Source of the DNA: Niabella sp.
GTDB taxonomy: Bacteria; Bacteroidota; Bacteroidia; Chitinophagales; Chitinophagaceae
Length of the DNA: 64,000 nt
NCBI GenBank assembly: GCA_017744795.1
Contig: JAGIAQ010000002.1
Coordinates: forward strand, 1 to 64,000
Direction: 5' to 3'
This document shows positions 1-64,000 of this stretch, piece after piece. How positions within the stretch are numbered: position 1 is the stretch's first letter; each line of letters begins with the position of its first letter. Under the pieces are notes generated by a model, which was given only the letters and a program-made list of their open reading frames with translations, was not told where the DNA came from and did not search any database. Made by a program: the position numbers and the translations under genes.

Positions 1-59
1 TTTTGGAAGGAGGTGAAAAAAAATAAAATCAATGCATCCGGAGTTCCTGTTAAAGTTAG

Positions 60-185
60 ATAGACATTAACCCCCAAACTATTTATGCGTTGCTATATAC
101 CACTCCGATCAAGAAATATCCTTTACGCAACGAACTGGTTATTAACCCCGAGCATCCTTATTTTGCGCAATTGAGTTTAAAATAA
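60..185 (+). pseudogene. possible C-terminal remnant of an unidentified gene
   Basis: A short plus-strand frame runs from just after a stop at 57-59 to a TAA at 183-185. It reads like a protein C-terminus (it contains ELVINPEHPYF), but there is no start codon. Another frame is open from the window edge to a TAG at 61-63. A frameshifted or decayed 3' end of a gene lying to the left of the window would explain both. It could equally be chance; I do not recognise the family. Confidence 0.2.
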
Positions 186-238
186 AGTAGACAAACCGAT
201 GTAAAGTCTTTAGGTAGCAACGGCCAAAAGCTGAGTCA

Positions 239-2911
239 TTAATTGACCCTTTTTCTAATGTCCTCATTGGCAGAGGATCTATCTTTTGCTGTTTTAACTC
301 TTTGATTGCCAAAGTTATAAACCGCCCTTAGTGTCAGCGTTCTTGGATAAGTGTTCGTGTATTCAGTATTTGTTTTTAGTATGCTGTTGGCGAACCATTG
401 CCGTTCAATATTTGACGACCCATTATAGATGTCCGATACCCTTAGATTTATAGCCAGGTCCTTTATAACTTTCTTAATTTCAATAGCTAATGTTGAATAA
501 CTTCCCTTTACACCACTGATATTTGTGGTGGGACTGGCGTAATTAAAAATGGTGAATGCCGTCCATTTTCTCTTTTTAGACAAGTAAACCGTATTATTGA
601 GGTAAACCCCGCAACTGTTATTTATCTTCATTACCGGGGCTTCATTGTTTGTTCCGTAATATTGAGTATGATTATATGAAGCCGTGCAATAAAAGGTCCA
701 AATGTCCTTAACAGCCGTTTGCTGAAAATTAACCGCCGCTGAAAAATTTCTGGAATTCCCATAATTCAAATAGGTGCTTTGCAATTTGCTTTGCTGATCC
801 TCAATAACAGGAATAATGAATTTTGCATAATTATTTCTTGTCGCCTGGTAGGCAAGAGAAAAAACATACCGGCTTCTAAACATATAAGTAAGGTCAAGCC
901 GGTTTAAAAATACGGGCTGCAGGAACGGGTTATTTTGAACAAAATAATTATTAGAAATATAGCTTCGCCCCGGAAATAAAAGCTCAATATCCGGCCGGTT
1001 GATCTTTTTTGCAAAATTCAAACCGAATTGATTTTTGTTATTCGGTGTAAAGCTGACGCCGGCGTCCGGAAACAAGGTTACATAGCTGCTGTCGGCCTTT
1101 ATATTTTTTACAAGTTCAGCTGTTGCGTATTGCATTGCCTCCATTCGCAAGCCGGCTTTGGCATTCCATTTTTTTCCAAAATTTTTTAATATACTTCCAT
1201 AAACAGCATAGTATTTCTCATTGTATCCGTAGCGGACATTTTGATTTTGGGCCGGATCTGAATGAGTATTCAATTGATAATACGTCTGATCATTTTTTGT
1301 TCTGCTTGAGCTAAGCTGGAAACCCGTGATCAGGCTGGCATTATTTCCCAGGTTTTGCCGGTATTGCAATTTTGCAGAAACGTTGAGAAACTGTTGCGGC
1401 AAGATGCTACGGAATTGTCCCTCCTGGTTTTCTCCCCAGGTGTTTTCGCGCTTTTGATAAAAATGATTGTAATCGATGTTCGCATCGATGTATTTTGTAT
1501 CGAGCGAATCAATACTTCTGTGATAATTGATGTTTCCAAAATTGTAAATATATCGGTCCCGGCCGGCGCTGTTCAATATTTCAGTGGAATCAATAAAAGG
1601 CTGCTTCTCTTGTCCAAACTGAGATGTCGTAGCGCTGTTGGATTTCCCCTGTACATAGGAGAACCAACCGTTGTAGCTTAAATAGTTTTTTTTATCAATA
1701 TCATAGTCAATTTTCAATCCATTTCCATAAACACGGTATCTTCTGAAAAGCCGTGTATTCATATCTGTTTTATTGCCGTTAGCATATCCCAAATGCGTTT
1801 GTACAATGCCGAAATTATAATCGCTGGAGACAGTCGGTACAAACTGTAAAGCAACCTTACCTTTGCGATAATTTAAATAACTGCTCAACCCGGAATAATT
1901 ATAATACCCCTGCTCCGAAGAAAGGTTGATGCTCCCCAGCCACCCTTCATTCAACTGGCGTTTTAAATTAATATTGATGACACCTCCCGTCATATTTGCC
2001 GCATATTCGCTGCCGGGATTGGTAATTAAATCAATGCTTTTTATATTACTCGCAGGCATCGACCGGAATATTTCAGCAAGGAGGGCCGCTGGAATATCCG
2101 TGTTCCTGTTATTGATTGTTACTTTCGTTCCCGGCTTGCCCAGCAATGAAATAGCATTCGTTCTTTCATCATATATTATTAACGGAACCTGCCGGAGCAG
2201 GTCTCCTACCGTGCTGCCTTCTATCAGTAACTTGTCGGGGGTATATACAAATCGATCCGCTTTTCGCTCCATTAAAGGCTTTACTGCCGTTATCTTAATA
2301 CCTTCCAGAACATTCTTATCTCGTATCAAAACAGTATGTTTTATCTTATCGGTGTCCGGATAATCAAACTGTATCTCTTTAGGCAAAAACCCCACGGATG
2401 AAACGGATAAACTATAAGAAGAATCCTCGATTAATGGAAATGTAAATTCAAACTGTCCCTGCTCATCACAAGCCATATTTACTAACAGCTTCTTGCTTTT
2501 GAGCAACCCAACCGTGGCAAAGGGTACCGGCTGACTATTTTCATCTGTTATCCGTCCTTTTATTTTGGATTGAGCAAAAGCCAGGTTAATGCCCTGCTTT
2601 CTCAGCGCGTTACTGCCAATCACAATCATATCATTATTATGCCGGGCGTAGAACAGGTTCCTGGGCCCCAGCAAAACCTGCAAAATTTCGGACACAGGTT
2701 TTTTATTTGTATGAATAGAAACGAGCATGGTATCACTTACCACCTCATTGCTGTAAATAATATTATAGCTACTAAGGCGTTGTACCTGATCTAACACAAC
2801 AGGCAACGGCTGTGCTACTGCATTTAACACTATTTTCCGGTTCTGCGCATTCAGCCCCAGGGAGCTTCCCGTAAAGATGATCACCCACAATAATCTTATT
2901 ATCATACCCAT
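239..2911 (-). CDS. outer-membrane beta-barrel receptor with STN and carboxypeptidase-regulatory-like domains
   Basis: Outer-membrane protein of the TonB-dependent receptor type. After a signal peptide ending near NAQ, residues about 20-90 form an STN (secretin/TonB short N-terminal) domain. Residues about 115-200 are a carboxypeptidase-regulatory-like beta-sandwich (IKGRITDE...). Residues about 215-320 resemble a plug domain, and the rest is rich in alternating aromatic beta-strands typical of a barrel. The ATG at 2911 is preferred over an in-frame TTG at 2929; it leaves a 4-bp gap after fecR. It is the third gene of a sigma/FecR/receptor unit, and the STN domain normally contacts FecR in such units. 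No SusD-type lipoprotein partner is next to it, so it is more likely a signalling or siderophore/peptide-type receptor than a SusC. The ligand is unknown. Confidence 0.85.
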   Translation of the reverse strand: MGMIIRLLWVIIFTGSSLGLNAQNRKIVLNAVAQPLPVVLDQVQRLSSYNIIYSNEVVSDTMLVSIHTNKKPVSEILQVLLGPRNLFYARHNNDMIVIGSNALRKQGINLAFAQSKIKGRITDENSQPVPFATVGLLKSKKLLVNMACDEQGQFEFTFPLIEDSSYSLSVSSVGFLPKEIQFDYPDTDKIKHTVLIRDKNVLEGIKITAVKPLMERKADRFVYTPDKLLIEGSTVGDLLRQVPLIIYDERTNAISLLGKPGTKVTINNRNTDIPAALLAEIFRSMPASNIKSIDLITNPGSEYAANMTGGVININLKRQLNEGWLGSINLSSEQGYYNYSGLSSYLNYRKGKVALQFVPTVSSDYNFGIVQTHLGYANGNKTDMNTRLFRRYRVYGNGLKIDYDIDKKNYLSYNGWFSYVQGKSNSATTSQFGQEKQPFIDSTEILNSAGRDRYIYNFGNINYHRSIDSLDTKYIDANIDYNHFYQKRENTWGENQEGQFRSILPQQFLNVSAKLQYRQNLGNNASLITGFQLSSSRTKNDQTYYQLNTHSDPAQNQNVRYGYNEKYYAVYGSILKNFGKKWNAKAGLRMEAMQYATAELVKNIKADSSYVTLFPDAGVSFTPNNKNQFGLNFAKKINRPDIELLFPGRSYISNNYFVQNNPFLQPVFLNRLDLTYMFRSRYVFSLAYQATRNNYAKFIIPVIEDQQSKLQSTYLNYGNSRNFSAAVNFQQTAVKDIWTFYCTASYNHTQYYGTNNEAPVMKINNSCGVYLNNTVYLSKKRKWTAFTIFNYASPTTNISGVKGSYSTLAIEIKKVIKDLAINLRVSDIYNGSSNIERQWFANSILKTNTEYTNTYPRTLTLRAVYNFGNQRVKTAKDRSSANEDIRKRVN

Positions 2912-2915
2912 ATTA

Positions 2916-3920
2916 TTAGTTAATGACAACCTGGTTTTCCTCTATTTTATAATTGAATGGGTAAGATTGCGTTAAAGCTTCCAGCGCCTCCTGCAATGTT
3001 TCTTTTGCAAACAGGCCGCTGTATCGCTTTTCTTTTAGCGCTTCATTCTGAATAAGAATCGTAACCGCATATTTCTTTTCGAGCAGGCGGGCAAGGTTTT
3101 CCAATTTTTCTTTTTTAAAACTGATGGTGTCTGGCAACTGTTTTATAGGAGCAATCGTATCCTGTGGAAGGTTGGTGATGTTAAATAACAGGTCGGTCTG
3201 TTTTTCGGAGGAAGCCCGTAATTGCTGGTTGGGGCTCAGCAATACCTGGTTCTTTCTATTGTATTTATTGGTTACCTGCACCAACCCACGTACCAGTACC
3301 ACTTCAATATCCCTTTTGTTTTGATAGGCATTTACATTAAAAGCGGTACCTTTTACCTCAATATCAATCGTTCCTGCCTGCACTACCAGGGGAATCTTTT
3401 CATTTTTAGCTACATCAAAAAAGGCTGCGCCATTTAAAATAACCTGCCGCTGCTGTTTGCCAAATCCCGTATTATAAATAATAGAAGATTCCTTATTCAG
3501 CGTCACCTGTGTACCATCATTTAATACCGTGTATAATTCCTGTTCTCCGGATCGAAGTGTATCCATCCCGGTGATTGGCGCCGTTGCCGATCGATGCGCG
3601 CTGTTAAAGACCCAAAAACACAACCCCGCCAGGACCACCAATACTGCTGCAATTTTTAGCCAAAACTGATATCCGGTTCTTTTACGGGCCGATGCTTCTT
3701 CTACAGGATATCTGAGCCGTACCCACACATTTTCCAGCTGTTCCGCCACATGTTCTTCATAGCTGCCTTCCGGCAATGATCCGTAAGTCATTATCGCGTG
3801 AGCAATCGCTGCATATTCCGAGTTTTGTCTCAGCGTTTCCTCCAGCAACGCAACCTCTGTATCTGATAGCTCGTTGCTTATTTTTTTTGTTAACAAGGTC
3901 AAAAACAATTCCCTGTCCAT
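2916..3920 (-). CDS. FecR-family anti-sigma factor
   Basis: Inner-membrane anti-sigma regulator that controls the neighbouring ECF sigma factor in response to the outer-membrane receptor. A cytoplasmic N-terminal region (residues 1-80) is followed by one membrane segment at about 86-105 (FWLKIAAVLVVLAGL). Then come a periplasmic FecR domain (about 117-215) and a C-terminal DUF4974/STN-like domain (about 265-334). Length and layout match Bacteroidota FecR proteins. It starts 42 bp after the sigma gene and ends 4 bp before the receptor ATG, so the three are probably one operon. Confidence 0.92.
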   Translation of the reverse strand: MDRELFLTLLTKKISNELSDTEVALLEETLRQNSEYAAIAHAIMTYGSLPEGSYEEHVAEQLENVWVRLRYPVEEASARKRTGYQFWLKIAAVLVVLAGLCFWVFNSAHRSATAPITGMDTLRSGEQELYTVLNDGTQVTLNKESSIIYNTGFGKQQRQVILNGAAFFDVAKNEKIPLVVQAGTIDIEVKGTAFNVNAYQNKRDIEVVLVRGLVQVTNKYNRKNQVLLSPNQQLRASSEKQTDLLFNITNLPQDTIAPIKQLPDTISFKKEKLENLARLLEKKYAVTILIQNEALKEKRYSGLFAKETLQEALEALTQSYPFNYKIEENQVVIN

Positions 3921-3962
3921 CTTAAAAGCATTTTTGATATTACATAAATAAAAACAGCAGGC

Positions 3963-4544
3963 TCAGGCTTCTGCCTGCTTTTTTTGCTGCGGGTCATAGC
4001 CCAAATGTTGGCTGATGGCTCGGGCCAGGGTTTTAACGGCCTTATACAGCTGGCTTTCCACCGTGCGCACAGAAAGGTTTAATATAGCTGCTGCCTCCCG
4101 GCATTTCAGTCCCTCTTCTTTAACCAATATGAATATGAGCCTTCTTTGCACGGGTAAGGCGGCTATCGCTTTTTCCAGCAGCAGTTTTAATTCCTTTGAT
4201 TCATCCGGCTGCTGAAATGTTTCCGGGCTATAATTCTTTGCATCCCCATCTGTTTGATGCAACATCGTTTTTGATTTACGATCTCTTTTATAATTCAGAC
4301 AGGTATTTTTAACTGCTGTATAGATATAAGTTTCAGGATAATCAAGAGGCGGCAGCCTGTTTCTTTTTTGCCAGAGCCGGATAAAAAAAACAGCAACCGC
4401 ATCTTCTGCATCCTGCCTCTCCCGTAAAAACTGTATAGCGAATTTTACCAGTCGCGGATAAAACAGCCGGAAAAGCTGATCAAATGCCTGCCGGTCATCC
4501 TTTTTTACGTTTTCCAATAAAACACTTATTTCGTCTCCCTGCAT
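3963..4544 (-). CDS. RNA polymerase ECF sigma factor (sigma-70 family)
   Basis: Extracytoplasmic-function sigma factor. Region 2 (core and -10 binding) lies at about residues 18-90, with AFDQLFRLFYPRLV and DAEDAVAVFFIRLW. Region 4 (-35 binding) lies at about 125-175, with EEGLKCREAAAILNLS and RTVESQLYKAV. I chose the ATG at 4544, giving 193 residues, because the longer frame to 4589 begins with GTG and adds 15 residues that do not resemble an ECF N-terminus. Expected target: the fecR/receptor genes downstream and possibly itself. Confidence 0.9.
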   Translation of the reverse strand: MQGDEISVLLENVKKDDRQAFDQLFRLFYPRLVKFAIQFLRERQDAEDAVAVFFIRLWQKRNRLPPLDYPETYIYTAVKNTCLNYKRDRKSKTMLHQTDGDAKNYSPETFQQPDESKELKLLLEKAIAALPVQRRLIFILVKEEGLKCREAAAILNLSVRTVESQLYKAVKTLARAISQHLGYDPQQKKQAEA

Positions 4545-4714
4545 GTTACAAATTTGAGCGCGCCGGTCATTTATCTGTTTATTAGACACGGCTTTTTTCT
4601 AAATTACTTACTACAGCTGTATTTTTTTGTACTTGTGGTTTTTATAACCCAGCTGTTGCAATTGTTACATAATATCGCCAAAATATTTAACTTGCTGCTC
4701 ACAAGCATTCGTTT

Positions 4715-5764
4715 ATGAACAGTACAATTATTGCGGGGATCGGGAGTTATGTTCCTGATAATGTGGTAACAAATAATGAGCTGACGGAGTATATGGATAC
4801 CAGCGATGCGTGGATCCGCGAACGCACCGGAATTGAAGAACGGCGTTATGCCACCCGTTTTGAACAAACAACGGCTACTATTGGCGCGGAAGCCGCAAAA
4901 ATTGCTATTGAACGGGCAGGAATTACCAAAGACGATATTGATTTTATCATTTTTGCCACACTAAGCCCCGATTATTTTTTCCCAGGCTGCGGGGTATTGG
5001 TGCAGCGGCTACTGCAACTGAAGGATGTAGGCGCCCTGGATATAAGGAACCAATGCAGCGGGTTTATTTATGGCCTCAGTGTTGCCGACCAGTTTATAAA
5101 AACGGGTATGTACAAAAACATCCTGCTCATTGGAGCGGAAGTACATTCCTACGCAATGGATTTTTCTACAAGAGGGCGTAATGTATCCGTCATTTTTGGC
5201 GATGGAGCGGCAGCCGTGATATTGCAACCTTCGCCGGATGCTGGGCGGGGCATATTAAGCACCCACCTGCACAGCGACGGCGCCCATGCCGAAGCGCTGA
5301 GCATGCCCAACCCGGGCTTCCACAGTGGCGTGCACAACCCAGACTGGCGGCCACCGGTGCCCGAAAAAAAATACGGCGGCGTTTTTATAACCCAACAGTT
5401 GGTAGATAAAGAAGATTTTTATCCCTATATGGATGGTCCGGCGGTTTTTAAAAAAGCGGTGGTCAAACTCCCGGAGGTAATCATGGAAGCATTAACCGCG
5501 AACCATTATAAACCCGAAGACCTGAAACTGGTGATCCCCCACCAGGCCAACCTGCGCATTGCACAAATGGTGCAGCAGGCGCTGCAATTAAAAGACGACC
5601 AGGTTTTCAACAATATCCAAAAATATGGTAACACAACGGCCGCTTCCATTCCCTTAGCTTTGTGTGAGGCCTGGGAAAAGGGGAAAGTGCAGCAGGGAGA
5701 CCTTATTTGCCTGGCGGCTTTTGGCAGCGGCTTTACCTGGGGCAGCGCTTTATTAAAATGGTAA
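4715..5764 (+). CDS. fabH: 3-oxoacyl-ACP synthase III
   Basis: Condenses an acyl-CoA primer with malonyl-ACP to start fatty-acid synthesis in the cytoplasm. The KAS III triad is visible: Cys114 in IRNQCSGF, His276 in IPHQANLR and Asn306 in KYGNTTAAS. Glycine-rich FGDGAAAVIL is also typical. At 349 residues it is slightly longer than E. coli FabH. Bacteroidota often carry several FabH paralogues, so this may be the housekeeping or a secondary copy. Its TAA overlaps the ATG of the downstream lipid kinase by one base. Confidence 0.92.
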   Translation: MNSTIIAGIGSYVPDNVVTNNELTEYMDTSDAWIRERTGIEERRYATRFEQTTATIGAEAAKIAIERAGITKDDIDFIIFATLSPDYFFPGCGVLVQRLLQLKDVGALDIRNQCSGFIYGLSVADQFIKTGMYKNILLIGAEVHSYAMDFSTRGRNVSVIFGDGAAAVILQPSPDAGRGILSTHLHSDGAHAEALSMPNPGFHSGVHNPDWRPPVPEKKYGGVFITQQLVDKEDFYPYMDGPAVFKKAVVKLPEVIMEALTANHYKPEDLKLVIPHQANLRIAQMVQQALQLKDDQVFNNIQKYGNTTAASIPLALCEAWEKGKVQQGDLICLAAFGSGFTWGSALLKW

Positions 5765-6666
5765 TGAAAAGAAAAATTTGCTATATCGTTAACCCGGTAT
5801 CCGGAACAAAATCAAAAGACGCAATCGCTAATACTGCAGCAAGGGAAACGTTGCGGGAGGGTATTTTTTTTAAGTTTTTCCCCTCCGTTGCCAACGGCGA
5901 TTACTCCTTTCTTTACAGCACACTTATTGACGAACGTTATACCGATGTAGTAATCATTGGCGGCGATGGAACCGTAAGCCAGGTGATCGATAGTCTGAAG
6001 CACTTGCCGGTGAATTTTGGCATTCTTCCGTCCGGATCGGGCAATGGACTGGCTTTTGGTGCCGGCATTCCCAAAGCCCCCAAAAAAGCACTGGAGCTTA
6101 TATTTAAAAATCACGCCGTGCCCATGGATGGCTTCCGGGTGAATGGGAAATTTGCCTGTATGCTCTGCGGGCTTGGATTTGATGCAAAAGTGGCGCACGA
6201 TTTTGCCAACGTTCCCCAAAGAGGGTTAACGACCTATGTGAACCAGGTATTCAAAAATTTCTTTGGCGCAAAACCCTACTCCTTTAACATAAAGCTTGAG
6301 GAGAAGCGCTTTGAAACCGAGGCCTATTTTATCAGCATCGCCAACAGCAACCAGTTTGGCAATCATTTTACCATTGCACCAATGGCCAGCTTGAACGATG
6401 GCTTGCTGGACGTGGTCATTGTAACGGAACAATCAAAAATTGCCATGCTGTATAATACGTTGATCCAGGTGGGCGGCGGCAATAAAGTGCGCACCGTGGA
6501 AGAAATTAAGAACAAACGGGGCATCATCTATTTTCAGACGGAAGCCATTCGCATCAGCAACTGGAGTGAGGCGCCGATGCATATCGACGGCGAACCCGTT
6601 GACACTGAAAAAAAGTTAACTATTGCTATAGAAAAAAGCTGTTTTAATCTTTTAGTAAACCCATGA
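5764..6666 (+). CDS. diacylglycerol/lipid kinase family protein (YegS-like)
   Basis: Probable lipid kinase of the DAGK catalytic-domain family, which uses ATP to phosphorylate diacylglycerol, sphingosine or related lipids at the inner membrane. Family motifs: YIVNPVSG near the N-terminus, GGDGTVSQ at about residue 66 (nucleotide site) and PSGSGNGLA at about 90. The C-terminal domain is consistent with a YegS/DgkB fold. ATG 5764 is preferred because it overlaps the fabH stop (TAATG); an ATG at 5758 is also possible. The gene ends in an ATGA overlap with rnhB, implying translational coupling. Confidence 0.88.
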   Translation: MKRKICYIVNPVSGTKSKDAIANTAARETLREGIFFKFFPSVANGDYSFLYSTLIDERYTDVVIIGGDGTVSQVIDSLKHLPVNFGILPSGSGNGLAFGAGIPKAPKKALELIFKNHAVPMDGFRVNGKFACMLCGLGFDAKVAHDFANVPQRGLTTYVNQVFKNFFGAKPYSFNIKLEEKRFETEAYFISIANSNQFGNHFTIAPMASLNDGLLDVVIVTEQSKIAMLYNTLIQVGGGNKVRTVEEIKNKRGIIYFQTEAIRISNWSEAPMHIDGEPVDTEKKLTIAIEKSCFNLLVNP

Positions 6667-7295
6667 TGAAAAAAAGACCTGTAACCCCACCTGATCTGAT
6701 GGTATCTTACCAGCAGGAATACCTGGAAGCGGGATGCGACGAGGCCGGCCGCGGCTGTTACGCAGGTCCGGTTTTTGCCGCTGCGGTTATTTTACCGCCG
6801 GATTTTCATCATCCCTTATTAAATGACAGTAAACAAATAAAACCATCTATACGGGCGGACCTGCGGACCTATATTGAAGCTAATGCACTTGCCTTTGCAG
6901 TAGCCCAGGTGGGTGTAGAAGAAATTGATGCCATCAATATCTTAAAAGCCTCTCAAAAGGCCATGCACCTGGCATTGGCACAGTTGACGCCGATGCCTGA
7001 ATTTATTGCGGTGGACGGTAACTACTTTATCCCCTATAAAAAAACAAAGCACGCCTGTATTGTTAAAGGAGATGGAAAATTAGCCAATATTGCAGCTGCC
7101 AGCATCCTTGCAAAGACCCATCGGGATGAATACATGCAACGGATCCACCAGGAATTTCCTCAATATAACTGGGCGTCCAATAAAGGTTATGGCACCCTGG
7201 CACACAGAGACGCCATTAAACAGAACGGCCTCTGCAGATATCATAGAAAGAGTTTTAACATTTTGCCCGTTCGATCCGAATTATTCGAAGATTAG
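6663..7295 (+). CDS. rnhB: ribonuclease HII
   Basis: Cleaves RNA in RNA-DNA hybrids and removes single ribonucleotides from DNA. The N-terminal CDEAGRGCYAGPV supplies the first two acidic active-site residues (Asp26, Glu27); Asp118 lies in AVDGNYFIP. The downstream SILAKTHRDEYM and NKGYGTLAH motifs are diagnostic of RNase HII. Length (210) is normal. Tandem ATG codons at 6663 and 6666 make the start uncertain by one residue. Last gene of the fabH-lipid kinase-rnhB run. Confidence 0.95.
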   Translation: MMKKRPVTPPDLMVSYQQEYLEAGCDEAGRGCYAGPVFAAAVILPPDFHHPLLNDSKQIKPSIRADLRTYIEANALAFAVAQVGVEEIDAINILKASQKAMHLALAQLTPMPEFIAVDGNYFIPYKKTKHACIVKGDGKLANIAAASILAKTHRDEYMQRIHQEFPQYNWASNKGYGTLAHRDAIKQNGLCRYHRKSFNILPVRSELFED

Positions 7296-7344
7296 TGGCA
7301 TTGATTTTGGATATTTCATTTTTTAACTCAAAAATCCGTAGCGC

Positions 7345-7599
7345 ATGAAAAAAGTGATTCTTTTGGTTATGGTTGTATTGACCTCGCTGTTCTCTACGGC
7401 CTTCGCCCAACCCCGGCCACCAAGGCCGCCGCATCCGCCCAGGCCGCCACATCATCATTACAAAAAAAATAAACGACATTATCATGCCGTCCATTACCGG
7501 CACCGGAGACCGCCGCGTCCGCCAAGACCACCGATGCCACCACATCACCCGCCGCGGCCGCCGTTGCCACCGCATCCGCCATTACCACCACATCCGTAA
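7345..7599 (+). CDS. small secreted Pro/His/Arg-rich protein
   Basis: An 84-residue protein of unknown function. It has a clear signal peptide (MKKVILLVMVVLTSLFS, cleavage near AFAQ). The mature part is almost only Pro, Arg and His, in repeats of the form RPPRPPxPP with an HHHYKK stretch in the middle. The coding reality is supported by the ATG plus signal peptide; the antisense frames look like shadows of the GC-rich repeat. The His content could bind metals, but that is a guess. The next gene is also a secreted proline-rich protein. Confidence 0.7.
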   Translation: MKKVILLVMVVLTSLFSTAFAQPRPPRPPHPPRPPHHHYKKNKRHYHAVHYRHRRPPRPPRPPMPPHHPPRPPLPPHPPLPPHP

Positions 7600-7620
7600 T
7601 TAAATACCAAATTACAGGTA

Positions 7621-7668
7621 TGTCTGAATAGTAATTTCATTCTTATATTTGGGATTATTATTCAGACA
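7621..7668. repeat. 10-bp inverted repeat around a -7 promoter box
   Basis: TGTCTGAATA at 7621-7630 is matched by its exact complement TATTCAGACA at 7659-7668. The 28 bases between contain a TATATTTG box. This could be an operator straddling the promoter of the downstream gene, or a hairpin in DNA or RNA. Confidence 0.5.
7644..7651 (+). promoter_or_regulatory. TAnnTTTG -7 promoter box
   Basis: TATATTTG matches the Bacteroidota -7 consensus and lies 46 bases before the ATG at 7698. No good TTTG -33 element is seen at the usual distance. Confidence 0.4.
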
Positions 7669-7697
7669 TTTTTATTGTAAACAAATACAATCCATTT

Positions 7698-8162
7698 ATG
7701 AAAAAAATAGCCTTGCTGTTGGCACTTTCAATGGCCTTATGCACGAACGCCGCCCTTGCGCAAAACAGGCAAAAGACCAACGACAAAAAATCAGAAGCAA
7801 AAAACACAGATGCTAAAGAAGCTGATAAGTCGGAAAGCACAACTGACCCTCATGCAAAGGAAAAAGCCTTTTGGAAGAAAGTAGGAAATGATCAGAAAGA
7901 ATTCTGGAAAGGCGAGCATGAACGACATGTAAGAGGAGATGGACCGCCGCCGCCACCCAACCCGTTTAAAAAGAAAAAGAAACAGGATACGGAAGGCACG
8001 GCAACAACTTCGGAAGCTGAATCAAATAATGATCAAAAAAGCGCCGTAAAGGAAGAGCGCAGCGGTCCCCGCAAGCCACCGCCCCCACCCAATCCGTTTA
8101 AAAGAAAAAAGAAACAGGATACAGAAAAAGAAACGGGCAACGGAGATAAAGATTCAAAATAA
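7698..8162 (+). CDS. small secreted low-complexity protein with two PPPPNPF-lysine repeats
   Basis: A 154-residue protein that I do not recognise. A signal peptide (MKKIALLLALSMALCTNAALAQ) is followed by a charged, Lys/Glu/Asp-rich region without predicted hydrophobic segments. Two copies of a module occur: PPPPPNPFKKKKKQDTE at about residues 92-108 and PPPPPNPFKRKKKQDTE at about 126-142. The composition suggests a disordered periplasmic or surface protein. A hairpin terminator follows at 8183-8212. Confidence 0.75.
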   Translation: MKKIALLLALSMALCTNAALAQNRQKTNDKKSEAKNTDAKEADKSESTTDPHAKEKAFWKKVGNDQKEFWKGEHERHVRGDGPPPPPNPFKKKKKQDTEGTATTSEAESNNDQKSAVKEERSGPRKPPPPPNPFKRKKKQDTEKETGNGDKDSK

Positions 8163-8181
8163 AAGCATACCTTCTTTTAGT

Positions 8182-8212
8182 AAAAGCATCGGTGTACAAC
8201 CGGTGCTTTTTT
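8182..8212 (+). terminator. rho-independent terminator
   Basis: An 11-bp stem (AAAGCATCGGT pairing with ACCGGTGCTTT, one G-T wobble) with a short loop and a T-run, 20 bases after the stop of the gene ending at 8162. Confidence 0.75.
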
Positions 8213-8305
8213 ATTTGCCGATCATACTTCCTTTTTCTGCGAAAATCAGCTCCTGATTTATCGAAATGCAGGAAATCTTTATCGAATTCGCATTATCTTT
8301 AATAC

Positions 8306-9844
8306 ATGAAGTACCTTCTTATAGCCGTTGTCCTTTTTGCAACACATCAGTTATCTGTTGCCCAATCTTCCCAACAACCCAATATTTTAGTGATCATTTC
8401 TGATGATCATGCCTACCAGGCCATCAGTGCTTATGGAAGTAAATTCACGCAAACACCTGCCATCGACCGCCTGGCAAAAGAGGGCGCGCAGTTTACCAAT
8501 GCTTATGTTACTAACTCGCTTTGTGGGCCCAGCCGCGCTACGTTCCTATCCGGCAAATACAGTCATATCAACGGTTTTGAAGATAACGATCATTCCACTT
8601 TTGATTTTAACCAGGACATTTTTGTAAAACGCCTGCAAACAGCGGGGTACCAGACCGCATGGATCGGGAAAATGCACCTGGGCGAGAATACACCACAGGG
8701 TTTTACTTATTACAATATACTTCCCGGGCAGGGCGAATACTATAATCCTGATTTTATTTCCACCGGGGGAAAAAGAAGCCGGCACGAAGGGTATGTAACC
8801 AATATCATTACACAACTTTCTGAAGATTGGCTGGGCACCAGAGATGCCTCAAAACCCTTTTGCCTGGTCGTTGGCCATAAAGCAACGCACCGGACCTGGA
8901 TGCCGGACCTGCAGGACCTGGGCGCATTTGACAAACGTACTTTTCCTTTGCCCTCCACTTTTTATGACGACTATGCTACCCGTAAAGCGGCTAAAGTTCA
9001 GGACATGACAGTAGCCCAAACCATGCAACTGAATTACGACCTGAAAGTATTTCCTTCTCATGAAGAAGAAAGCAAAATGGGAGCAATTAAACGAATGTCA
9101 CCAGCGCAACGAACCGCCTGGGATGCTTACTATGACAAAGTAAAAAAGGAGTTTGATGAAAAAAAATTAACCGGCAAGGCACTTACCGAATGGAAATACC
9201 AACGGTATATAAAAGACTACCTGTCTACTGCAAAATCTTTAGACCGCAACATAGCGGAATTGCTGCATTATCTGGATGCACATGATCTGACAAAAAATAC
9301 GATCGTGATTTATATGTCGGACCAGGGATTTTTTATGGGCGAGCACGGCTGGTTCGACAAGCGATGGATGTATGAAGAATCCTTCAGAACGCCAATGGTG
9401 ATGCGCTATCCGGACGTTATTAAACCCGGCACTAAAATAAACGATTATATTATGAACCTGGATCTGGCGCCCACGCTGCTGCAGGCCGGAAAAGCCACGG
9501 TACCTGATGATCTGCAGGGCATTTCTTTTTTACCTCTTTTAGAGCACAAGACCTATACGCCCAGAAAGGCGATGTACTATCATTATTATGAAAATACCGT
9601 GCACCATGTGTCGCCGCAGTTCGGCATAAAAGCCGGACGCTATAAGCTGATCCGTTATTACGAACGGGTGAACGCCTGGGAATTATTCGACCTTGAAAAA
9701 GATCCGCAGGAACTAAAAAATGTTTATGCTGATAAAAATTATTCCAAAGTAGTCAGCAACTTAAAAAGCCAGCTGTTACAGCTGATCGAACAGTATAAAG
9801 ATGAAGCTGCAAAAAAGCTATTCTTAACGCCCGTTGCGGATTAG
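8306..9844 (+). CDS. secreted sulfatase (formylglycine-dependent)
   Basis: Periplasmic or secreted hydrolase of sulfate esters. A signal peptide (ending SVAQS) is followed by PNILVIISDDHA, whose Asp pair binds the metal. The signature CGPSRATFLSGKYSH has Cys73, the residue converted to formylglycine by a maturase. The C-terminal half has MSDQGFFMGEHGWFDKRWMYEE, typical of type I sulfatases acting on glycosaminoglycan-like or carrageenan-like glycans. Length 512 is normal. The stop overlaps that of nadK on the opposite strand (TTAG). The substrate cannot be set from sequence, and no other polysaccharide gene is adjacent. Confidence 0.9.
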   Translation: MKYLLIAVVLFATHQLSVAQSSQQPNILVIISDDHAYQAISAYGSKFTQTPAIDRLAKEGAQFTNAYVTNSLCGPSRATFLSGKYSHINGFEDNDHSTFDFNQDIFVKRLQTAGYQTAWIGKMHLGENTPQGFTYYNILPGQGEYYNPDFISTGGKRSRHEGYVTNIITQLSEDWLGTRDASKPFCLVVGHKATHRTWMPDLQDLGAFDKRTFPLPSTFYDDYATRKAAKVQDMTVAQTMQLNYDLKVFPSHEEESKMGAIKRMSPAQRTAWDAYYDKVKKEFDEKKLTGKALTEWKYQRYIKDYLSTAKSLDRNIAELLHYLDAHDLTKNTIVIYMSDQGFFMGEHGWFDKRWMYEESFRTPMVMRYPDVIKPGTKINDYIMNLDLAPTLLQAGKATVPDDLQGISFLPLLEHKTYTPRKAMYYHYYENTVHHVSPQFGIKAGRYKLIRYYERVNAWELFDLEKDPQELKNVYADKNYSKVVSNLKSQLLQLIEQYKDEAAKKLFLTPVAD

Positions 9845-10728
9845 GCCGGTGTATTTCTTCGGTCGAGCCCCCAGATCAGTTTGGTCTGGAGCGTATGCAG
9901 AAAATTATTTTCGCTGAGGCGGATCAGGGCGATGGTAAACCGTTCTTTTCGCACCGCCAGCGACACGTTTTTGGTAACGATTTCCTTCCTCGAATCCAGG
10001 GCGCAAATAATATCATCCGACCGGCTTTCGATTTCAAAAGAAATAATGCTGTTGTCATTGATCACCAGGGAGCGCATGTTGAGGTGATGGGGCGCCACGG
10101 GTGTAATTACAAAGTTTCCGGAATCGGGAAAAACAATAGGACCGCCGCAACTTAATGAGTAGCCGGTGGAACCGGTAGGCGTTGCCACCACCAGGCCATC
10201 TGCCCAGTATACGTTCAGAAATTCCCCGTTTATAAACGTATGCACTTTGATCATCGAGGCTGTGTCACGCTTATGAATAGCAAATTCATTCAGGCCAAAA
10301 GGTTTGTCGCCAAAAAGGGGAATGTCCGCATCCAGATGTACCAGGGTACGCTGTTCCGTTACATACGTGCGGGAAGCCAGCGCTTTTATCGCCAGTTTTA
10401 AATTATCCCTGCCAATGCTTGCCAGAAAACCCAGGCGCCCGAAGTTGATGCCCATTATGGCGATGGGTTTATCAGAGATGAGCGCCACCGTATCCAGCAG
10501 GGTACCGTCACCGCCAAGGCTGATGATGCACTCCACCTCTTTTGAAAGATCGGCCGTTTCCTGGAATACCGGCGTATCGGGATCAAGGCCAATGCGATCC
10601 TTTATCTCCTCAAAAAACGGTTTAAAAACGATCAGCTGCAGGTCATGATTTTTTACCTCACTGAAAAACGTTTTTACATCTTCCAGCTTTAGCTGGTCGA
10701 TCCCGCGGCTATAAACGGCAATGGTCAT
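9841..10728 (-). CDS. nadK: NAD kinase
   Basis: Phosphorylates NAD to NADP. The GGDGTLLDTVAL motif at about residue 73 and TPTGSTGYSLSCGGP in the centre are the family's nucleotide and NAD sites. Length 295 and the compact two-domain layout fit. The gene begins 3 bases after the barrel-protein gene, on the same strand. Confidence 0.95.
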   Translation of the reverse strand: MTIAVYSRGIDQLKLEDVKTFFSEVKNHDLQLIVFKPFFEEIKDRIGLDPDTPVFQETADLSKEVECIISLGGDGTLLDTVALISDKPIAIMGINFGRLGFLASIGRDNLKLAIKALASRTYVTEQRTLVHLDADIPLFGDKPFGLNEFAIHKRDTASMIKVHTFINGEFLNVYWADGLVVATPTGSTGYSLSCGGPIVFPDSGNFVITPVAPHHLNMRSLVINDNSIISFEIESRSDDIICALDSRKEIVTKNVSLAVRKERFTIALIRLSENNFLHTLQTKLIWGLDRRNTPA

Positions 10729-10730
10729 GA

Positions 10731-12221
10731 TTAAAAAATATCCTTCTTTTGTAAATATATGCCCTTTTCACCTAAATGGTTAACGGACAGCTCTACCTTA
10801 AGGGTAAAATCGTACCCGGTAAAAATATCAAATCCAACGCCTCCGCCGATCAGGAAACGGTTGGATAGGCGGTTGGTAGGACCCGGATTGGGATCATAGG
10901 CATAGCCGGCATTGGCAAATACTTTCCCATATATTTTCAGTGGAATGGGTATGGGAGAAAACCATTTTGTTTTGGGAATACTAAAGCTGAAATTCGTTAG
11001 TCTTGTTGCAAGCGTGGCGTTCACTATTCCACCGGCCACTCCGTCCATCACATAGTATTCATATCCATGCAGGAACATATCGCCATAACCCAGCAGTTGC
11101 CGGTTATAATAGGGCTGATTAAAAGGCGCCTTCACGGTTCCCGACGCCCCAATGCTATAAAAGGATTGTTTTCCCAACTGCCAGTAACCCACCCCTTTGG
11201 CTGTCAGCTGCCAAACATTCATATCGTTATTAACGCCTTGTTTTGAGGCAAAGAGCTCCCCGGCATACCCCCTCGTGGGATAGGCGTTATAGTCAAGATT
11301 CTGATACCGCACCCGATAATAAAAACTGGGATATTTTAAAAAATGCTGCGGTCCTTTAAGATATTGCGGGTTCATGAGGAATACGGTATCGCCAAACCGC
11401 GCCGATTGATAGCCTATCCCAAAATAATGCGTCGTATAGAATTTTTTGCGATAGGTAAATTCCAGGTTTGCGTTAAAGAAGTTTTTGAGATAATCATCCG
11501 TTTTTACAAACTGCTGCTTATCAAATTTTGTATCGTACAGCACTTCATGGTTCTTGCCCAGGTTGATCATGGCGTTCATTCCCCATTTCATTCCCTTGTC
11601 AATATACGGGCGCTGGTAGCCCAGGGATAATTGTTTGGTATACCCGGAAATAAAATAGAACCGGAGCTTATCATTATTGCCCGTAATATTATCCCATAAT
11701 AATTTGACCCCATAATCGATCCGCGATACCGCGGCCCCTTTTTCAAAAAGCCACTGGTTCAGGTTCCGGTCTACCGGTTTAAAATAGGGGAAGGGCCAGA
11801 TGTACCAGCGTTCTTCCACCACAATTTTAATATCAACAAACGGCGGATCCAGCTGCAATACGGAAAGATTTACCACATGAAACAAGCCCAAATTCATCAA
11901 TTGTGTTTTTCCAATATTAAACAGGGTGGGTACTTCTTTCAGTAAAACAGAATCTCCTTCTTTAAAAGGCAATTCCCGCAGCAGGATCGGTTCCTTTGTT
12001 TTATCGTTTCCTTCAAAAACGATATCCCGGATCATAAATTTGCCATCCAGGTCTTTGGGCAGACTATCTAAACCATAGTCGTTCTTTGTTACAGGGGAGG
12101 CCGCATTTGCATGTTTTTGTCCGCTGATGGTTGTATCGATCTGCGCATGGATCATAGAAAAGCACCCCGATAAAAGAAGGATAAAAAGCAGGACGCTATT
12201 TTTCGGGATTCTAATTTTCAC
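10731..12221 (-). CDS. BamA/TamA-family outer-membrane protein with POTRA domain
   Basis: Predicted outer-membrane barrel of the Omp85 superfamily. The start is a GTG at 12221; it yields a clean signal peptide (KNSVLLFILLLSGCFSMIHAQ), and no ATG gives one. One POTRA-like domain is visible at about residues 60-150 (FMIRDIVFEGNDKTKEPILL, then a WYIWPFP region), followed by beta-strands to a final strand ending KKDIF. At 496 residues with a single clear POTRA it is shorter than housekeeping BamA, so it is a paralogue with unknown client. Cotranscribed with nadK and the CBS gene. Confidence 0.85.
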   Translation of the reverse strand: MKIRIPKNSVLLFILLLSGCFSMIHAQIDTTISGQKHANAASPVTKNDYGLDSLPKDLDGKFMIRDIVFEGNDKTKEPILLRELPFKEGDSVLLKEVPTLFNIGKTQLMNLGLFHVVNLSVLQLDPPFVDIKIVVEERWYIWPFPYFKPVDRNLNQWLFEKGAAVSRIDYGVKLLWDNITGNNDKLRFYFISGYTKQLSLGYQRPYIDKGMKWGMNAMINLGKNHEVLYDTKFDKQQFVKTDDYLKNFFNANLEFTYRKKFYTTHYFGIGYQSARFGDTVFLMNPQYLKGPQHFLKYPSFYYRVRYQNLDYNAYPTRGYAGELFASKQGVNNDMNVWQLTAKGVGYWQLGKQSFYSIGASGTVKAPFNQPYYNRQLLGYGDMFLHGYEYYVMDGVAGGIVNATLATRLTNFSFSIPKTKWFSPIPIPLKIYGKVFANAGYAYDPNPGPTNRLSNRFLIGGGVGFDIFTGYDFTLKVELSVNHLGEKGIYLQKKDIF

Positions 12222-12246
12222 ATCAGACGGATCAGGTGCTGCGCAC

Positions 12247-12906
12247 TTATATACTTAAATAATTCATTAAGTTCTCATAATTGTCCTTTAGCTCATTGGT
12301 GTACAGCTCCTCGCCAAAGTAATATTTCACTGTATAATCATAGCGCTGAAAACTGGCCACTATGTCGGATATCTCCAATTTATTAACCCTCAAGGTTATC
12401 TCCACGACACCCTTTTCCCGGATCGGCCGGGTGTTCAGTTGTGTAATTTGTGCATCATTCGCTTCCACAATTTTCCCAATCTCTGAGAAGGAATATTGGC
12501 GGGTTTCCACTTCCAGTACCAGCAGGCCGCCGGCATCCTGCAATTGTAAAAAATCGGCCACATACCCTGCAAGGGTTACGGCTTCTATCGCCCCAACCAG
12601 GTTATGGTCGTGGTCAACAATCGGGACTACGGAAAGATGATGCGTTGTTGCCAGGGCAAACGCTTTTAAGAAATGCTCGTCCTCCCTGACCGAATAAGTA
12701 AGCAAAGGCTGCTGTAATTCTGCAAGAGAAAGCTCATCGTCAACATCCAGCAGTGTATTTTCGTTCACCAGGCCTTCCAGTTTTCCCTCCCGGGCAACGG
12801 CAAGGTCTGTAACATGATGTTCCTGCATAAGGTTCAACACCTGGTAAACCCTGTCCGACAATTTTAATTGTGGCAATGCTTCAAAAGACAATTCTTTAAT
12901 TAACAT
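12247..12906 (-). CDS. CBS-domain protein with ACT-like C-terminus
   Basis: A cytoplasmic 219-residue protein. Two CBS motifs occupy residues about 1-120 (VLNLMQEHHVTDLAV, then LATTHHLSVVPIVDHDHNLVG). An ACT-like fold lies at about 125-200 (GGLLVLEVETRQYSFSEIG). This AcuB-like layout normally senses adenine nucleotides or metabolites; the ligand and target here are unknown. Clustered with nadK and the Omp85-family gene. Confidence 0.88.
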   Translation of the reverse strand: MLIKELSFEALPQLKLSDRVYQVLNLMQEHHVTDLAVAREGKLEGLVNENTLLDVDDELSLAELQQPLLTYSVREDEHFLKAFALATTHHLSVVPIVDHDHNLVGAIEAVTLAGYVADFLQLQDAGGLLVLEVETRQYSFSEIGKIVEANDAQITQLNTRPIREKGVVEITLRVNKLEISDIVASFQRYDYTVKYYFGEELYTNELKDNYENLMNYLSI

Positions 12907-12933
12907 AGCTTCCTTTTGCAGGTAAGACAGCTT

Positions 12934-13716
12934 TTAGGAAACCTTTGTTGCAATAGCTCCCTGTCTTTGCAAAAAATTAAGCAAAATTTTGTTGAACTCT
13001 TCAGGAACCTCCATCATGGGAGCGTGCCCGCAATGATCAATAAAATGAAGTTCACTGTTGGGAAGTAATTTCTTAAACTCTTCTGCTACAAACGGTGGGG
13101 TTACATTATCGTTCTTTCCCCAGATGAGCAGGACCGGTATGGTGATGCGGCTCAGTTCCTCGCCGAGGTTATTGCGAATAGCGCTTTTCGCCAGCGCAAT
13201 AATTTTTATAACTTTCAGCCGGTTGTTCGTGATCTCGAAAACCTCGTCCACCAAGGCTTCGGTGGCCATCGCAGGATCGTAAAAAGTGTATTCCGTTTTT
13301 TTGCGTATATACTCACGGTCGCCTCTTTTGGGGTAGCTATCGCCCATTCCATTTTCAAAAAGACCGGAGCTGCCGGTTAAAATAACCGATTTTACCTGCT
13401 GCGGTTCGTTGCGCAACAAATACACCAGGCCCACATGGCCTCCAAGGGAATTGCCTAGTAAATGAACATCTTTATACCCCCTGGTTTCAATGAATTTGTT
13501 TACATATTTTGCGAGGCCGCTTACGCTGGTATTTAAAATATCCATTTCCAGCAGCGGCAGCATCGGCACCACTACTTTCATATGATTTTTAAAGAAATCG
13601 ATCAGCGGGCCAAAATTGCTCAGTGCACCAAACAAGCCATGCAACAGCACCAGCGTTTGTCCTTCGCCCTCCTCAATATAGCTGAATTTATCGTGCTGTT
13701 TTACTTCGTATTCCAT
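12934..13716 (-). CDS. alpha/beta hydrolase
   Basis: A cytoplasmic serine hydrolase of the alpha/beta fold. The nucleophile elbow is GNSLGGHVG; the acid is probably the Asp in LLIWGKNDNVTPP and the base the His in DHCGHAPMMEVP. A lid-like helical insert sits at about residues 120-180. At 260 residues it resembles esterases and C-C hydrolases of the MhpC/BioH type. No substrate can be deduced. Confidence 0.88.
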   Translation of the reverse strand: MEYEVKQHDKFSYIEEGEGQTLVLLHGLFGALSNFGPLIDFFKNHMKVVVPMLPLLEMDILNTSVSGLAKYVNKFIETRGYKDVHLLGNSLGGHVGLVYLLRNEPQQVKSVILTGSSGLFENGMGDSYPKRGDREYIRKKTEYTFYDPAMATEALVDEVFEITNNRLKVIKIIALAKSAIRNNLGEELSRITIPVLLIWGKNDNVTPPFVAEEFKKLLPNSELHFIDHCGHAPMMEVPEEFNKILLNFLQRQGAIATKVS

Positions 13717-13843
13717 TCTAATTTTCTAGCAATATAGCCGCTAATATATTGATTTTAATAATGATTCAACCTGTTAATTTATATAAAAGTATTAAATTCT
13801 ATATAAAAACACAGCGGCTCAATAAGTTAATTTATTATTTCCC

Positions 13844-14371
13844 TTAAGTTGCGGCCTTTTCAAAGAAATGCTCCAGCTGCAGAAACAAGTCTTTAAACGC
13901 GGGAATTATGGACCCGATGATGCCGATGGCCCGCTTCCCGAACGCATCAATAAAGGGAAACATGGTGGATTTTGCAATCGTTGTATCCGGCAATAAATGC
14001 AGCTGATTAACGTAAAACAGCAGGATAGAATAAGCTGCACAATAAAGCATAACAAAAAACAAAATGCCGCCCAAACGGTTCAGCCAGCCCAGTAATACTT
14101 TCTCCATCGAAAGCTGAATGAGCCGTGCGGCCCATTTTACAATGATGATAACTCCTATCAGCACCGCTACAAATGCCATAAAGGGCAACCATTTATCAGA
14201 TACTTTTATAATGCTCCCGACCCTTGTGGCCACCACTGCCGACAGTTTCATTGCTGCCGCAAGGCCGATCACGAAGGCCAGGTAAGAAAATATACCCACT
14301 ACAAAACCTTTCTGGTAGCCCTTGAACACGGCGATACATAAGAGCACCGCGAAAATAAGATCGATGATCAT
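13844..14371 (-). CDS. CvpA-family membrane protein
   Basis: An inner-membrane protein of 175 residues with four hydrophobic segments, starting MIIDLIFAVLLCIAVFKGYQKGF, typical of the CvpA/colicin V production family. The molecular role of the family is poorly defined. Its ATG directly follows the stop of the yqeY-like gene (no spacer), so the two are coupled. Confidence 0.85.
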   Translation of the reverse strand: MIIDLIFAVLLCIAVFKGYQKGFVVGIFSYLAFVIGLAAAMKLSAVVATRVGSIIKVSDKWLPFMAFVAVLIGVIIIVKWAARLIQLSMEKVLLGWLNRLGGILFFVMLYCAAYSILLFYVNQLHLLPDTTIAKSTMFPFIDAFGKRAIGIIGSIIPAFKDLFLQLEHFFEKAAT

Positions 14372-14824
14372 TTATTTTGTCAATAGCTCTTTTACGATAG
14401 CTGAAATCGCTTTCCCTTCGGCTTTGCCCGCCAGCTCTTTGGTAGCCGCGCCCATCACCTTGCCCATATCGGCCGGTCCTGCTGCGCCGGTTTGTTCAAT
14501 GATCTTTGCAATAATGGGTTTTAATTCTTCCGGGCTCAGCTGCGCCGGCAGGTATTTTTCCATTATCACGATTTCTTCTTTTTCTTTTTGGGCAAGGTCC
14601 GGACGATTTTGTTTTTCGAAAATATCCAGCGAATCTTTGCGTTGCTTCACCAGCTTCTGCACCAGCTTTATTTCATCATCGGCAGACAAGCTTTCTTTTG
14701 CCCCTTCAGCCGTTTTAGCCAGTAAAATAGCTGCTTTTATAGCTCTTAAACTCCGCAGCCCGGCTTCATCTTTTGCCAGCATTGCTTTTTTTATATCCTC
14801 GTTGATTGTTTGTTCTAAAGACAT
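14372..14824 (-). CDS. GatB/YqeY-domain protein
   Basis: A 150-residue cytoplasmic protein of the YqeY family, which shares the C-terminal tRNA-contacting domain of amidotransferase GatB. Typical pattern: MSLEQTINEDIKKAMLAKD, then LVQKLVKQRKDSLDIFEK, and a C-terminal GKVMGAATKELAGKAEG. The function in bacteria is not settled; a tRNA-related role is inferred by homology. Confidence 0.92.
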   Translation of the reverse strand: MSLEQTINEDIKKAMLAKDEAGLRSLRAIKAAILLAKTAEGAKESLSADDEIKLVQKLVKQRKDSLDIFEKQNRPDLAQKEKEEIVIMEKYLPAQLSPEELKPIIAKIIEQTGAAGPADMGKVMGAATKELAGKAEGKAISAIVKELLTK

Positions 14825-14895
14825 GGTTGTAAGATTTAAGTGTTCAGTTATCAGCCATCAGTTATCAGTGGTCAGAGCGTTTTGCGTTCAGCATA

Positions 14896-15243
14896 TTAAG
14901 TCGCTTTTTGCTGTTCCAGTTGTTTTTCCTGGAACTTTTTATAGAACGCCTGGGCAAATTCCTTCATCTCATTCACCTGGTCGTGGTACTGTGTGGCACG
15001 TCCGTAGGTATCGGCCATTGTCATGATGGACTGATAAAAGAAATCGGCCATTTCATCCACCATCATTTCCTTGGTCCAAAGGTCGATCCGCAATGCGGCC
15101 CGTTCAGCCCCATCCCAAAGGGATAACATTATGGCTTTGGCTCGTTTGGCCTGTTCGGCAGTGCTGGCGGTGGCGGCCCAGGTAATATCCTGCGGTACTT
15201 TATTTTCGTCCAGTTCAACATCAATAGTAATCGTAGACTTCAT
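14896..15243 (-). CDS. gldC: gliding motility protein GldC
   Basis: Bacteroidota-specific small cytoplasmic protein linked to gliding motility, usually encoded with or near other gld genes. The start MKSTITIDVELDENKVP and the WDGAERAALRIDLWTKEM motif are characteristic. ATG 15243 is preferred; the frame extends to a TTG at 15249. A TTG-N20-TACATTTG promoter lies just upstream. Other gld genes are not in the window, and the gene is present in many non-gliding relatives. Confidence 0.92.
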   Translation of the reverse strand: MKSTITIDVELDENKVPQDITWAATASTAEQAKRAKAIMLSLWDGAERAALRIDLWTKEMMVDEMADFFYQSIMTMADTYGRATQYHDQVNEMKEFAQAFYKKFQEKQLEQQKAT

Positions 15244-15542
15244 AATCAAAACTTGTAAACCGCAAATGTAAGGATTCGGCTTCAGGCGGGCAAGAATGCA
15301 GGGCGGACACGGTTTACGAATGTGGGACTAACCAAAAGGCTACTACATTTTTTGCCACTGAAACACAGAATCACTGAGGGGATTTCGCAGACCGTCCGAA
15401 GAAATATCCAATGAAAAATGCAGAAGTGAGTCTGGTTAAAGCCGACAAGTTCCTTTTCATAAACGAATGCTCCTTTTTCATTTTACATTCTTTATTCGAT
15501 ATTTTACATTAGTGAACTGCCTGGTTATAAAAACTTACTAAT
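15244..15542. other. intergenic region gldC / glycosyltransferase
   Basis: Holds the gldC promoter and, at about 15354-15383, a copy of the widespread 'cacagaaacacagag'-like short repeat (here CACTGAAACACAGAATCACTG-like, imperfect). No open frame with support was seen in the rest. Confidence 0.5.
15263..15293 (-). promoter_or_regulatory. Bacteroidota-type promoter for gldC
   Basis: On the minus strand TTG (15293-15291), 20 bases, then TACATTTG (15270-15263). This matches the TTTG/TAnnTTTG consensus with good spacing and lies 20 bases before the gldC ATG. Confidence 0.6.
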
Positions 15543-16634
15543 TCATTCCTTGCGAGGTATAGTTTCCTCGCTCACCCCGCCCAGAAGCGCTTTCAGTCCG
15601 CCCCCAGAAGTATTTAAAGGAGCATGCTTTTGTATTGCCTCAATATAATAGTGCCGCAGGGACTCATTTTTATACAGCTCCATCATTTTTGCGCCCAGTG
15701 ATGTTTCATCCGTTGCCAGGTAAGCGGGCAAGACAGGAAATGTAGCATCAGTAAAAGGATCGGGCACCAGAGTTGTGGTACCACAGGCAATTGCTTCCGC
15801 CACGGCAGCGGGAAAACCATCGTCCGTTTTGGTGCTGACCGCCGCATAGGCCGCTCCCAGCGCCTGTGCATAAGTATACGATGCAGACTGTTCAAACAAT
15901 ACCACGTCCTCTTTGTATTTATAAGAGCTTAACACGCCAAACACGCTCCCAAAGGCCGTTTGAGGGTTAAAGCCCCGCTGGGTCAATACTAATTTCCAGT
16001 GGGTCTGCTGCATTTTTTTAAACTGTGAAAAGGCCTTCAATACCAGTACCAGAGATTCTTTGGTCCAATGATCATCGGTACATATAAAAAATTCTTTCCC
16101 CGCCGTAATGGCTTCTCTAAACTGAAGTTGTTCTTCAAAAGCAGTTCTTTTTAGTCCTGCTGCAGTTATGCCTCCGGCAACGATTCTATTTTGCAGGTCC
16201 ACGCCGGTTTCGGCTATCAGCCGGGTCTTTATTTTTTCTGAGCTTACTGCGATGCCGGCCAGTTTCTGAAACAGAGCCCTGTCTTTTTCTTCCGGTTCGT
16301 ATCGGTCATCAAGCAATAAAAACTGAGGAACAGAGGTGTTCAACACTTCTTTTACATCAAAAAGCAGCAGGGCGTCGATGTCTTTTTTTTGCAGCAACCG
16401 CGCTATACCCGATCGTTGCCCGGTAAAGGGTCCCAGCCACCCCGAAAGGCCCTCTTTGAGCGGGAAACGTTCAATCGAAGGCGCTAAATACCGGGTCCCG
16501 GCCTCGGTTCCGCCACAAAAAACCATGATTTCCGGCGAGGGTTGCCACTTAGATATACTATTGACTATCAATAAATTATTGACATTATGAAGTAACCTTC
16601 TGTCTATTTCTTTGCTGTAAACACCTATCTTCAC
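15543..16634 (-). CDS. glycosyltransferase family 1-like protein
   Basis: A predicted cytoplasmic nucleotide-sugar glycosyltransferase with a GT-B-like layout. The N-terminal part has a Rossmann-type start (KIGVYSKEID). In the C-terminal half the GDP/UDP-sugar region is recognisable (SYTYAQALGAAYAAVSTKTDDGFPA, then AEAIACGTTTLVP). A GTG at 16634 gives a natural start at the first beta-strand; the open frame continues to 16667 with extra hydrophobic residues. The acceptor is unknown. Divergent from the DUF4290 gene. Confidence 0.75.
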   Translation of the reverse strand: MKIGVYSKEIDRRLLHNVNNLLIVNSISKWQPSPEIMVFCGGTEAGTRYLAPSIERFPLKEGLSGWLGPFTGQRSGIARLLQKKDIDALLLFDVKEVLNTSVPQFLLLDDRYEPEEKDRALFQKLAGIAVSSEKIKTRLIAETGVDLQNRIVAGGITAAGLKRTAFEEQLQFREAITAGKEFFICTDDHWTKESLVLVLKAFSQFKKMQQTHWKLVLTQRGFNPQTAFGSVFGVLSSYKYKEDVVLFEQSASYTYAQALGAAYAAVSTKTDDGFPAAVAEAIACGTTTLVPDPFTDATFPVLPAYLATDETSLGAKMMELYKNESLRHYYIEAIQKHAPLNTSGGGLKALLGGVSEETIPRKE

Positions 16635-16674
16635 TGTTAAAAGAAAAATCTTTTCAAGTAAATACAATTCCGTT

Positions 16675-16682
16675 TATCTTTG
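16675..16682 (+). promoter_or_regulatory. TAnnTTTG -7 promoter box
   Basis: TATCTTTG on the plus strand, 78 bases before the ATG at 16760. No clear -33 element. Confidence 0.4.
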
Positions 16683-16732
16683 TAACCAGCTGCAAAGGTA
16701 TAGCGTAACCATTTACATTGAACTACTTTACA

Positions 16733-16740
16733 TACATTTG
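16733..16740 (+). promoter_or_regulatory. second TAnnTTTG -7 box
   Basis: TACATTTG, 20 bases before the ATG at 16760. It would give a very short leader; it may be an alternative to the box at 16675. Confidence 0.3.
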
Positions 16741-16759
16741 AGCGATCCCAATTATTTTT

Positions 16760-17452
16760 ATGGAATATAATACTACTAGGAACAAGCTGATCATACGGGA
16801 GTATGGACGCAACGTGCAGAAGATGGTGGAATACATACTAACCATTGAAGACCCTGAAAAAAGAAAAAGAAATGCTGATTCGGTTATAGAGCTGATGGCT
16901 ATATTGAATCCTTCCCTTAAAACAGTGGAGGATTATAAACACAAATTGTGGGATCATCTTTTCCAGATCTCCGATTTTCAACTGGATGTATCGGCACCTT
17001 ATCCCAAACCTACCCCGGAAGAACTGAGCGCCCGGCCTGATCCGGTTCCTTACCCTACCCGCAGCTCCAAGCTGGCGCACCTGGGTTCTAACCTGGAAGC
17101 CCTGATTGAGCGCGGATTACAGGAAACCGATCCGGAGAAGAAACAAGGGTATGCCAATAGTATTGCCTATTACATGAAGCTGGCGTATAGCAACTGGCAT
17201 AAAGAAGTGGTGCATGACGATGCCATACAAAGCGAGCTGAGCGAAATTACCGACGGACAGCTGACCTTTACCAATACGCCTAGCGTAAAGGCTTTTCGCC
17301 CCGATAACGGCGGCCGCGACCGCGATAAAGGAAACTTTAATAATAAGCGGAATAAATTTCAGCAGCGCAACGGCAATAACGGCAACGGCAACAATAATAA
17401 CCGCCGGAATAACAATAACGGAGGCGGCTTTAAAAAGAAGCGCTTTATATAA
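16760..17452 (+). CDS. DUF4290 protein with basic Asn/Gly/Arg-rich tail
   Basis: A Bacteroidota-specific cytoplasmic protein of unknown function. The DUF4290 core covers about residues 1-175 (start MEYNTTRNKLIIREYGRNVQ; inner motif YANSIAYYMKLAYSNWH). The last 45 residues are low complexity, rich in Asn, Gly, Arg and Lys and ending FKKKRFI, suggestive of RNA or nucleic-acid contact. A strong terminator follows at 17473-17507. Confidence 0.9.
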   Translation: MEYNTTRNKLIIREYGRNVQKMVEYILTIEDPEKRKRNADSVIELMAILNPSLKTVEDYKHKLWDHLFQISDFQLDVSAPYPKPTPEELSARPDPVPYPTRSSKLAHLGSNLEALIERGLQETDPEKKQGYANSIAYYMKLAYSNWHKEVVHDDAIQSELSEITDGQLTFTNTPSVKAFRPDNGGRDRDKGNFNNKRNKFQQRNGNNGNGNNNNRRNNNNGGGFKKKRFI

Positions 17453-17472
17453 AAAGTCATTTCAACCTTTTC

Positions 17473-17507
17473 AAAGGGCCTTCCGGAATGCGGAAGGCCC
17501 TTTTTTA
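17473..17507 (+). terminator. rho-independent terminator
   Basis: A perfect 13-bp stem (AAAGGGCCTTCCG / CGGAAGGCCCTTT) with a 5-base loop followed by a T-run, 20 bases downstream of the DUF4290 stop. Confidence 0.9.
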
Positions 17508-17614
17508 ATTTGAGATATTTTTTTTAACTGTCACACACCCGCTATTTTTGCTACCATTCAGCCAATAATCAACTGAGCCATTTTCTGACTGCAGCGTAAT
17601 CAAACAAAACACAT

Positions 17615-18112
17615 ATGAAAAAACTAGTACTGTTCTTGGGTATCACTTTGAGTATAACCGCCGGAAGCCGGGCACAAAACGAAGTAGCCGTGGCAACCAC
17701 CTTATCGCCTGGATTCCTTCTTAAAGACGCGCCCCTGAAAGCCAGCCTCCATTCGGCAGCGCAGCATATGATTGAGTTGAAAGGCCGTAAAAGCCCGGAA
17801 CATTATCAAAAACTGAAAAGGGCCGGTATCATATTGACAGGCGTAGGCGTTGCCAGTTTTACAGGAGGGCTCCTGCTGATCTCCGCAGGAAATAAAGAAA
17901 ATAACAGAGAATATAACTACGCTACTTATAACGGTACTACTCCCGGTGACAACAAACTTATGGCTGGCGCCTTGGGAATCCTGGGTTCCGTTCCTGCATT
18001 GGGCGGCGGTATTACCATGTGGGCCATCGGCCATAACCGTTTAAAAAAATATGCAGACCGGGTGCACATTAATGCGGGTGCGCGATCCGCCACTTTTGCG
18101 TACCGGTTTTAG
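17615..18112 (+). CDS. small membrane/envelope protein of unknown function
   Basis: A 165-residue protein with a signal peptide (MKKLVLFLGITLSITAGSRAQ) and two later hydrophobic segments at about residues 70-90 (AGIILTGVGVASFTGGLLLI) and 112-134 (LMAGALGILGSVPALGGGITMWAI). The ending SATFAYRF resembles a terminal beta-strand but could be fortuitous. I do not recognise the family. Two hairpins downstream separate it from the convergent tsf gene. Confidence 0.75.
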   Translation: MKKLVLFLGITLSITAGSRAQNEVAVATTLSPGFLLKDAPLKASLHSAAQHMIELKGRKSPEHYQKLKRAGIILTGVGVASFTGGLLLISAGNKENNREYNYATYNGTTPGDNKLMAGALGILGSVPALGGGITMWAIGHNRLKKYADRVHINAGARSATFAYRF

Positions 18113-18117
18113 AACGA

Positions 18118-18145
18118 AAAAAGCACCCCTTGCGGAGTGCTTTAA
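18118..18145 (+). terminator. hairpin terminator after the gene ending at 18112
   Basis: AAAGCACCCC pairs with GGAGTGCTTT (one mismatch) around a 4-base loop, immediately after the stop codon and followed by a short TTT. Confidence 0.6.
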
Positions 18146-18154
18146 AGCTATGTT

Positions 18155-18187
18155 AAACCTATGAAGTTTTAAAAACCTCATAGGTTT
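18155..18187. terminator. bidirectional hairpin between convergent genes
   Basis: AAACCTATGAAGTTT (18155-18169) pairs with AAACCTCATAGGTTT (18173-18187), one mismatch, with a 3-base loop. It lies 6 bases beyond the tsf stop and is well placed to end the rplM-rpsI-rpsB-tsf transcript. Confidence 0.65.
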
Positions 18188-18192
18188 GTATG

Positions 18193-19029
18193 TTATCCCA
18201 GCGCTACTCTTTTGAATTCAGTAACGGTTACATTGCCGCTTTCTTTTAAGTAATCGGCTACAGATTTACCTGCATCTTTTACAAAAGCCTGTGCGGTTAA
18301 TGTTTGCTCTTTGAAGAAAGCGCCTAATTTACCTTCGGCAATTTTAGCCAGCATTTCTTCGGGTTTACCAGCCATTTTAGGATCTTCTTTCATGATATCC
18401 ATAATAACAGCTTTTTCACGGGCCACTACATCAGCGGGAACGCTTGTTGCGTCAACAGCCACAGGGCTTAACGCTGCTACCTGCATCGCAATGTCTTTTC
18501 CTACTTCAGGAGCATCTTTATCCAGACCTACCAATACACCAATGCGATAAGCACCATGGATATAAGAAGCTACATAAGGAGCATCTACTCTTTCAAATTT
18601 GGTGATACCGATCTTTTCGCCGATAGAAGCTAATTTATCATTTACCAGGTCGGCTATTTTTGCACCATTGATTTCTACAGCGTTCAGCTCATCAGCGCTT
18701 TTTACGTTGTTAGCAATCGCTGCATCAGCAATGCTTTTCACAAAAGCTACAAACTCTTCATTTTTAGAAACGAAGTCGGTTTCGCAGCTTACACATACTA
18801 CAATACCCGATTTGTTATCGGCTGTTGTTTGTGCTACCACCACACCTTCTTTCGCTTCACGGTCGCTTCTTTTAGCAGCCACTTTCTGTCCCTGCTTGCG
18901 CAGCCAGTCAATTGCAGCTTCAAAATCTCCGTTGGTTTCCGTTAATGCTTTACGGCAATCCATCATACCAGCGCCTGTAGCCTGGCGTAATTTATTAATA
19001 TCCTGTGCGGTTATTGTTACAGTACTCAT
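18193..19029 (-). CDS. tsf: translation elongation factor Ts
   Basis: Nucleotide exchange factor for EF-Tu. The N-terminal UBA-like domain (residues 1-55) has ITAQDINKLRQATGAGMMDC and KALTETNGDFEAAIDWLR. The dimerisation/core domains carry CVSCETDFVSKNEEF and SYIHGAYRIGVLVGLD. Length 278 fits. It follows rpsB after an unusually long 246-base spacer that contains repeat-like sequence. Confidence 0.97.
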   Translation of the reverse strand: MSTVTITAQDINKLRQATGAGMMDCRKALTETNGDFEAAIDWLRKQGQKVAAKRSDREAKEGVVVAQTTADNKSGIVVCVSCETDFVSKNEEFVAFVKSIADAAIANNVKSADELNAVEINGAKIADLVNDKLASIGEKIGITKFERVDAPYVASYIHGAYRIGVLVGLDKDAPEVGKDIAMQVAALSPVAVDATSVPADVVAREKAVIMDIMKEDPKMAGKPEEMLAKIAEGKLGAFFKEQTLTAQAFVKDAGKSVADYLKESGNVTVTEFKRVALG

Positions 19030-19129
19030 TTTTTTGTTTAAGGTTTGAGGTTTAAGGTTTGAGGTTTTTTACAACTCAAACTTATTAAACGCTCCGTAAG
19101 TTGATAATTTATATTTATGTTCCGGGCTG

Positions 19130-19178
19130 TGGTACATCTATCAGCTTCCTTGTGTCACTCACTTCATCGTTCAGTATA
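19130..19178. repeat. intergenic repeat, family C (copy 1)
   Basis: In the rpsB-tsf spacer. It contains CTATCAGCTTCCTTG followed by TGTCACTCACTTC, shared in part with 27667-27735, 42231-42291, 60637-60676 and, in reverse, 40553-40585. Confidence 0.5.
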
Positions 19179-19275
19179 TAGCCCAGCCATTAAAAAGAAA
19201 AAGTTTGAAGTTTAAAGGTCAATGCCACTTTCTACAGGTAACATCAAACATTAAACTTCAAACCCTGAACGGGAA

Positions 19276-20172
19276 TTACTTCCGGGGTGCTCCGCTTCTG
19301 GAACCACCACCGGGGGTAGTTCTGCGACGCTGACCGGCACCGGCGCCTGCACCAGGTGCAGTGCCACGGCCTCTGCCGCCACGACCGCTTTCAGCTTCAG
19401 CTTCCGCCTGCATTTTCGCAGCCTGTTTTTCTTTTTCGTCCGCGAAATTATCTTCCACGTCGTCCTCTTTAGCGGCTTGTCTTTCGCTTAATCCTTCAGC
19501 GATAGCTGCAGTAATATAGTTAACGATAATTGCGATTGATTTAGTAGCATCATCATTGGCAGGAATGGCAAAATCCACTTTATTAGGATCGCCGTTGGTG
19601 TCTACCACACCAAAAGTGCCGATGCCCAAACGCTTTGATTCCGCTAACGCGATGTGCTCATGACCAATGTCAACAATGAACAAAGCAGCAGGTACACGGC
19701 CCAGCTGGGCAATACCGCCTAATACTTTCTCCATTTTATCTTTATCGCGGGTTAAGGTCAAACGCTCTTTTTTGGTAATGCTGTCGAAAGAACCATCGCT
19801 CAGCATTTTTTCAATGCTCTGCATTTTCTTTACTGACTTACGTACAGTATTGAAGTTGGTAAGCATACCACCCAGCCAGCGCTCAGTTACATAAGGCATG
19901 CCCACTTTCTGAGCGCATTCTGTAACGATGTCTTTCGCTTGCTTTTTAGTACCTACAAAAAGGATCTTTTTACCGCTACGTGCAATTTGCTTCATAGCAG
20001 CTGCAGACTCCTGCAGGCATTCCACTGTTTTGTTCAGGTCGATAATGTGGATCCCTTTTTTTTCAGCAAAGATGTAAGGCAACATCTTGGGGTTCCATTT
20101 CTTTTTTAAGTGACCAAAATGTACACCGGCTTCCAGAAGCTGCTGTTGTAATGATGTATTATTATTTTCCAT
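19276..20172 (-). CDS. rpsB: 30S ribosomal protein S2 with Arg/Gly-rich tail
   Basis: Ribosomal protein S2 core at residues 1-225 (LLEAGVHFGHLKKKWNPKM; PYVTERWLGGMLTNF; DIGHEHIALAESKRLGIG). The C-terminus is extended by about 70 residues: an acidic Ala/Glu stretch, then an RG-rich segment (GRGGRGRGTAPGAGAGAG and QRRRTTPGGG) to the end. Total length 298 is longer than most S2 proteins. The tail could contact RNA. Second-to-last gene of the L13-S9-S2-EF-Ts operon. Confidence 0.97.
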   Translation of the reverse strand: MENNNTSLQQQLLEAGVHFGHLKKKWNPKMLPYIFAEKKGIHIIDLNKTVECLQESAAAMKQIARSGKKILFVGTKKQAKDIVTECAQKVGMPYVTERWLGGMLTNFNTVRKSVKKMQSIEKMLSDGSFDSITKKERLTLTRDKDKMEKVLGGIAQLGRVPAALFIVDIGHEHIALAESKRLGIGTFGVVDTNGDPNKVDFAIPANDDATKSIAIIVNYITAAIAEGLSERQAAKEDDVEDNFADEKEKQAAKMQAEAEAESGRGGRGRGTAPGAGAGAGQRRRTTPGGGSRSGAPRK

Positions 20173-20220
20173 CGTACTAATTTGAAAATGTGATAATTTG
20201 AAAATTTGAAAATACCCGGA

Positions 20221-20610
20221 TTAACGTTTAGAGAATTGGTAGCTCTTACGTGCTTTTTTATGACCGAATTTCTTACGTTCAACAGAGCGCGGGTCTCTTT
20301 TTAACAAACCGGCAGCTTTTAAAGCAGGACGAAACTCAGCATTTACATCCACCAACGCACGGGAAATACCCAGCATGGCCGCCTCAGCCTGGCCTTTAAC
20401 CCCACCACCAGTAGCAGTGATCTTTACATCAAATTTATCTGCCGCTTCAATAGTTTTCAGCGGACGCTCTACCTGGTTTTGTAAATATACCAGGGAGAAA
20501 TACGTTTTGTAGTCTTTATCGTTAACGGTAATAGCACCGGTACCCTTTGATAAGAAAACGCGGGTAATGGCTTCCTTCCGGCGTCCTACAGCATTTTTTT
20601 GTTTTTCCAT
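20221..20610 (-). CDS. rpsI: 30S ribosomal protein S9
   Basis: Small-subunit protein S9, whose C-terminal basic tail reaches the P-site. The standard start (NAVGRRKEAITRVFLSKG), the central GGGVKGQAEAAMLGISRAL and the ending RKSYQFSKR are all intact; length 129 is normal. Follows rplM by 38 bases. Confidence 0.97.
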   Translation of the reverse strand: MEKQKNAVGRRKEAITRVFLSKGTGAITVNDKDYKTYFSLVYLQNQVERPLKTIEAADKFDVKITATGGGVKGQAEAAMLGISRALVDVNAEFRPALKAAGLLKRDPRSVERKKFGHKKARKSYQFSKR

Positions 20611-20648
20611 TATTTATAATTTCTTATTTGGAATTTAGGATTTGAAAT

Positions 20649-21092
20649 TTAGAACTTCAGTTCTTTGGGTTGTTGCGCAGTGTGCGGATGAGCGCCTCCT
20701 GCATATACAAATAATTTTTTGTACATTTTACGACCCAAACGATTTTTAGGAAGCATCCCTTTAACGGCTCTTTCAATAATTACTTCCGGACGACGTTTTT
20801 GCAGATCTGTTGCGTATTCTTCCTTACGACCACCGGGGTAGCCACTGAAGGTATCATACACTTTCTGGTCCATTTTGGCACCAGACAGCTTTACTTTTTC
20901 GCAGTTCGTTACAATAATATAATCTCCGGTATCTACGTGTGGCGTATAGCTGGCTTTATGCTTACCGCGCAAAATAGCCGCAATACGGGAACACATACGT
21001 CCTACAGTTTGATTAGTACCATCTACAACGTACCAGTTACGCTGCACGGTAGCTTCGTTCGCATGTTTTGTGGTGAAATGTTGTTTGCTCAT
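20649..21092 (-). CDS. rplM: 50S ribosomal protein L13
   Basis: Large-subunit assembly protein L13. Recognised by [39 protein letters not shown] and the C-terminal [19 protein letters not shown]. Length 147. First gene of the operon rplM-rpsI-rpsB-tsf. A TACCTTTG box lies 60 bases upstream, and the leader holds a small CCGGG/CCCGG hairpin at 21118-21133 that could be regulatory. Confidence 0.97.
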
Positions 21093-21152
21093 TTTAATTT
21101 GATTTTTTAAAGTAACTCCGGGCTATCCCCCGGCCCTTTTTCTAAAGGACTG

Positions 21153-21160
21153 CAAAGGTA
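21153..21160 (-). promoter_or_regulatory. TAnnTTTG -7 box of the rplM operon
   Basis: TACCTTTG on the minus strand, 60 bases before the rplM ATG. No clear TTG at the -33 position. Confidence 0.5.
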
Positions 21161-21183
21161 GCGCCCTCACTGCTAAAAATGAT

Positions 21184-21216
21184 AAAAAAAGGGAACTATT
21201 TTTAATAGCTCCCTTG
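21184..21216 (-). terminator. rho-independent terminator of the chagasin-like gene
   Basis: On the minus strand, a 10-bp stem (AGGGAGCTAT / ATAGTTCCCT, one mismatch) followed by a run of seven T. It lies 41 bases after the stop at 21257 and separates this gene from the rplM promoter. Confidence 0.75.
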
Positions 21217-21256
21217 CAATGAATTGATTTTCAGTAAAAATTTTGCTTTTTTATTT

Positions 21257-21580
21257 TTAAGCACCCAACATTTCCTCCTTTTTTATCACCGTTACGCTGC
21301 ACAAAAGCGTATCAAGGGGTGGTTGTTCCGGCTCCCAAATACGCCGCTGAACCAGCTTGATGCCGGAAACCCCCGCCTGCAAACCGGCGATCCTTGCCAT
21401 CGTTTTTACGGGGCCGCCCAGCACCCGGGCGCCGCCTCCGGTCGCAGGTTCGGTGTCGATGGTAACCCGGGTGATCTGTGCATTGTTTTCGGCCACCACC
21501 CAGCTAAAACCGGTGCCGGCATTATTCGACAGCGGAATTAAGTGTACTTCGCCCACAGCTATATTCAGTTGTGCATTCAT
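21257..21580 (-). CDS. chagasin-like (inhibitor I42) cysteine-protease inhibitor
   Basis: A 107-residue protein resembling the chagasin family, which blocks papain-type cysteine proteases through three loops. The counterparts are visible: NNAGTGFSW for the NPTTGY/F loop, GGARVLGGP for the glycine-rich loop and RRIWEP for the RxW loop. No signal peptide is seen, which is unusual for a secreted inhibitor. ATG 21580 is chosen over a TTG at 21583. Confidence 0.75.
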   Translation of the reverse strand: MNAQLNIAVGEVHLIPLSNNAGTGFSWVVAENNAQITRVTIDTEPATGGGARVLGGPVKTMARIAGLQAGVSGIKLVQRRIWEPEQPPLDTLLCSVTVIKKEEMLGA

Positions 21581-22134
21581 CAATCAATGTCGTTTATTTA
21601 AGCTTTCAGACCGGATCTTCTTGTGGCCCCTACAAAGGGCGGCACATTTATTAACTGTAACATCTTTTGTAAAAGCAATTGTTGATAGCGTTTTTCCACT
21701 TTTTTCAGTCGATAAAAAAGTGGAGCAAAAAATCTTTTCCGCCGGAAGGTGAATTCCGCCTCCCGTTTCGCGGCCGGGCTGAGGCGGAACCGGTCAACTC
21801 TGCGCTACAGGCCTGGTTATGACACCTTCCTGCTGCTCTATTTTTGAAAAGTCGCCTCGCGGCGTCAAAACCGCCATTCCGCTTGATTTGCCCTTTCACT
21901 GCCCGGCGTAAATCCTTCTAAGTAACACCAGTTTCAGGAAGTGCAATCCTCTTTTATCGGGGTGTATTTTTCTTCAAAACTCCTGTATTTTCTTAGCAGG
22001 ATCTGGAAATATCGAAAAAGAACGAACACCGGTTGCTATTGAACTAATGTTCTTTTACATTTCTTATTCAATATTTCTTATTTTGCATTTTACTCCCGGA
22101 ACCCTGTGCTTAAGGAAACGATATTATATAATAG
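21581..22134. other. 554-base intergenic region
   Basis: No convincing gene. A stretch at about 21715-21790 (TAAAAAAGTGGAGCAAAAA then GC-rich sequence) resembles decayed intergenic repeat material. The short open frames lack signals or recognisable protein character. Confidence 0.4.
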
Positions 22135-22944
22135 TTAACGAATTTTCAATTCAGCCATAACCGGCCGGTGGTCCGAAGCATAATCTTCAGCTATGACCTG
22201 GTGTTTTATTACCGAAAACTTTGTTCCCGGCTTGTACGCTATAAAATCAATCGCTAGTTTTTCCTTTCCTTCTTCGATGGTAAAGGCGCAGTTTTTACAG
22301 GTACGTGTGAATTCTTTATCCAGCAAACCAATGGTTTCGCTGTTTTCCGCAGCATTAAAATCACCACCAATGATCACCGGAAGTTTTTCCTTGCCTAAGA
22401 TCTTATTCACCTCCGTCATTTGCAGTTTACTATTTGTTTTTCCCTGAAAATCGAGGTGTACACTGGCTACCCGGATCTTTTTTCCATTGGGCAACGCAGC
22501 TGTTGCCACGGACAAAACACGGGGTTCTCCGCCTGTTGCGGGATCGGTAGGCAGCTTATGCGTTTCCATATCCGACAAAGGATACCGGGAAAGGATCATG
22601 ATCCCGTAATCGCCGCCATCAAAATCAATTGTTTTGGAGAAATGAAACGAATGATAACCGGCTTTTTCCGCCAATAAAGCCGCTTCGTTTATTTTGCCGG
22701 AGCGACCGGTATTCACGTCAATTTCCTGTAAGGCAATAATGTCCGGCTTTTCTTTTTTTATAACCGCGGCAATGGCATCTACATCAATCACGCCCGATTT
22801 TGATGGCGGGTTACAATGATGAACATTGTACGTCATGAACTTTATAAAACCCGAATCTGCGGGAGCAGCCGCACGGCAGGATATAAAAACAACAACCTGT
22901 ATCACGGTCAGCAGCAGCAAGCGGCTCAGTACTCTTCTCATCAT
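22135..22944 (-). CDS. endonuclease/exonuclease/phosphatase-family lipoprotein
   Basis: Metal-dependent phosphoesterase fold (EEP). Motifs: MTYNVHHC, LQEIDVNTGRSG, IIGGDFNAAENSE and YASDHRPVMAEL, giving the usual Asn, Glu, Asp and His ligands. Tandem ATGs at 22944/22941 start a hydrophobic leader ending in VFISC, a plausible lipobox, so the enzyme is probably anchored in the envelope. The longer frame to 22995 begins with TTG and overlaps the araC-type gene. It lies 7 bases after the AraC regulator. The substrate (nucleic acid, phospholipid or phosphosugar) is unknown. Confidence 0.85.
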   Translation of the reverse strand: MMRRVLSRLLLLTVIQVVVFISCRAAAPADSGFIKFMTYNVHHCNPPSKSGVIDVDAIAAVIKKEKPDIIALQEIDVNTGRSGKINEAALLAEKAGYHSFHFSKTIDFDGGDYGIMILSRYPLSDMETHKLPTDPATGGEPRVLSVATAALPNGKKIRVASVHLDFQGKTNSKLQMTEVNKILGKEKLPVIIGGDFNAAENSETIGLLDKEFTRTCKNCAFTIEEGKEKLAIDFIAYKPGTKFSVIKHQVIAEDYASDHRPVMAELKIR

Positions 22945-22951
22945 ATTTTTT

Positions 22952-23863
22952 TTAATCTTTTTTAATTGCCCTGTATTGCTGGGGAGGCAGTCCAATTACC
23001 TGTTTAAATCGTTTTGAAAAATAATACGGATCGTCAAATCCCATGGTAAGCGCCACATCCTTAATAGCCCTGTCTGTAAAGTCGAGGAGCTGACAAGCCT
23101 GCTGGATCTTCATATGCATGAAATAATCCATCGGCGCATAGCCGGTTTTTTGTTTAAACAAATTCGAGAACCGGGAAACCGAATAATTGGAATAGCGGCT
23201 CAGGTCGGCAAGTGTAAGGCTTTCCTGCAGCTTCTCCTGCATATAAAGAATGACCCGATCCACGCTATCGAGCTCTTTATTCTCCACCACCGGATGATGC
23301 CGGTTATTGTAGATAAAATAAGAGAAAAACTGTCTCAGGCTCAAGTTCGAAAAATAAAGATTATCCGCGCTGTAGCCCAGTTCCAGTGATTCATACATCT
23401 TATTAAACAAGGATGTTATTTCCCCGTTATCCTTTATCCGCGCTGGCTTAAAGCAATCTTTAACCGCATTGATCTCATTGAAAGAAGGAAGGTTTTTTCC
23501 TTCAAAATGGATCCAGTAAATACTCCAGGGGTCTTTTTCCTGCGAGCCGTAAGCGTGCGCCTCATCATAGGGTAAGATGAAGAACTCATTGGGATTCACC
23601 GTATGTGTTTCTCCCCTGAGCTCGTAAAATCCATGGCCGGCCACGCAATAAAATAACATATTCCCCGGCAATCCTTTCTTCCGCTTGGTAAAATGCCCCT
23701 TTGCATTGGGATAATACCCCAGGCTGGAGATGTACAAACTGTTCAACAAAGGGTCATTCACTATTTTATCCCGTAACACCTGGCTGGGGATCTCGATGCG
23801 TTTCCGCCCGATCCCATACCAGATATTTTTAAATGACCCCTGTTTATTTGTTTCTTCTTTCAT
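22952..23863 (-). CDS. AraC-family transcriptional regulator
   Basis: A sugar-responsive-type activator: residues about 30-160 form a cupin-like ligand domain (GHGFYELRGETHTVNPNEFF), and the last 100 residues are the double helix-turn-helix (LTLADLSRYSNYSVSRFSNLF; AIKDVALTMGFDDPYYFSKRF). It is divergent from the DUF5703 glycosidase gene with a 413-base control region and is the only dedicated regulator visible in the island. It is therefore the best candidate to control it; this is inferred from position. Confidence 0.92.
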   Translation of the reverse strand: MKEETNKQGSFKNIWYGIGRKRIEIPSQVLRDKIVNDPLLNSLYISSLGYYPNAKGHFTKRKKGLPGNMLFYCVAGHGFYELRGETHTVNPNEFFILPYDEAHAYGSQEKDPWSIYWIHFEGKNLPSFNEINAVKDCFKPARIKDNGEITSLFNKMYESLELGYSADNLYFSNLSLRQFFSYFIYNNRHHPVVENKELDSVDRVILYMQEKLQESLTLADLSRYSNYSVSRFSNLFKQKTGYAPMDYFMHMKIQQACQLLDFTDRAIKDVALTMGFDDPYYFSKRFKQVIGLPPQQYRAIKKD

Positions 23864-24276
23864 CTCATCCCGACAAAAATCAATTCAATAATAGCAAACT
23901 TTTTCCTTATTCTCAATTTTATGGCTCGCTTTTGTTACATTAGACGAGCAAAATGTGCAATTCCTTCTTAAAAATTTGATTTTCATTTAAATAATTGTAA
24001 TATTTACAATTAAATCTATAAATGCTGTTTAATTTTGAATTACATAGGTTCTCCGCAGAGACCGTAGTATCTAAGGCTGCAAGGAGGCTGACAAAAAGTA
24101 TCTTTTCACAGTACAGCGACAAATTACTAACCATTAAGGATTAAGATGATCATTAAGTCGTTTTCTTAATGAGCTTAATGGTTCTAAAAACTCTGATCGA
24201 TGTTTCCTCCTAACAGCCATACCCTATATCTCTATCCTTCGGCGCATGGTTAAATTTAAAAAGTCGAAACAAGCTC
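23864..24276. promoter_or_regulatory. divergent control region, AraC regulator / DUF5703 gene
   Basis: 413 bases with no supported gene. It is AT-rich and should hold the promoters of both divergent genes. A TAATTTTG box (24030-24037, plus strand) fits the -7 consensus but is 240 bases from the ATG. The pair CATTAAG (24151-) and CTTAATG (24165-) is a small inverted repeat. Confidence 0.4.
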
Positions 24277-26589
24277 ATGTTTAAATTTTTCTTTTGTATT
24301 TTTTTGTTCCTTTTAGCAACGAGCGGAAGCTTTGCCCAATTTTCGGTTAAAGATTATACTGTTGACTGGACCACGGAAAGCAACAACGCAGGCAGTTCCA
24401 TGCCCGTGGGTGGTGGTAGCATTGGGGCGAATTTGTGGGTGGAGCACGATGAAGTATTCCTTTATTTTTCTAAAAGTGGCGCTTTTGACGAAAACAATAC
24501 CTTTCTAAAATCGGGAAGATTGCGACTAAAGCTGTTCCCCAATCCCTTTACTAATGCCCGTTTCCGGCAGCAACTGCATTTGGAAAACGGTACGGCCACC
24601 ATTGACGCAGCCACTGCCAATAACAAAGTGCGTATTACGGTGTGGGCAGATGTGTTGCAGCCGGTTATTCACCTGGACATACAGAGCTCAAAACCTATAC
24701 GCGCTGAAGCAATTTATGAAAGCTGGCGGTTTGAAGATCGCCTGTTGAAAGGAAAAGAAAATAATGCCAATTCATGGAAATGGGCCGGTCATATAAAAGT
24801 GATCACGCAAAAAGATCAGGTTGGGTATCGCGATAACGACATTGTGTTCTATCATCGCAATACCGATTCTACCGTTTTTGATGCAGCCGTGGCTCAACAG
24901 GGACTCCGCAGCGTAAAAGAACAGCTCTTTAATCCCCTGCGCCGCCTGACTTCCGGAGGATTGATACACGGAACAGGTTTTGTTCCTGGTAATATCAGAG
25001 ATGGTATTTATGCGACCACTCCCTTTAAAAGCTGGAGCCTGCATAGCCGGGAAGCAAAAAAGCACCAGGAACTCCAGATCGTTTTACATAATGAACAAAC
25101 CCATGCGATTGACGAATGGCTGCAACAACTCCGCCAAATTGTGTCCCGTTCCCAGCAGAACAAAAATGCTCTACAAAAAACAACGCAATGGTGGAAACAA
25201 TTCTGGGAACGCAGTTATATCTTTATTAATCCCGGTAAAAAGGACGCAGCGGACACTGCCTGGCAGGTAGGCCGCAACTACCAGTTGTTTCGCTATATGC
25301 TGGCCGCAAATGCTTATGGCAGTTACCCTACTAAATTTAATGGCGGGCTTTTTACCGTTGACCCTGTCTTCACTGATAGTACTATAAAAGGCACTCCCGA
25401 TCATCGCAACTGGGGTGGTGGCACTTTCACCGCACAAAACCAGCGGCTGGTGTATTGGCCCCTGCTGAAAAGCGGCGATGTTGATATGATGCAGACCCAG
25501 TTTGATTTCTACAACCGCCTTTTGGCCACGGCCGAATTGCGAAGCAAAATATATTGGGGGCATGCAGGCGCTAATTTTAATGAACAGATTGAAAACTTCG
25601 GATTACCCAATCCAACGGAGTATGGCTGGAAACGACCGGAAGGATTTGACCCAGGTATGGAATATAACGCCTGGCTGGAATATGAATGGGATACCGTGCT
25701 GGAGTTTTGCAAGATGCTGCTGGACGCCAACGACTATGGTTCGATCCAATTAACAAATTATCTGCCCCTGATAAAAAGCTGTTTGCGCTTTTTTGATGCG
25801 CACTATCAATACCTGGCAAAACAACGGGGGGCTAAAGCGCTGGACCAGGACGGACATTTGATATTATATCCGGGATCCGGGGCGGAGACTTTCAAGATGG
25901 CTTATAATTCCAGTTCCACCATCGCAGCCTTACAAACAGTAACGGCGGGTCTCCTGGCGTTGCCAGCCGGCAATTTAACCGATTCCGATAAAATATATTT
26001 TACCGGGTTGCTTAAAAGGATCCCGCCTGTTCCTTTTATGCAGTATAACGGCCACACAACCATTGCACCCGCACAAGTATGGGCACGTGTAAACAATACG
26101 GAATCTTCTATGCTTTATCCTGTTTTCCCCTGGGGCATTTTTGGTGTCGGGCATCCGGGGCTGGATACTGCCATCAACACCTATAAGCTGGACACCTTTG
26201 CTTTAAAATTTCGCAGTGCCGTGGGCTGGAAACAGGACAATATTTTTGCGGCAAGACTGGGCCTGACCCAGGAGGCAAAACGGCTGACCGTTCAAAAATT
26301 AAAAGATGGCGGCCGGCGGTTTCCTGCCTTTTGGGGGCCGGGCTATGACTGGGTGCCGGACCATAACTGGGGCGGTTCCGGGATGATCGGTTTACAGGAA
26401 ATGCTACTGCAGGCGGTCGATGATAAAATTTACTTGTTCCCTGCCTGGCCGAAGGAATGGGATGTAGCCTTCAAATTACATGCGCCCCGGCACACAACGG
26501 TTGAAGGGGTTGTAAAAAAAGGAAAACTTGTTTCCCTTAAAGTCATTCCCCAAAGCAGGGAAAAAGATGTGGTCAATATGCTGCACTGA
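24277..26589 (+). CDS. DUF5703-domain glycoside hydrolase (GH95-like fold)
   Basis: A secreted glycosidase. After a signal peptide (ending GSFAQ), the N-terminal DUF5703 domain covers about residues 25-300 (SMPVGGGSIGANLWVEHDEVFLYFSKSG region). An (alpha/alpha)6-like catalytic part follows (about 310-690; NFNEQIENFGLPNPTEYGW and FWGPGYDWVPDHNWGGSG). A short beta C-terminus contains LFPAWPKEWDV. The order resembles GH95 fucosidases/galactosidases, but the specific linkage is unknown. Divergent from the AraC gene; probably a lead enzyme of the island. Confidence 0.8.
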   Translation: MFKFFFCIFLFLLATSGSFAQFSVKDYTVDWTTESNNAGSSMPVGGGSIGANLWVEHDEVFLYFSKSGAFDENNTFLKSGRLRLKLFPNPFTNARFRQQLHLENGTATIDAATANNKVRITVWADVLQPVIHLDIQSSKPIRAEAIYESWRFEDRLLKGKENNANSWKWAGHIKVITQKDQVGYRDNDIVFYHRNTDSTVFDAAVAQQGLRSVKEQLFNPLRRLTSGGLIHGTGFVPGNIRDGIYATTPFKSWSLHSREAKKHQELQIVLHNEQTHAIDEWLQQLRQIVSRSQQNKNALQKTTQWWKQFWERSYIFINPGKKDAADTAWQVGRNYQLFRYMLAANAYGSYPTKFNGGLFTVDPVFTDSTIKGTPDHRNWGGGTFTAQNQRLVYWPLLKSGDVDMMQTQFDFYNRLLATAELRSKIYWGHAGANFNEQIENFGLPNPTEYGWKRPEGFDPGMEYNAWLEYEWDTVLEFCKMLLDANDYGSIQLTNYLPLIKSCLRFFDAHYQYLAKQRGAKALDQDGHLILYPGSGAETFKMAYNSSSTIAALQTVTAGLLALPAGNLTDSDKIYFTGLLKRIPPVPFMQYNGHTTIAPAQVWARVNNTESSMLYPVFPWGIFGVGHPGLDTAINTYKLDTFALKFRSAVGWKQDNIFAARLGLTQEAKRLTVQKLKDGGRRFPAFWGPGYDWVPDHNWGGSGMIGLQEMLLQAVDDKIYLFPAWPKEWDVAFKLHAPRHTTVEGVVKKGKLVSLKVIPQSREKDVVNMLH

Positions 26590-26591
26590 CG

Positions 26592-26650
26592 CAGAACACT
26601 TTGTTTGCACAGAAACACCTCTGGGCTTCAGCGCCTCGGTGGCTAAGAAA
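26592..26650. repeat. 'cacagaaacac...gcctcggtggc' type intergenic repeat
   Basis: Contains CACAGAAACACCTCTGGG and GCGCCTCGGTGGCTAAG, pieces of a short repeat common between genes in Bacteroidota. It lies between the DUF5703 gene and the hydrolase gene. Confidence 0.4.
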
Positions 26651-26691
26651 CAGGTTATCCCTGCGCACTGACGAACATCGGGAAAACAATG

Positions 26692-26699
26692 TAAATTTG
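26692..26699 (+). promoter_or_regulatory. TAnnTTTG -7 promoter box
   Basis: TAAATTTG, 31 bases before the ATG at 26731; suggests the hydrolase gene has its own promoter. Confidence 0.4.
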
Positions 26700-26730
26700 A
26701 GGAAGAGCTTCATCTTCAAAAACAATACAT

Positions 26731-27618
26731 ATGGACCCAGTTAAAAAAGAGCAGATCCGGCAGGAAGTATTTGATCTGTATGATGACTATGCCCACAACC
26801 GTATTGACCGGCGCGGCTTTATGCAACAGTTGTCAATTTATGCTGTCGGTGGTCTTACCGTGCCGGCGCTCCTGAGCTTTTTAATGCCGGATTATAAAAC
26901 AACGGCCACAATAAAACCCGAAGACAAACGGCTAAAAACTGAATACATTCACTACTCTTCACCCAAGGGCGGCGGGTCGATCAAAGGCCTGCTTGCCGAA
27001 CCCGATGGATTAAAAAAGAAGGTCGGAGGTATTGTGGTGGTGCATGAAAACCGGGGGCTGAATCCGTATATTGAAGACGTAGCACGCAGGGCTGCTGTGG
27101 AAGGTTTTATCGCACTGGCACCTGACGCACTATCTCCATTGGGCGGCTACCCCGGCAATGATGATGAAGGGCGTGCGCTACAGGCTAAGCGGGATAAAAA
27201 TGAAATGTTGGAAGATTTTATAGCCGCTTATGATTATCTTAAAAATCACCCGGACTGCAACGGCAAGGTGGGCGTAGTCGGTTTTTGTTTTGGGGGATGG
27301 ATCGCCAATATGATGGCGGTGCGCATTCCCGGTTTGGCCGCTGCCGTTCCGTTTTATGGTACGCAGCCTGCCGAAAGCGATGTACCGAAAATACAGACAC
27401 CCCTTTTGCTGCATTATGCTGCGCTGGATACCCATGTTACTGAAGGCTGGCCGGCTTACGAAGCGGCATTAAAGGCTAAGCACAAAAAATATATAGCCTA
27501 TATATATCCAAATGTGAATCACGGTTTCCATAACAACACCACCCCGCGGTACGACAAAAATGCTGCGGAACTGGCCTGGAAACGGACCATTGATTTTTTT
27601 AAACAGGAGTTGAAATAA
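26731..27618 (+). CDS. dienelactone hydrolase-family protein
   Basis: An alpha/beta hydrolase with a cysteine nucleophile. Cys186 sits in GFCFGGWIA, the Asp in [14 protein letters not shown] and the His in [12 protein letters not shown], the dienelactone-hydrolase triad. The N-terminus has [24 protein letters not shown], a twin-arginine-like signal, so export in folded form is likely. The substrate is unknown; in this setting it could act on lactones or esters from pectin, but that is inference. Confidence 0.88.
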
Positions 27619-27666
27619 GAGCTGGTATGTCGAAAGTGGTAAAGCACTGATTGGATTCCAGCATCT

Positions 27667-27735
27667 GAACTACTATCAGCTTTGCTTGTTCCGATCGCTA
27701 TCGGAACACACTTCAACTTTTGTACTGCTATCAAC
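27667..27735. repeat. intergenic repeat, family C (copy 2) with internal palindrome
   Basis: ACTACTATCAGCTTTGCTTG, then the perfect palindrome-like GTTCCGATCGCTATCGGAAC (27688-27707), then ACACTTCAACTTTTGTACTG. Related to the other family C copies. Confidence 0.5.
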
Positions 27736-27762
27736 AATTAAAATCGTGATTGCACTTTTTGT

Positions 27763-27852
27763 CGTCATTTCGAACCCGACGCCAGGAGGGTGAGAAATTC
27801 CGTTATTAAAGAACAAGATTTCTCGCTCCCCTACGGTACGCTCGAAATGACG
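27763..27852. repeat. intergenic inverted-repeat element, family A (copy 1)
   Basis: Bounded by CGTCATTTCGA and TCGAAATGACG (exact complements), with GAGAAATTC and GATTTCTC inside. It can fold as a long hairpin between the convergent dienelactone hydrolase and GH106 genes. Other copies at 38245 and 51407. Confidence 0.7.
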
Positions 27853-27861
27853 ATACCATAC

Positions 27862-30800
27862 TTATTGAACAATCCTAACCTCCCCTTCTAAACCCGCCTT
27901 CAGCAAGGGCTTGCCCTGCAGGAACAAAGGCGCTGTGGTCCAGGTTACGCGCTTATTTTCAGGCAGCAGCAGATCGCCGATCAGCCGGTTGGCCCAGGTG
28001 TTGCTCACTATTATTTCAATAGTATTTTGTCCTTGCTTCACTGTATTTGAAATATCTAACTGGTAAGGTTCCGTCCAAATCGTACCACAGGCAGTTCCAT
28101 TAACACGGACGGTTGCGCAATTATAGACGCTATTAATCCGGATGAAAACAGGCTTGTCTTTTTTCAGATCAGCAATACTAAAATTGTTCTTATAAACTGC
28201 CCTGCCTGAATAATATTTTATTGCGGGGTTTTCATTTTGATTCCAGAGTTGCAGCTTATGAAACACCACGGACTCCCGGGGTCCGCCGTAAGCCGTGTCG
28301 AACTGCACGTTCCACACATTATTGAGTATCGCGATTGTTTTGAGTTCCTCAACAATAGTCTTTTTCTGTTTTTCAAAGGTTTGCTGTCGGAACACTATAA
28401 AGGCCGACCCATTGGCCGCCAAGGGCAGATTTACAAAGGTTCTGCCTTGTTTTATTTCCCAATTATTACTCACGCTAATCGTTCCGGAAACGGGATCCCA
28501 TACCTCCGGCATATATCCGGCAACCCTGAATGACAATCTAAGCGTTTGTGCCCGGTTCTCCTGATTTGCGATAAAATAACTATCGCCGTTGTCCAGCTTT
28601 CTATGTGCCCAGGCAATCACACTATTCGACAAAACATCCACATCTTTCGGCACTTCCAGTTTATCAAACGAGGCCTCGTTATATGGTGCTGGTATTAGTT
28701 TGTATTTTCCATTAAAGGCATCAATCTTTTTCCAAACCGCATCCAATTCTTTCTGGTTTTCATTAAAACCAATGGATTGCCAGGATTGTTTATCGATAAT
28801 AATCGTTGCACCATCGCGCTGCAGCTCCTCAATCTTTTTAGCCACGGCCAGTGACATTAAACTACCGTTCGGATTCATTTTCGTTTTGCCGGGAAACACC
28901 AGTATCGAATAGCTGGCACCGGAAGGCAGCACCACTTTTCCGTTCAGCACTTTCGCACCCGCCAGGGCATCTGGATTAAAGCAATCATATTTATGGCCAT
29001 GCAACGCATCCGTCCAGTTTTCGGGGTCGGCCATATTTGCAGAGTGGGTTACCCCCTCTGGTATCGTTCGTTGCGGTTGATTGATATTTTCCAATCTTAT
29101 TTTCTCTGCCGCTACCCGTGCAGCACCAAAGATCCCGGGCAAGGTAGTAACCAACCGATCGGGCAATACCGAACGGCGCGGCACTTCTTCTCCTGTAAAT
29201 ACAGCAATATCCGTTACGGGCTTTCCCTGCTGCAGCATCGCTGAAACCCTTGCCAGGTAGGTAATCCAGGCATGGCTTTGCCGGAACCAGGTTTGGTCCC
29301 GCTGATAAAACAAGCCAATCCCCCCCAGCGTCATGCCAGGCTTCCGGTTCATCCAGGGATTATGTGTAAATACGTGTAATACCATTTTATTGATCCCCAT
29401 CGCAAAATTCCGGTCGCCCAATGCTTTTATATTTCCCGGCTGTTCGCTCCAATCCATTCTTAGTGTTGTAAACGCTTCTGCCTGTATTACGTTCTTTCCA
29501 TAAATATGACCGCTGCTTATGGCATCCAGCATATCGTTCGGTTTATCATGCGTTGGGCTTTTTAACCAGAATTCTCCCATAGGTATATCCACCGTTTTGT
29601 AATGCAGCAATCCGTCGCTCGTCATGGTAGGCGCTACACTTTCCGCGCTAAAGGCGCAGCCTTTTTCATGTGCCAGTTTTACAAGCGTTTTATAAAACAC
29701 ATCATTGATCAACGCAGCAATCGTCTCCCGCACATCATGCAATACTCTTTCCGAAACTGTAGCGCTTTCTATGGGAACACCCGCCATCACCGGCAGATAA
29801 GACATCAGATCATAGCCGCGTCTTTTTTTAAATTCGGCTGCAAAATCCTTTCCCCAATTCTGACTACCGGCTTCCCAGCTATCCACATGAAATATTTTCA
29901 ATACCTCCGCTGCCAGTCCCGGACTCGTTTTTTCAAATGCTTTTGCAAACCAGTTTTCAAATTGAAGTGTTACCGCGTCCTTATTAAATTTATCACATTC
30001 CAATCCTTTTGCTGCACCGCCCGTGGCATTGACGTGGCCCGTAGAGGTATGCCCCATTCTTAAAATGATCCAATTTCCCCGGGCAGGGGGTTGCCAATTC
30101 AGGTTACCGTCCTTGTCCATTTTGGCGGTAAGATTTATAATATTCTTTAACGGCACTGCGCTGCCGTTCGACACCATTTCCGGCGTTGTATTTTCTGCGA
30201 TGCGCCACATACTCCCGTTTTTTGCTTCGATCTGGTTGATCACCGGTTCATCGCTCAGGTAAATTCCTTTTATTTTTAAAACCGGTTTCCATTTAGCAGC
30301 ATCCAGGTCTTCGGCTCCGGGCTCCGTTCCTTCTTTATCATAAACAAAGCGAAAGTATTTTGCAGTAATAGCGGGAATGGAGTAGGTATTATCTTCATCT
30401 GTATCCTGCCAGCCATGGCGTGCTGGTTGCAACCGCATCACTGTTTTAAAATTCATTCCGTCATTACTGTATTGCAGGAGCAACCGTTGCGCCTGGTAGT
30501 TGTTCCCCCCGGTATGAATTTTTAATGATCGCAATGTAAATGCCTTTGAATAGGCATATTGGATCCAGCAGGTGCTATCGCTTCTGAAAGTTCCACCATC
30601 ATTATTTTCTATAGCGAGCCAGGGAATCTTTTCCCCGGTACTTGCCGTTACAGCCGGTGCAGGTGCGCTCTTTCCGAAGGCCGCCTCCGCGTTAGCGGGA
30701 TAAGCAAATACAGCGATATCTTTATAAAAATTTTCCCGGGTTTCCGGTTGTTTCAATCTGAGTTTATTTGTTGCTCCGGCATGCAGGTAGGTTTTCGTCC

Positions 30801-31233
30801 ATACCAGTTTTTGCATCGACTGCTCTGGTTTTATCCAGGGACCGCCCGCCAGCGCAAAGCCATCGCTTACGTGCATGGCCAGTTTTAGTCCTAACCGCTT
30901 GCTTTCTGCCATCGCATGATTCACCATCGCCCACCATTCCGGGGTCAGCTGTCTTGCGGGTTTTGGATAGGGCACTTTCCAGGTAGTATCATAAATGGGC
31001 ATCAGGTAGGCACCGCCAATCCCGGCTTGCTTCATTGCTTCCAGGTCTGCGGTGATCCCTTCTTTTGAAACGGCCGCATACATCCAATACCAGAACACCC
31101 AGGGTTTCGCCTCCTGCGGCGGATGCCGGAATATTGAATCTAACTTTAAGGACTTTTCATTTTGTCCCCAACAGACATTACCCAATAAAAAGAATGCAAT
31201 GCTGATTGCTGCTGTTTTCAAACATCCGCTCAT
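27862..31233 (-). CDS. GH106-type alpha-L-rhamnosidase
   Basis: A large secreted glycosidase (1123 residues) expected to remove alpha-L-rhamnose from rhamnogalacturonan. Signal peptide ending VCWGQ. The family start is clear: HPPQEAKPWVFWYWM, then AMKQAGIGGAYLMPIYDT and GLKLAMHVSDGFALAGGPWI, a TIM barrel with inserted carbohydrate-binding-like domains (about 200-330). FHVDSWEAGSQNWG and FSAESVAPTMTSDGLLHYK carry candidate catalytic carboxylates. A C-terminal beta-sandwich ends the protein. It is last in the minus-strand array, 187 bases after the BASS transporter. Confidence 0.9.
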   Translation of the reverse strand: MSGCLKTAAISIAFFLLGNVCWGQNEKSLKLDSIFRHPPQEAKPWVFWYWMYAAVSKEGITADLEAMKQAGIGGAYLMPIYDTTWKVPYPKPARQLTPEWWAMVNHAMAESKRLGLKLAMHVSDGFALAGGPWIKPEQSMQKLVWTKTYLHAGATNKLRLKQPETRENFYKDIAVFAYPANAEAAFGKSAPAPAVTASTGEKIPWLAIENNDGGTFRSDSTCWIQYAYSKAFTLRSLKIHTGGNNYQAQRLLLQYSNDGMNFKTVMRLQPARHGWQDTDEDNTYSIPAITAKYFRFVYDKEGTEPGAEDLDAAKWKPVLKIKGIYLSDEPVINQIEAKNGSMWRIAENTTPEMVSNGSAVPLKNIINLTAKMDKDGNLNWQPPARGNWIILRMGHTSTGHVNATGGAAKGLECDKFNKDAVTLQFENWFAKAFEKTSPGLAAEVLKIFHVDSWEAGSQNWGKDFAAEFKKRRGYDLMSYLPVMAGVPIESATVSERVLHDVRETIAALINDVFYKTLVKLAHEKGCAFSAESVAPTMTSDGLLHYKTVDIPMGEFWLKSPTHDKPNDMLDAISSGHIYGKNVIQAEAFTTLRMDWSEQPGNIKALGDRNFAMGINKMVLHVFTHNPWMNRKPGMTLGGIGLFYQRDQTWFRQSHAWITYLARVSAMLQQGKPVTDIAVFTGEEVPRRSVLPDRLVTTLPGIFGAARVAAEKIRLENINQPQRTIPEGVTHSANMADPENWTDALHGHKYDCFNPDALAGAKVLNGKVVLPSGASYSILVFPGKTKMNPNGSLMSLAVAKKIEELQRDGATIIIDKQSWQSIGFNENQKELDAVWKKIDAFNGKYKLIPAPYNEASFDKLEVPKDVDVLSNSVIAWAHRKLDNGDSYFIANQENRAQTLRLSFRVAGYMPEVWDPVSGTISVSNNWEIKQGRTFVNLPLAANGSAFIVFRQQTFEKQKKTIVEELKTIAILNNVWNVQFDTAYGGPRESVVFHKLQLWNQNENPAIKYYSGRAVYKNNFSIADLKKDKPVFIRINSVYNCATVRVNGTACGTIWTEPYQLDISNTVKQGQNTIEIIVSNTWANRLIGDLLLPENKRVTWTTAPLFLQGKPLLKAGLEGEVRIVQ

Positions 31234-31317
31234 TGGCTTTGTTTATCAATTTTTCAAAATTAAAGATACCGGTTACGCGGCACCTGACGGAGCCGTTCTC
31301 TTAAAACGACAATCATT

Positions 31318-31344
31318 CTATAAACACTGTGCTCCTACGGAGCT
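31318..31344. repeat. intergenic repeat, family B (copy 1)
   Basis: CTATAAACACTGTG followed by GCTCCTACGGAGC. The palindromic GCTCC..GGAGC core recurs at 33461, 42290 and 43461. Lies between the GH106 and transporter genes. Confidence 0.5.
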
Positions 31345-31419
31345 AAATTGAAAAGGAGCAGCGGATTGCTCCTTCCTTAACCTATTTACATCGCGCTACA
31401 AAACTACTTTGCAGCGGCA

Positions 31420-32757
31420 TTATTCTGCAATCCGTTTCTTTTCGCTTTCATCGGAAGGATCTTTTACATACGCCTCCACACCTTTTGTTTCTACGGGTTT
31501 ACGCCGCCAATAATTGGCTAAAATGCTTCCGCTGATATTCATCCAGGGACTGAACACCGCGGGGGCCAATCCCACCGTGCCCAATTTACCCATCGTGCCC
31601 GCCAAACCGCTGGCCATACCGCCATTTTGTAAGCCAACCTCGAAAGCAACCGTACGACTCGAATTTTTATCCAGACCAAACAAACGGCTCAGCCAGTATC
31701 CAAAAAAATATCCTGCCGCATTATGAATGACCGAAGCAACAAATAACAACAAACCAATCTTCATCAGGTTATCCCTCCCTGCTGCCGTAGTAACCATCGT
31801 AAAATAAATAATACCAAACATCGAGATATAAGGCATTATCTTATCGATTTGTGCAAAGCGATTATAAATAAGATGATATACAACACCGCCGCTTACAGCG
31901 CAGGCCAGAAACCCGGATAACTCCAACGATTGCAATGCCGCATGTGCGGCCCCGTTATGCTCTAAAAAAGGATACCCGAATACTAAAAGAACTATCGCAT
32001 ACACAGCACAAGAAACAGCCGTTATATAAACATTCCGGCGTTTTTTTGGTGAAGCCGTTTTCAAATAATCATGCAGCAACGCAGCGCCGATCGGCACAAT
32101 GACGATCTTGATGATCTCTACCATCATATCGACAAACTTTACTTCGATAAGCGTTCCAGCCAGCACTTTCATTAATAACGGTGTAAGAAATGGAGCCGCC
32201 AGGGTAGCCATCGCCGTAACGATGACAGACAATACCAGGTTTGCACGCGCCAGGTATACCATCACGTTAGAAGCCAGTCCGCTGCTGCAACTGCCGATCA
32301 ATATAACGCCGGCAGCTATTTCCGGTTCGAAGTGAAATACTTTTGTAAGCAATAAGCCCATCAGGGGCATTACTGAAAAATGACAAAGCAATCCGATCAA
32401 CACCCCTTTGCCCGTATAAGCTAATCCTTTAAAATCCCTGATGCTGATATGGGTCCCCATGCCAAACATGACCAATTGAATAATAACCAGTATCAGTGTT
32501 TTATCGCGAAGGTTTATCGATCCCCAATTTAGAAAAGCCTGCGGATACAGCATTCCTGCAACCACCGCAACAATGATCCAGGCGGTATACTGGTATCCCT
32601 TTGACGAAGGAAAAGCACCCAACCCCATAGCAAAGAGCACAGCAGTTATTAATGCAGACACTTTTATCATCACCGTATGCTGCAACACTGTCCCTATTAA
32701 AAGTACTGCCGCCACGATGCAACATCCATAAAAACTGATCTTATAAATTTTCTGCAT
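31420..32757 (-). CDS. BASS-family (bile acid:sodium symporter-like) transporter
   Basis: An inner-membrane transporter with about ten hydrophobic segments. The SBF/BASS core has FGMGTHISIRDF, then LLCHFSVMPLMGLLL and the sodium-site-like GSCSSGLASNVMVYLARANL. It has an extended N-terminus (three segments before the core) and a soluble Lys/Glu-rich tail, 445 residues in all. BASS proteins move organic anions with sodium, including keto acids and bile acids, which suits import of a sugar acid. It starts 3 bases after the racemase-family gene, so it belongs to the RuBisCO-like operon. Confidence 0.88.
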   Translation of the reverse strand: MQKIYKISFYGCCIVAAVLLIGTVLQHTVMIKVSALITAVLFAMGLGAFPSSKGYQYTAWIIVAVVAGMLYPQAFLNWGSINLRDKTLILVIIQLVMFGMGTHISIRDFKGLAYTGKGVLIGLLCHFSVMPLMGLLLTKVFHFEPEIAAGVILIGSCSSGLASNVMVYLARANLVLSVIVTAMATLAAPFLTPLLMKVLAGTLIEVKFVDMMVEIIKIVIVPIGAALLHDYLKTASPKKRRNVYITAVSCAVYAIVLLVFGYPFLEHNGAAHAALQSLELSGFLACAVSGGVVYHLIYNRFAQIDKIMPYISMFGIIYFTMVTTAAGRDNLMKIGLLLFVASVIHNAAGYFFGYWLSRLFGLDKNSSRTVAFEVGLQNGGMASGLAGTMGKLGTVGLAPAVFSPWMNISGSILANYWRRKPVETKGVEAYVKDPSDESEKKRIAE

Positions 32758-32760
32758 GGC

Positions 32761-33426
32761 CTATCCCAACAGTTTTGCTAAATATTCCATTGCTATGGGC
32801 GGACTGGCAAGGATGGGTATTTTCTTTTCCTGATCCGACAAGCCATTCACCACGCGTGCCATGGAAGCCTGCGCTAATACTATTACATCTACCTCATCCA
32901 CCAGCCGCTTTAAAGCGGCTGCTACAACCGCGTCATGTGTTGCGGCATCTCCCTTCATTAAGGCTTCAAAAGCACCTTCACATAACCGGGAGAGGATCGT
33001 TACCTCTTTCCCCGCCGCAACTGCCCTACGGCGCACCAGGTCTGACGTGGGTTCCAGAGTGGTTGACAAAGTAGCCACCACGCCAATCCGGCTTCCTGCA
33101 GCTATTGCAGCATCCGCCATCGGCTGATCTACCCGCAGCACCGGCACATCCGTTAAACTCTCGGCCGTTTCCACTGCAGGGCCAATAGAAGAGCAGGTGT
33201 ACATAATGTAATCGGCCCCGGCTTCTTCCGCCGCATTGGCATACCCTACTACCCGCTTTGCTGTTTGGGGGGTTAGTTTGCCACAGGCAATGGTATTTTT
33301 AATGAGACTATCATCCACAATATTGAAAACCTTAATACCCGGAATGTACTTCCGGCAAAGCTCCTCAAATACCGGCACCAGGGTGGCCGACGTATGGATC
33401 AATCCTAATGTTTTTGATGCTGCCAT
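32761..33426 (-). CDS. Asp/Glu/hydantoin racemase-family protein lacking the second catalytic Cys
   Basis: A cytoplasmic protein with the two-lobed racemase fold. The first catalytic position is Cys78 in YTCSSIGPAVE. At the second position, where racemases have a Cys (for example ACTGM), the sequence reads VLAQASMARV, so Gln186 or Ala187 replaces it. One-Cys relatives include decarboxylases and isomerases of small diacids, so racemase activity is doubtful. It sits between the DUF1537 kinase (79-base gap) and the BASS transporter (3-base gap), implying a role on the same sugar acid. Confidence 0.85.
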   Translation of the reverse strand: MAASKTLGLIHTSATLVPVFEELCRKYIPGIKVFNIVDDSLIKNTIACGKLTPQTAKRVVGYANAAEEAGADYIMYTCSSIGPAVETAESLTDVPVLRVDQPMADAAIAAGSRIGVVATLSTTLEPTSDLVRRRAVAAGKEVTILSRLCEGAFEALMKGDAATHDAVVAAALKRLVDEVDVIVLAQASMARVVNGLSDQEKKIPILASPPIAMEYLAKLLG

Positions 33427-33460
33427 TTCTAAAATTTATTTTTGAACAAATTCGTTTTCT

Positions 33461-33487
33461 CTACAAATGTTTTGCTCCGATGGAGCT
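33461..33487. repeat. intergenic repeat, family B (copy 2)
   Basis: CTACAAATGTTTTGCTCC then GATGGAGCT; lies in the 79-base gap between the DUF1537 kinase and racemase-family genes. Confidence 0.5.
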
Positions 33488-33505
33488 TCATTACTTTTTT
33501 AATTA

Positions 33506-34810
33506 TTATCTACCCGTTCGCATTACTTCAAAATAATCTTCATCTCCCACCTGGCCTCCTTTAAAATTCACTTCCAATCCGTCAATGTGCTTATTCGATG
33601 AAAGGGCCCGGCAAAGCGGCGCGCCGGTAACTATCGGGGCGATCATCTCCACCGCTTCAATTTCCATCGCCCTGGCCGTATAGCTGCTGGTATCGCCCCC
33701 GGCAGCCACCACACGTTTCAGGTTATTGTTAAGCAATACCTGTTTTACGATTGTACCCAATGCCGTCCCCAATTTTTCGGAAGAGATGTTTTCTGCGGCT
33801 TTATTGCCTGTATGTACAATAACACTTTTTCCGGAAGCCAATAATTCGTTTATCACTTCTATGACACCGGAAGGCACATCGTTATTACAAACCCCAATCG
33901 CATCGATAATCACTTCTTTAAAACCAAGAGACAAGGCATAGGTAATTTGTTTTGCCGTTACGGGAGAACAACTGCCAGACACCACCAATAGCGGATCTGC
34001 CGCTGCAACCGCGGGCCATTGTTCTTTTCGTTGCAAGAGCCCTGTTTGGTTCCAGTATGCGCCTAACGCCGTTTCAATTCCGGAACCTCCTACAGAAAAG
34101 ACCGTTGCCCCCGGGATCCGGGTATCCATCCATTCGCCAATCTTTGGCAACTGGTTTTCATACAAGGCATCAACCAAAACTACCTCAGCTTCATCATCCG
34201 GCAGCGCCTTCCACTCCTGCACCGGTTTGTCCTGTTGCAGCATATCGATCAATCCAAATGTTGTTTTAATTTGCCGGAAAAGGTGCAGCCGCAAATCGCT
34301 TTCATCCGCTGGTGTTACGGGGTGTTTGCTCATGGATGGATGGCGGTCCAGCCGATACATTTCCCTGTTGCCACCCGTACCCATTCCCGCAAAAAGATTT
34401 CCAAAAACACAATAGCGGCCCAGGGAAGGAGCGCCACCCAAAACGGGTATGCGCTTACTATTAAATATAGCTCGTCCAATCTCCATAGCGCAACCAATAC
34501 TCCCGATTGCCGGAGAAGAATCAAATGTGGAACATACTTTATAATGCACGTGCTTTACTCCCGTTGCCTTTATCTTTTCAAAGGCTTCGCTTAACGTTGC
34601 CTGCATTTCAGCAACTGGCAGCGACCGTGTTTTACCGGCAATACCGATCACATCAAGGTCTTTCAGCCGTTCAGCGTTGAGCTGCTCCGGCAGTTCAATA
34701 AACAACAATGCTTTGGCTCCGGCTTTACAGATGCATTCCAATGCATCGGTAGCGCCGGTAAAATCATCGCCATAAAATGCCAGTAATTTATTTTTTGCTG
34801 TTTGTTGCAT
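33506..34810 (-). CDS. DUF1537 four-carbon acid-sugar kinase family protein
   Basis: An ATP-dependent kinase of the OtnK/DtnK/OiaK family, which phosphorylates short sugar acids. The N-terminal substrate domain carries LLAFYGDDFTGATDALE (residues about 10-26). The C-terminal nucleotide domain carries VAAGGDTSSYTARAMEIEAV and APIVTGAPLCRAL. Length 434 is normal. Its ATG is 3 bases after the RuBisCO-like gene stop. Family members paired with RuBisCO-like proteins act on 3-oxo-isoapionate in D-apionate catabolism; the same or a related substrate is the first hypothesis here. Confidence 0.92.
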   Translation of the reverse strand: MQQTAKNKLLAFYGDDFTGATDALECICKAGAKALLFIELPEQLNAERLKDLDVIGIAGKTRSLPVAEMQATLSEAFEKIKATGVKHVHYKVCSTFDSSPAIGSIGCAMEIGRAIFNSKRIPVLGGAPSLGRYCVFGNLFAGMGTGGNREMYRLDRHPSMSKHPVTPADESDLRLHLFRQIKTTFGLIDMLQQDKPVQEWKALPDDEAEVVLVDALYENQLPKIGEWMDTRIPGATVFSVGGSGIETALGAYWNQTGLLQRKEQWPAVAAADPLLVVSGSCSPVTAKQITYALSLGFKEVIIDAIGVCNNDVPSGVIEVINELLASGKSVIVHTGNKAAENISSEKLGTALGTIVKQVLLNNNLKRVVAAGGDTSSYTARAMEIEAVEMIAPIVTGAPLCRALSSNKHIDGLEVNFKGGQVGDEDYFEVMRTGR

Positions 34811-34813
34811 GAG

Positions 34814-36100
34814 CTATTTTCCTCCGAACTTTTCCACACTTTTTCCAAATTCTTTGTAACAAGTAGCAGCCTCCTGCAACGAAAGCCCCTCAACAGCGGC
34901 GTTCCAGGCCTGCTGCAGCGCGGTAACGCCAGCGGCAGGCCCCATAGGATGCGCCAGAATACCTCCACCGGCCATATAGAGCAAGTCTTGCGTATGTGTA
35001 CGTTGCCAGGTTTCAAACACTTGTCCGCCCCACTGCCCGGAGGATACAACGGGCAGTACGTTTTCCTGATTAAACATTTTTGTTAAACAGGCATCAATAG
35101 AAGCCACCACGCTGTCATCCGTTTCCCAGAATTTATTTTGAATTCCGTTCACATGCAGCTGATCAACGCCTGCCAGGCGCCATATTTTCTGATAGGCCCT
35201 GAAATCGATCCCCAGTAAGGGATGCCGCGTAAGCATGCCCCAGCCGTTGCGGTGTGCATGTATGGCCAGTTGACGCTGATCACATATTTTCTTCACCCCG
35301 CTTAATCCTACGCTATTGATACTGATCATAGCACAGGTTCCCCCGTGTTTTACAATCGTTTCATAGCGCCGGAGCATCTCATCCAGCTCCCCGCTAAGGT
35401 TAAAGGCATACATGATCTTCTTACCTGTTTTATCAGCATGCTCGTTAACCGCACTCATGATGCCTGTCACCCGGTCTTCAAATCTTGAATTAGCCGATGA
35501 GGATAATAATTCGTCGTCCTTGATAAAATCAATACCAGCGGCCGCTAAGGTTTTTACTAAGTCAACAGTTTCCGTTACAGACAAACCCACAGAAGGTTTG
35601 ATAATCGTTCCGATCAATGGGCGAGATGTAACGCCTGTCAGCCTGCGGCAGCCCTCCACACCAAATTCCGGTCCTTTAAAATGGGTGCCGAAGGATGCCG
35701 GCAATTCAATGTCCATCAGCTTTAAGCCAGTAAACTGTGTGATCTCATATAAATTCCCCTGCAGGGTTGACAGCATTACCGGCAGGTTATAACCAAAGTT
35801 TTCAATGCTCCAGGAAACCTCCACTGTTGCCCGGTTGTACACACCCGTTTTGCTTATGGCGCCGGGAATCGCGGGCTGATCCACGGTTTCCAAAGGGGTC
35901 ACCTTTTCCACGCGTGCTGCAAAGCGTTGTTTTAGTGCTTCTGTTTCCCCCGGAACGGCAACAAAGGTGCCCGATGACTGTTCACCCGCCAATACCGCTG
36001 CAGCTGCTTCCGGCTCGTAGGGTGTCTCAATATAATAGACCGCTTTTATACGTTCTGCTTCCGCCATTGATGACAAATCGTGTCCGGTATTTATATTCAT
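34814..36100 (-). CDS. RuBisCO-like protein (form IV-type RLP)
   Basis: A RuBisCO large-subunit homologue of 428 residues. Aligned by eye to true RuBisCO: Lys168 in GTIIKPSVG corresponds to Lys175. The carbamylation site is kept as Lys194 with Asp196 and Glu197 (FIKDDE). His316 and loop-6 Lys323 (LHVNGIQNK) match His327 and Lys334. The equivalent of Lys177 is Ser170, and the SGQWGG and GGGILAHPMGP regions differ from carboxylases. No small subunit or phosphoribulokinase is near. RLPs next to DUF1537 kinases are decarboxylases or transcarboxylase/hydrolases of 3-oxo-isoapionate 4-phosphate (OiaX/OiaT). I infer similar chemistry on a phosphorylated 3-keto sugar acid. Confidence 0.93.
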   Translation of the reverse strand: MNINTGHDLSSMAEAERIKAVYYIETPYEPEAAAAVLAGEQSSGTFVAVPGETEALKQRFAARVEKVTPLETVDQPAIPGAISKTGVYNRATVEVSWSIENFGYNLPVMLSTLQGNLYEITQFTGLKLMDIELPASFGTHFKGPEFGVEGCRRLTGVTSRPLIGTIIKPSVGLSVTETVDLVKTLAAAGIDFIKDDELLSSSANSRFEDRVTGIMSAVNEHADKTGKKIMYAFNLSGELDEMLRRYETIVKHGGTCAMISINSVGLSGVKKICDQRQLAIHAHRNGWGMLTRHPLLGIDFRAYQKIWRLAGVDQLHVNGIQNKFWETDDSVVASIDACLTKMFNQENVLPVVSSGQWGGQVFETWQRTHTQDLLYMAGGGILAHPMGPAAGVTALQQAWNAAVEGLSLQEAATCYKEFGKSVEKFGGK

Positions 36101-36146
36101 TATTGTTTGTTTAATACACTACTGCAGAATTAATCGTGAGACGTGA

Positions 36147-36164
36147 TCCCGATAGCCATCGGGA
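36147..36164. repeat. CCGATAGC-type palindrome
   Basis: TCCCGATAGCCATCGGGA, 7-bp arms, in the gap between GH127 and the RuBisCO-like gene. The same motif occurs inside repeats at 27688 and 51411. Confidence 0.5.
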
Positions 36165-36202
36165 GATAAACGTGAGAGCCGCACCTTTAACCTGGCACTA
36201 CC

Positions 36203-38227
36203 CTATTTTCTTATCAACGGCATCCACACCGTCATATCCCCTTCGCCCCTGTTCGCCCAGGCGTAATAGGGGATCAACTTCACCGTTACCGGTTTTTCTT
36301 TAGTATTCACTTCTTTATATAATTGATGGGTCCAATCCTCCTGAGTCATGAGCGCCGCCTGGCCCGTCAGCGCTATAACATTACCGTTCGCAATTTTCAT
36401 CTGCACAGGTTTTAATTGTATCCCGGATGGTATGCCAACATTAAATATATCATCCCCCTTCATATCGGCGGTTTCAACACAATACACAACCGGACCACGT
36501 TTCACGGCCACCTGGTTGCGTGTGGCTTCCACCATCGGGTTCGATTCGATCAGCGTTGCAGGCATATCTAACAGCAAGTCTATCTTATCCCCTTTTTTCC
36601 ATTCCCGGTTGAGCGTAAAATATTTCCCGCCGCTGATAGTTGCGTCTACTATCTTACCATTAACTTTTACGCTTGCTTTTTTGCACCAGCCGGGAATACG
36701 CAAGTGTAATTGCAGCACCCCTGCCGGGACCCGTTCTATTGTTAACTGCACCACACCCTCCCAGGGATAATTACTTACCTGTTTTAAGGCAATTACTGAG
36801 CCGTCTTTTAGTTTTGTATTAAGATCATTACCTCCGTACATATTTAAATACAACCCGTCCGCCCCAACACTATACATGTAGTTACTCACTTCGGCAATGG
36901 TACGTACTACATTTGGCGGACAGCAATTGGATTTACTAATGTACGGAACACGACCGCCTTCCCAGCGCAAGTGATAAGGATATTCGGACGAGTGTGCCAG
37001 GGGGTTGGTATAAAAGAATTTGGTCCCGTCCATACTGATCCCACTCAGCACACTATTGTACAAAGCCAATTCCACGATGTCGAAATACTTTTCTTCACCG
37101 GTCAGCAAAAACATGCGGTAGTTCCATAACACATTCCCGATATTGGCGCAGGTTTCATTATGTGCGGAGAAATTAGGCAGCTGGTAGCTTCTTCCATAAG
37201 CCTGGTGTACCTTTTGAACGGTATCCGGATTATATGAAGTGCCATCCACGGAAACACCATCGTATAAAGCACCACAACCGCCGGTGATATACATTTTAGT
37301 GAGCATAACATTATCCCAAAGGGTATCTAATGTTTTCAGTAATGTTTTATCACCATCCTCTGCATACAGATCCGCCGCTCCGGCCATCAAATAATTGGCC
37401 CGTACCGCGTGGCCGACCACCTGTTTCATATCCCGGAAGGGAGCACGATCGCTGTTATCATCCGTACCTTCCACTGTGCCACGAATGTCAATCAATTTTG
37501 TTAAAAGATCCAGGTATTTTTTTTCATGGGTGGTGCGGTATAACTCTGCAAGCCCCATATAATGCGAAGGGCAGATCGCGTTGCGCGCTTGCTCCGGTGT
37601 AGCTTTCGTATAAAAACCAATCAGGAAATCTGCCGCTTTTTTTGCAATATTCAGCAGATCTGTTTTGCCGGTAGCCCGGTAATGCACACAGGCAGCCGTC
37701 ATCAGGTGCCCGAAATTATAGGCTTCAAAACTGAGCTTATCGTCAAACATTTTTGATTGCCCTGATTTTTTTTGTTCGATAATATTCTTAGTATAAATAT
37801 AGCCATCTGCACGCTGGGCTTTGCCAATTACGTTTATAGCGGTTTCCATCCAGTTGTTCAACTGAGGGTCTTTGGTGGACGCATATAGTGCTGCTACAGC
37901 TTCCAGTGTTTTATAAAAATCACCATCGTGAAAAGAAGGCCCGCGGAAGCTGCCGCTTTTTAACCCGGCGGCGATTTTAAAATTTTCAAAAGAGTAACAG
38001 ATCGTATCGCTGGTATAAGTGCGCCAGAGTGTGGGTACCATCGACTCCCGGCAAACGGCAAAACGTTCGGCCCAAAAGCCGCTGGTAAAATGGACGTCGC
38101 CCAGCCCCAATGTACTTAGCGCAGCATAAGGGCTGCGGGCCGTATTAATCAGCCCCTGTTGAGCGAAAGCCTCTATAGTGCCCAAAGTACAACAGGCTAT
38201 GGTAATGATTAATATTAATCTTTTCAT
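36203..38227 (-). CDS. GH127-family glycoside hydrolase (beta-L-arabinofuranosidase type)
   Basis: A secreted (signal peptide ending EAFAQ) (alpha/alpha)6 hydrolase of 674 residues. GH127 enzymes use a zinc-bound cysteine nucleophile. The expected ligands are visible: Glu and Cys in HNETCANIGN (about residue 357) and the Cys pair in SNCCPPNVVRT (about residue 434). A C-terminal beta-sandwich follows. Family members release beta-L-arabinofuranose, and one rhamnogalacturonan-II enzyme of the family acts on aceric acid; which applies is unknown. It lies 102 bases before the RuBisCO-like gene. Confidence 0.92.
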   Translation of the reverse strand: MKRLILIITIACCTLGTIEAFAQQGLINTARSPYAALSTLGLGDVHFTSGFWAERFAVCRESMVPTLWRTYTSDTICYSFENFKIAAGLKSGSFRGPSFHDGDFYKTLEAVAALYASTKDPQLNNWMETAINVIGKAQRADGYIYTKNIIEQKKSGQSKMFDDKLSFEAYNFGHLMTAACVHYRATGKTDLLNIAKKAADFLIGFYTKATPEQARNAICPSHYMGLAELYRTTHEKKYLDLLTKLIDIRGTVEGTDDNSDRAPFRDMKQVVGHAVRANYLMAGAADLYAEDGDKTLLKTLDTLWDNVMLTKMYITGGCGALYDGVSVDGTSYNPDTVQKVHQAYGRSYQLPNFSAHNETCANIGNVLWNYRMFLLTGEEKYFDIVELALYNSVLSGISMDGTKFFYTNPLAHSSEYPYHLRWEGGRVPYISKSNCCPPNVVRTIAEVSNYMYSVGADGLYLNMYGGNDLNTKLKDGSVIALKQVSNYPWEGVVQLTIERVPAGVLQLHLRIPGWCKKASVKVNGKIVDATISGGKYFTLNREWKKGDKIDLLLDMPATLIESNPMVEATRNQVAVKRGPVVYCVETADMKGDDIFNVGIPSGIQLKPVQMKIANGNVIALTGQAALMTQEDWTHQLYKEVNTKEKPVTVKLIPYYAWANRGEGDMTVWMPLIRK

Positions 38228-38244
38228 ATACTCTATAAATTGAA

Positions 38245-38335
38245 CGTCATTTCGAACGCAGTGAAACGGAGGGAGAAATCTTATGCCTCACGAGATTTCT
38301 CCTCATCCGCCTTCAGCGGACTCGTCGAAATGACG
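38245..38335. repeat. intergenic inverted-repeat element, family A (copy 2)
   Basis: CGTCATTTCGA ... TCGAAATGACG. The right half (CGAGATTTCTCCTCATCCGC onward) matches the copy at 51407-51516 over about 45 bases with two differences. Lies between GH78 and GH127 on the same strand; may attenuate transcription. Confidence 0.75.
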
Positions 38336-38343
38336 ATCCCTTT

Positions 38344-40623
38344 TTAAATCGCTTTATACAACACCTTGTATTCTTTATTTTTCTCTATTGTTAACTCATA
38401 CATATTATTTCCTTTACTCACTATCGCACCCTCTTTACATTCAGGTTGGGTTTTGCTGGTAATCACCAGCTTCCCTGTTCCCGCGGGCGCACTGATCCTG
38501 ATCTCGGAGGTACTGCAATACATTTTGATATTTCCCGCAGGAGTAGGAACTGCTCCTTCCATCCATTGCAATCCGCCTAGTACCGGCTCCACGGTATACT
38601 GTGCATAGCCCGGCGCAGTTGGCTTTACTCCCAGGTAATATTTGCCCAGAAGATAGATGGGACTGGCGCCCCAGGCGTGACAAAGGCTTTTGCCATATTT
38701 GCGCCCGTACATGGCGTAATGCTCCGCCCCTTTTTTGGAAGGATCATATTCCTCCCAAAAAGATGTAGCACCCAGACGCAACATGCCGCCCCAATAATTT
38801 TTCATTTCCTTTAATACAATACTTTGATCCCCCAATGCGCATAAGGCTTCCAGCTCATAAAACCGCATATAAGGTGTTGTTATCTTCGGCACATTTTTAT
38901 TGAGCAGCACCGAGTTTTTTACAGCAGTTTTTTGCTGCCCATTAAAATAATCGAAGAACACCGCAAACATATTCGCATAGCGGGTTACATTATCCGTTGG
39001 CGCACCATTGATCCTGCTATGCACTAAGGCCTTCTTTTGATCATTCCAGTAATAATCAAACAGTTTTTTCTTTACATCTGCTGCCTCCGACTGGTATTTT
39101 GCGGCGGCATCTTTTTCATCCACTAGTCCGGAGCACAACGCCATCGTTTCCAGGCTGCGCGCAAATAACAATTGCTCAAAACTAACCTCCCCTTTCTTGC
39201 TCAGGCCCGTAGCCCAGTCGATAAAGATCCAGTCACCGGGCAGCCCTTCCAGCAAGCCATCCTTATTCCTGCGGCCCAGCACGTAATCCATAAGGCTCTT
39301 CATGCGGTCATAGTTTTGCACAATAAAACTTTTATCACCTGAGTAGAGATAATAATCATAGATGCTAAGAAACCAATAGAACGTATAATCCATGATAGTA
39401 TTGATATGACTGGTAACGGGATCTTTACCGCGCAGCGCGTACATAGTGCGGGTCACCGTAGGATTATCATTCATTAGATAATAATTCATCAGGTAGCTCT
39501 GATAGGCGTCTCCGCTCCAGATCCAGCGATCACGCTTGATGCCATCGATAAAGAATTCGCGGGTGCTGAGGTGCAGGGTGTATTTTGCTACCTCGTAAAT
39601 TTTATTAATTTCTTCATCACTGCATTTAAAGCTTCCTTTGTCCGGCAGATCGCTGTACTCATACAACATGGAGGCTCCGGACAGTTTTACCGAACCTTCC
39701 GGCACGATATTGATATACCGGAAGGCTTTAGACAATTGCAAGCTGGTATCTTTAGGATTTTGCTGATCTACGTCCAACCGGTCCAGGGTTTCTGCATGTT
39801 CCGGGTCTAACGCTTCTTCTTTACTTTCGCCGAAATACACGGTCAGTCTGCCTTTTCCCTGAACGTCCCGCAGCTTTACAAAACCAAAGGTTTCTTTTCC
39901 GAAGTCTACAAGTAAATTATTCCCGCTTTTTTGCGCGCTGACCGCATTTAATGGTTGTACGGGCAATTTAAATAATGAAGGCTTCTTGTCCGGCGTATTA
40001 AAATTCCAATGCCCGGCATTCAGCCATTTAGTTGTAGAAACATCTGAGGTTTTTCCCGATTCATCGATCCATTCCTTATCCTCAAAAGTTACCAGCCAGC
40101 TGCTATCGCTGTTAACCGTTCTTCCCTGAACATAAATGACGGGTGGACTGGATTGATTAAACACTTTTACATTGATCTTGTGTTTCCCGGCCGGAACAGT
40201 AATCACAGCCGGTGTGCCTTCAAACGCTTTCCCATCCAGTTTTATGTTATACTTGCCTTCGGCATAGATGTGTACCGTTTCGGGTTGAGAGAGCTCCACT
40301 ATTTTATGAAAATCCATCAGCGGATAATGACTATCCACTTTCCAGAACACCGGGAAAAAAGTACCCCGTTCGGTACGCCGGTTCTGCATTTGATTGGCCA
40401 GCCATATCTCGTAATCACCGGGATACCAGATCCAGGTTTGAGCCGCCGTAGTCAACCGCAAAGACGCAAAGGCGCAAAGGAGGATGAAGGTTTTGATGGC
40501 AGATGAAGACACCCGCCACGGCGAAAACAAAGAAAGCCGAGCTTTGCACTGGTGCACAAGTGAGTGACACAACCCCGATGCTACCTGCATTACAGCCCGC
40601 CAACAAAAAAAATTATTTTCCAT
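38344..40623 (-). CDS. GH78-related alpha-L-rhamnosidase-like protein with repeat-derived N-terminus
   Basis: A secreted, probable rhamnosidase of 759 residues. Residues about 62-330 form N-terminal beta-sandwich modules (TWIWYPGDYEIWLANQM). Residues about 345-650 form the (alpha/alpha)6 domain (IDGIKRDRWIWSGDAYQSYL; GKSLCHAWGASPIYLLGKY). A C-terminal beta domain closes the protein. It has IDGIKRDRW where canonical GH78 has DCPxRxER, so it is a divergent subfamily. The ATG at 40623 lies one base after the symporter stop. The first 60 residues are encoded partly by two intergenic repeats (40553-40585 and 40454-40481), the second giving the hydrophobic core of the signal peptide. Confidence 0.87.
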   Translation of the reverse strand: MENNFFCWRAVMQVASGLCHSLVHQCKARLSLFSPWRVSSSAIKTFILLCAFASLRLTTAAQTWIWYPGDYEIWLANQMQNRRTERGTFFPVFWKVDSHYPLMDFHKIVELSQPETVHIYAEGKYNIKLDGKAFEGTPAVITVPAGKHKINVKVFNQSSPPVIYVQGRTVNSDSSWLVTFEDKEWIDESGKTSDVSTTKWLNAGHWNFNTPDKKPSLFKLPVQPLNAVSAQKSGNNLLVDFGKETFGFVKLRDVQGKGRLTVYFGESKEEALDPEHAETLDRLDVDQQNPKDTSLQLSKAFRYINIVPEGSVKLSGASMLYEYSDLPDKGSFKCSDEEINKIYEVAKYTLHLSTREFFIDGIKRDRWIWSGDAYQSYLMNYYLMNDNPTVTRTMYALRGKDPVTSHINTIMDYTFYWFLSIYDYYLYSGDKSFIVQNYDRMKSLMDYVLGRRNKDGLLEGLPGDWIFIDWATGLSKKGEVSFEQLLFARSLETMALCSGLVDEKDAAAKYQSEAADVKKKLFDYYWNDQKKALVHSRINGAPTDNVTRYANMFAVFFDYFNGQQKTAVKNSVLLNKNVPKITTPYMRFYELEALCALGDQSIVLKEMKNYWGGMLRLGATSFWEEYDPSKKGAEHYAMYGRKYGKSLCHAWGASPIYLLGKYYLGVKPTAPGYAQYTVEPVLGGLQWMEGAVPTPAGNIKMYCSTSEIRISAPAGTGKLVITSKTQPECKEGAIVSKGNNMYELTIEKNKEYKVLYKAI
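40454..40481. repeat. 'ccgcaaagacgcaaag' repeat inside a coding region
   Basis: AACCGCAAAGACGCAAAG followed by GCGCAAAGGA, a short repeat normally intergenic in Bacteroidota. Here, read on the minus strand, it codes for residues about 48-57 (LLCAFASLRL) of the GH78-like protein. Confidence 0.7.
40553..40585. repeat. family C repeat inside a coding region (copy 5)
   Basis: On the minus strand GGGTTGTGTCACTCACTTG; the 15 bases TTGTGTCACTCACTT are identical to the intergenic copy at 19130-19178. It codes for residues about 13-24 of the GH78-like protein. Confidence 0.6.
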
Positions 40624-40624
40624 A

Positions 40625-42202
40625 TTATGAACCAAATATTAAATACAATACAATCATTACAATACATAAAGCCGCCCAGGCAATTTTTACGCGGCGGGTG
40701 GGTTTTGCTAATTCTTGCGTAGCTATTGCCGTACGAACCGGCTTCGGATCTGTTGCGGAGAGCATTATAGCAAGGACTACGAGCAGCAGGAAAATAAAAA
40801 AAGACAACAATAAATAATGCGGCCAAAAATGATATTGTTTTGCCGGCAACACCCATAAATAAATGACACCGATACCCAGGCTGATGGCCGATCCCCAGGA
40901 GAGTGTAAAGTTGACCGCCCGGCGCGTCGTCTTTTTCCAGAACACCGCCAGCAGGAATACGGCCGATAGCGGCGGCGCAATGAAGCCCAGCACGGCCTGA
41001 AACACATCAAATAAATTAAGGCCTTTGATACTATCAATAGCGACTGCCATCAATATCGCAAACCCGCAGCCCGCCAGCACGGTAAGCCTTCCCACTTTTA
41101 TGATCTGCCGATTGGTTGCGTTTGGATTGATCCTCTTTACATAAATATCCGTTGTAAACACAGTGCTCAGCGCATTTAATGAAGAGCCGATGGTGCCCAC
41201 CAGCACTGCGATCAGCACCACGATTACCAAACCGTTCAATCCCGCCGGAAATAAATTCGTAACCATCGTCATATAGGCCTCGTCTGCGCTGGGTAAATTC
41301 GGATAAAGCACGGCGCAAACAATTCCCGGAATAATAAACAACGGAATTGAAAATATTTTTAGCCACCCGATAAAATTTACGCCCAGCTGCCCCTGCTCCA
41401 GGTTGCGTGCGCCCAATACCGATTGCACCATCGCCTGATCGGTACAAAAGAAAGCAACCGCCGAAACGGGATACCCCAACAAGATAGCCGGCCACGGGTA
41501 ACCCGCATCCGACGCGGGTTTCACAAGGCTCCAGTAAGAAGCCGGCGTTTTGGCAAACAAGGCGGAAAGCCCGCCCACTTTTTGAACGCCCAGCACGCAA
41601 AGGATACAGGACACAATGATCAGCAGGATCATCTGGAATACATTCACCCGCGCGATGGCTTTTAACCCACCGGCTACCGCAAACAATGCGGCAAACAATA
41701 CCAGCACGATCACCGACTGCCACATGGGAATGCCTAATATTTGTCGCACGAGGAAACCGCCTGCAAACAAACCCAATGACAACCACGAAATCAGCATCTT
41801 CACCATGGCATACCAGGCCAGGATATTACGCGTGTCTTCCCCATAGCGTTGCCCCATAAATTCCGGCATGGTGGTTACATTGCTGGCTAAATACCTTGGC
41901 GCAAAAACCATCGCCAGCAGCATGAGGAATACAAATGCATACCATTCAAAATTACCGGCTACAATGCCCGTGGCATAACCGATGCTGGCAAAGGCCAGCA
42001 ACATCGAGGGTCCCACATTGGTGCCCCACATATTGAACCCAATATTATACCAGTTCAATGACTTGCCAGCAAGAAACAGGGTTTCATCCTGCTTCTTTTT
42101 TTTGCCAAAGCTGGCCCTATAACCGATCACCAGCAATACCACAAGATATACCACCACAATGGCATAATCGATCGGTTGTAATTTTGAAATAAGATGATTC
42201 AT
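40625..42202 (-). CDS. sodium:solute symporter (SSS family)
   Basis: An inner-membrane sodium-coupled sugar transporter of 525 residues with about 13-14 membrane segments and the LeuT-like fold. Family features: the first segment with DYAIVVVYLVVLLVIGY, then LAGKSLNWYNIGFNMWGTNVGPSMLL, and a later SLNALSTVFTTDIYVKRINP. The C-terminus is a hydrophobic anchor. It is between the Gfo/Idh oxidoreductase and GH78 genes, so the cargo is likely rhamnose or a related pectin monosaccharide or acid. Confidence 0.92.
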   Translation of the reverse strand: MNHLISKLQPIDYAIVVVYLVVLLVIGYRASFGKKKKQDETLFLAGKSLNWYNIGFNMWGTNVGPSMLLAFASIGYATGIVAGNFEWYAFVFLMLLAMVFAPRYLASNVTTMPEFMGQRYGEDTRNILAWYAMVKMLISWLSLGLFAGGFLVRQILGIPMWQSVIVLVLFAALFAVAGGLKAIARVNVFQMILLIIVSCILCVLGVQKVGGLSALFAKTPASYWSLVKPASDAGYPWPAILLGYPVSAVAFFCTDQAMVQSVLGARNLEQGQLGVNFIGWLKIFSIPLFIIPGIVCAVLYPNLPSADEAYMTMVTNLFPAGLNGLVIVVLIAVLVGTIGSSLNALSTVFTTDIYVKRINPNATNRQIIKVGRLTVLAGCGFAILMAVAIDSIKGLNLFDVFQAVLGFIAPPLSAVFLLAVFWKKTTRRAVNFTLSWGSAISLGIGVIYLWVLPAKQYHFWPHYLLLSFFIFLLLVVLAIMLSATDPKPVRTAIATQELAKPTRRVKIAWAALCIVMIVLYLIFGS

Positions 42203-42230
42203 TAATTTTTTATTCTTTATTTTTTGCCGG

Positions 42231-42291
42231 CTGTTGTACTACTATCATCATCCTTGCCACGCTCGCTTGTACTGTTGTGCTACTATCAGCT
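42231..42291. repeat. intergenic repeat, family C (copy 3)
   Basis: TTGTACTACTATCATC ... GTGCTACTATCAGCT, an imperfect relative of the other copies, directly followed by a family B repeat. Confidence 0.4.
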
Positions 42292-42340
42292 ACAAATGTT
42301 GCGCGCCTACGGCGCTGTTCCTATTCACCATTCACTATTT
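42290..42340. repeat. intergenic repeat, family B (copy 3)
   Basis: CTACAAATGTTGCGCGCC, TACGGCGCTG, then CTATTCACCATTCAC. It overlaps the last base before the oxidoreductase stop region. Confidence 0.5.
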
Positions 42341-43414
42341 CTACAACTTCCCCAGCCCATGCTGTTTCAGCAATGCCTTTACCTGAACGGGCTGCCGCGT
42401 TTGTAAACTTTCATCCATCGCCTGTAACAAGGCCACAGTGCCGATCCCCTCGCGCATATCGGGATAAGCCGTTGTATTATTGACGATGCTATCCGCGAAA
42501 TATTCAAGGTAATTCTGATATTCACCGGCATGGTGACTTTGCCCCTCAAAACGGAAATAATGATTCAACTGCTCATCGCCCCAGGTGATCAGTTGCTGGT
42601 CGCCTTTCTTATTGGAGATGGCATAACGCAGCTCATGATAATCTGCCTGGCTGGCACCTTCCGTCCCGCGCAAAATACAGCTCATCTCGCTTTCCCGGGC
42701 AGTGGGCTGCACCGGGCCAGTGTACGCACCGCTCACCCGGGCCACGCGTCCGTCTTTATTCCGGAAAATAAAGTGCATGGTATCCTCGTTTTTCAATCCG
42801 GCTTTTTTACCATTGGCACTGATCATCCCATAGCCCATTACTTCTTCAATATCCGGCAGGTACCAGCGGATAAAATCAACCGGATGGCTTAAGCCGCCGT
42901 AGAGCCATTTGAACGATTTTTCCAATGCCCATTTCTTTTTTAAAAACCAGCGGTGGTCAGCATTATAATGGCTTTCAACGGTGATCAGCTCACCGATCAG
43001 ACCCTTCTCAAAATCAGCCCGCTGCCGTTTGTAGGGCTCAAAAAAACGGGAACTTTGTCCTACAAAAACCTTTTTCCCGGTTTTCTGCTGCAACTTCAAT
43101 AATTCCTTTGCATCCGCAAGATTATCAATAAAAGGTTTGGTACAAACCACATGCTTGCCATGCTGTAATGCCAGCCGCACATGCTGTGCGTGCAAATGAT
43201 CCGGCGTGTAAATGGCTATAATATCGATGTCCGGGTCGTTCAACAACTCTTCATAACGCGTGGTGTACCGGTCAAACCGGAACTCCCGGCAACGTTGTTT
43301 GCATAATTCTTCATTGGCATCGCAAATCATTTTCAACTGCAATTTTTTGCTCTGCAATGCGGCCGACATCGTGCTGCGGCCCTCCCCTAATCCTACAATC
43401 CCGATATTCAACAT
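42341..43414 (-). CDS. Gfo/Idh/MocA-family oxidoreductase
   Basis: A cytoplasmic NAD(P)-dependent sugar oxidoreductase of 357 residues. N-terminal Rossmann domain starts LNIGIVGLGEGRST; the catalytic Lys region is HVVCTKPFIDNLADA (TKP in place of the common EKP). The C-terminal domain is the alpha/beta substrate half. No signal peptide is present, although many Bacteroidota relatives have one. Likely substrate: a monosaccharide or cyclitol of the pectin pathway. It could supply the keto-acid precursor for the RuBisCO-like/DUF1537 pathway; this is inference. Confidence 0.88.
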   Translation of the reverse strand: MLNIGIVGLGEGRSTMSAALQSKKLQLKMICDANEELCKQRCREFRFDRYTTRYEELLNDPDIDIIAIYTPDHLHAQHVRLALQHGKHVVCTKPFIDNLADAKELLKLQQKTGKKVFVGQSSRFFEPYKRQRADFEKGLIGELITVESHYNADHRWFLKKKWALEKSFKWLYGGLSHPVDFIRWYLPDIEEVMGYGMISANGKKAGLKNEDTMHFIFRNKDGRVARVSGAYTGPVQPTARESEMSCILRGTEGASQADYHELRYAISNKKGDQQLITWGDEQLNHYFRFEGQSHHAGEYQNYLEYFADSIVNNTTAYPDMREGIGTVALLQAMDESLQTRQPVQVKALLKQHGLGKL

Positions 43415-43460
43415 GTGTTTGTTTTTATTAAAAATATTTCATGTCCGAATCTACAGCGGC

Positions 43461-43507
43461 GCTACAGATATTACGCTCCTACGGAGCTTCTATTCACCAT
43501 TTCCTAT
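43461..43507. repeat. intergenic repeat, family B (copy 4)
   Basis: GCTACAGATATTACGCTCC, TACGGAGCTT, then CTATTCACCATTTCC; close to copy 3, including the flanking CTATTCACCATT. Confidence 0.55.
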
Positions 43508-45997
43508 TCACCTAAACAGCACCCAGGTTTCTCCCTTTTTCGTTCCCTCAATCCCTTCCTGGTAGCCGCTCATGATTTTGTTCCATTCATTCACCCGCGG
43601 ATTATTTTCCGTTGTTTTGGGGTTCAGCTCGTCCAGCATTTTCCCTTTGGGAATACTGATCACCAGCATTAATTGTCTCCCATTTTTTAACACGCGTAAT
43701 TGCTGAAAATCGGCGTCGCAAAACCCTCTGGAAACCTCCGGCCATTTTTCAAATTGTGTGGCATGGTAATCAAGATATTCCTGTTGCTTTTTGGGATCGG
43801 CAACCAGATTTGCCGTCATAATAATGTCCGTCCAATCCTTTGCTATGCCTGCATCCGGGCAACGTTCCAGCCGGTCAAATTCATACACCAGGTCCTGGTA
43901 CACTTTAACGGTTACATCCGGAAATAACTTTTGTAGCTGTCCCCGCAATCCATTTGCATCTGCTACAAACCCATAGACTACAACATGATTATTCCATTTA
44001 CTGACCGTCTCCTGCTGCACTTTTTTCCCCTTCAGGAATGCTTCCAGTTTTTTTACATCAATGGTCTTTTTACTATTGCTCACCAGTTCGATCAGCTCTT
44101 TCCGTTGTTTATTGATGTCCTGGTGAACGCTGCCGCTTGTTTTTTCTTTTAGCAATGCCCGGTAACTACTTTCGAGCCCTGCGTTCGTTTTCACCGTTGC
44201 AGCAACCTGCGGACCATTATTATCCCAATGATTATCCGGACCATTATTATTCTGCAAATATTTTTGAGCAGGCGTCCAGTTGTTCCGAACAGTGATGCCC
44301 GACGAGCCTTCATCGGTATACAAATAAAACCAATGGTTGGGCAGGTGCGCATAGGGCGCTTTATAAATGCTATCAATATAGTTTTCCTCTATTATCGTTC
44401 CCGGCTGTGCACTCAGGGTATAAATGCCCGCGCAATCATAATTGGTCCGGCCGTAATGATGTACTTTGTTAAACCGGATGCGGTTCTGCTCCATTATATT
44501 TTTAGCAGGCGTCCAGCCCCAACCCATACTTATCCCAGAGTAAGGGACATTTTCAATCTCATTATGTTCAATCGTTATATTCCTCGAAAATCCCATGCCG
44601 ATGCCCACGCAGCCCCAGTCTTCATTACCTGCATCCGTGATGAGGTTATTGATAATTGTGATGTTTTCACAAACTACCCGCTGGTCGGCAGGATTATAAG
44701 GTTTATGTATCTCTTCACCGTCATCTCCAAAATAGCCGCCCTGGATGGCTGTGCCGCCAATATCTTTAAAGAGATTGCCGGTAATGGAGGAAGATTGCAC
44801 TCCTTTTTTAAAATCCAGACCGGTTGCAGCCAGGTGTTCAAAACGATTATCGTCAAACCGGATATTTTTTGCAAACGAAACAGCTACAGCAGCCTCGGGG
44901 CGTCCTACCCAGGCCTGATTATCCAATGAAGGCTTTTCCGGTGTGCCGGCTGGTTTTAGTTTATAAGCATCCGTCATGTACAAACCCGCCTGGTGCGGCA
45001 CATGTCCCTGCAGGCCTGGCCGGTTCCAGGCACTGTGTTCAAAACGAATCCCCTTGATCGTCACATTTTCAACCGGGTGCTCCGGTGTACCCTGAACGAC
45101 AAAAATATTTTCCAAAAAAGGAATTACTGTTTGCACAGCTGTCATGTCTTCACCCGCCCGCGGATAATAAAAAAGTTTTCTTTCCGCGGCATTATAATAC
45201 CATTCCCCCGGCTCATCCAAAAAAGAAAGGGAATTACTCAGGTAAAAAGCGGAGTTCCCCGTTTCCTTTGAAAGCCAGGGCGCGGGCCAGGGATGTTCAT
45301 TCTGAATACGGCTTTCGGGTTCATAAAAATAAACGCGGCAACTGTCACCCGCTTTTTCCAGCTTACGGATGCGCAGGCTGGCCACTTCCCACCATTGGTG
45401 TATGAAAAATTCAAGACCATCGGTTACTTCAAGATTTTCAAATGGATGCAGTGGAACAATCGCGGTTCCCGTTTTCTTATCCCAGTTCAGAATACGCTGC
45501 ATGCTGTTGCCCTGAGCGCTTTTAGCTTTTATTGCTTTTTTACCATTCACCCACAGCTGGCGAAACGGAATAACTCCGGCTGAAGCTGGTACATCGGCCA
45601 CCCATACCTTACCTTGCGCTGGCTGTGGCAGGCCATTGATGGGGTCAATACTTTTCTTCCAGTTTTTTATCAGGATGCCGCCACTCAAAACAGGTACTTG
45701 CCCGGGAGTAGCTGCTATTACCAGCGGATCAGAAGGAGTACCGCTGTCTTCTGGTTTTAGCACTACCGGTTCATCTAAATAATAAGTACCGCCGTTGAGC
45801 AGGATCTTGTCAATTGTCTTTTTTAACCGCCGTTCTTCCCGCACCTGACGTATGGCCGCATTCAACGTTGCCTTTGGCGCGTTTACAGAGCCATCGCCCG
45901 CATCGCTTCCGCCGGGCGCCACATAAACCTGTCCTTTGCTATACAGCGAAGCAACAAGAAAAAAAATTGTAATTAAAGCGGCGTCCAACCGTTTCAC
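43508..45997 (-). CDS. GH141-like parallel beta-helix enzyme fused to an L-rhamnose-mutarotase-like domain
   Basis: A secreted two-part protein of 829 residues. It starts at a GTG (45997); the resulting signal peptide MKRLDAALITIFFLVASLYS supports it. Residues about 25-620 are a right-handed beta-helix with GH141 features: YVAPGGSDAGDGS, LNGGTYYLDEPVVLKPEDSG and IPFRQLWVNGKKAIKAKS. GH141 includes pectin alpha-L-fucosidases and xylanases. Residues about 670-829 are ferredoxin-like, the last 100 resembling RhaM: His745 in EYLDYHATQFEKWPE matches the RhaM HNPIWPE motif, and the ending GETWVLF is typical. The fusion would place a mutarotase outside the cytoplasm. First gene of the minus array. 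Confidence 0.8.
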   Translation of the reverse strand: MKRLDAALITIFFLVASLYSKGQVYVAPGGSDAGDGSVNAPKATLNAAIRQVREERRLKKTIDKILLNGGTYYLDEPVVLKPEDSGTPSDPLVIAATPGQVPVLSGGILIKNWKKSIDPINGLPQPAQGKVWVADVPASAGVIPFRQLWVNGKKAIKAKSAQGNSMQRILNWDKKTGTAIVPLHPFENLEVTDGLEFFIHQWWEVASLRIRKLEKAGDSCRVYFYEPESRIQNEHPWPAPWLSKETGNSAFYLSNSLSFLDEPGEWYYNAAERKLFYYPRAGEDMTAVQTVIPFLENIFVVQGTPEHPVENVTIKGIRFEHSAWNRPGLQGHVPHQAGLYMTDAYKLKPAGTPEKPSLDNQAWVGRPEAAVAVSFAKNIRFDDNRFEHLAATGLDFKKGVQSSSITGNLFKDIGGTAIQGGYFGDDGEEIHKPYNPADQRVVCENITIINNLITDAGNEDWGCVGIGMGFSRNITIEHNEIENVPYSGISMGWGWTPAKNIMEQNRIRFNKVHHYGRTNYDCAGIYTLSAQPGTIIEENYIDSIYKAPYAHLPNHWFYLYTDEGSSGITVRNNWTPAQKYLQNNNGPDNHWDNNGPQVAATVKTNAGLESSYRALLKEKTSGSVHQDINKQRKELIELVSNSKKTIDVKKLEAFLKGKKVQQETVSKWNNHVVVYGFVADANGLRGQLQKLFPDVTVKVYQDLVYEFDRLERCPDAGIAKDWTDIIMTANLVADPKKQQEYLDYHATQFEKWPEVSRGFCDADFQQLRVLKNGRQLMLVISIPKGKMLDELNPKTTENNPRVNEWNKIMSGYQEGIEGTKKGETWVLFR

Positions 45998-46203
45998 TAT
46001 GGCACTGTTTTATTGTTTTAAACAAAGAATAAATGTACTCCAAAGCGGGTGAATACAGATGCCTGTAATCACTATTATACTGGAAAATTTTACTAAAGGG
46101 AATAATGTTACCTTTCACCGGCATTATCAATTGCTTTGCCGATCGACACTGGCTTCGGGCGCCTGCTGATGCTAGTTTTGCTTTATCATAAAATATATAC
46201 AAT

Positions 46204-46425
46204 ATGATGAAATTATTTGGAGTTCTGTTTGCCCTGATAGCCAGTGTGCTGGCGGTTATTGCCTTTATACCTTTGCTGGGCTGGCTGTACTGGCTGGTGA
46301 TCCCTTTTGGCATTTTGGCGTTGATCTTTTCGGCTATCGGCAATTCCTCGGCCGGTAAAACACTCAGCATCATCGTGATCGTGGTGGGTATCTTCCGGCT
46401 GATGATCGGGGGCGGTATTTTATAA
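46204..46425 (+). CDS. small membrane protein
   Basis: A 73-residue hydrophobic protein with three likely membrane segments (LFGVLFALIASVLAVIAF; WLYWLVIPFGILALIFSAI; LSIIVIVVGIFRLMIGGGI) linked by short loops such as GNSSAGKT. Similar orphan proteins occur widely in Bacteroidota; the function is unknown. ATG at 46204 or 46207. It is divergent from the GH141-like gene. Confidence 0.7.
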   Translation: MMKLFGVLFALIASVLAVIAFIPLLGWLYWLVIPFGILALIFSAIGNSSAGKTLSIIVIVVGIFRLMIGGGIL

Positions 46426-46514
46426 AATAACAAAATCCTACATCTTTTTAGTACGATCGTGCAGTCGATACATAAAAAAATATACAAACTTTATCGGCCT
46501 CAAATAAATGATGT

Positions 46515-47456
46515 ATGGAAGCGATTGCAGGAAAGTTTGTACCCGTAATGATCACGCCCTTTAATCTGAAAGCAGGTATCGACTATGATGCCGTAACAGA
46601 ACTCGTGGCGTTTTATCTGGAAGCAGGCGTAGCGGGCTTTTTCGCCAACTGCCTTAGCAGCGAAATGTTCAGCATTACTGAAGAAGAGCGACTGGCATTG
46701 ACCCATCACGTAGTAAAATGTGTAAACGGACGCGTGCCAGTAGTGGCCACCGGCTCCTTCGGACTCACGGTAGAAGACAAAGCCCTATTTACAAAAAAAA
46801 TCTACAATACAGGTGTTGATGCTGTTATAATGATCAGTGGGCATTTTGCTAAAGTAGATGAGCCCGATGAGGTACTCCTGCGCAATTTTGAAAAACTATT
46901 TGCCCTTACAAATGATATTCCCCTGGGCATTTACGAATGTCCGGCCCCCTACAAACGTATATTGGGTGCCGGTGTTTTCAAACAACTCCTGCAATCCGGC
47001 CGGTTGGTGTATCACAAGGATACCTCCATCACGCACGAAAATGTGCAGGCCAAACTGGATGTGTTAAACGCCACCAACAGCTCCCTCGAGTTTTATGATG
47101 CGCATACGCCCAACGCCTTGTTCAGCATGCAACAGGGCGCAAAGGGAATGTCGTCCATATCCGGAAACTTTTATCCTGAAGTGTTGGTTTGGATGGTACA
47201 AAATGCCAACAATCCCGAGCAACAGGAAACGGCAAAATGGCTGCAGGCGGAGTTGACAAGCGTGGATCCGATGATCCACCAGGCCTACCCCATGAGCGCG
47301 AAATATTTCTTGGAAAAGCGCGGACTGCCGGTGCGCACCATCAGCCGGGCCTATGCACTGCATCTGACGCCGGATCAGAAAAAGGAAGTGAATGCACTCT
47401 ACGACCGGTTCCTGGGTTGGTGCGACCGGTTAGGTATTCAGCCCGTAAGATTGTAA
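46515..47456 (+). CDS. DapA/NanA-family aldolase
   Basis: A cytoplasmic class I aldolase or dehydratase with the (beta/alpha)8 barrel of dihydrodipicolinate synthase. The Schiff-base lysine is Lys168 (VYHKDTS) and the catalytic Tyr140 is in GIYECPAPYK. The usual GxxGE loop reads FFANCLSSEMFS, so it is not a true DapA. Family members cleave 2-keto-3-deoxy sugar acids or sialic acids to pyruvate plus an aldehyde. In this locus a 2-keto-3-deoxy acid derived from a pectin sugar is plausible. Length 313. Confidence 0.87.
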   Translation: MEAIAGKFVPVMITPFNLKAGIDYDAVTELVAFYLEAGVAGFFANCLSSEMFSITEEERLALTHHVVKCVNGRVPVVATGSFGLTVEDKALFTKKIYNTGVDAVIMISGHFAKVDEPDEVLLRNFEKLFALTNDIPLGIYECPAPYKRILGAGVFKQLLQSGRLVYHKDTSITHENVQAKLDVLNATNSSLEFYDAHTPNALFSMQQGAKGMSSISGNFYPEVLVWMVQNANNPEQQETAKWLQAELTSVDPMIHQAYPMSAKYFLEKRGLPVRTISRAYALHLTPDQKKEVNALYDRFLGWCDRLGIQPVRL

Positions 47457-47462
47457 TTTGCC

Positions 47463-47486
47463 ATGGTGTGTGTCCTCACACACCAT
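47463..47486. other. perfect 10-bp hairpin
   Basis: ATGGTGTGTG, loop TCCT, CACACACCAT, 7 bases after the aldolase stop. No T-run follows, so it may be a processing or attenuation element rather than a classic terminator. Confidence 0.5.
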
Positions 47487-47534
47487 CTACTGAATTGATT
47501 TTTTAATTATTTCCCCAGCTTCAGAATTACTATT

Positions 47535-48932
47535 ATGCTTTACTTGCGTCGCACTCTTGTACTTTTAGGAATCCTGCTCAGCTTTTTTACGCGGGCACAG
47601 GAGAACACCGATAACAAATATGCAGAGCCTTTAACTCAGGTGTTAAAAAATATTGAAACACGCTATGGCATTACTATTCGCTACCCCGATTCATTGGTAA
47701 AAGGTAAAATATTGAACTATGCCCGTTGGCGCTTTCGCCCGGATGTGGAAGAAACCCTGAACAACGTGTTGGCGCCTTTTGATCTGAAAGTAAAAAAGGA
47801 TGGCGACAAAAAATATAAGATCGGCGATTATGAGTACTATCGCTGGGCTGTAGCCGACGGCTGGGCCGAGCTGGATCGCATTGCGGCGCAATATAAAAAT
47901 CTGCCGGAATGGGAAACGCGCAAAAAAGAATTAAAACAATGTATTCTTGAAAAATTGCAGCTGGCAAAGTTACCGGCCTGGCCTATCAACAAACCTATTA
48001 TCACGCCCATCCGGAAATACAATGGGTACTCGATAGAAAATATTGCCCTTGAAATTTTGCCGGGTGTATGGATCAACGGATCCTTATACAAACCGGCAGC
48101 CTATAAAGGGAAGATCCCAGTGATCCTGAACCCTGACGGCCACTGGCAACAACAGCGCTACCGACCGGATTGTCAGATTCGTTGCGCCGCGCTCGCAAAA
48201 ATGGGCGCTATGGCCTTTAGCTATGACCTGTTTGCCTGGGGCGAATCATTATTGCAGTTCAAGCCGGAAGACCATCGCCGTAGTCTGGCCATGACCATAC
48301 AAGCATTGGGCGCCATCCGCATACTGGATTACCTGCTGGCTTTAAAAGATGCAGATACCGCAAGAGTGGGCATCACCGGGGGCTCTGGCGGCGGCAGTCA
48401 TACCGAATTGATGACGGCGATTGATGACCGTATCAAAGTATCGGCACCCGTGGTTTCTGTCTCTTCTTATTTCTATGGCGGCTGCCCCTGCGAAAGCGGC
48501 ATGAATATTCACAGTTGTGGCGGCGGAACCGATAATGTGGAGATCGCTGCTATGGCGGCGCCACGCCCGCAACTGCTGGTGAGCGATGGTGGCGACTGGA
48601 CGGATAAAATGCCGGAGCATGATTTTCCTTACCTGCAAAAAATGTACAGTTGGTATGGAAAGAAAGCAGATGTCCAGAATGTGCATCTACCTGCCGAAAA
48701 ACACGATTTCGGCATCAACAAAAGAACTGCCGTGTATCATTTTATGGCGCAGTACCTGGGATTGAATATAAAAGCTATTGAAAACGAACAGGGCACTATA
48801 GATGAATCAGGCATCACCATTGAAGACGAGAAAAAATTATATGTGTTCGGAGATCATGGTGAAAAATTGCCGGCCCGCGCAGTAAAAGGTTTCGACAATT
48901 TGGAAAAGGTTTTTGAGGCAGCAGTGAGATAG
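47535..48932 (+). CDS. secreted alpha/beta-hydrolase esterase with N-terminal STN/DUF4974-like domain
   Basis: Residues 1-22 form a signal peptide (LVLLGILLSFFTRAQ). Residues about 30-95 (LKNIETRYGITIRYPDSLV, then VEETLNNVLAPFDLKVKK) have the pattern of the STN/DUF4974 domain found in receptors and FecR. Residues about 150-420 are an acetyl-xylan-esterase-like alpha/beta hydrolase with Ser284 in GGSGGGSH and a likely His in EKHDFGINKR. The family includes pectin and xylan deacetylases or methylesterases. The exact ester is unknown. In line with the DapA-type aldolase gene, 78 bases upstream. Confidence 0.82.
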   Translation: MLYLRRTLVLLGILLSFFTRAQENTDNKYAEPLTQVLKNIETRYGITIRYPDSLVKGKILNYARWRFRPDVEETLNNVLAPFDLKVKKDGDKKYKIGDYEYYRWAVADGWAELDRIAAQYKNLPEWETRKKELKQCILEKLQLAKLPAWPINKPIITPIRKYNGYSIENIALEILPGVWINGSLYKPAAYKGKIPVILNPDGHWQQQRYRPDCQIRCAALAKMGAMAFSYDLFAWGESLLQFKPEDHRRSLAMTIQALGAIRILDYLLALKDADTARVGITGGSGGGSHTELMTAIDDRIKVSAPVVSVSSYFYGGCPCESGMNIHSCGGGTDNVEIAAMAAPRPQLLVSDGGDWTDKMPEHDFPYLQKMYSWYGKKADVQNVHLPAEKHDFGINKRTAVYHFMAQYLGLNIKAIENEQGTIDESGITIEDEKKLYVFGDHGEKLPARAVKGFDNLEKVFEAAVR

Positions 48933-48989
48933 TTCATGGTTTATGGTTCATAGTCATTTCGTCCGCAATGCTTGCTCCGCTGTAGAAAA

Positions 48990-49048
48990 GTTTCACTGAT
49001 TACCACAGAAGAACTTTAAAATCTGTGCAAATCTGCGAAATCCCCGCC
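48990..49048. repeat. 'ctgtgcaaatctgcgaaatc' type intergenic repeat
   Basis: GATTACCACAGAAG and ATCTGTGCAAATCTGCG, fragments of a short repeat common in Bacteroidota, just before the gene starting at 49092. Confidence 0.4.
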
Positions 49049-49091
49049 TGACCGGACGGGCAGGTGTGAGAAAAAACAAACTTCACATAAT

Positions 49092-49967
49092 ATGAAAAAA
49101 GCATTCTTATATCTCCTTATTATTGTTTTGCCTATAACGGGTATTGCCCAAAAAACACAGCAATATAAAATAGCGCTGATCGACCTGATGTTGCTGAAAC
49201 GCCAGAAGTTGGGCGCATTGCCGCTGGCAAAGGAGCTGCATGCCGATGGCATTGAAATTGACATGGGCGGATTGGGCGACCGGGAGACCTTTGATAATAA
49301 GCTGGCGATAGATTCTGTACGGGAAAAATACCTGCAAACCGCTAAAGAACTGAACCTCGAGATTCCCTCCCTGGCCATGACGGGCTATTATGCGCAATCC
49401 TTTTGCGGAAGAGAGCACTATAAAGAATCGATAGCAGCTTGCATCAATACGATGAAACAGATGAATGTTAAAACAGCGTTCCTGCCATTAGGTGTGCAAT
49501 GCGATCTGAAAAAAAATCCGGAAAAGCGACCGGCGGTTGTTGCCCGTTTAAAAGAAGCAGGCAAAATGGCGCAGGAAGCCGGTGTGACCATTGCTATTGA
49601 AACAGCACTTGACGCAAAAGGAGAAGTAGCGCTATTGAAAGAAATTGGATCTCCTGCAATAAAGATCTATTTTAATTTTTCAAACCCATTGAAAGAAGGC
49701 CTGGATCTTTATAAAGAACTAAAGATACTTGGGGCAAAGAATATCGCCATGATCCATTGTACCAATAAAGACAGCGTATGGCTCCAGAACGATCCGCAGA
49801 TCGATTTATACAAAATAAAAAAAACACTGGATCAAATGAAATGGAGCGGCTGGCTGGTGGTGGAACGGTCGCGCGATGCCCAGCACCCAAAAGATGTAAA
49901 GTATAACTATGGCGCTAATGTGGCTTATTTGAAAAAGGTGTTTCAGGGGGGTGGCAAAATGAGATGA
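49092..49967 (+). CDS. secreted sugar phosphate isomerase/epimerase-like TIM barrel
   Basis: A xylose-isomerase-like (AP endonuclease 2 family) TIM barrel of 291 residues preceded by a signal peptide (MKKAFLYLLIIVLPITGIAQ), so it works in the periplasm or on the surface. Motifs: ADGIEIDMGG, VTIAIETAL (metal-binding Glu) and AMIHCTNKDSVW. Activities in this family cover epimerisation, isomerisation and decarboxylation of sugars and sugar acids. The real substrate is unknown. Bacteroidota often encode exported members in glycan loci. Confidence 0.85.
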   Translation: MKKAFLYLLIIVLPITGIAQKTQQYKIALIDLMLLKRQKLGALPLAKELHADGIEIDMGGLGDRETFDNKLAIDSVREKYLQTAKELNLEIPSLAMTGYYAQSFCGREHYKESIAACINTMKQMNVKTAFLPLGVQCDLKKNPEKRPAVVARLKEAGKMAQEAGVTIAIETALDAKGEVALLKEIGSPAIKIYFNFSNPLKEGLDLYKELKILGAKNIAMIHCTNKDSVWLQNDPQIDLYKIKKTLDQMKWSGWLVVERSRDAQHPKDVKYNYGANVAYLKKVFQGGGKMR

Positions 49968-49986
49968 GGCAGCAGACCAAGCCCAT

Positions 49987-50040
49987 TGGTGGGACTTTGG
50001 CGACTGGTGCGACCCGCACCAATGTTCATTAGTCCCACAA
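49987..50040. repeat. nested inverted repeat
   Basis: GGTGGGACTT pairs with AGTCCCACA, and inside it TGGTGCG pairs with CGCACCA. The element lies just after the stop at 49967 and may end that transcript. Confidence 0.45.
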
Positions 50041-50212
50041 GTCTCCTTGTCACCCGAACAACAAAAGAGCAAGGTAGCTAACTGTATTTTATTGGCAAAT
50101 AATACAACAATTTATTCAAGGAGCACCCCGGCCGGATGGCACAGGACAGAAAATCGGAAATTATTTGTTAATCTTGCTGATTCTATAACAGGTTTTTCGC
50201 CAATATAAAATT

Positions 50213-51370
50213 ATGAGCACAAATTTACTCCAATACAATCCGCAGTATCCGTCAGTGGCCGACTTAAAAAGAAAGGCAAAAAAAAGAATGCCCAAATTTG
50301 CTTTTGACTACCTCGAAGGCGGCTGTAATGATGAACTAAATGTTTGGAGAAATGAGGAAGATTTCAAACACGTTTTCCTGATGCCTCAATATCTGAAAAA
50401 GCATAAAGGAGTAGATATGCGCACCGAGCTGTTCGGTCATGTTTACGACGCTCCTTTCGGTATTGCACCGGTAGGTTTACAAGGATTAATGTGGCCCAAT
50501 GCTCCGGAAATACTGGCAAAAGCAGCGTTAAAACATAACATTCCTTATATACTTAGCACCGTTTCCACCAGCAGCATCGAACGTATTGCCGAGGTATCAG
50601 AAAGCAAGTTCTGGTTCCAGTTGTATCATCCAACAGAGAACGAACTGCGCGATGATATTCTGCGACGGCTGGAAGCAGTGAATTGTCCGGTCCTGGTGGT
50701 ATTGATTGACGTGCCTTCATTCGGATTGCGCTATCGCGAAATAAAAGCCGGACTTTCCATGCCGCCCAAAAATACCATCAATAATTTTGTTCAGGCGGCC
50801 ATGCATCCCGTATGGGGATTGGAGACCCTTCGTGTGGGCATTCCTTCCTTTGCTACATTAAAGCCTTACATGAAAAAGGGAATGGATATGAAGCAACTGG
50901 GCAAGTTTATGAACGCCACTTTTACCGGCCGGGTGGATGCAGATAAAGTAGCGGCCATCCGGGATAAATGGAAAGGCAAACTGGTGGTAAAAGGTGTAGT
51001 AAACGAGCACGACGCGGAGTTATGCGCGGGCATTGGCGTGGACGGGATCATCATCTCCAACCACGGTGGTCGTCAAATTGATGCCGGTGAGTCTACCATC
51101 AAGCCCTTAAAAGGATTGGCAGAGAAATTTAAATCGAAATACAAGGTGATGATCGACAGCGGACTTCGCTCGGGCCCGGATATCGGCCGGTCGCTCGCCC
51201 GTGGCGCTGATTTCACCTTTATGGGCCGCCCCTTTATGTATGGCGTGGGCGCGCTGGGAAAATCCGGCGGCGATCATACCATTGCCATGTTTAAAGCGCA
51301 ACTAAAACAGGTAATGGAACAGCTCTGCTGCGAAACCATTTATGATTTTCCGGGAACGCTGATACCATAA
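50213..51370 (+). CDS. FMN-dependent alpha-hydroxy-acid dehydrogenase/oxidase (LldD family)
   Basis: An FMN TIM-barrel enzyme of 385 residues that oxidises L-2-hydroxy acids such as L-lactate to 2-keto acids. The catalytic base is His284 in IISNHGGRQID; FMN-site motifs are IAPVGLQGLMWP, LVVKGV and DSGLRSGPDIGRSLARGAD. No signal peptide; membrane-associated by a loop in relatives. If rhamnose or fucose is degraded to L-lactaldehyde and then L-lactate, this enzyme would finish the route; that link is inferred from position only. Confidence 0.92.
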   Translation: MSTNLLQYNPQYPSVADLKRKAKKRMPKFAFDYLEGGCNDELNVWRNEEDFKHVFLMPQYLKKHKGVDMRTELFGHVYDAPFGIAPVGLQGLMWPNAPEILAKAALKHNIPYILSTVSTSSIERIAEVSESKFWFQLYHPTENELRDDILRRLEAVNCPVLVVLIDVPSFGLRYREIKAGLSMPPKNTINNFVQAAMHPVWGLETLRVGIPSFATLKPYMKKGMDMKQLGKFMNATFTGRVDADKVAAIRDKWKGKLVVKGVVNEHDAELCAGIGVDGIIISNHGGRQIDAGESTIKPLKGLAEKFKSKYKVMIDSGLRSGPDIGRSLARGADFTFMGRPFMYGVGALGKSGGDHTIAMFKAQLKQVMEQLCCETIYDFPGTLIP

Positions 51371-51406
51371 GACCAGCCCGATGTGAGCACTTATCGTCGT
51401 TATTAT

Positions 51407-51516
51407 CGTCATCCGATAGCTATCGGATCCGACTGTAACGCAGTGAAAGGAGGAATCTTATTCTTAAACTACGAGATTTCTCCTCATCCGCTTTCGGCGG
51501 ACTCGTCGAAATGACG
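51407..51516. repeat. intergenic inverted-repeat element, family A (copy 3)
   Basis: The right half ends TCGTCGAAATGACG like the copy at 38245. The left arm is altered and includes the palindrome ATCCGATAGCTATCGGAT (51411-51428). Lies between convergent genes, so it may act as a two-way terminator. Confidence 0.65.
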
Positions 51517-51558
51517 TTCCTGGAAAGTTTGAGGTCACAAATTGTGGCCTCAAACCCG

Positions 51559-53118
51559 TTATGATACTGCCTTTGTATTCCGCAACGACAACAACCATCC
51601 CACTCCGAAAATCGTCAGCGTACCTACTACAATCACCATATTAATATGCAGCCCGATCTTTAAATAGGCATAAGCAGGGGGTATTTTCGACGAAAAGGTA
51701 AACCAAAGGATCACCAGCACGCCTGCTATGACTGCTATAGCCGCCTGTCCACTCGTAGTTCTTTTACTGATCAGTCCCAGCAAGAATAATCCCAGCATCC
51801 CCCCGGAAAAAATACCGGACAGCTCCCACCACACATCCAGCACACTTTTAATACCCAGCATGGCCAGTCCGGTACCCAAACCGATCAGTCCAAAAATAAC
51901 CGTGCCCCAGTACAGGATGTTTAATTCTTTTTTCCCTTCCGCTGCAGGATCAAAATAGCGTTTGTAAATATCCTTTGTAAACACCGTGGCGCAGGCATTC
52001 ATCCCCGAACTGATCGTGCTCATCCCGGCAGATAAAATAGCGGCGATGATCAATCCCAAAAATACCTGTGGGATCTTATACACCATAAAATGCGGCATCA
52101 CCTTATCGCCATAATCTGCGGGTTGCAGGGAGGCGGCCAATGTATTGATTGCTGATGGTGACGCGCCCGAACCCAGACGCTCCGTTGCCACCATGCGCGT
52201 GATCTCCGTCGTCAGTTCCGGGTGCTGCTGGTAATAGGCAAAAAGGGAGGTACCAATAATAAAGAATAGTAACGATGCCGGCACATACATCGCTACGCAT
52301 AGCCAGATGGATTTCTTCGCTTCGGTGCTGTTCATCGCCGTATGATAGCGCTGCACATAGTTTTGATCCATTCCAAAATTATTCAGGTTGATAAAAAAGC
52401 CGTATAATAAGATCACCCAAAAACCGGATTTTGTCAGATCAAAAGAAGCATCCCCCAGGCTGAATTTATGGTTCGCTTTTCCAATAGCAACTACCTTTTC
52501 GATACCACCGGGAATCTCTCTTAAAACAAGATAAAGGATCAGCAAGGCTCCCAGGGTTTTCAAAATGCCTTGTACCACTTCCGTCCAGATCACGGCTTCC
52601 ATCCCGCCCATCACCGTATAAATGATGATACAGATGCCCATTACCACCATAATGGAAGCCATCGAAAAGCCCAGCAATGCCTGCAGACTTAATGCCATTC
52701 CAAAAAACACCGATCCCATTCGGGCAAATTGCGTAAGCACAAAACAGATCACCGCATAGGTGCGCGCCCAGGGGCCGAAGCGTTTTTCAAAATGAGTATA
52801 GGCCGATACTTCGCCGGTGCTCCGGTAAAAGGGTACAAAATATTTAGCGGCAAATATTGCTGCAAAAGGCATGGAGATGCTGAATACAAAAGCGTTCCAG
52901 TTCGACCCAAAAGCCTTTCCCGGCACACCCAAAAACGTATTGCTGCTCAAAAAAGTAGCATAGATGGAAAGCCCGATGGCCCAACCCGGGATACGGCCCG
53001 ATGCCTTGGTAAACTGATCGGCGCTTTTATTCTTTTTAGAAAAATAAAAGCCGATCCATACCATCGCGGCCAGGTACAGCAGAATAATGATCAGGTCCAG
53101 CAGGGGTATATGTTTCAT
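51559..53118 (-). CDS. sodium:solute symporter (SSS family), second copy
   Basis: An inner-membrane sodium symporter of 519 residues with about 13 membrane segments. The start MKHIPLLDLIIILLYLAAMVWIGF and the following KASGRIPGWAIGLSIYATFLSSNTFLG, then SAGMSTISSGMNACATVFTKDIY, place it in the group that contains sialic-acid and other sugar-acid transporters. It is clearly different from the symporter at 40625. It lies 12 bases after the sialidase-like gene and is the last gene of the second minus array. Confidence 0.92.
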   Translation of the reverse strand: MKHIPLLDLIIILLYLAAMVWIGFYFSKKNKSADQFTKASGRIPGWAIGLSIYATFLSSNTFLGVPGKAFGSNWNAFVFSISMPFAAIFAAKYFVPFYRSTGEVSAYTHFEKRFGPWARTYAVICFVLTQFARMGSVFFGMALSLQALLGFSMASIMVVMGICIIIYTVMGGMEAVIWTEVVQGILKTLGALLILYLVLREIPGGIEKVVAIGKANHKFSLGDASFDLTKSGFWVILLYGFFINLNNFGMDQNYVQRYHTAMNSTEAKKSIWLCVAMYVPASLLFFIIGTSLFAYYQQHPELTTEITRMVATERLGSGASPSAINTLAASLQPADYGDKVMPHFMVYKIPQVFLGLIIAAILSAGMSTISSGMNACATVFTKDIYKRYFDPAAEGKKELNILYWGTVIFGLIGLGTGLAMLGIKSVLDVWWELSGIFSGGMLGLFLLGLISKRTTSGQAAIAVIAGVLVILWFTFSSKIPPAYAYLKIGLHINMVIVVGTLTIFGVGWLLSLRNTKAVS

Positions 53119-53130
53119 ATAGCTATCTTA

Positions 53131-54252
53131 TTAATCGTCCGTTACTTTTCCCTTGGTCGCAAGGCCCCCCGGCCATTTTTTATTTTTTATGGGCGTCAGT
53201 TTCAACTTCGACGGATCAATCTTTACATATTTTATTCGCTGCCGGCGCCAGGTATATACAATATGCACCATACCGTCTTTACCCTGGATCACCGATGGAT
53301 AGGAATACTGGCTAATGGGCGAATCTTCCAGTACCAGCGCCGCATACCAGTTTTTACCGTCCTTTGAAACAGCTACGTTCAGCGGGGTTCTTGGTCCTTT
53401 CCCTTTTACCCAGGTGGAGTCCGGCAATACATGATTGTACACCAACAACTGGCGACCATCTTTTAATGTTACCGCATCTGTTCCCGAATTATTATTCGGC
53501 AAATCCAAGGCGGTCATGTGCGACCATGTTTTCCCCTGATCCTTGCTCCAGCTTTGATAAATAACGGTATTTCGTGTGCGCCCCAGCGCCTGCAATGATC
53601 CATTTTTATATTTTAAAATAGAAGGTTGAATAGCTGAAAAGGTTTTCCCGTCATTAATGGGTGCTGATTTTGTCCAGGTATACCCCCAGTCCTTTGTGTA
53701 TTCAAAATGCACTTTCCATCCTCCTACTTCTGTGCTGGACGGACAAACCAATACGCCGTTAATCAATTCAGGCTTGTTTTTAATAGGTCCCAAATAGCCG
53801 TCGGGCAAGGCTTCCCGCGGGCTCCAGGTTTTACCATTATCCTTTGAGCGCTTCATCCAGCCAGTCCACCCCGCCACATTGGGCCCTATTTTATAAAACA
53901 ACAACAACTCTCCTGTAGGGGCATAATACAACACCGGATTATAACAGGCGTAACGGGTAGAATCATTCAGTATCCCATCGGCGACTAGCTGAGGCGCCGT
54001 CCATTTGTTGTTGACCAGGCGGCTGGTCCAGATGCAAACATCTTTATACCCTTCCCGGGTGCCACCAAACCAGGCAGCGATCAGTCCATCAGGCGTTGCG
54101 GCAATAGTAGAGGCATGCGCCTGCGGGAAGGAAGCCGTATCATAAATAAATTCATCTACCAGGATGCCCTCTTTCCAGCGGTTGGTTTGCGCTGTGGCTA
54201 ATGCCGTTATAAACAAAAAACAAATGGTCAACAGATTTATTTTTTTCATCAT
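53131..54252 (-). CDS. sialidase-like six-bladed beta-propeller protein
   Basis: A secreted protein of 373 residues (signal peptide ending ALATAQ). Four Asp-box-like motifs appear: SKDNGKTWSP, TKDWGYTWTK, SKDQGKTWSH and SKDGKNWYA. The FPQAHASTIAATPDGLIAAWFGG start and YSYPSVIQGKDGMVHIVYTW are typical of BNR/sialidase-family proteins in pectin loci. Whether it cleaves sialic-acid-like sugars (for example Kdo or Dha in rhamnogalacturonan II) is not known. Confidence 0.85.
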   Translation of the reverse strand: MMKKINLLTICFLFITALATAQTNRWKEGILVDEFIYDTASFPQAHASTIAATPDGLIAAWFGGTREGYKDVCIWTSRLVNNKWTAPQLVADGILNDSTRYACYNPVLYYAPTGELLLFYKIGPNVAGWTGWMKRSKDNGKTWSPREALPDGYLGPIKNKPELINGVLVCPSSTEVGGWKVHFEYTKDWGYTWTKSAPINDGKTFSAIQPSILKYKNGSLQALGRTRNTVIYQSWSKDQGKTWSHMTALDLPNNNSGTDAVTLKDGRQLLVYNHVLPDSTWVKGKGPRTPLNVAVSKDGKNWYAALVLEDSPISQYSYPSVIQGKDGMVHIVYTWRRQRIKYVKIDPSKLKLTPIKNKKWPGGLATKGKVTDD

Positions 54253-54288
54253 CGTTATTTATTATTTATCGAAGTTGTTTAGCTTTTT

Positions 54289-54414
54289 AACCACATAGGC
54301 ACATAGGATACGATAGATCGCAGGAAACATAAAAACACAGTAGCTATGTTCACCGCCACGGCGGTGCATCTATGCTGCCTTAAGCGCTATGCTTTCTACT
54401 GTATCTATGTGGTT
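54289..54414. repeat. 'aaccacatag...ctatgtggtt' intergenic repeat
   Basis: 126 bases bounded by the exact inverted pair AACCACATAG and CTATGTGGTT, with an inner CACCGCCACGGCGGTG palindrome. It lies between the DUF3826 and sialidase-like genes. Confidence 0.65.
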
Positions 54415-54459
54415 TAAATTTAGTTTATCCTTTTTTCCTCAGCTACAGTGCGGGCGGCA

Positions 54460-55104
54460 TCAACCCTTTTTCTTTGCCTTCTCTGCCTTTACCTTATCCA
54501 CATAGTTCTTAAACAACTGTCTCCAATTGCGACCGTTACTGTTGAGGTATTGTTCGCATTTTGTTTTATAGATCTCAAATATAGCAGAGATCTCTTTCAT
54601 ACTTTTATAATCGACCGCCTGTTCCCGTGCCTGTTCCAGGTTTTTCAGGATGGCGGTTCGTTCTGTTTCTGTAAGGTCGGGCACGATAGCTTCATATCCT
54701 TTTAAAGTAAAAGCGACCTTCCCGATCGTGTATTGATCCAAAATATACGTAACCTGCTCCGGATTGAGTTCTGTAGTTAAAACTTGCATCAATGCCGTAT
54801 GAATTGCCGCCGGTTTTGATGAGCAGACGATTATCTGCCGGTCCATATTCGACAATTTATTACCCGTGGCAGGGTTAATTCCTTCCGGCACCAACGTATA
54901 TGGATGCGTATTATGCCAGTCTATCACCGCCTTTAGATGTGTTACTATTGCCTGCTGTACCCGTTTCGCTTTTGCCTTGTCCGCTAAGGTTAAACCATCT
55001 GTCCAGCGCTGTGCCTTCTGTTGCACTTCATCCGTCCCGCCCGCGGATTGGGCATTTGCTTTACAGCATAGCAATACTAAGCAAAACCATAAAATATTTT
55101 TCAT
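54460..55104 (-). CDS. DUF3826 protein
   Basis: A secreted protein of 214 residues with a signal peptide (MKNILWFCLVLLCCKANAQ). Recognised by WTDGLTLADKAKAKRVQQAI, WHNTHPY and the long middle QVTYILDQYTIGKVAFTLKGYEAIVPDLT. DUF3826 proteins recur beside rhamnogalacturonan enzymes in Bacteroidota; their activity is unknown. The C-terminus is lysine-rich. It starts 4 bases after the GH78 stop. Confidence 0.85.
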   Translation of the reverse strand: MKNILWFCLVLLCCKANAQSAGGTDEVQQKAQRWTDGLTLADKAKAKRVQQAIVTHLKAVIDWHNTHPYTLVPEGINPATGNKLSNMDRQIIVCSSKPAAIHTALMQVLTTELNPEQVTYILDQYTIGKVAFTLKGYEAIVPDLTETERTAILKNLEQAREQAVDYKSMKEISAIFEIYKTKCEQYLNSNGRNWRQLFKNYVDKVKAEKAKKKG

Positions 55105-55108
55105 CTTT

Positions 55109-57829
55109 CTATTTATTAAGGATTGCTTTAAAAGAATATATACCGCTTCCCAATTCCAGGCGGGTTACCTCAGCCTTTCCCTCTGCTTTTCCATTCACCG
55201 GATTGCCCGACTCAGTTATTTCCCTGGACGGGATCACCACCGATGCCGATGCATTTGCCGGAATCGCAACATTCCAGGTTAAACTATTTCCGGTACGCTT
55301 CCAGGCACTTTTAATGCTGCCATAAGGTGAATCATAGGAAGCTGTAACAGAATCCAACCCTTTTACAAAAACCGGCTGCATCCGGATCTTTTTAAATGCC
55401 GGAGCCGCAGGGTCTGTTTGAATACCCGCCAGGTCTTCAAAGCTCCAGGTGATCAGGTCGCCCAATAACATCACATGGTTCTGCGAATTCATTTGCGGAT
55501 TGGCGGTATTGCCGTTCCACAATTCCCATATAGTTGTGGCACCCTGCTCCACCATATAGCCCCAGCTGGGATAGGTTGTATTTATTGCCAATGTAAATGA
55601 CGCATCCGGGTACCCAAATTCTGTAAGCCCGCGCAGCAGCCACTGCGTACCGATAACGCCGGTGCTAATATGCATATTGTCCCGCTTCAATTTTTCTATC
55701 AGCCGGTTTTTAACCGCTGTTATTTGAGCTTCCGGCACCATTCCAAAATACAAAGCCAGCAGGTTCGCTGTTACCGTGTTGTTATCGTAATGATCTCCGT
55801 TTTTGAGGAATGTTTTATTAAACGCTGTTTTTATACGGACCATTAATTGATCATAGCCCCTTACATCACCCGGTTTACCGGCAAGCACCGCAAACCGCTT
55901 CATCGTTTCCAGCAGTCGATAATAATAGGCACTGGCCATCAGCGTTCCATCAGTATTGCGCAGCGAATCTTTAGAACGAATCAATTCCAGGCTTTCCGGG
56001 GGCACGCACCAATCCCCGTATTTATCCTTTGTGATGAGGTCATTCTTCATATACTTTCGCTGCATATAGTTCATCCACTTTTTCATGGAGGAATAATGCT
56101 TTACGACCGGCTGCTGATCTCCGTATTGCCGGTACAACATATCCGCTACCAGGATATAAGCCGCAGGCCAGGTAACATTATCGCTATAATAATTCCAGAA
56201 GGCTGGTGCCACATCAGGGATTGCTCCGTCTTTTGTTTGTGATTGTTCAATATCATCCAGCCATTTAGCATAGAGAGTGGCATTGTCAAAAAGAAAACTT
56301 TCACCCAGTGCACCCTGTGTGCGATCGCCCAGCCAGGGCTGCCGCTCATTCCGCTGCGGGCAATCCACCGGCATCCCTTTATAATTGGATGCAATACCCC
56401 ACCAGGCATTCTTTAGAATCTGGTTGAGCGTTGCGTTAGACGTTATTAGCTGTCCTGTTGTTTGCATCTGGTCAAAAACCAGCTGCCCTTCAAAGTCGTT
56501 AACATCCGGCGTGCCTGGCCACCCGCTTATTTCCACATATCGAAAACCATGATATACAAATTGCGGATGCCAAACTTCTTCTCCATCTCCCTTTACGGTA
56601 TAAACATCTGTTGCCCTTGCATCCCGGAGATTGGCTACATATAACGTTCCATCAGGTTGTAAACTTTCACCAAAACGCATTTTTACCTTGTCTCCTTTTT
56701 TACCGCTCACTTTAATTTGCAGCCAACCGGCAAAATTCTGGCCCATATCCAAAATGTAAACTCCACCTTTTAATTTATTGATCGACTTCGGCTGAATTCT
56801 TTCCATCACTTTCATAGAGGGGTTAGGCTGTGGCTGCACTTTGCCCAAAGGCGCTTTAACAAGTTGCGGCTGCATCCACCTAGCATCATTATAGTTTACC
56901 GACGACCAGGCACCCAGCTCTTTTGTGGCGTCATATTCCTCACCATCATATTCGTTATTAGTACGGATAGGTCCGTCTGCCGTAAACTTCCAGCTTTGAT
57001 CTGAAACGATTGTTTCTTTGCTTCCGTCTTCATAAATAATATCCAATTGAAGCAACAGTTTCGGAAAACCAAAATTATTTATTTTATACGGCTTATAATT
57101 TTGACGCATGGTGAAGAAGCGGCCATTGCCTACTACCACGCCCATTGCATTTTTACCGGCACTAATATGCTCCGTAACATCGTACGTATTACTTAATACA
57201 GACTTACGATAATCGGTTGGAGCCGGTGTCAGCACTGCATCCCCTATTTTTTTGCCATTGATCATTAACTCGTACATACCCAGCCCCACAATATTTACAA
57301 AAGCCTTTTTAATTTTTTTGGAGACCGGAAATTCTTTTCTAAAATATCTTGCCGAAAGCCGTGACCAGGTTGTAATACTATCCCATGCGAAACTTCCGTC
57401 GTAGCCAATCCATTTTGCTTTCCAGTCAGACGGATTTACAAATCCAACGGTAAAAAATACAGGCTTACTCCAGGTTTCTTCGCCTTTGTTTGTAACAGAT
57501 TTTACCTTTACATAATAATAACGGTTTGATTGCAATGAACTGCCTTTGAAAGGCACAAACAGCGTGTTATCACTATTCACTGTTCCGGACGACCACACAT
57601 CACCCCTATTCTTTTCAAGCGCTGCTTTAGAGCTTGCAACCAATATTTCATAGGCAGTCTGTTTTACATCTCTTTTATCAGAGCTTAATTGCCAGCTAAA
57701 GCGTGGTTCCAAAGTAGCAATACCAATCGGCGAAGCCAGCTGCTCCACCGTAAGATTTTGCACCTGAAGCTGGGCCCGGGCAAAAAAAGCAAGTCCGATA
57801 AAAAACAGCATAAATCTGAACCGCATCAT
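55109..57829 (-). CDS. GH78 alpha-L-rhamnosidase
   Basis: A secreted rhamnosidase of 906 residues, with the canonical GH78 layout. A short signal peptide (FMLFFIGLAFFARAQ) is followed by an N-terminal beta-sandwich (LQVQNLTVEQLASPIGI; FSWQLSSDKRDVKQTAYEI). A CBM67-like module comes next (about 170-330: GLGMYELMINGKKIGDAVLTP). The (alpha/alpha)6 domain carries DCPQRNERQPWLGD at about residue 490, the general-acid region, and TTIWELWNG. ATG 57829 is chosen over a TTG at 57832. It is 6 bases after the GH2 gene. Confidence 0.93.
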   Translation of the reverse strand: MMRFRFMLFFIGLAFFARAQLQVQNLTVEQLASPIGIATLEPRFSWQLSSDKRDVKQTAYEILVASSKAALEKNRGDVWSSGTVNSDNTLFVPFKGSSLQSNRYYYVKVKSVTNKGEETWSKPVFFTVGFVNPSDWKAKWIGYDGSFAWDSITTWSRLSARYFRKEFPVSKKIKKAFVNIVGLGMYELMINGKKIGDAVLTPAPTDYRKSVLSNTYDVTEHISAGKNAMGVVVGNGRFFTMRQNYKPYKINNFGFPKLLLQLDIIYEDGSKETIVSDQSWKFTADGPIRTNNEYDGEEYDATKELGAWSSVNYNDARWMQPQLVKAPLGKVQPQPNPSMKVMERIQPKSINKLKGGVYILDMGQNFAGWLQIKVSGKKGDKVKMRFGESLQPDGTLYVANLRDARATDVYTVKGDGEEVWHPQFVYHGFRYVEISGWPGTPDVNDFEGQLVFDQMQTTGQLITSNATLNQILKNAWWGIASNYKGMPVDCPQRNERQPWLGDRTQGALGESFLFDNATLYAKWLDDIEQSQTKDGAIPDVAPAFWNYYSDNVTWPAAYILVADMLYRQYGDQQPVVKHYSSMKKWMNYMQRKYMKNDLITKDKYGDWCVPPESLELIRSKDSLRNTDGTLMASAYYYRLLETMKRFAVLAGKPGDVRGYDQLMVRIKTAFNKTFLKNGDHYDNNTVTANLLALYFGMVPEAQITAVKNRLIEKLKRDNMHISTGVIGTQWLLRGLTEFGYPDASFTLAINTTYPSWGYMVEQGATTIWELWNGNTANPQMNSQNHVMLLGDLITWSFEDLAGIQTDPAAPAFKKIRMQPVFVKGLDSVTASYDSPYGSIKSAWKRTGNSLTWNVAIPANASASVVIPSREITESGNPVNGKAEGKAEVTRLELGSGIYSFKAILNK

Positions 57830-57835
57830 CAATTA

Positions 57836-60607
57836 CTATTTTGAATTAAAGTTAAACCACAATGTCATCTTTAATGCCCTGCCTGGATCTTTATCATAGT
57901 CATAATAAATATTATCCAACCCCATGGGTCCGGTCGTTTCCCGGGTTTGCGTTTTATTGCCAATAGACGGGATCGCCTGCATAAAAGAAATATCTCCTTT
58001 TGGAAACCAAGGCTCATAGTTATGCCAGGGGTCTGTTTTCCATTTGGCTGAATATAACCGCAGGAAAAGGTCTTCCGTTTCAGTCGCTACCGTAAAGCTT
58101 TGCGCACCGCTGTTAAACTGTCCATAATAAAAGCCCGAATAATATCCTTTAAACTCCGGATAGTTCCAGGTTTCCCCGGTTTCAGTATTATTATATTTTT
58201 TATTCCAGATACCCAGAGAAGTCCCCTGCATCCGGTTGCGCCATACCCGGTACGGACCATTGCCCATATAAGTTACCGAGCGCATTTCCTTTTCCGGAAA
58301 ATCAAAATTGACTCCCAGCATTTTTGTATGTAAAGAATCGGGGAAATAATTCACCTGCAGTTCCACCCACCCATTGGTATGAATAGTCCATTGAAGGGTA
58401 TTAAAACTCGCCTTTTTATGATACGCAGAAGCCAGTACCAGGTTTTTAGCCGAATCATAATGATAGGACAGCTCTGCAAAATTGGTAGCGCCGCCGGCGA
58501 TCACCGGGCCGTTCGATAAAGGAAGCACTCCTTTATTATTCTGAACTCCTTTTAATAAGCCATCAGCTTTATTGAACGTCAACGTAATTTCACCCACACG
58601 CACTTTATAAAGCTCCCCCACAGTTGTAATAGTAACCGGTTGCCCGGAAATATTCTTATTTACTAGTGCCCCGGCAATTTTAGCAGGCCGGCTGATCGGG
58701 AAGCTCCAGGTAAACAGTTCCTGCTTATGATTATCTGTAACCGTTATGTACAGTACATCGTAGCTATTCCAGACATCTGGCAGGTTCATCTTTAAAACAC
58801 CTTTATCCCCGGGCGCTATCGAAGGTGCTTTTGAAACACCGGTTATTGCCGTTTCTTTTCCAAACGACAGCTTTGCCAGTTTCCAGCTAAAGCTGCATTG
58901 GTCCAGGTTGGTGTACAAATACCGGTTTTCAATAGTAAACCGGCCATCAAACTCCGGCGTAAGCTCCTTTCGCTCAAAATATACCGGGCTCCATATTTGT
59001 TTTACTGCATAAAAACTTCCCTCTTTTTCGTGATGCGGCCCTACAATACCATCCGCAGCATTTCCCTTATTCGTATCCAGTGAATCATTCAGATCTTTAC
59101 GCACTACGGCCTGGTCCGAAAAATCCCATAAAAACCCACCTGCATGTAACGGATCCCGCCACATTTTCTCCCAGTAATCTTCCAGCCCTGCCCCATGGCC
59201 ACCGTCGTATTGTCCGTGCAAAAATTCCGTCGGCAGTACAATATCATGACCATTATCATAATTACCCACACCATAATTATATTGACGGTAATGCTGTGTT
59301 TCAATACCGTTGAACAATTGCCAGGGATGTACCACCGGCCGCTGCTGGATGTCGAAACTTGTAAATAATGAATCCAGGTCAAAGTTGTGCCCCCCCTCAT
59401 TTCCATTCGACCACAACACAACCGAAGGATGGTTCGCATCATGATCAATCATCTCCTTTAATAATTTTGTTCCCGTTGGCGTATCATAATGCCCGTGCCA
59501 GCCCGCCAGCTCATCCATCACAAACAATCCCAATGAATCACATACATCCAAAAAATGCCCGTCCGGCGGATAATGGCTCATCCGCACTGCGTTCATATTC
59601 ATTTCTTTTATCAGCAGCACATCCTCAATACTGTTCTGCAGGCTCATAGTGCGACCGGTCTCCGGCCGGAACGAATGCCGGTTGATCCCTTTGAATTTTG
59701 CTTTGACACCATTGATGTAGATACCGTCACGCTGTCTTAATTCAACGGTTCGGAATCCAAATTTTTGTACAACCTGGTGCACTGGCTGTCCATTTTTAAA
59801 CAACGTAAAAACTACCTTGTAGAGACTGGGGGCTTCGGGGTTCCAGGATTTTATGGCAGGAACGAGGACATGAGCAAAGAATGTTCCGCTGTTTACATGC
59901 GCAACATTAACTGCATCATGCGCCGCCACCTTTTTATTTCCACTATCGTAAATTTCAAAAAGCATGCGTTCCTTGTCAGATGCATTGGTTCGCACTGCTG
60001 CAGTAAATATACCTTCTGCACCGGCATTGATCTTTACACTATTAATATGCGTTTGCGGCAATGCCTCTAACCACACGGGCCGGAAGATGCCACCAAAGAT
60101 CCAGAAATCGCCCTTGCGCTCTGCCGCATTTACCGATTCATTCGCCGAGTGTTTGGCCACCGTTACTTCCAGCAGGTTCTCTTTACCGTATTTCAATAAT
60201 TTGCTGATGTCGTATCGAAAAGCATAAAAAGCCCCCTGATGTATGGGACCGGCCGACTTCCCATTCACCTTTACTTCCGCATCAGTCATTACGCCTTCAA
60301 AAACAATATTGATCACTTTATTTTTCCAGCCATTGGGCACCGTAAAGCGGCGTTTATACAAGCCCTTTTCTTTTCCTTTGGCGCTGTCCTTCGCAAACCC
60401 ATAATTATATTTCCCAAACCCCTGCAGCTCCCAGCAGGAGGGCACTCCAATGCTGGTCCATTTATTGGCATTCATCCCCCCTGTGCAATAAAAATCCCAT
60501 TGCACCGGATCATTGTTTCCCTTACCAGACAGATACTGTACTTCCGTTTGCTGCGCATATGTTTGCGTTGCAAGGAATAAAAAAAGTAAACAAACAATTC
60601 GCTTCAT
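57836..60607 (-). CDS. GH2-family glycoside hydrolase
   Basis: A secreted retaining beta-glycosidase (923 residues; signal peptide ending ATQTYAQQ). Layout: jelly-roll N-terminus with GVPSCWELQGFGKYNYG, Ig-like domain, TIM barrel, then C-terminal Ig/supersandwich domains. The acid/base is Glu404 in LWSNGNEGGHN and the nucleophile is probably Glu461 in PTEFLHGQY. Members cleave beta-galactose, beta-glucuronic acid, beta-galacturonic acid and others; the choice cannot be made from sequence. In an operon with GH78 and DUF3826. Confidence 0.9.
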   Translation of the reverse strand: MKRIVCLLFLFLATQTYAQQTEVQYLSGKGNNDPVQWDFYCTGGMNANKWTSIGVPSCWELQGFGKYNYGFAKDSAKGKEKGLYKRRFTVPNGWKNKVINIVFEGVMTDAEVKVNGKSAGPIHQGAFYAFRYDISKLLKYGKENLLEVTVAKHSANESVNAAERKGDFWIFGGIFRPVWLEALPQTHINSVKINAGAEGIFTAAVRTNASDKERMLFEIYDSGNKKVAAHDAVNVAHVNSGTFFAHVLVPAIKSWNPEAPSLYKVVFTLFKNGQPVHQVVQKFGFRTVELRQRDGIYINGVKAKFKGINRHSFRPETGRTMSLQNSIEDVLLIKEMNMNAVRMSHYPPDGHFLDVCDSLGLFVMDELAGWHGHYDTPTGTKLLKEMIDHDANHPSVVLWSNGNEGGHNFDLDSLFTSFDIQQRPVVHPWQLFNGIETQHYRQYNYGVGNYDNGHDIVLPTEFLHGQYDGGHGAGLEDYWEKMWRDPLHAGGFLWDFSDQAVVRKDLNDSLDTNKGNAADGIVGPHHEKEGSFYAVKQIWSPVYFERKELTPEFDGRFTIENRYLYTNLDQCSFSWKLAKLSFGKETAITGVSKAPSIAPGDKGVLKMNLPDVWNSYDVLYITVTDNHKQELFTWSFPISRPAKIAGALVNKNISGQPVTITTVGELYKVRVGEITLTFNKADGLLKGVQNNKGVLPLSNGPVIAGGATNFAELSYHYDSAKNLVLASAYHKKASFNTLQWTIHTNGWVELQVNYFPDSLHTKMLGVNFDFPEKEMRSVTYMGNGPYRVWRNRMQGTSLGIWNKKYNNTETGETWNYPEFKGYYSGFYYGQFNSGAQSFTVATETEDLFLRLYSAKWKTDPWHNYEPWFPKGDISFMQAIPSIGNKTQTRETTGPMGLDNIYYDYDKDPGRALKMTLWFNFNSK

Positions 60608-60636
60608 TTCGTTTTAATTTTGTCGGCTTCAGCGCT

Positions 60637-60676
60637 CCTATCGTCTTCCTTGTGTCACACTCTTCAACTACAGTAC
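60637..60676. repeat. intergenic repeat, family C (copy 4)
   Basis: CCTATCGTCTTCCTTGTG then TCACACTCTTCAACTACAG; resembles the copies at 19130 and 27667. Lies between the esterase and GH2 genes. Confidence 0.45.
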
Positions 60677-60770
60677 AAGTCCCGGCAATTCTTATATCAC
60701 AATTAATAAACAGAAAAGCGGAAAGTTTTTATTGCTGTTAATTTACCGTCTTATCGCCTTCCCGGCCCAT

Positions 60771-62219
60771 TTATTCCGGCTTAAACGCTGTCATCAATTT
60801 ATTATCGGTCCGGAACGGCAACGCCGGCAATCCATCCTTATTATACAGGTTGGGTTTTGCATCCTCCCGCCAGGCAAAGCGTACCGCGCCCGGTTTTTTT
60901 ATACCCGCAGCGGATACCCAAATTTTATTGTTTTTTATAACTGCTATCGCCGGGACATACTGCCCTTGTTCATCCGCGATTTCAAAACAATTTAACGGTT
61001 TCCCATCTTTGCTCATCAATCCCTGTCCGGTATAATCAAAGTCGATCACCATCGCGGCATCCTCTGTTTTAGCGGCCTTAAACACCGGCCCCATGGGCAT
61101 TGCAGCTAATATCTTATAGGTTTTACTTAAGGCCGACTGTGCCAGGCGTTTGCCCAGATCCCATTTATCAACCGGATGCAGATCCGCAGGATTATCATTC
61201 AAATCCATTGTATTGATCATTATGGTATTCGGAATTTTCAACGCTGCCTGCTGGGCTTCCCAAAATTCGGGCTCGCTGAAGACTGTATAAGGCCTGTCGG
61301 AGGCTTTTGAATAATTATATGGTGCAATCTGTACATAATAAAATGGCAGGGCGGGGTTTTGCCACTCTTTACGCCAGTAATTGATCAGGGCGTTCATTTT
61401 ATACGTGTATTGCAATCGCTCATTCAGAAAGCAATTGGATTCTCCCTGGTACCATAAAAAGCCTTTTACCGCAAAAGGGATCAACGGCTTTATCATAGAA
61501 GTGTAGAACTTGCCGGGGTCTCCGTCAATCTTATGTGTACTATCTGTCTGTTGTTTAAAAAAATCAAGTGCGGTAAAAGCTTCCCGAGGCATCCAGGGCT
61601 CGATGCGACTGCCGGGTATAGCCGCGGAGATCATTCCCACCGGTACCTTTAATTGAGCCTGCAATTCCTTAGCAAAAAAATAACCGACGGCAGAAAAACT
61701 GCGCAGTGCATCATCCTCTGCAACGGCCCATCCGGCGTGCGTTGCATCCGGCTGCATTTTTTTACGATCCACCAGGAAAATGCGAATATTTTTATTATGC
61801 GCCGTTTCCAGTTCTTTTACCGGCCAGTTAGCGCCGGGAGGCGGTTGCAATTTTCCGATTTTGCGCATGGCAAACTCCATATTGGATTGCCCCGAGCACA
61901 ACCACACTTCCCCTACAAGGACATTATTGAGTTTTATCGTTTCCTTTCCTGAAACAATCTCCAATACGGCGGGATCAAAGGAAGCCTTCAGTGGTCGCAA
62001 CGCTATTTTCCAGCTGCTGTCAGCCTTTACTGTAACCCTTTCCTTTTGTTCTTTAAAAGTTACAGTGACCATCTCACCAGGTGTGCCACGCCCCCATACC
62101 GGAACCGGCTGTCCTTGTTGCAAGACCATATCGTTGCCGATGATCTTTGCCACGGAAAGCTGTGCCCGCGCCTGTGCGCAGAACAACACCCCTAAACTTA
62201 TGATCCATTTATAGCTCAT
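60771..62219 (-). CDS. sialate O-acetylesterase-like carbohydrate esterase
   Basis: A secreted SGNH-type esterase of 482 residues (signal peptide ending ARAQ). GQSNMEFAM at about residue 111 carries the nucleophile; GFLWYQGESN and DLHPVDKWDLGKRLA (Asp and His) complete the site. The family removes acetyl groups from sialic acids or plant polysaccharides (CE20/CE6-like). In this context acetylated pectin is the likely target. Its ATG overlaps the stop of the MGH1-like gene by 4 bases (ATGA). Confidence 0.9.
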   Translation of the reverse strand: MSYKWIISLGVLFCAQARAQLSVAKIIGNDMVLQQGQPVPVWGRGTPGEMVTVTFKEQKERVTVKADSSWKIALRPLKASFDPAVLEIVSGKETIKLNNVLVGEVWLCSGQSNMEFAMRKIGKLQPPPGANWPVKELETAHNKNIRIFLVDRKKMQPDATHAGWAVAEDDALRSFSAVGYFFAKELQAQLKVPVGMISAAIPGSRIEPWMPREAFTALDFFKQQTDSTHKIDGDPGKFYTSMIKPLIPFAVKGFLWYQGESNCFLNERLQYTYKMNALINYWRKEWQNPALPFYYVQIAPYNYSKASDRPYTVFSEPEFWEAQQAALKIPNTIMINTMDLNDNPADLHPVDKWDLGKRLAQSALSKTYKILAAMPMGPVFKAAKTEDAAMVIDFDYTGQGLMSKDGKPLNCFEIADEQGQYVPAIAVIKNNKIWVSAAGIKKPGAVRFAWREDAKPNLYNKDGLPALPFRTDNKLMTAFKPE

Positions 62220-63751
62220 TTCAATATGCCTTTTACAATACCCAATTTATCTGACCGTCCTACCAGTTTTCCATCAGACCAAACGGATAAGCCTTTTCCT
62301 TTGTGATATTTTTGTCCCGTTTTATCCCAGATAATGGTTAGTATTTTCCCATGATATAAAATATTATCCAGGGCAAACCAATCCCATGCACCAGCCGGCA
62401 GCAAAGGATTTACTTCCACCTGATTATCTGCGCGGGGACGTAATCCTGCCAGTCCGGTAATTACAAGGTCATTAAAAGTAGAATGGTTGTAATAACGGCC
62501 CCGCTCATCTGCCGTAAGCCACTGACCGGTTTTTTCATCCATATACTCGCCAATATAGGGCGCCCCATTTTTATGCTGCGCGGCCGCATATTTTTTTAGC
62601 TGAAGAAAATAATCTTTTTTAGATACGTATGATTGCTTATAGTTATTCAGCAAATTAGCCATTGCCGTTAATGTTTGCGCGGTTGCAAAGGGCCACACGG
62701 CGCCATCCCATTCGCATTTGCAGCAGCCATGCATGCGGAAGGCAGGATGGCTCCGATCGGCAGTGGTAATACCCGCAGGGGCGTTAAAATGCGCCGGGTT
62801 CATTAATTTGCTCCACGCACTGCTATAGGAGCCATCGGGCATATTAAAATACCAGGGAATAAAACCGATGGCTTCCATTACGTTGGCCAGTGTATCTGCC
62901 GGCTCTTTGCGCACTTCAAAGAACAGCGCTTTATTATTCCACAAATCGCGCTGCAGCAATTTTTTCAACGTATCCGCTTTTTCCTGATACTGGCGCTGCA
63001 AATTGGTATTACCGGTCAGCATTGCAATAGCGGCGATGGCTTTTGCGTTCCCATACATATAACCATTAATGGATGGCCGCGGATTTTTTTCTTTACGTCC
63101 GCCGCTGATGGTTTCCTCCATGGCATCCCGCACATCATATTGCCAGAACAAACCATTGGGGTATCTTTTTTCATCCTCCCACAACTGGTAATCAGCCTGC
63201 AGATCCGGCAATAAATTTTTAACGAATGCAGCATTACCGTTTACAAGAAACCTGTTATAAATAGCATCACTGTTCCAACTGCTGAAGGCCCGCAATTTTT
63301 TCAAAGGTTTGCCCTCATTACCGCGATACCAGGTCAACAGATCATCATCCAGGTATTGCTGGTTGTGCAACCAGCGCGCTTCATAAATGTGATGCCCCAG
63401 GCCACTGCTGATCAGATTATACTTGTCGGCATAAGAGCGCTGTATTAAAAACTCTGTAATGGCAAAACCCTGTGGTGTTTGAATGATATGTTTGCGCAGG
63501 GTCCACCAGCGGAAATAATAGATCTCTTCAAATTTTTTGTCGGGGCAGCTAAACAACGGAATATTCTTTTGCATCCAGTTCCAGGAGTCCGTATCCGGGA
63601 TTGCCTGGGCAGCAGCTTCCTGCGGCAGGGTGTTAAATTCATCCACGTAGTGTTTGAAATCTGCATTACGGAGCACCAGCGGCTGTGCAGCAGCCTGTAC
63701 AGAAATAAACAGTCCCAGCAACCTCATTAAAAATTTATCCATCCGCATCAT
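62216..63751 (-). CDS. MGH1/GH63-like (alpha/alpha)6 glycosidase
   Basis: A secreted protein of 511 residues with a signal peptide (LMRLLGLFISVQAAAQ). The core is an (alpha/alpha)6 toroid: FRWWTLRKHIIQTPQGF, FSSWNSDAIYNRFLVNG, NGLFWQYDVRDAMEETISGGR and CEWDGAVWPFATAQTL are the family's conserved blocks (mannosylglycerate-hydrolase/GH63/trehalase-like). The carbohydrate target is unknown. It is 8 bases after the FGGY kinase stop, so they are cotranscribed. Confidence 0.83.
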   Translation of the reverse strand: MMRMDKFLMRLLGLFISVQAAAQPLVLRNADFKHYVDEFNTLPQEAAAQAIPDTDSWNWMQKNIPLFSCPDKKFEEIYYFRWWTLRKHIIQTPQGFAITEFLIQRSYADKYNLISSGLGHHIYEARWLHNQQYLDDDLLTWYRGNEGKPLKKLRAFSSWNSDAIYNRFLVNGNAAFVKNLLPDLQADYQLWEDEKRYPNGLFWQYDVRDAMEETISGGRKEKNPRPSINGYMYGNAKAIAAIAMLTGNTNLQRQYQEKADTLKKLLQRDLWNNKALFFEVRKEPADTLANVMEAIGFIPWYFNMPDGSYSSAWSKLMNPAHFNAPAGITTADRSHPAFRMHGCCKCEWDGAVWPFATAQTLTAMANLLNNYKQSYVSKKDYFLQLKKYAAAQHKNGAPYIGEYMDEKTGQWLTADERGRYYNHSTFNDLVITGLAGLRPRADNQVEVNPLLPAGAWDWFALDNILYHGKILTIIWDKTGQKYHKGKGLSVWSDGKLVGRSDKLGIVKGILK

Positions 63752-63759
63752 TTCTCAAT

Positions 63760-64000
63760 TTATATTTTTCCGGCGATGGCGTCCAGCCAGCCTTTGTACC
63801 CTTCCGCGGCCAATTCTTTTCCCGAACCGGGCCCGTTTTGTTTTTTATTTTTTTCCAGGTTCACCAATGTTTCCAAATCCTCAAATATTCCTGCCTCCAA
63901 CCCGGCCATATAAGCCGCACCCAAAGCAGATACATCGGCCATAGTACTTTGGTATACCGGCTTATCCAGCAGATCAGCCATGAACTGCATTACAAAGGTA
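63760..64000 (-). CDS. FGGY-family carbohydrate kinase, C-terminal end only
   Basis: The reading frame stays open to the window edge; only about the last 80 residues are present, so this is a partial gene. FVMQFMADLLDKPV and DVSALGAAYMAGLEAGIF match the C-terminal ATPase domain of FGGY kinases, closest in feel to glycerol kinase-like members. The substrate (glycerol, rhamnulose, xylulose or another) cannot be decided from this end. First visible gene of the second minus array. Confidence 0.82.
   Translation of the reverse strand, partial: TFVMQFMADLLDKPVYQSTMADVSALGAAYMAGLEAGIFEDLETLVNLEKNKKQNGPGSGKELAAEGYKGWLDAIAGKI

Follow-up and report, generated by a model that had tools for sequence, protein, structure and literature searches.

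The RuBisCO-like protein (RLP) systems closest to the one considered here belong to D-apionate catabolism, a pathway with OiaK and OiaX/OiaT reportedly presented by Carter et al. in 2018. Plant rhamnogalacturonan II (RG-II) contains aceric acid (3-C-carboxy-5-deoxy-L-xylose), a rare acid sugar with a branched skeleton. The D-apionate pathway comprises OiaK together with OiaX/OiaT (PMC6302742). Its DUF1537 kinase gene adjoins the RLP gene, as in the locus studied here, and its RLPs decarboxylate, or transcarboxylate and hydrolyse, a phosphorylated branched beta-keto acid, as we propose for ours. A D-hamamelose pathway with an RLP oxygenase, named in a title cited in PMC10176493, likewise places an RLP in branched-sugar catabolism. 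For aceric acid, a release enzyme is known, BT1003, a GH127 aceric acid hydrolase of Bacteroides thetaiotaomicron (PMC5698469), and no paper on the cellular use of this sugar was found in the openly available literature.

The window, a stretch of 64,000 nucleotides from Niabella sp., contains a cassette of four genes (Table 1) encoding an RLP, a DUF1537 kinase, an Asp/Glu-racemase-superfamily protein and a BASS transporter. They are separated by 3, 79 and 3 bases on the minus strand and flanked on the same strand by GH127 and GH106, an arrangement that the original prediction had described and that our coordinates reproduce. We propose that this cassette is probably a catabolic pathway for aceric acid. 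The best NCBIfam models were OiaX (NF042437, 511.8 bits) for the RLP and OiaK (NF042436, 384.5 bits) for the kinase, both under their cut-offs of 700, OiaK being apparently the nearest known family of the kinase. No OiaT model was among the NCBIfam matches, and the transporter reached 204 bits with PanS, under its cut-off of 400. In contrast to the D-apionate loci, the cassette includes a racemase-family protein and a BASS transporter and is linked to an aceric acid hydrolase.

Table 1. Features of the cassette and of the surrounding pectin locus, with window coordinates.
Feature	Coordinates	Strand	Length	Basis and remarks
RuBisCO-like protein (RLP)	34814..36100	minus	428 aa	Pfam RuBisCO_large 221.6 bits
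DUF1537 sugar-acid kinase	33506..34810	minus	434 aa	Pfam SBD_N 171.9 and NBD_C 96.3 bits
Asp/Glu-racemase-superfamily protein	32761..33426	minus	221 aa	Pfam PF01177 (Asp_Glu_race) 98.3 bits
BASS/SBF-family transporter	31420..32757	minus	445 aa	Pfam SBF 106.9 bits
GH127, aceric acid hydrolase type	36203..38227	minus		Pfam GH127, NCBIfam NF049879; N-terminal signal sequence by eye
GH106 alpha-L-rhamnosidase-family enzyme	27862..31233	minus		Pfam; downstream of cassette, context only
Bacteroidetes alpha-rhamnosidase-like protein	38344..40635	minus		Pfam; context
Sodium:solute symporter	40625..42202	minus		Pfam; context
Gfo/Idh/MocA oxidoreductase	42341..43414	minus		Pfam; context, outside cassette
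Protein with GH141 insertion domain and C-terminal L-rhamnose mutarotase domain	43508..45997	minus		Pfam; context
Xylose-isomerase-like TIM barrel	49092-49967			Signal peptide by eye
DHDPS-family gene	46515-47456	opposite to cassette		About 10 kb off

These four genes travel as a unit, and their recurrence is beyond chance, since the whole set is found together in 73 of the 80 close-RLP loci among the matches listed. The locus set, of at least 80 loci, was recruited with the window RLP itself and therefore consists of close relatives. An alphaproteobacterial pectin plasmid also carries an RLP (51% identity), a kinase (40%) and a racemase relative (55%), the gene of the latter overlapping that of an MFS transporter.

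Aceric acid is well supported as the substrate, since NCBIfam classes the GH127 just upstream of the RLP as an aceric acid hydrolase (NF049879, 1152.7 bits, cut-off 950), a match that constitutes its likeness to BT1003; judging by its family, the enzyme would release this sugar outside the cytoplasm. BT1003 only releases the sugar, whereas the cassette would consume it, and the Bacteroides control genome (B. ihuae) matched NF049879 and had no RuBisCO_large match. The same model matched all 35 RLP-near GH127 proteins (34 loci and the window, the bit score being known for the window only). When 46 other locus genomes were profiled besides the window, 37 exceeded the cut-off, six fell slightly under it (854-911 bits), and three, all MAGs, had no more than a GH127 fragment, lying immediately upstream of the RLP where the contig ends; one of these MAGs has an additional GH127 elsewhere (469 bits). 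The GH127 adjoining an RLP in Croceibacterium was rejected as an aceric acid hydrolase, as it reached only 87 bits with NF049879; this RLP lies outside the RLP clade in our tree.

For 46 of the 80 loci listed, no whole GH127 reading frame was found in the stretch fetched, which in some cases was a short contig. The distance from GH127 to the RLP is 27-52 kb in G079, G248 and G067. The cassette could instead serve another RG-II component, or be a mere passenger of RG-II loci, the link with GH127 being incidental; many flavobacterial loci indeed have other glycoside hydrolases (GH2 types) nearby and not GH127, and the evidence for the role of the cassette is all genomic. Nevertheless, this explanation seems quite unlikely, as no other clustered family lies immediately upstream of the RLP on the same strand nearly as often as GH127 does (26 of 71 rows among the matches listed, against at most 5 of 71) and the cassette never occurs without the hydrolase in the phylum sample.

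In this sample of 296 genomes, the clade RLP was present in seven, the racemase-like protein was found solely in the same seven, and all of them were among the 16 genomes with an aceric acid hydrolase over the cut-off (hypergeometric 3e-10, or 9e-9 on genera; n=296, kinship ignored). In all seven, the hydrolase and the RLP share a contig and are separated by 35 bases to 52 kb; at least three of these genomes are also part of the locus set, with identical coordinates. The cassette is missing from 9 of the 16 hydrolase genomes, which therefore either do not use aceric acid or do so by another route. Two relatives retain the flanking gene order intact with only the cassette missing and represent natural negative controls; in the cassette-less relative L090, GH106 comes directly after GH127 and the Gfo/Idh/MocA oxidoreductase is retained. 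The family of the xylose-isomerase-like TIM barrel was kept as an RG-II marker, being present in 15 of the 16 hydrolase genomes and absent from the remaining 280. Its presence in these 15 genomes, together with the existence of RG-II-type loci devoid of the cassette, marks the cassette as a separable trait.

For comparison, the alignment of the RLP clade included a single row of form I, four of OiaX and one of MtnW. Lys168, Lys194, Asp196, Glu197, His316 and Lys323 are the same residues in the form I row, while Ser170 aligns with a lysine of that row, Lys177 in the usual numbering. Each of these seven residues is found in 74 of the 74 clade rows among the matches listed, so that the protein retains the residues of RuBisCO chemistry except Lys177, the lysine of forms I-III, in agreement with the residue list of the original prediction. 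The 74 listed clade rows also share Glu40, Asn116, His316 and Ser353, positions at which the four OiaX rows have Asp, Gly, Gln and Gly/Cys, respectively. In a tree of 92 rows, the clade (support 100/95) is sister to OiaX (98/93), and MtnW is distant, on a very long branch; the clustering with MtnW that had been named as a refutation did not occur. A Labrenzia RLP adjoining a PGDH_C gene has the same kept residues as the clade, which is at most a hint of kinship with the transcarboxylase/hydrolase OiaT.

The sister position to OiaX, the OiaX and OiaK models being the top NCBIfam matches, and the presence of apiose in RG-II (PMC12282258) are what could be expected if the locus served D-apionate catabolism, the RLP acting as OiaX or OiaT on 3-oxo-isoapionate 4-phosphate. 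We nevertheless regard this as very unlikely. Both scores are under the cut-offs, the OiaX rows differ from the clade at the four form I active-site positions given above, and the cassette tracks the aceric acid hydrolase. Moreover, the PGDH_C-type gene of OiaX-type loci, presumably the D-apionate oxidoisomerase ApnO, was present in the three OiaX/RLP plasmids searched (69-72% identity), whereas of 46 cassette genomes 44 gave no match and two gave one of just 32% identity over 104 residues. The Gfo/Idh/MocA oxidoreductase of the window, which is retained in the cassette-less L090, shares 31% identity across 118 residues with its counterpart in an OiaX locus. The original interpretation is partly supported. 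It was right to see an operon that handles a branched sugar acid from RG-II, with genes related to the apionate set and distinct from it. Of its two candidates, apionate is disfavoured by the lack of a strong PGDH_C-type match, and aceric acid is preferred because the adjacent GH127, whose type had been missed, belongs to the aceric acid hydrolase type.

The route for aceric acid would begin with its release by GH127, as supported by the family, followed by import through the BASS protein, putatively a Na+-coupled transporter. The racemase-family protein could then shift a proton from C2 to C1, converting the aldose to a 2-ketose, which is the step of which we are least sure. The product would be 3-C-carboxy-5-deoxy-L-xylulose, a beta-keto acid equivalent to 3-oxo-isoapionate with CH(OH)CH3 replacing CH2OH (a CH2 homologue); this ketose being already a homologue of 3-oxo-isoapionate, no oxidation would be needed, which would explain the dehydrogenase-free cassette. 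By kinship with OiaK, the kinase is expected to phosphorylate the CH2OH beside the keto group (1-phosphorylation), and the RLP, given its kinship with OiaX/OiaT and its residues, may act on the C3 carboxyl via a RuBisCO-type enediolate. In the more likely version of this last step, CO2 would be moved to C2 and hydrolysis would yield 3-phosphoglycerate and L-lactate; otherwise, decarboxylation alone would give 5-deoxy-L-xylulose 1-phosphate.

The assignment of the racemase-family protein (98.3 bits with PF01177, gathering cut-off 31) deserves particular caution. With catalytic positions assigned from the motif register, Cys78 occupies the first place (72 of 72 rows among the matches listed) and Gln186 the second (at least 97% conserved among the same matches), so the two catalytic cysteines of two-base PF01177 racemases are not both present. 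The earlier description as a one-Cys protein is thus correct for the canonical pair, but not for the whole protein, as Cys149, which lies at neither canonical place, shows no variation either (72 of 72 rows listed). Its AlphaFold2 model (pLDDT 96.4) best matched aspartate racemase (1jfl, Z 21.2, rmsd 2.5, 209 aligned), with maleate isomerase (2xed, Z 15.2) ranking lower, and this predicted fold does not settle the function. The contexts of rhizobial relatives (about 46% identity) gave no help as a functional clue: in the three loci inspected, the neighbouring genes encode FAD-dependent oxidoreductases and ABC transporters, and no RLP or kinase was annotated within 7 kb, so membership of the family does not imply a sugar-acid role. 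No member of the racemase family is known to us as an aldose-ketose isomerase, which speaks for a protein that instead decarboxylates or epimerises another intermediate, with an isomerase unlinked to the cassette. Arylmalonate decarboxylase is likewise a one-Cys member of this superfamily, keeping one of the two canonical cysteines (PMC4996985). However, it retains the second cysteine (Cys188, at the place of Gln186) and has Gly74 at the place of Cys78, the reverse of the cassette protein. The racemase-like protein is also strictly tied to the RLP in the phylum sample, and the TIM barrel was rejected as a cytosolic isomerase, given its signal peptide by eye and its occurrence with or without the cassette. 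Overall, we give such a non-isomerase role slightly less than an even chance.

If the RLP only decarboxylates, with aceric acid still the substrate, RhaD would finish the pathway. Retention at C3, as derived from Fischer formulas, would make 5-deoxy-L-xylulose 1-phosphate match L-rhamnulose 1-phosphate in its configuration at C3 and C4, and RhaD could cut it to DHAP and acetaldehyde. The RLP is indeed sister to a decarboxylase, OiaX, and a bifunctional RhaD/dehydrogenase exceeded the cut-off in 46 of 48 genome entries, corresponding to 44 of 46 distinct genomes, as compared with 2 of 14 controls. Nevertheless, any organism that grows on rhamnose can be expected to have RhaD, the cassette-bearing Verrucomicrobiota G356 and G042 have no RhaD over the cut-off, and the clade has Glu40, Asn116, His316 and Ser353 where OiaX differs, making this outcome rather doubtful. 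The formation of 3-phosphoglycerate and L-lactate is favoured over plain decarboxylation because residues lost in OiaX are kept here. Regarding other aldolases, TIGR02624 rhamnulose aldolase gave no match over its cut-off in the 48 genome entries, and Pfam identified no dedicated aldolase among the neighbour clusters found in at least 10 of the 81 rows listed (smaller clusters being partly annotated). The DHDPS-family gene was discarded as a cassette aldolase, being on the other strand, 10 kb off and absent from the recurrent clusters.

Judging from these genomic data, the cassette most likely encodes a hitherto undescribed use of aceric acid by soil bacteria, for which its four proteins provide a concrete gene-by-gene proposal. 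The RLP would represent an additional branch of the RuBisCO-like proteins, one predicted to catalyse a CO2-moving reaction, and the isomerase role would be an unexpected new reaction for the cofactor-free racemase family.

The original prediction of an operon was borne out: four minus-strand genes, coding for a RuBisCO-like protein (RLP), a DUF1537 kinase, a racemase-family protein and a BASS transporter, are separated by gaps of 3, 79 and 3 bases (ORF coordinates), belong to the families claimed (Pfam) and have GH127 and GH106 on their two sides. The assembly (90% complete) contains a single PF00016 match. This GH127 reaches 1152.7 bits on the NCBIfam model for aceric acid hydrolase, NF049879 (cut-off 950), and the GH141-type protein, rhamnosidase-like glycoside hydrolase and GH106 of the same gene run fit a rhamnogalacturonan II (RG-II) locus. 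The inverted repeat upstream of the RLP gene is possibly a terminator, an attenuator or a dispersed repeat.

Features of the cassette and its surroundings in the window
Feature	Position	Strand	Remarks
GH106	27862-31233	minus	186 bases downstream of BASS gene
BASS/SBF transporter	31420-32757	minus	cassette
Asp/Glu-racemase-family protein	32761-33426	minus	cassette
DUF1537 kinase	33506-34810	minus	cassette
RLP	34814-36100	minus	cassette
GH127-RLP gap	36104-36199		inverted repeat CCCGATGGCTATCGGG (by eye)
GH127	36203-38227	minus	102 bases upstream of RLP gene
GH141 insertion domain fused to C-terminal L-rhamnose mutarotase (rhaM) domain	43508-45997		glycosidase type and mutarotase in one protein
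DHDPS-family (aldolase/dehydratase type) gene	46515-47456	plus	near RG-II genes
Xylose-isomerase-like TIM barrel	49092-49967		apparent signal peptide (by eye)
FMN-dependent L-lactate-dehydrogenase-like gene	50213-51370		same region as RG-II genes

Searching named genomes with the window RLP retrieved at least 80 loci (63-81% identity), mostly from Bacteroidota, also from Balneolota and Verrucomicrobiota. Among the 80 loci listed, tblastn detected the kinase in 75, the racemase-like protein and the BASS transporter in 74 each, GH127 in 38 (including four contig-edge fragments) and the complete cassette in 73. Four of the other seven loci (L017, L026, L038 and L078) end at a contig end; in L019, L022 and L025 the kinase, and in L019 and L025 also the racemase-like protein, is absent from the locus and found elsewhere in the genome. 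By ORF calling, the four genes keep the same order and strand in 63 of 81 rows, window included. One cassette with Bacteroidota-type gene order lies in a MAG labelled Williamsia (Actinomycetota; L048), probably a mislabelled or mixed bin.

The cassette is tied to the aceric acid hydrolase. All 35 GH127 ORFs close to an RLP (34 from the loci, one from the window) match NF049879, and whole-genome searches of the other 46 locus genomes gave a match over cut-off in 37. Six more score 854-911 bits, below cut-off (L075-L079 and L081, Verrucomicrobiota save the unclassified L077), and three MAGs (L003, L010 and L021) carry fragments immediately upstream of the RLP, at the edge of a contig, L003 having an additional 469-bit GH127 elsewhere. 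Of the 71 RLP rows having an upstream ORF, 26 have GH127 as the adjacent gene on that side and on the same strand (next family: 5). In an even sample of 296 Bacteroidota genomes, RLPs of the cassette clade (at least 68% identity) occur in seven, the 25 remaining RLP matches (E ≤ 1e-50) showing 28-30% identity, and the racemase-like protein (E ≤ 1e-15) was found in the same seven genomes and none besides. The hydrolase exceeds the cut-off in 16 genomes, including all seven, where it shares a contig with the RLP at distances of 35 (G332), 49 (G126) and 102 bases (G000), 3.3 kb (G196), 27 kb (G079), 46 kb (G248) and 52 kb (G067). Counted on genomes, the chance odds of this overlap are 3e-10, and counted on genera 9e-9, figures that ignore kinship; at least three of the seven genomes also belong to the locus set (G126 = L040, G332 = L073, G067 = L054). 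The TIM barrel, probably an exported and still unnamed enzyme, is a near-perfect marker of RG-II loci (15/16 genomes with the hydrolase over cut-off, 0/280 remaining sampled genomes).

In the proposed route, aceric acid (C6H10O6), an aldose carrying its carboxyl on C3, would undergo a carbonyl shift from C1 to C2. The product, HOCH2-CO-C(OH)(COOH)-CHOH-CH3, is 3-oxo-isoapionate, HOCH2-CO-C(OH)(COOH)-CH2OH, extended by one CH2; a kinase and an RLP akin to OiaK and OiaX/OiaT of the D-apionate pathway would suffice after the shift, without a dehydrogenase. The sole further enzyme in the cassette is a member of a cofactor-free proton-transfer family. In the open literature searched, no title or abstract opening reports aceric acid catabolism.

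The original prediction had offered apionate itself as a candidate, which is disfavored by the PGDH_C protein accompanying OiaX-type loci, presumably ApnO. Its gene shows 69-72% identity on all three OiaX/RLP plasmids searched and has no strong match among the 46 cassette genomes (no match in 44; 32% over 104 residues in two).

A 92-row tree groups the 74 cassette RLPs in a single clade (support 100/95), which has the four OiaX rows as its sister group (98/93) and is far from form I and MtnW, the clustering with MtnW-type proteins named beforehand as a refutation not being seen; long branches and unsettled bootstrap mean that the deeper forks must be taken with care. The kinase is closest to OiaK (384.5 bits, NCBIfam; cut-off 700). 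Alignment with form I RuBisCO upheld the residues reported as kept, invariant in 74 clade rows, and the Ser170 noted in place of the carboxylase Lys177. The cassette clade shares Glu40, Asn116, His316 and Ser353 (form I positions 60, 123, 327 and 379 in the usual numbering) with form I and with nine other RLPs in the comparison; in the four OiaX rows these places are taken by Asp, Gly, Gln and Gly/Cys. Thus, the cassette RLP retains residues used by RuBisCO beyond plain decarboxylation, Lys177 excepted.

Transcarboxylation and hydrolysis, as described for the Xanthobacter RLP in PMC6302742, would release 3-phosphoglycerate and L-lactate, the latter from C3 to C5. Plain decarboxylation would instead give 5-deoxy-L-xylulose 1-phosphate, configured at C3 and C4 like L-rhamnulose 1-phosphate. 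Of 48 handles searched, which stand for 46 distinct genomes, 46 (44 distinct) have the bifunctional rhamnulose-1-phosphate aldolase (RhaD) family over cut-off, against 2 of 14 control genomes; the two distinct genomes without it over cut-off are the Verrucomicrobiota G356 and G042. The choice between the two outcomes rests on the residues and on these two genomes. The L-lactate-dehydrogenase-like gene of the window could consume L-lactate that arises either from rhamnose or by the route proposed for the RLP.

The racemase-like protein is predicted to adopt the Asp/Glu racemase family fold and, in line with its description as a one-Cys protein, has only the first catalytic Cys. In the register of the motifs printed in PMC4996985, which include Gly74 and Cys188 of arylmalonate decarboxylase, Cys78 aligns with that Gly74 and Gln186 with that Cys188, the decarboxylase pattern being the mirror image. 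The putative isomerase role rests on exclusion and co-occurrence, and rhizobial relatives show that the family performs other work too.

Other arrangements also exist. The alphaproteobacterium Croceibacterium has a plasmid rich in pectin genes where an RLP (51% identity, outside the cassette clade) and a kinase (40%) follow a GH127 that, at 87 bits, does not score as the aceric type. A racemase relative (55%) elsewhere on this plasmid overlaps an MFS transporter gene, a pairing that would be expected for an early-step protein. A haloarchaeal plasmid (Halomarina) encodes an RLP (L100:8001-9284) that shares 47% identity with that of the window, then a DUF1537 kinase-like ORF. Further RLP-DUF1537 kinase pairs on alphaproteobacterial plasmids (L097, L098, L101, L106 and L107), beside TRAP or 2-keto-3-deoxygluconate-permease type transporters, perhaps represent additional unassigned sugar-acid pathways; the RLPs of L097, L098 and L101 score 382-481 bits on the OiaX model (cut-off 700).

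Nine of the 16 hydrolase genomes in the phylum sample are without the cassette. G315 (L090), which belongs to the same genus as the window, has an intact series of GH141-type, Gfo/Idh, symporter, rhamnosidase-like, GH127 and GH106 genes in this order, and the four genes between the last two are missing; G184 (L082) keeps the order common to the Pedobacter loci L040, L047 and L069, minus only these four genes. No RLP or racemase-like protein match was found elsewhere in either genome. These two genomes thus show the cassette to be a separable trait of RG-II degraders.
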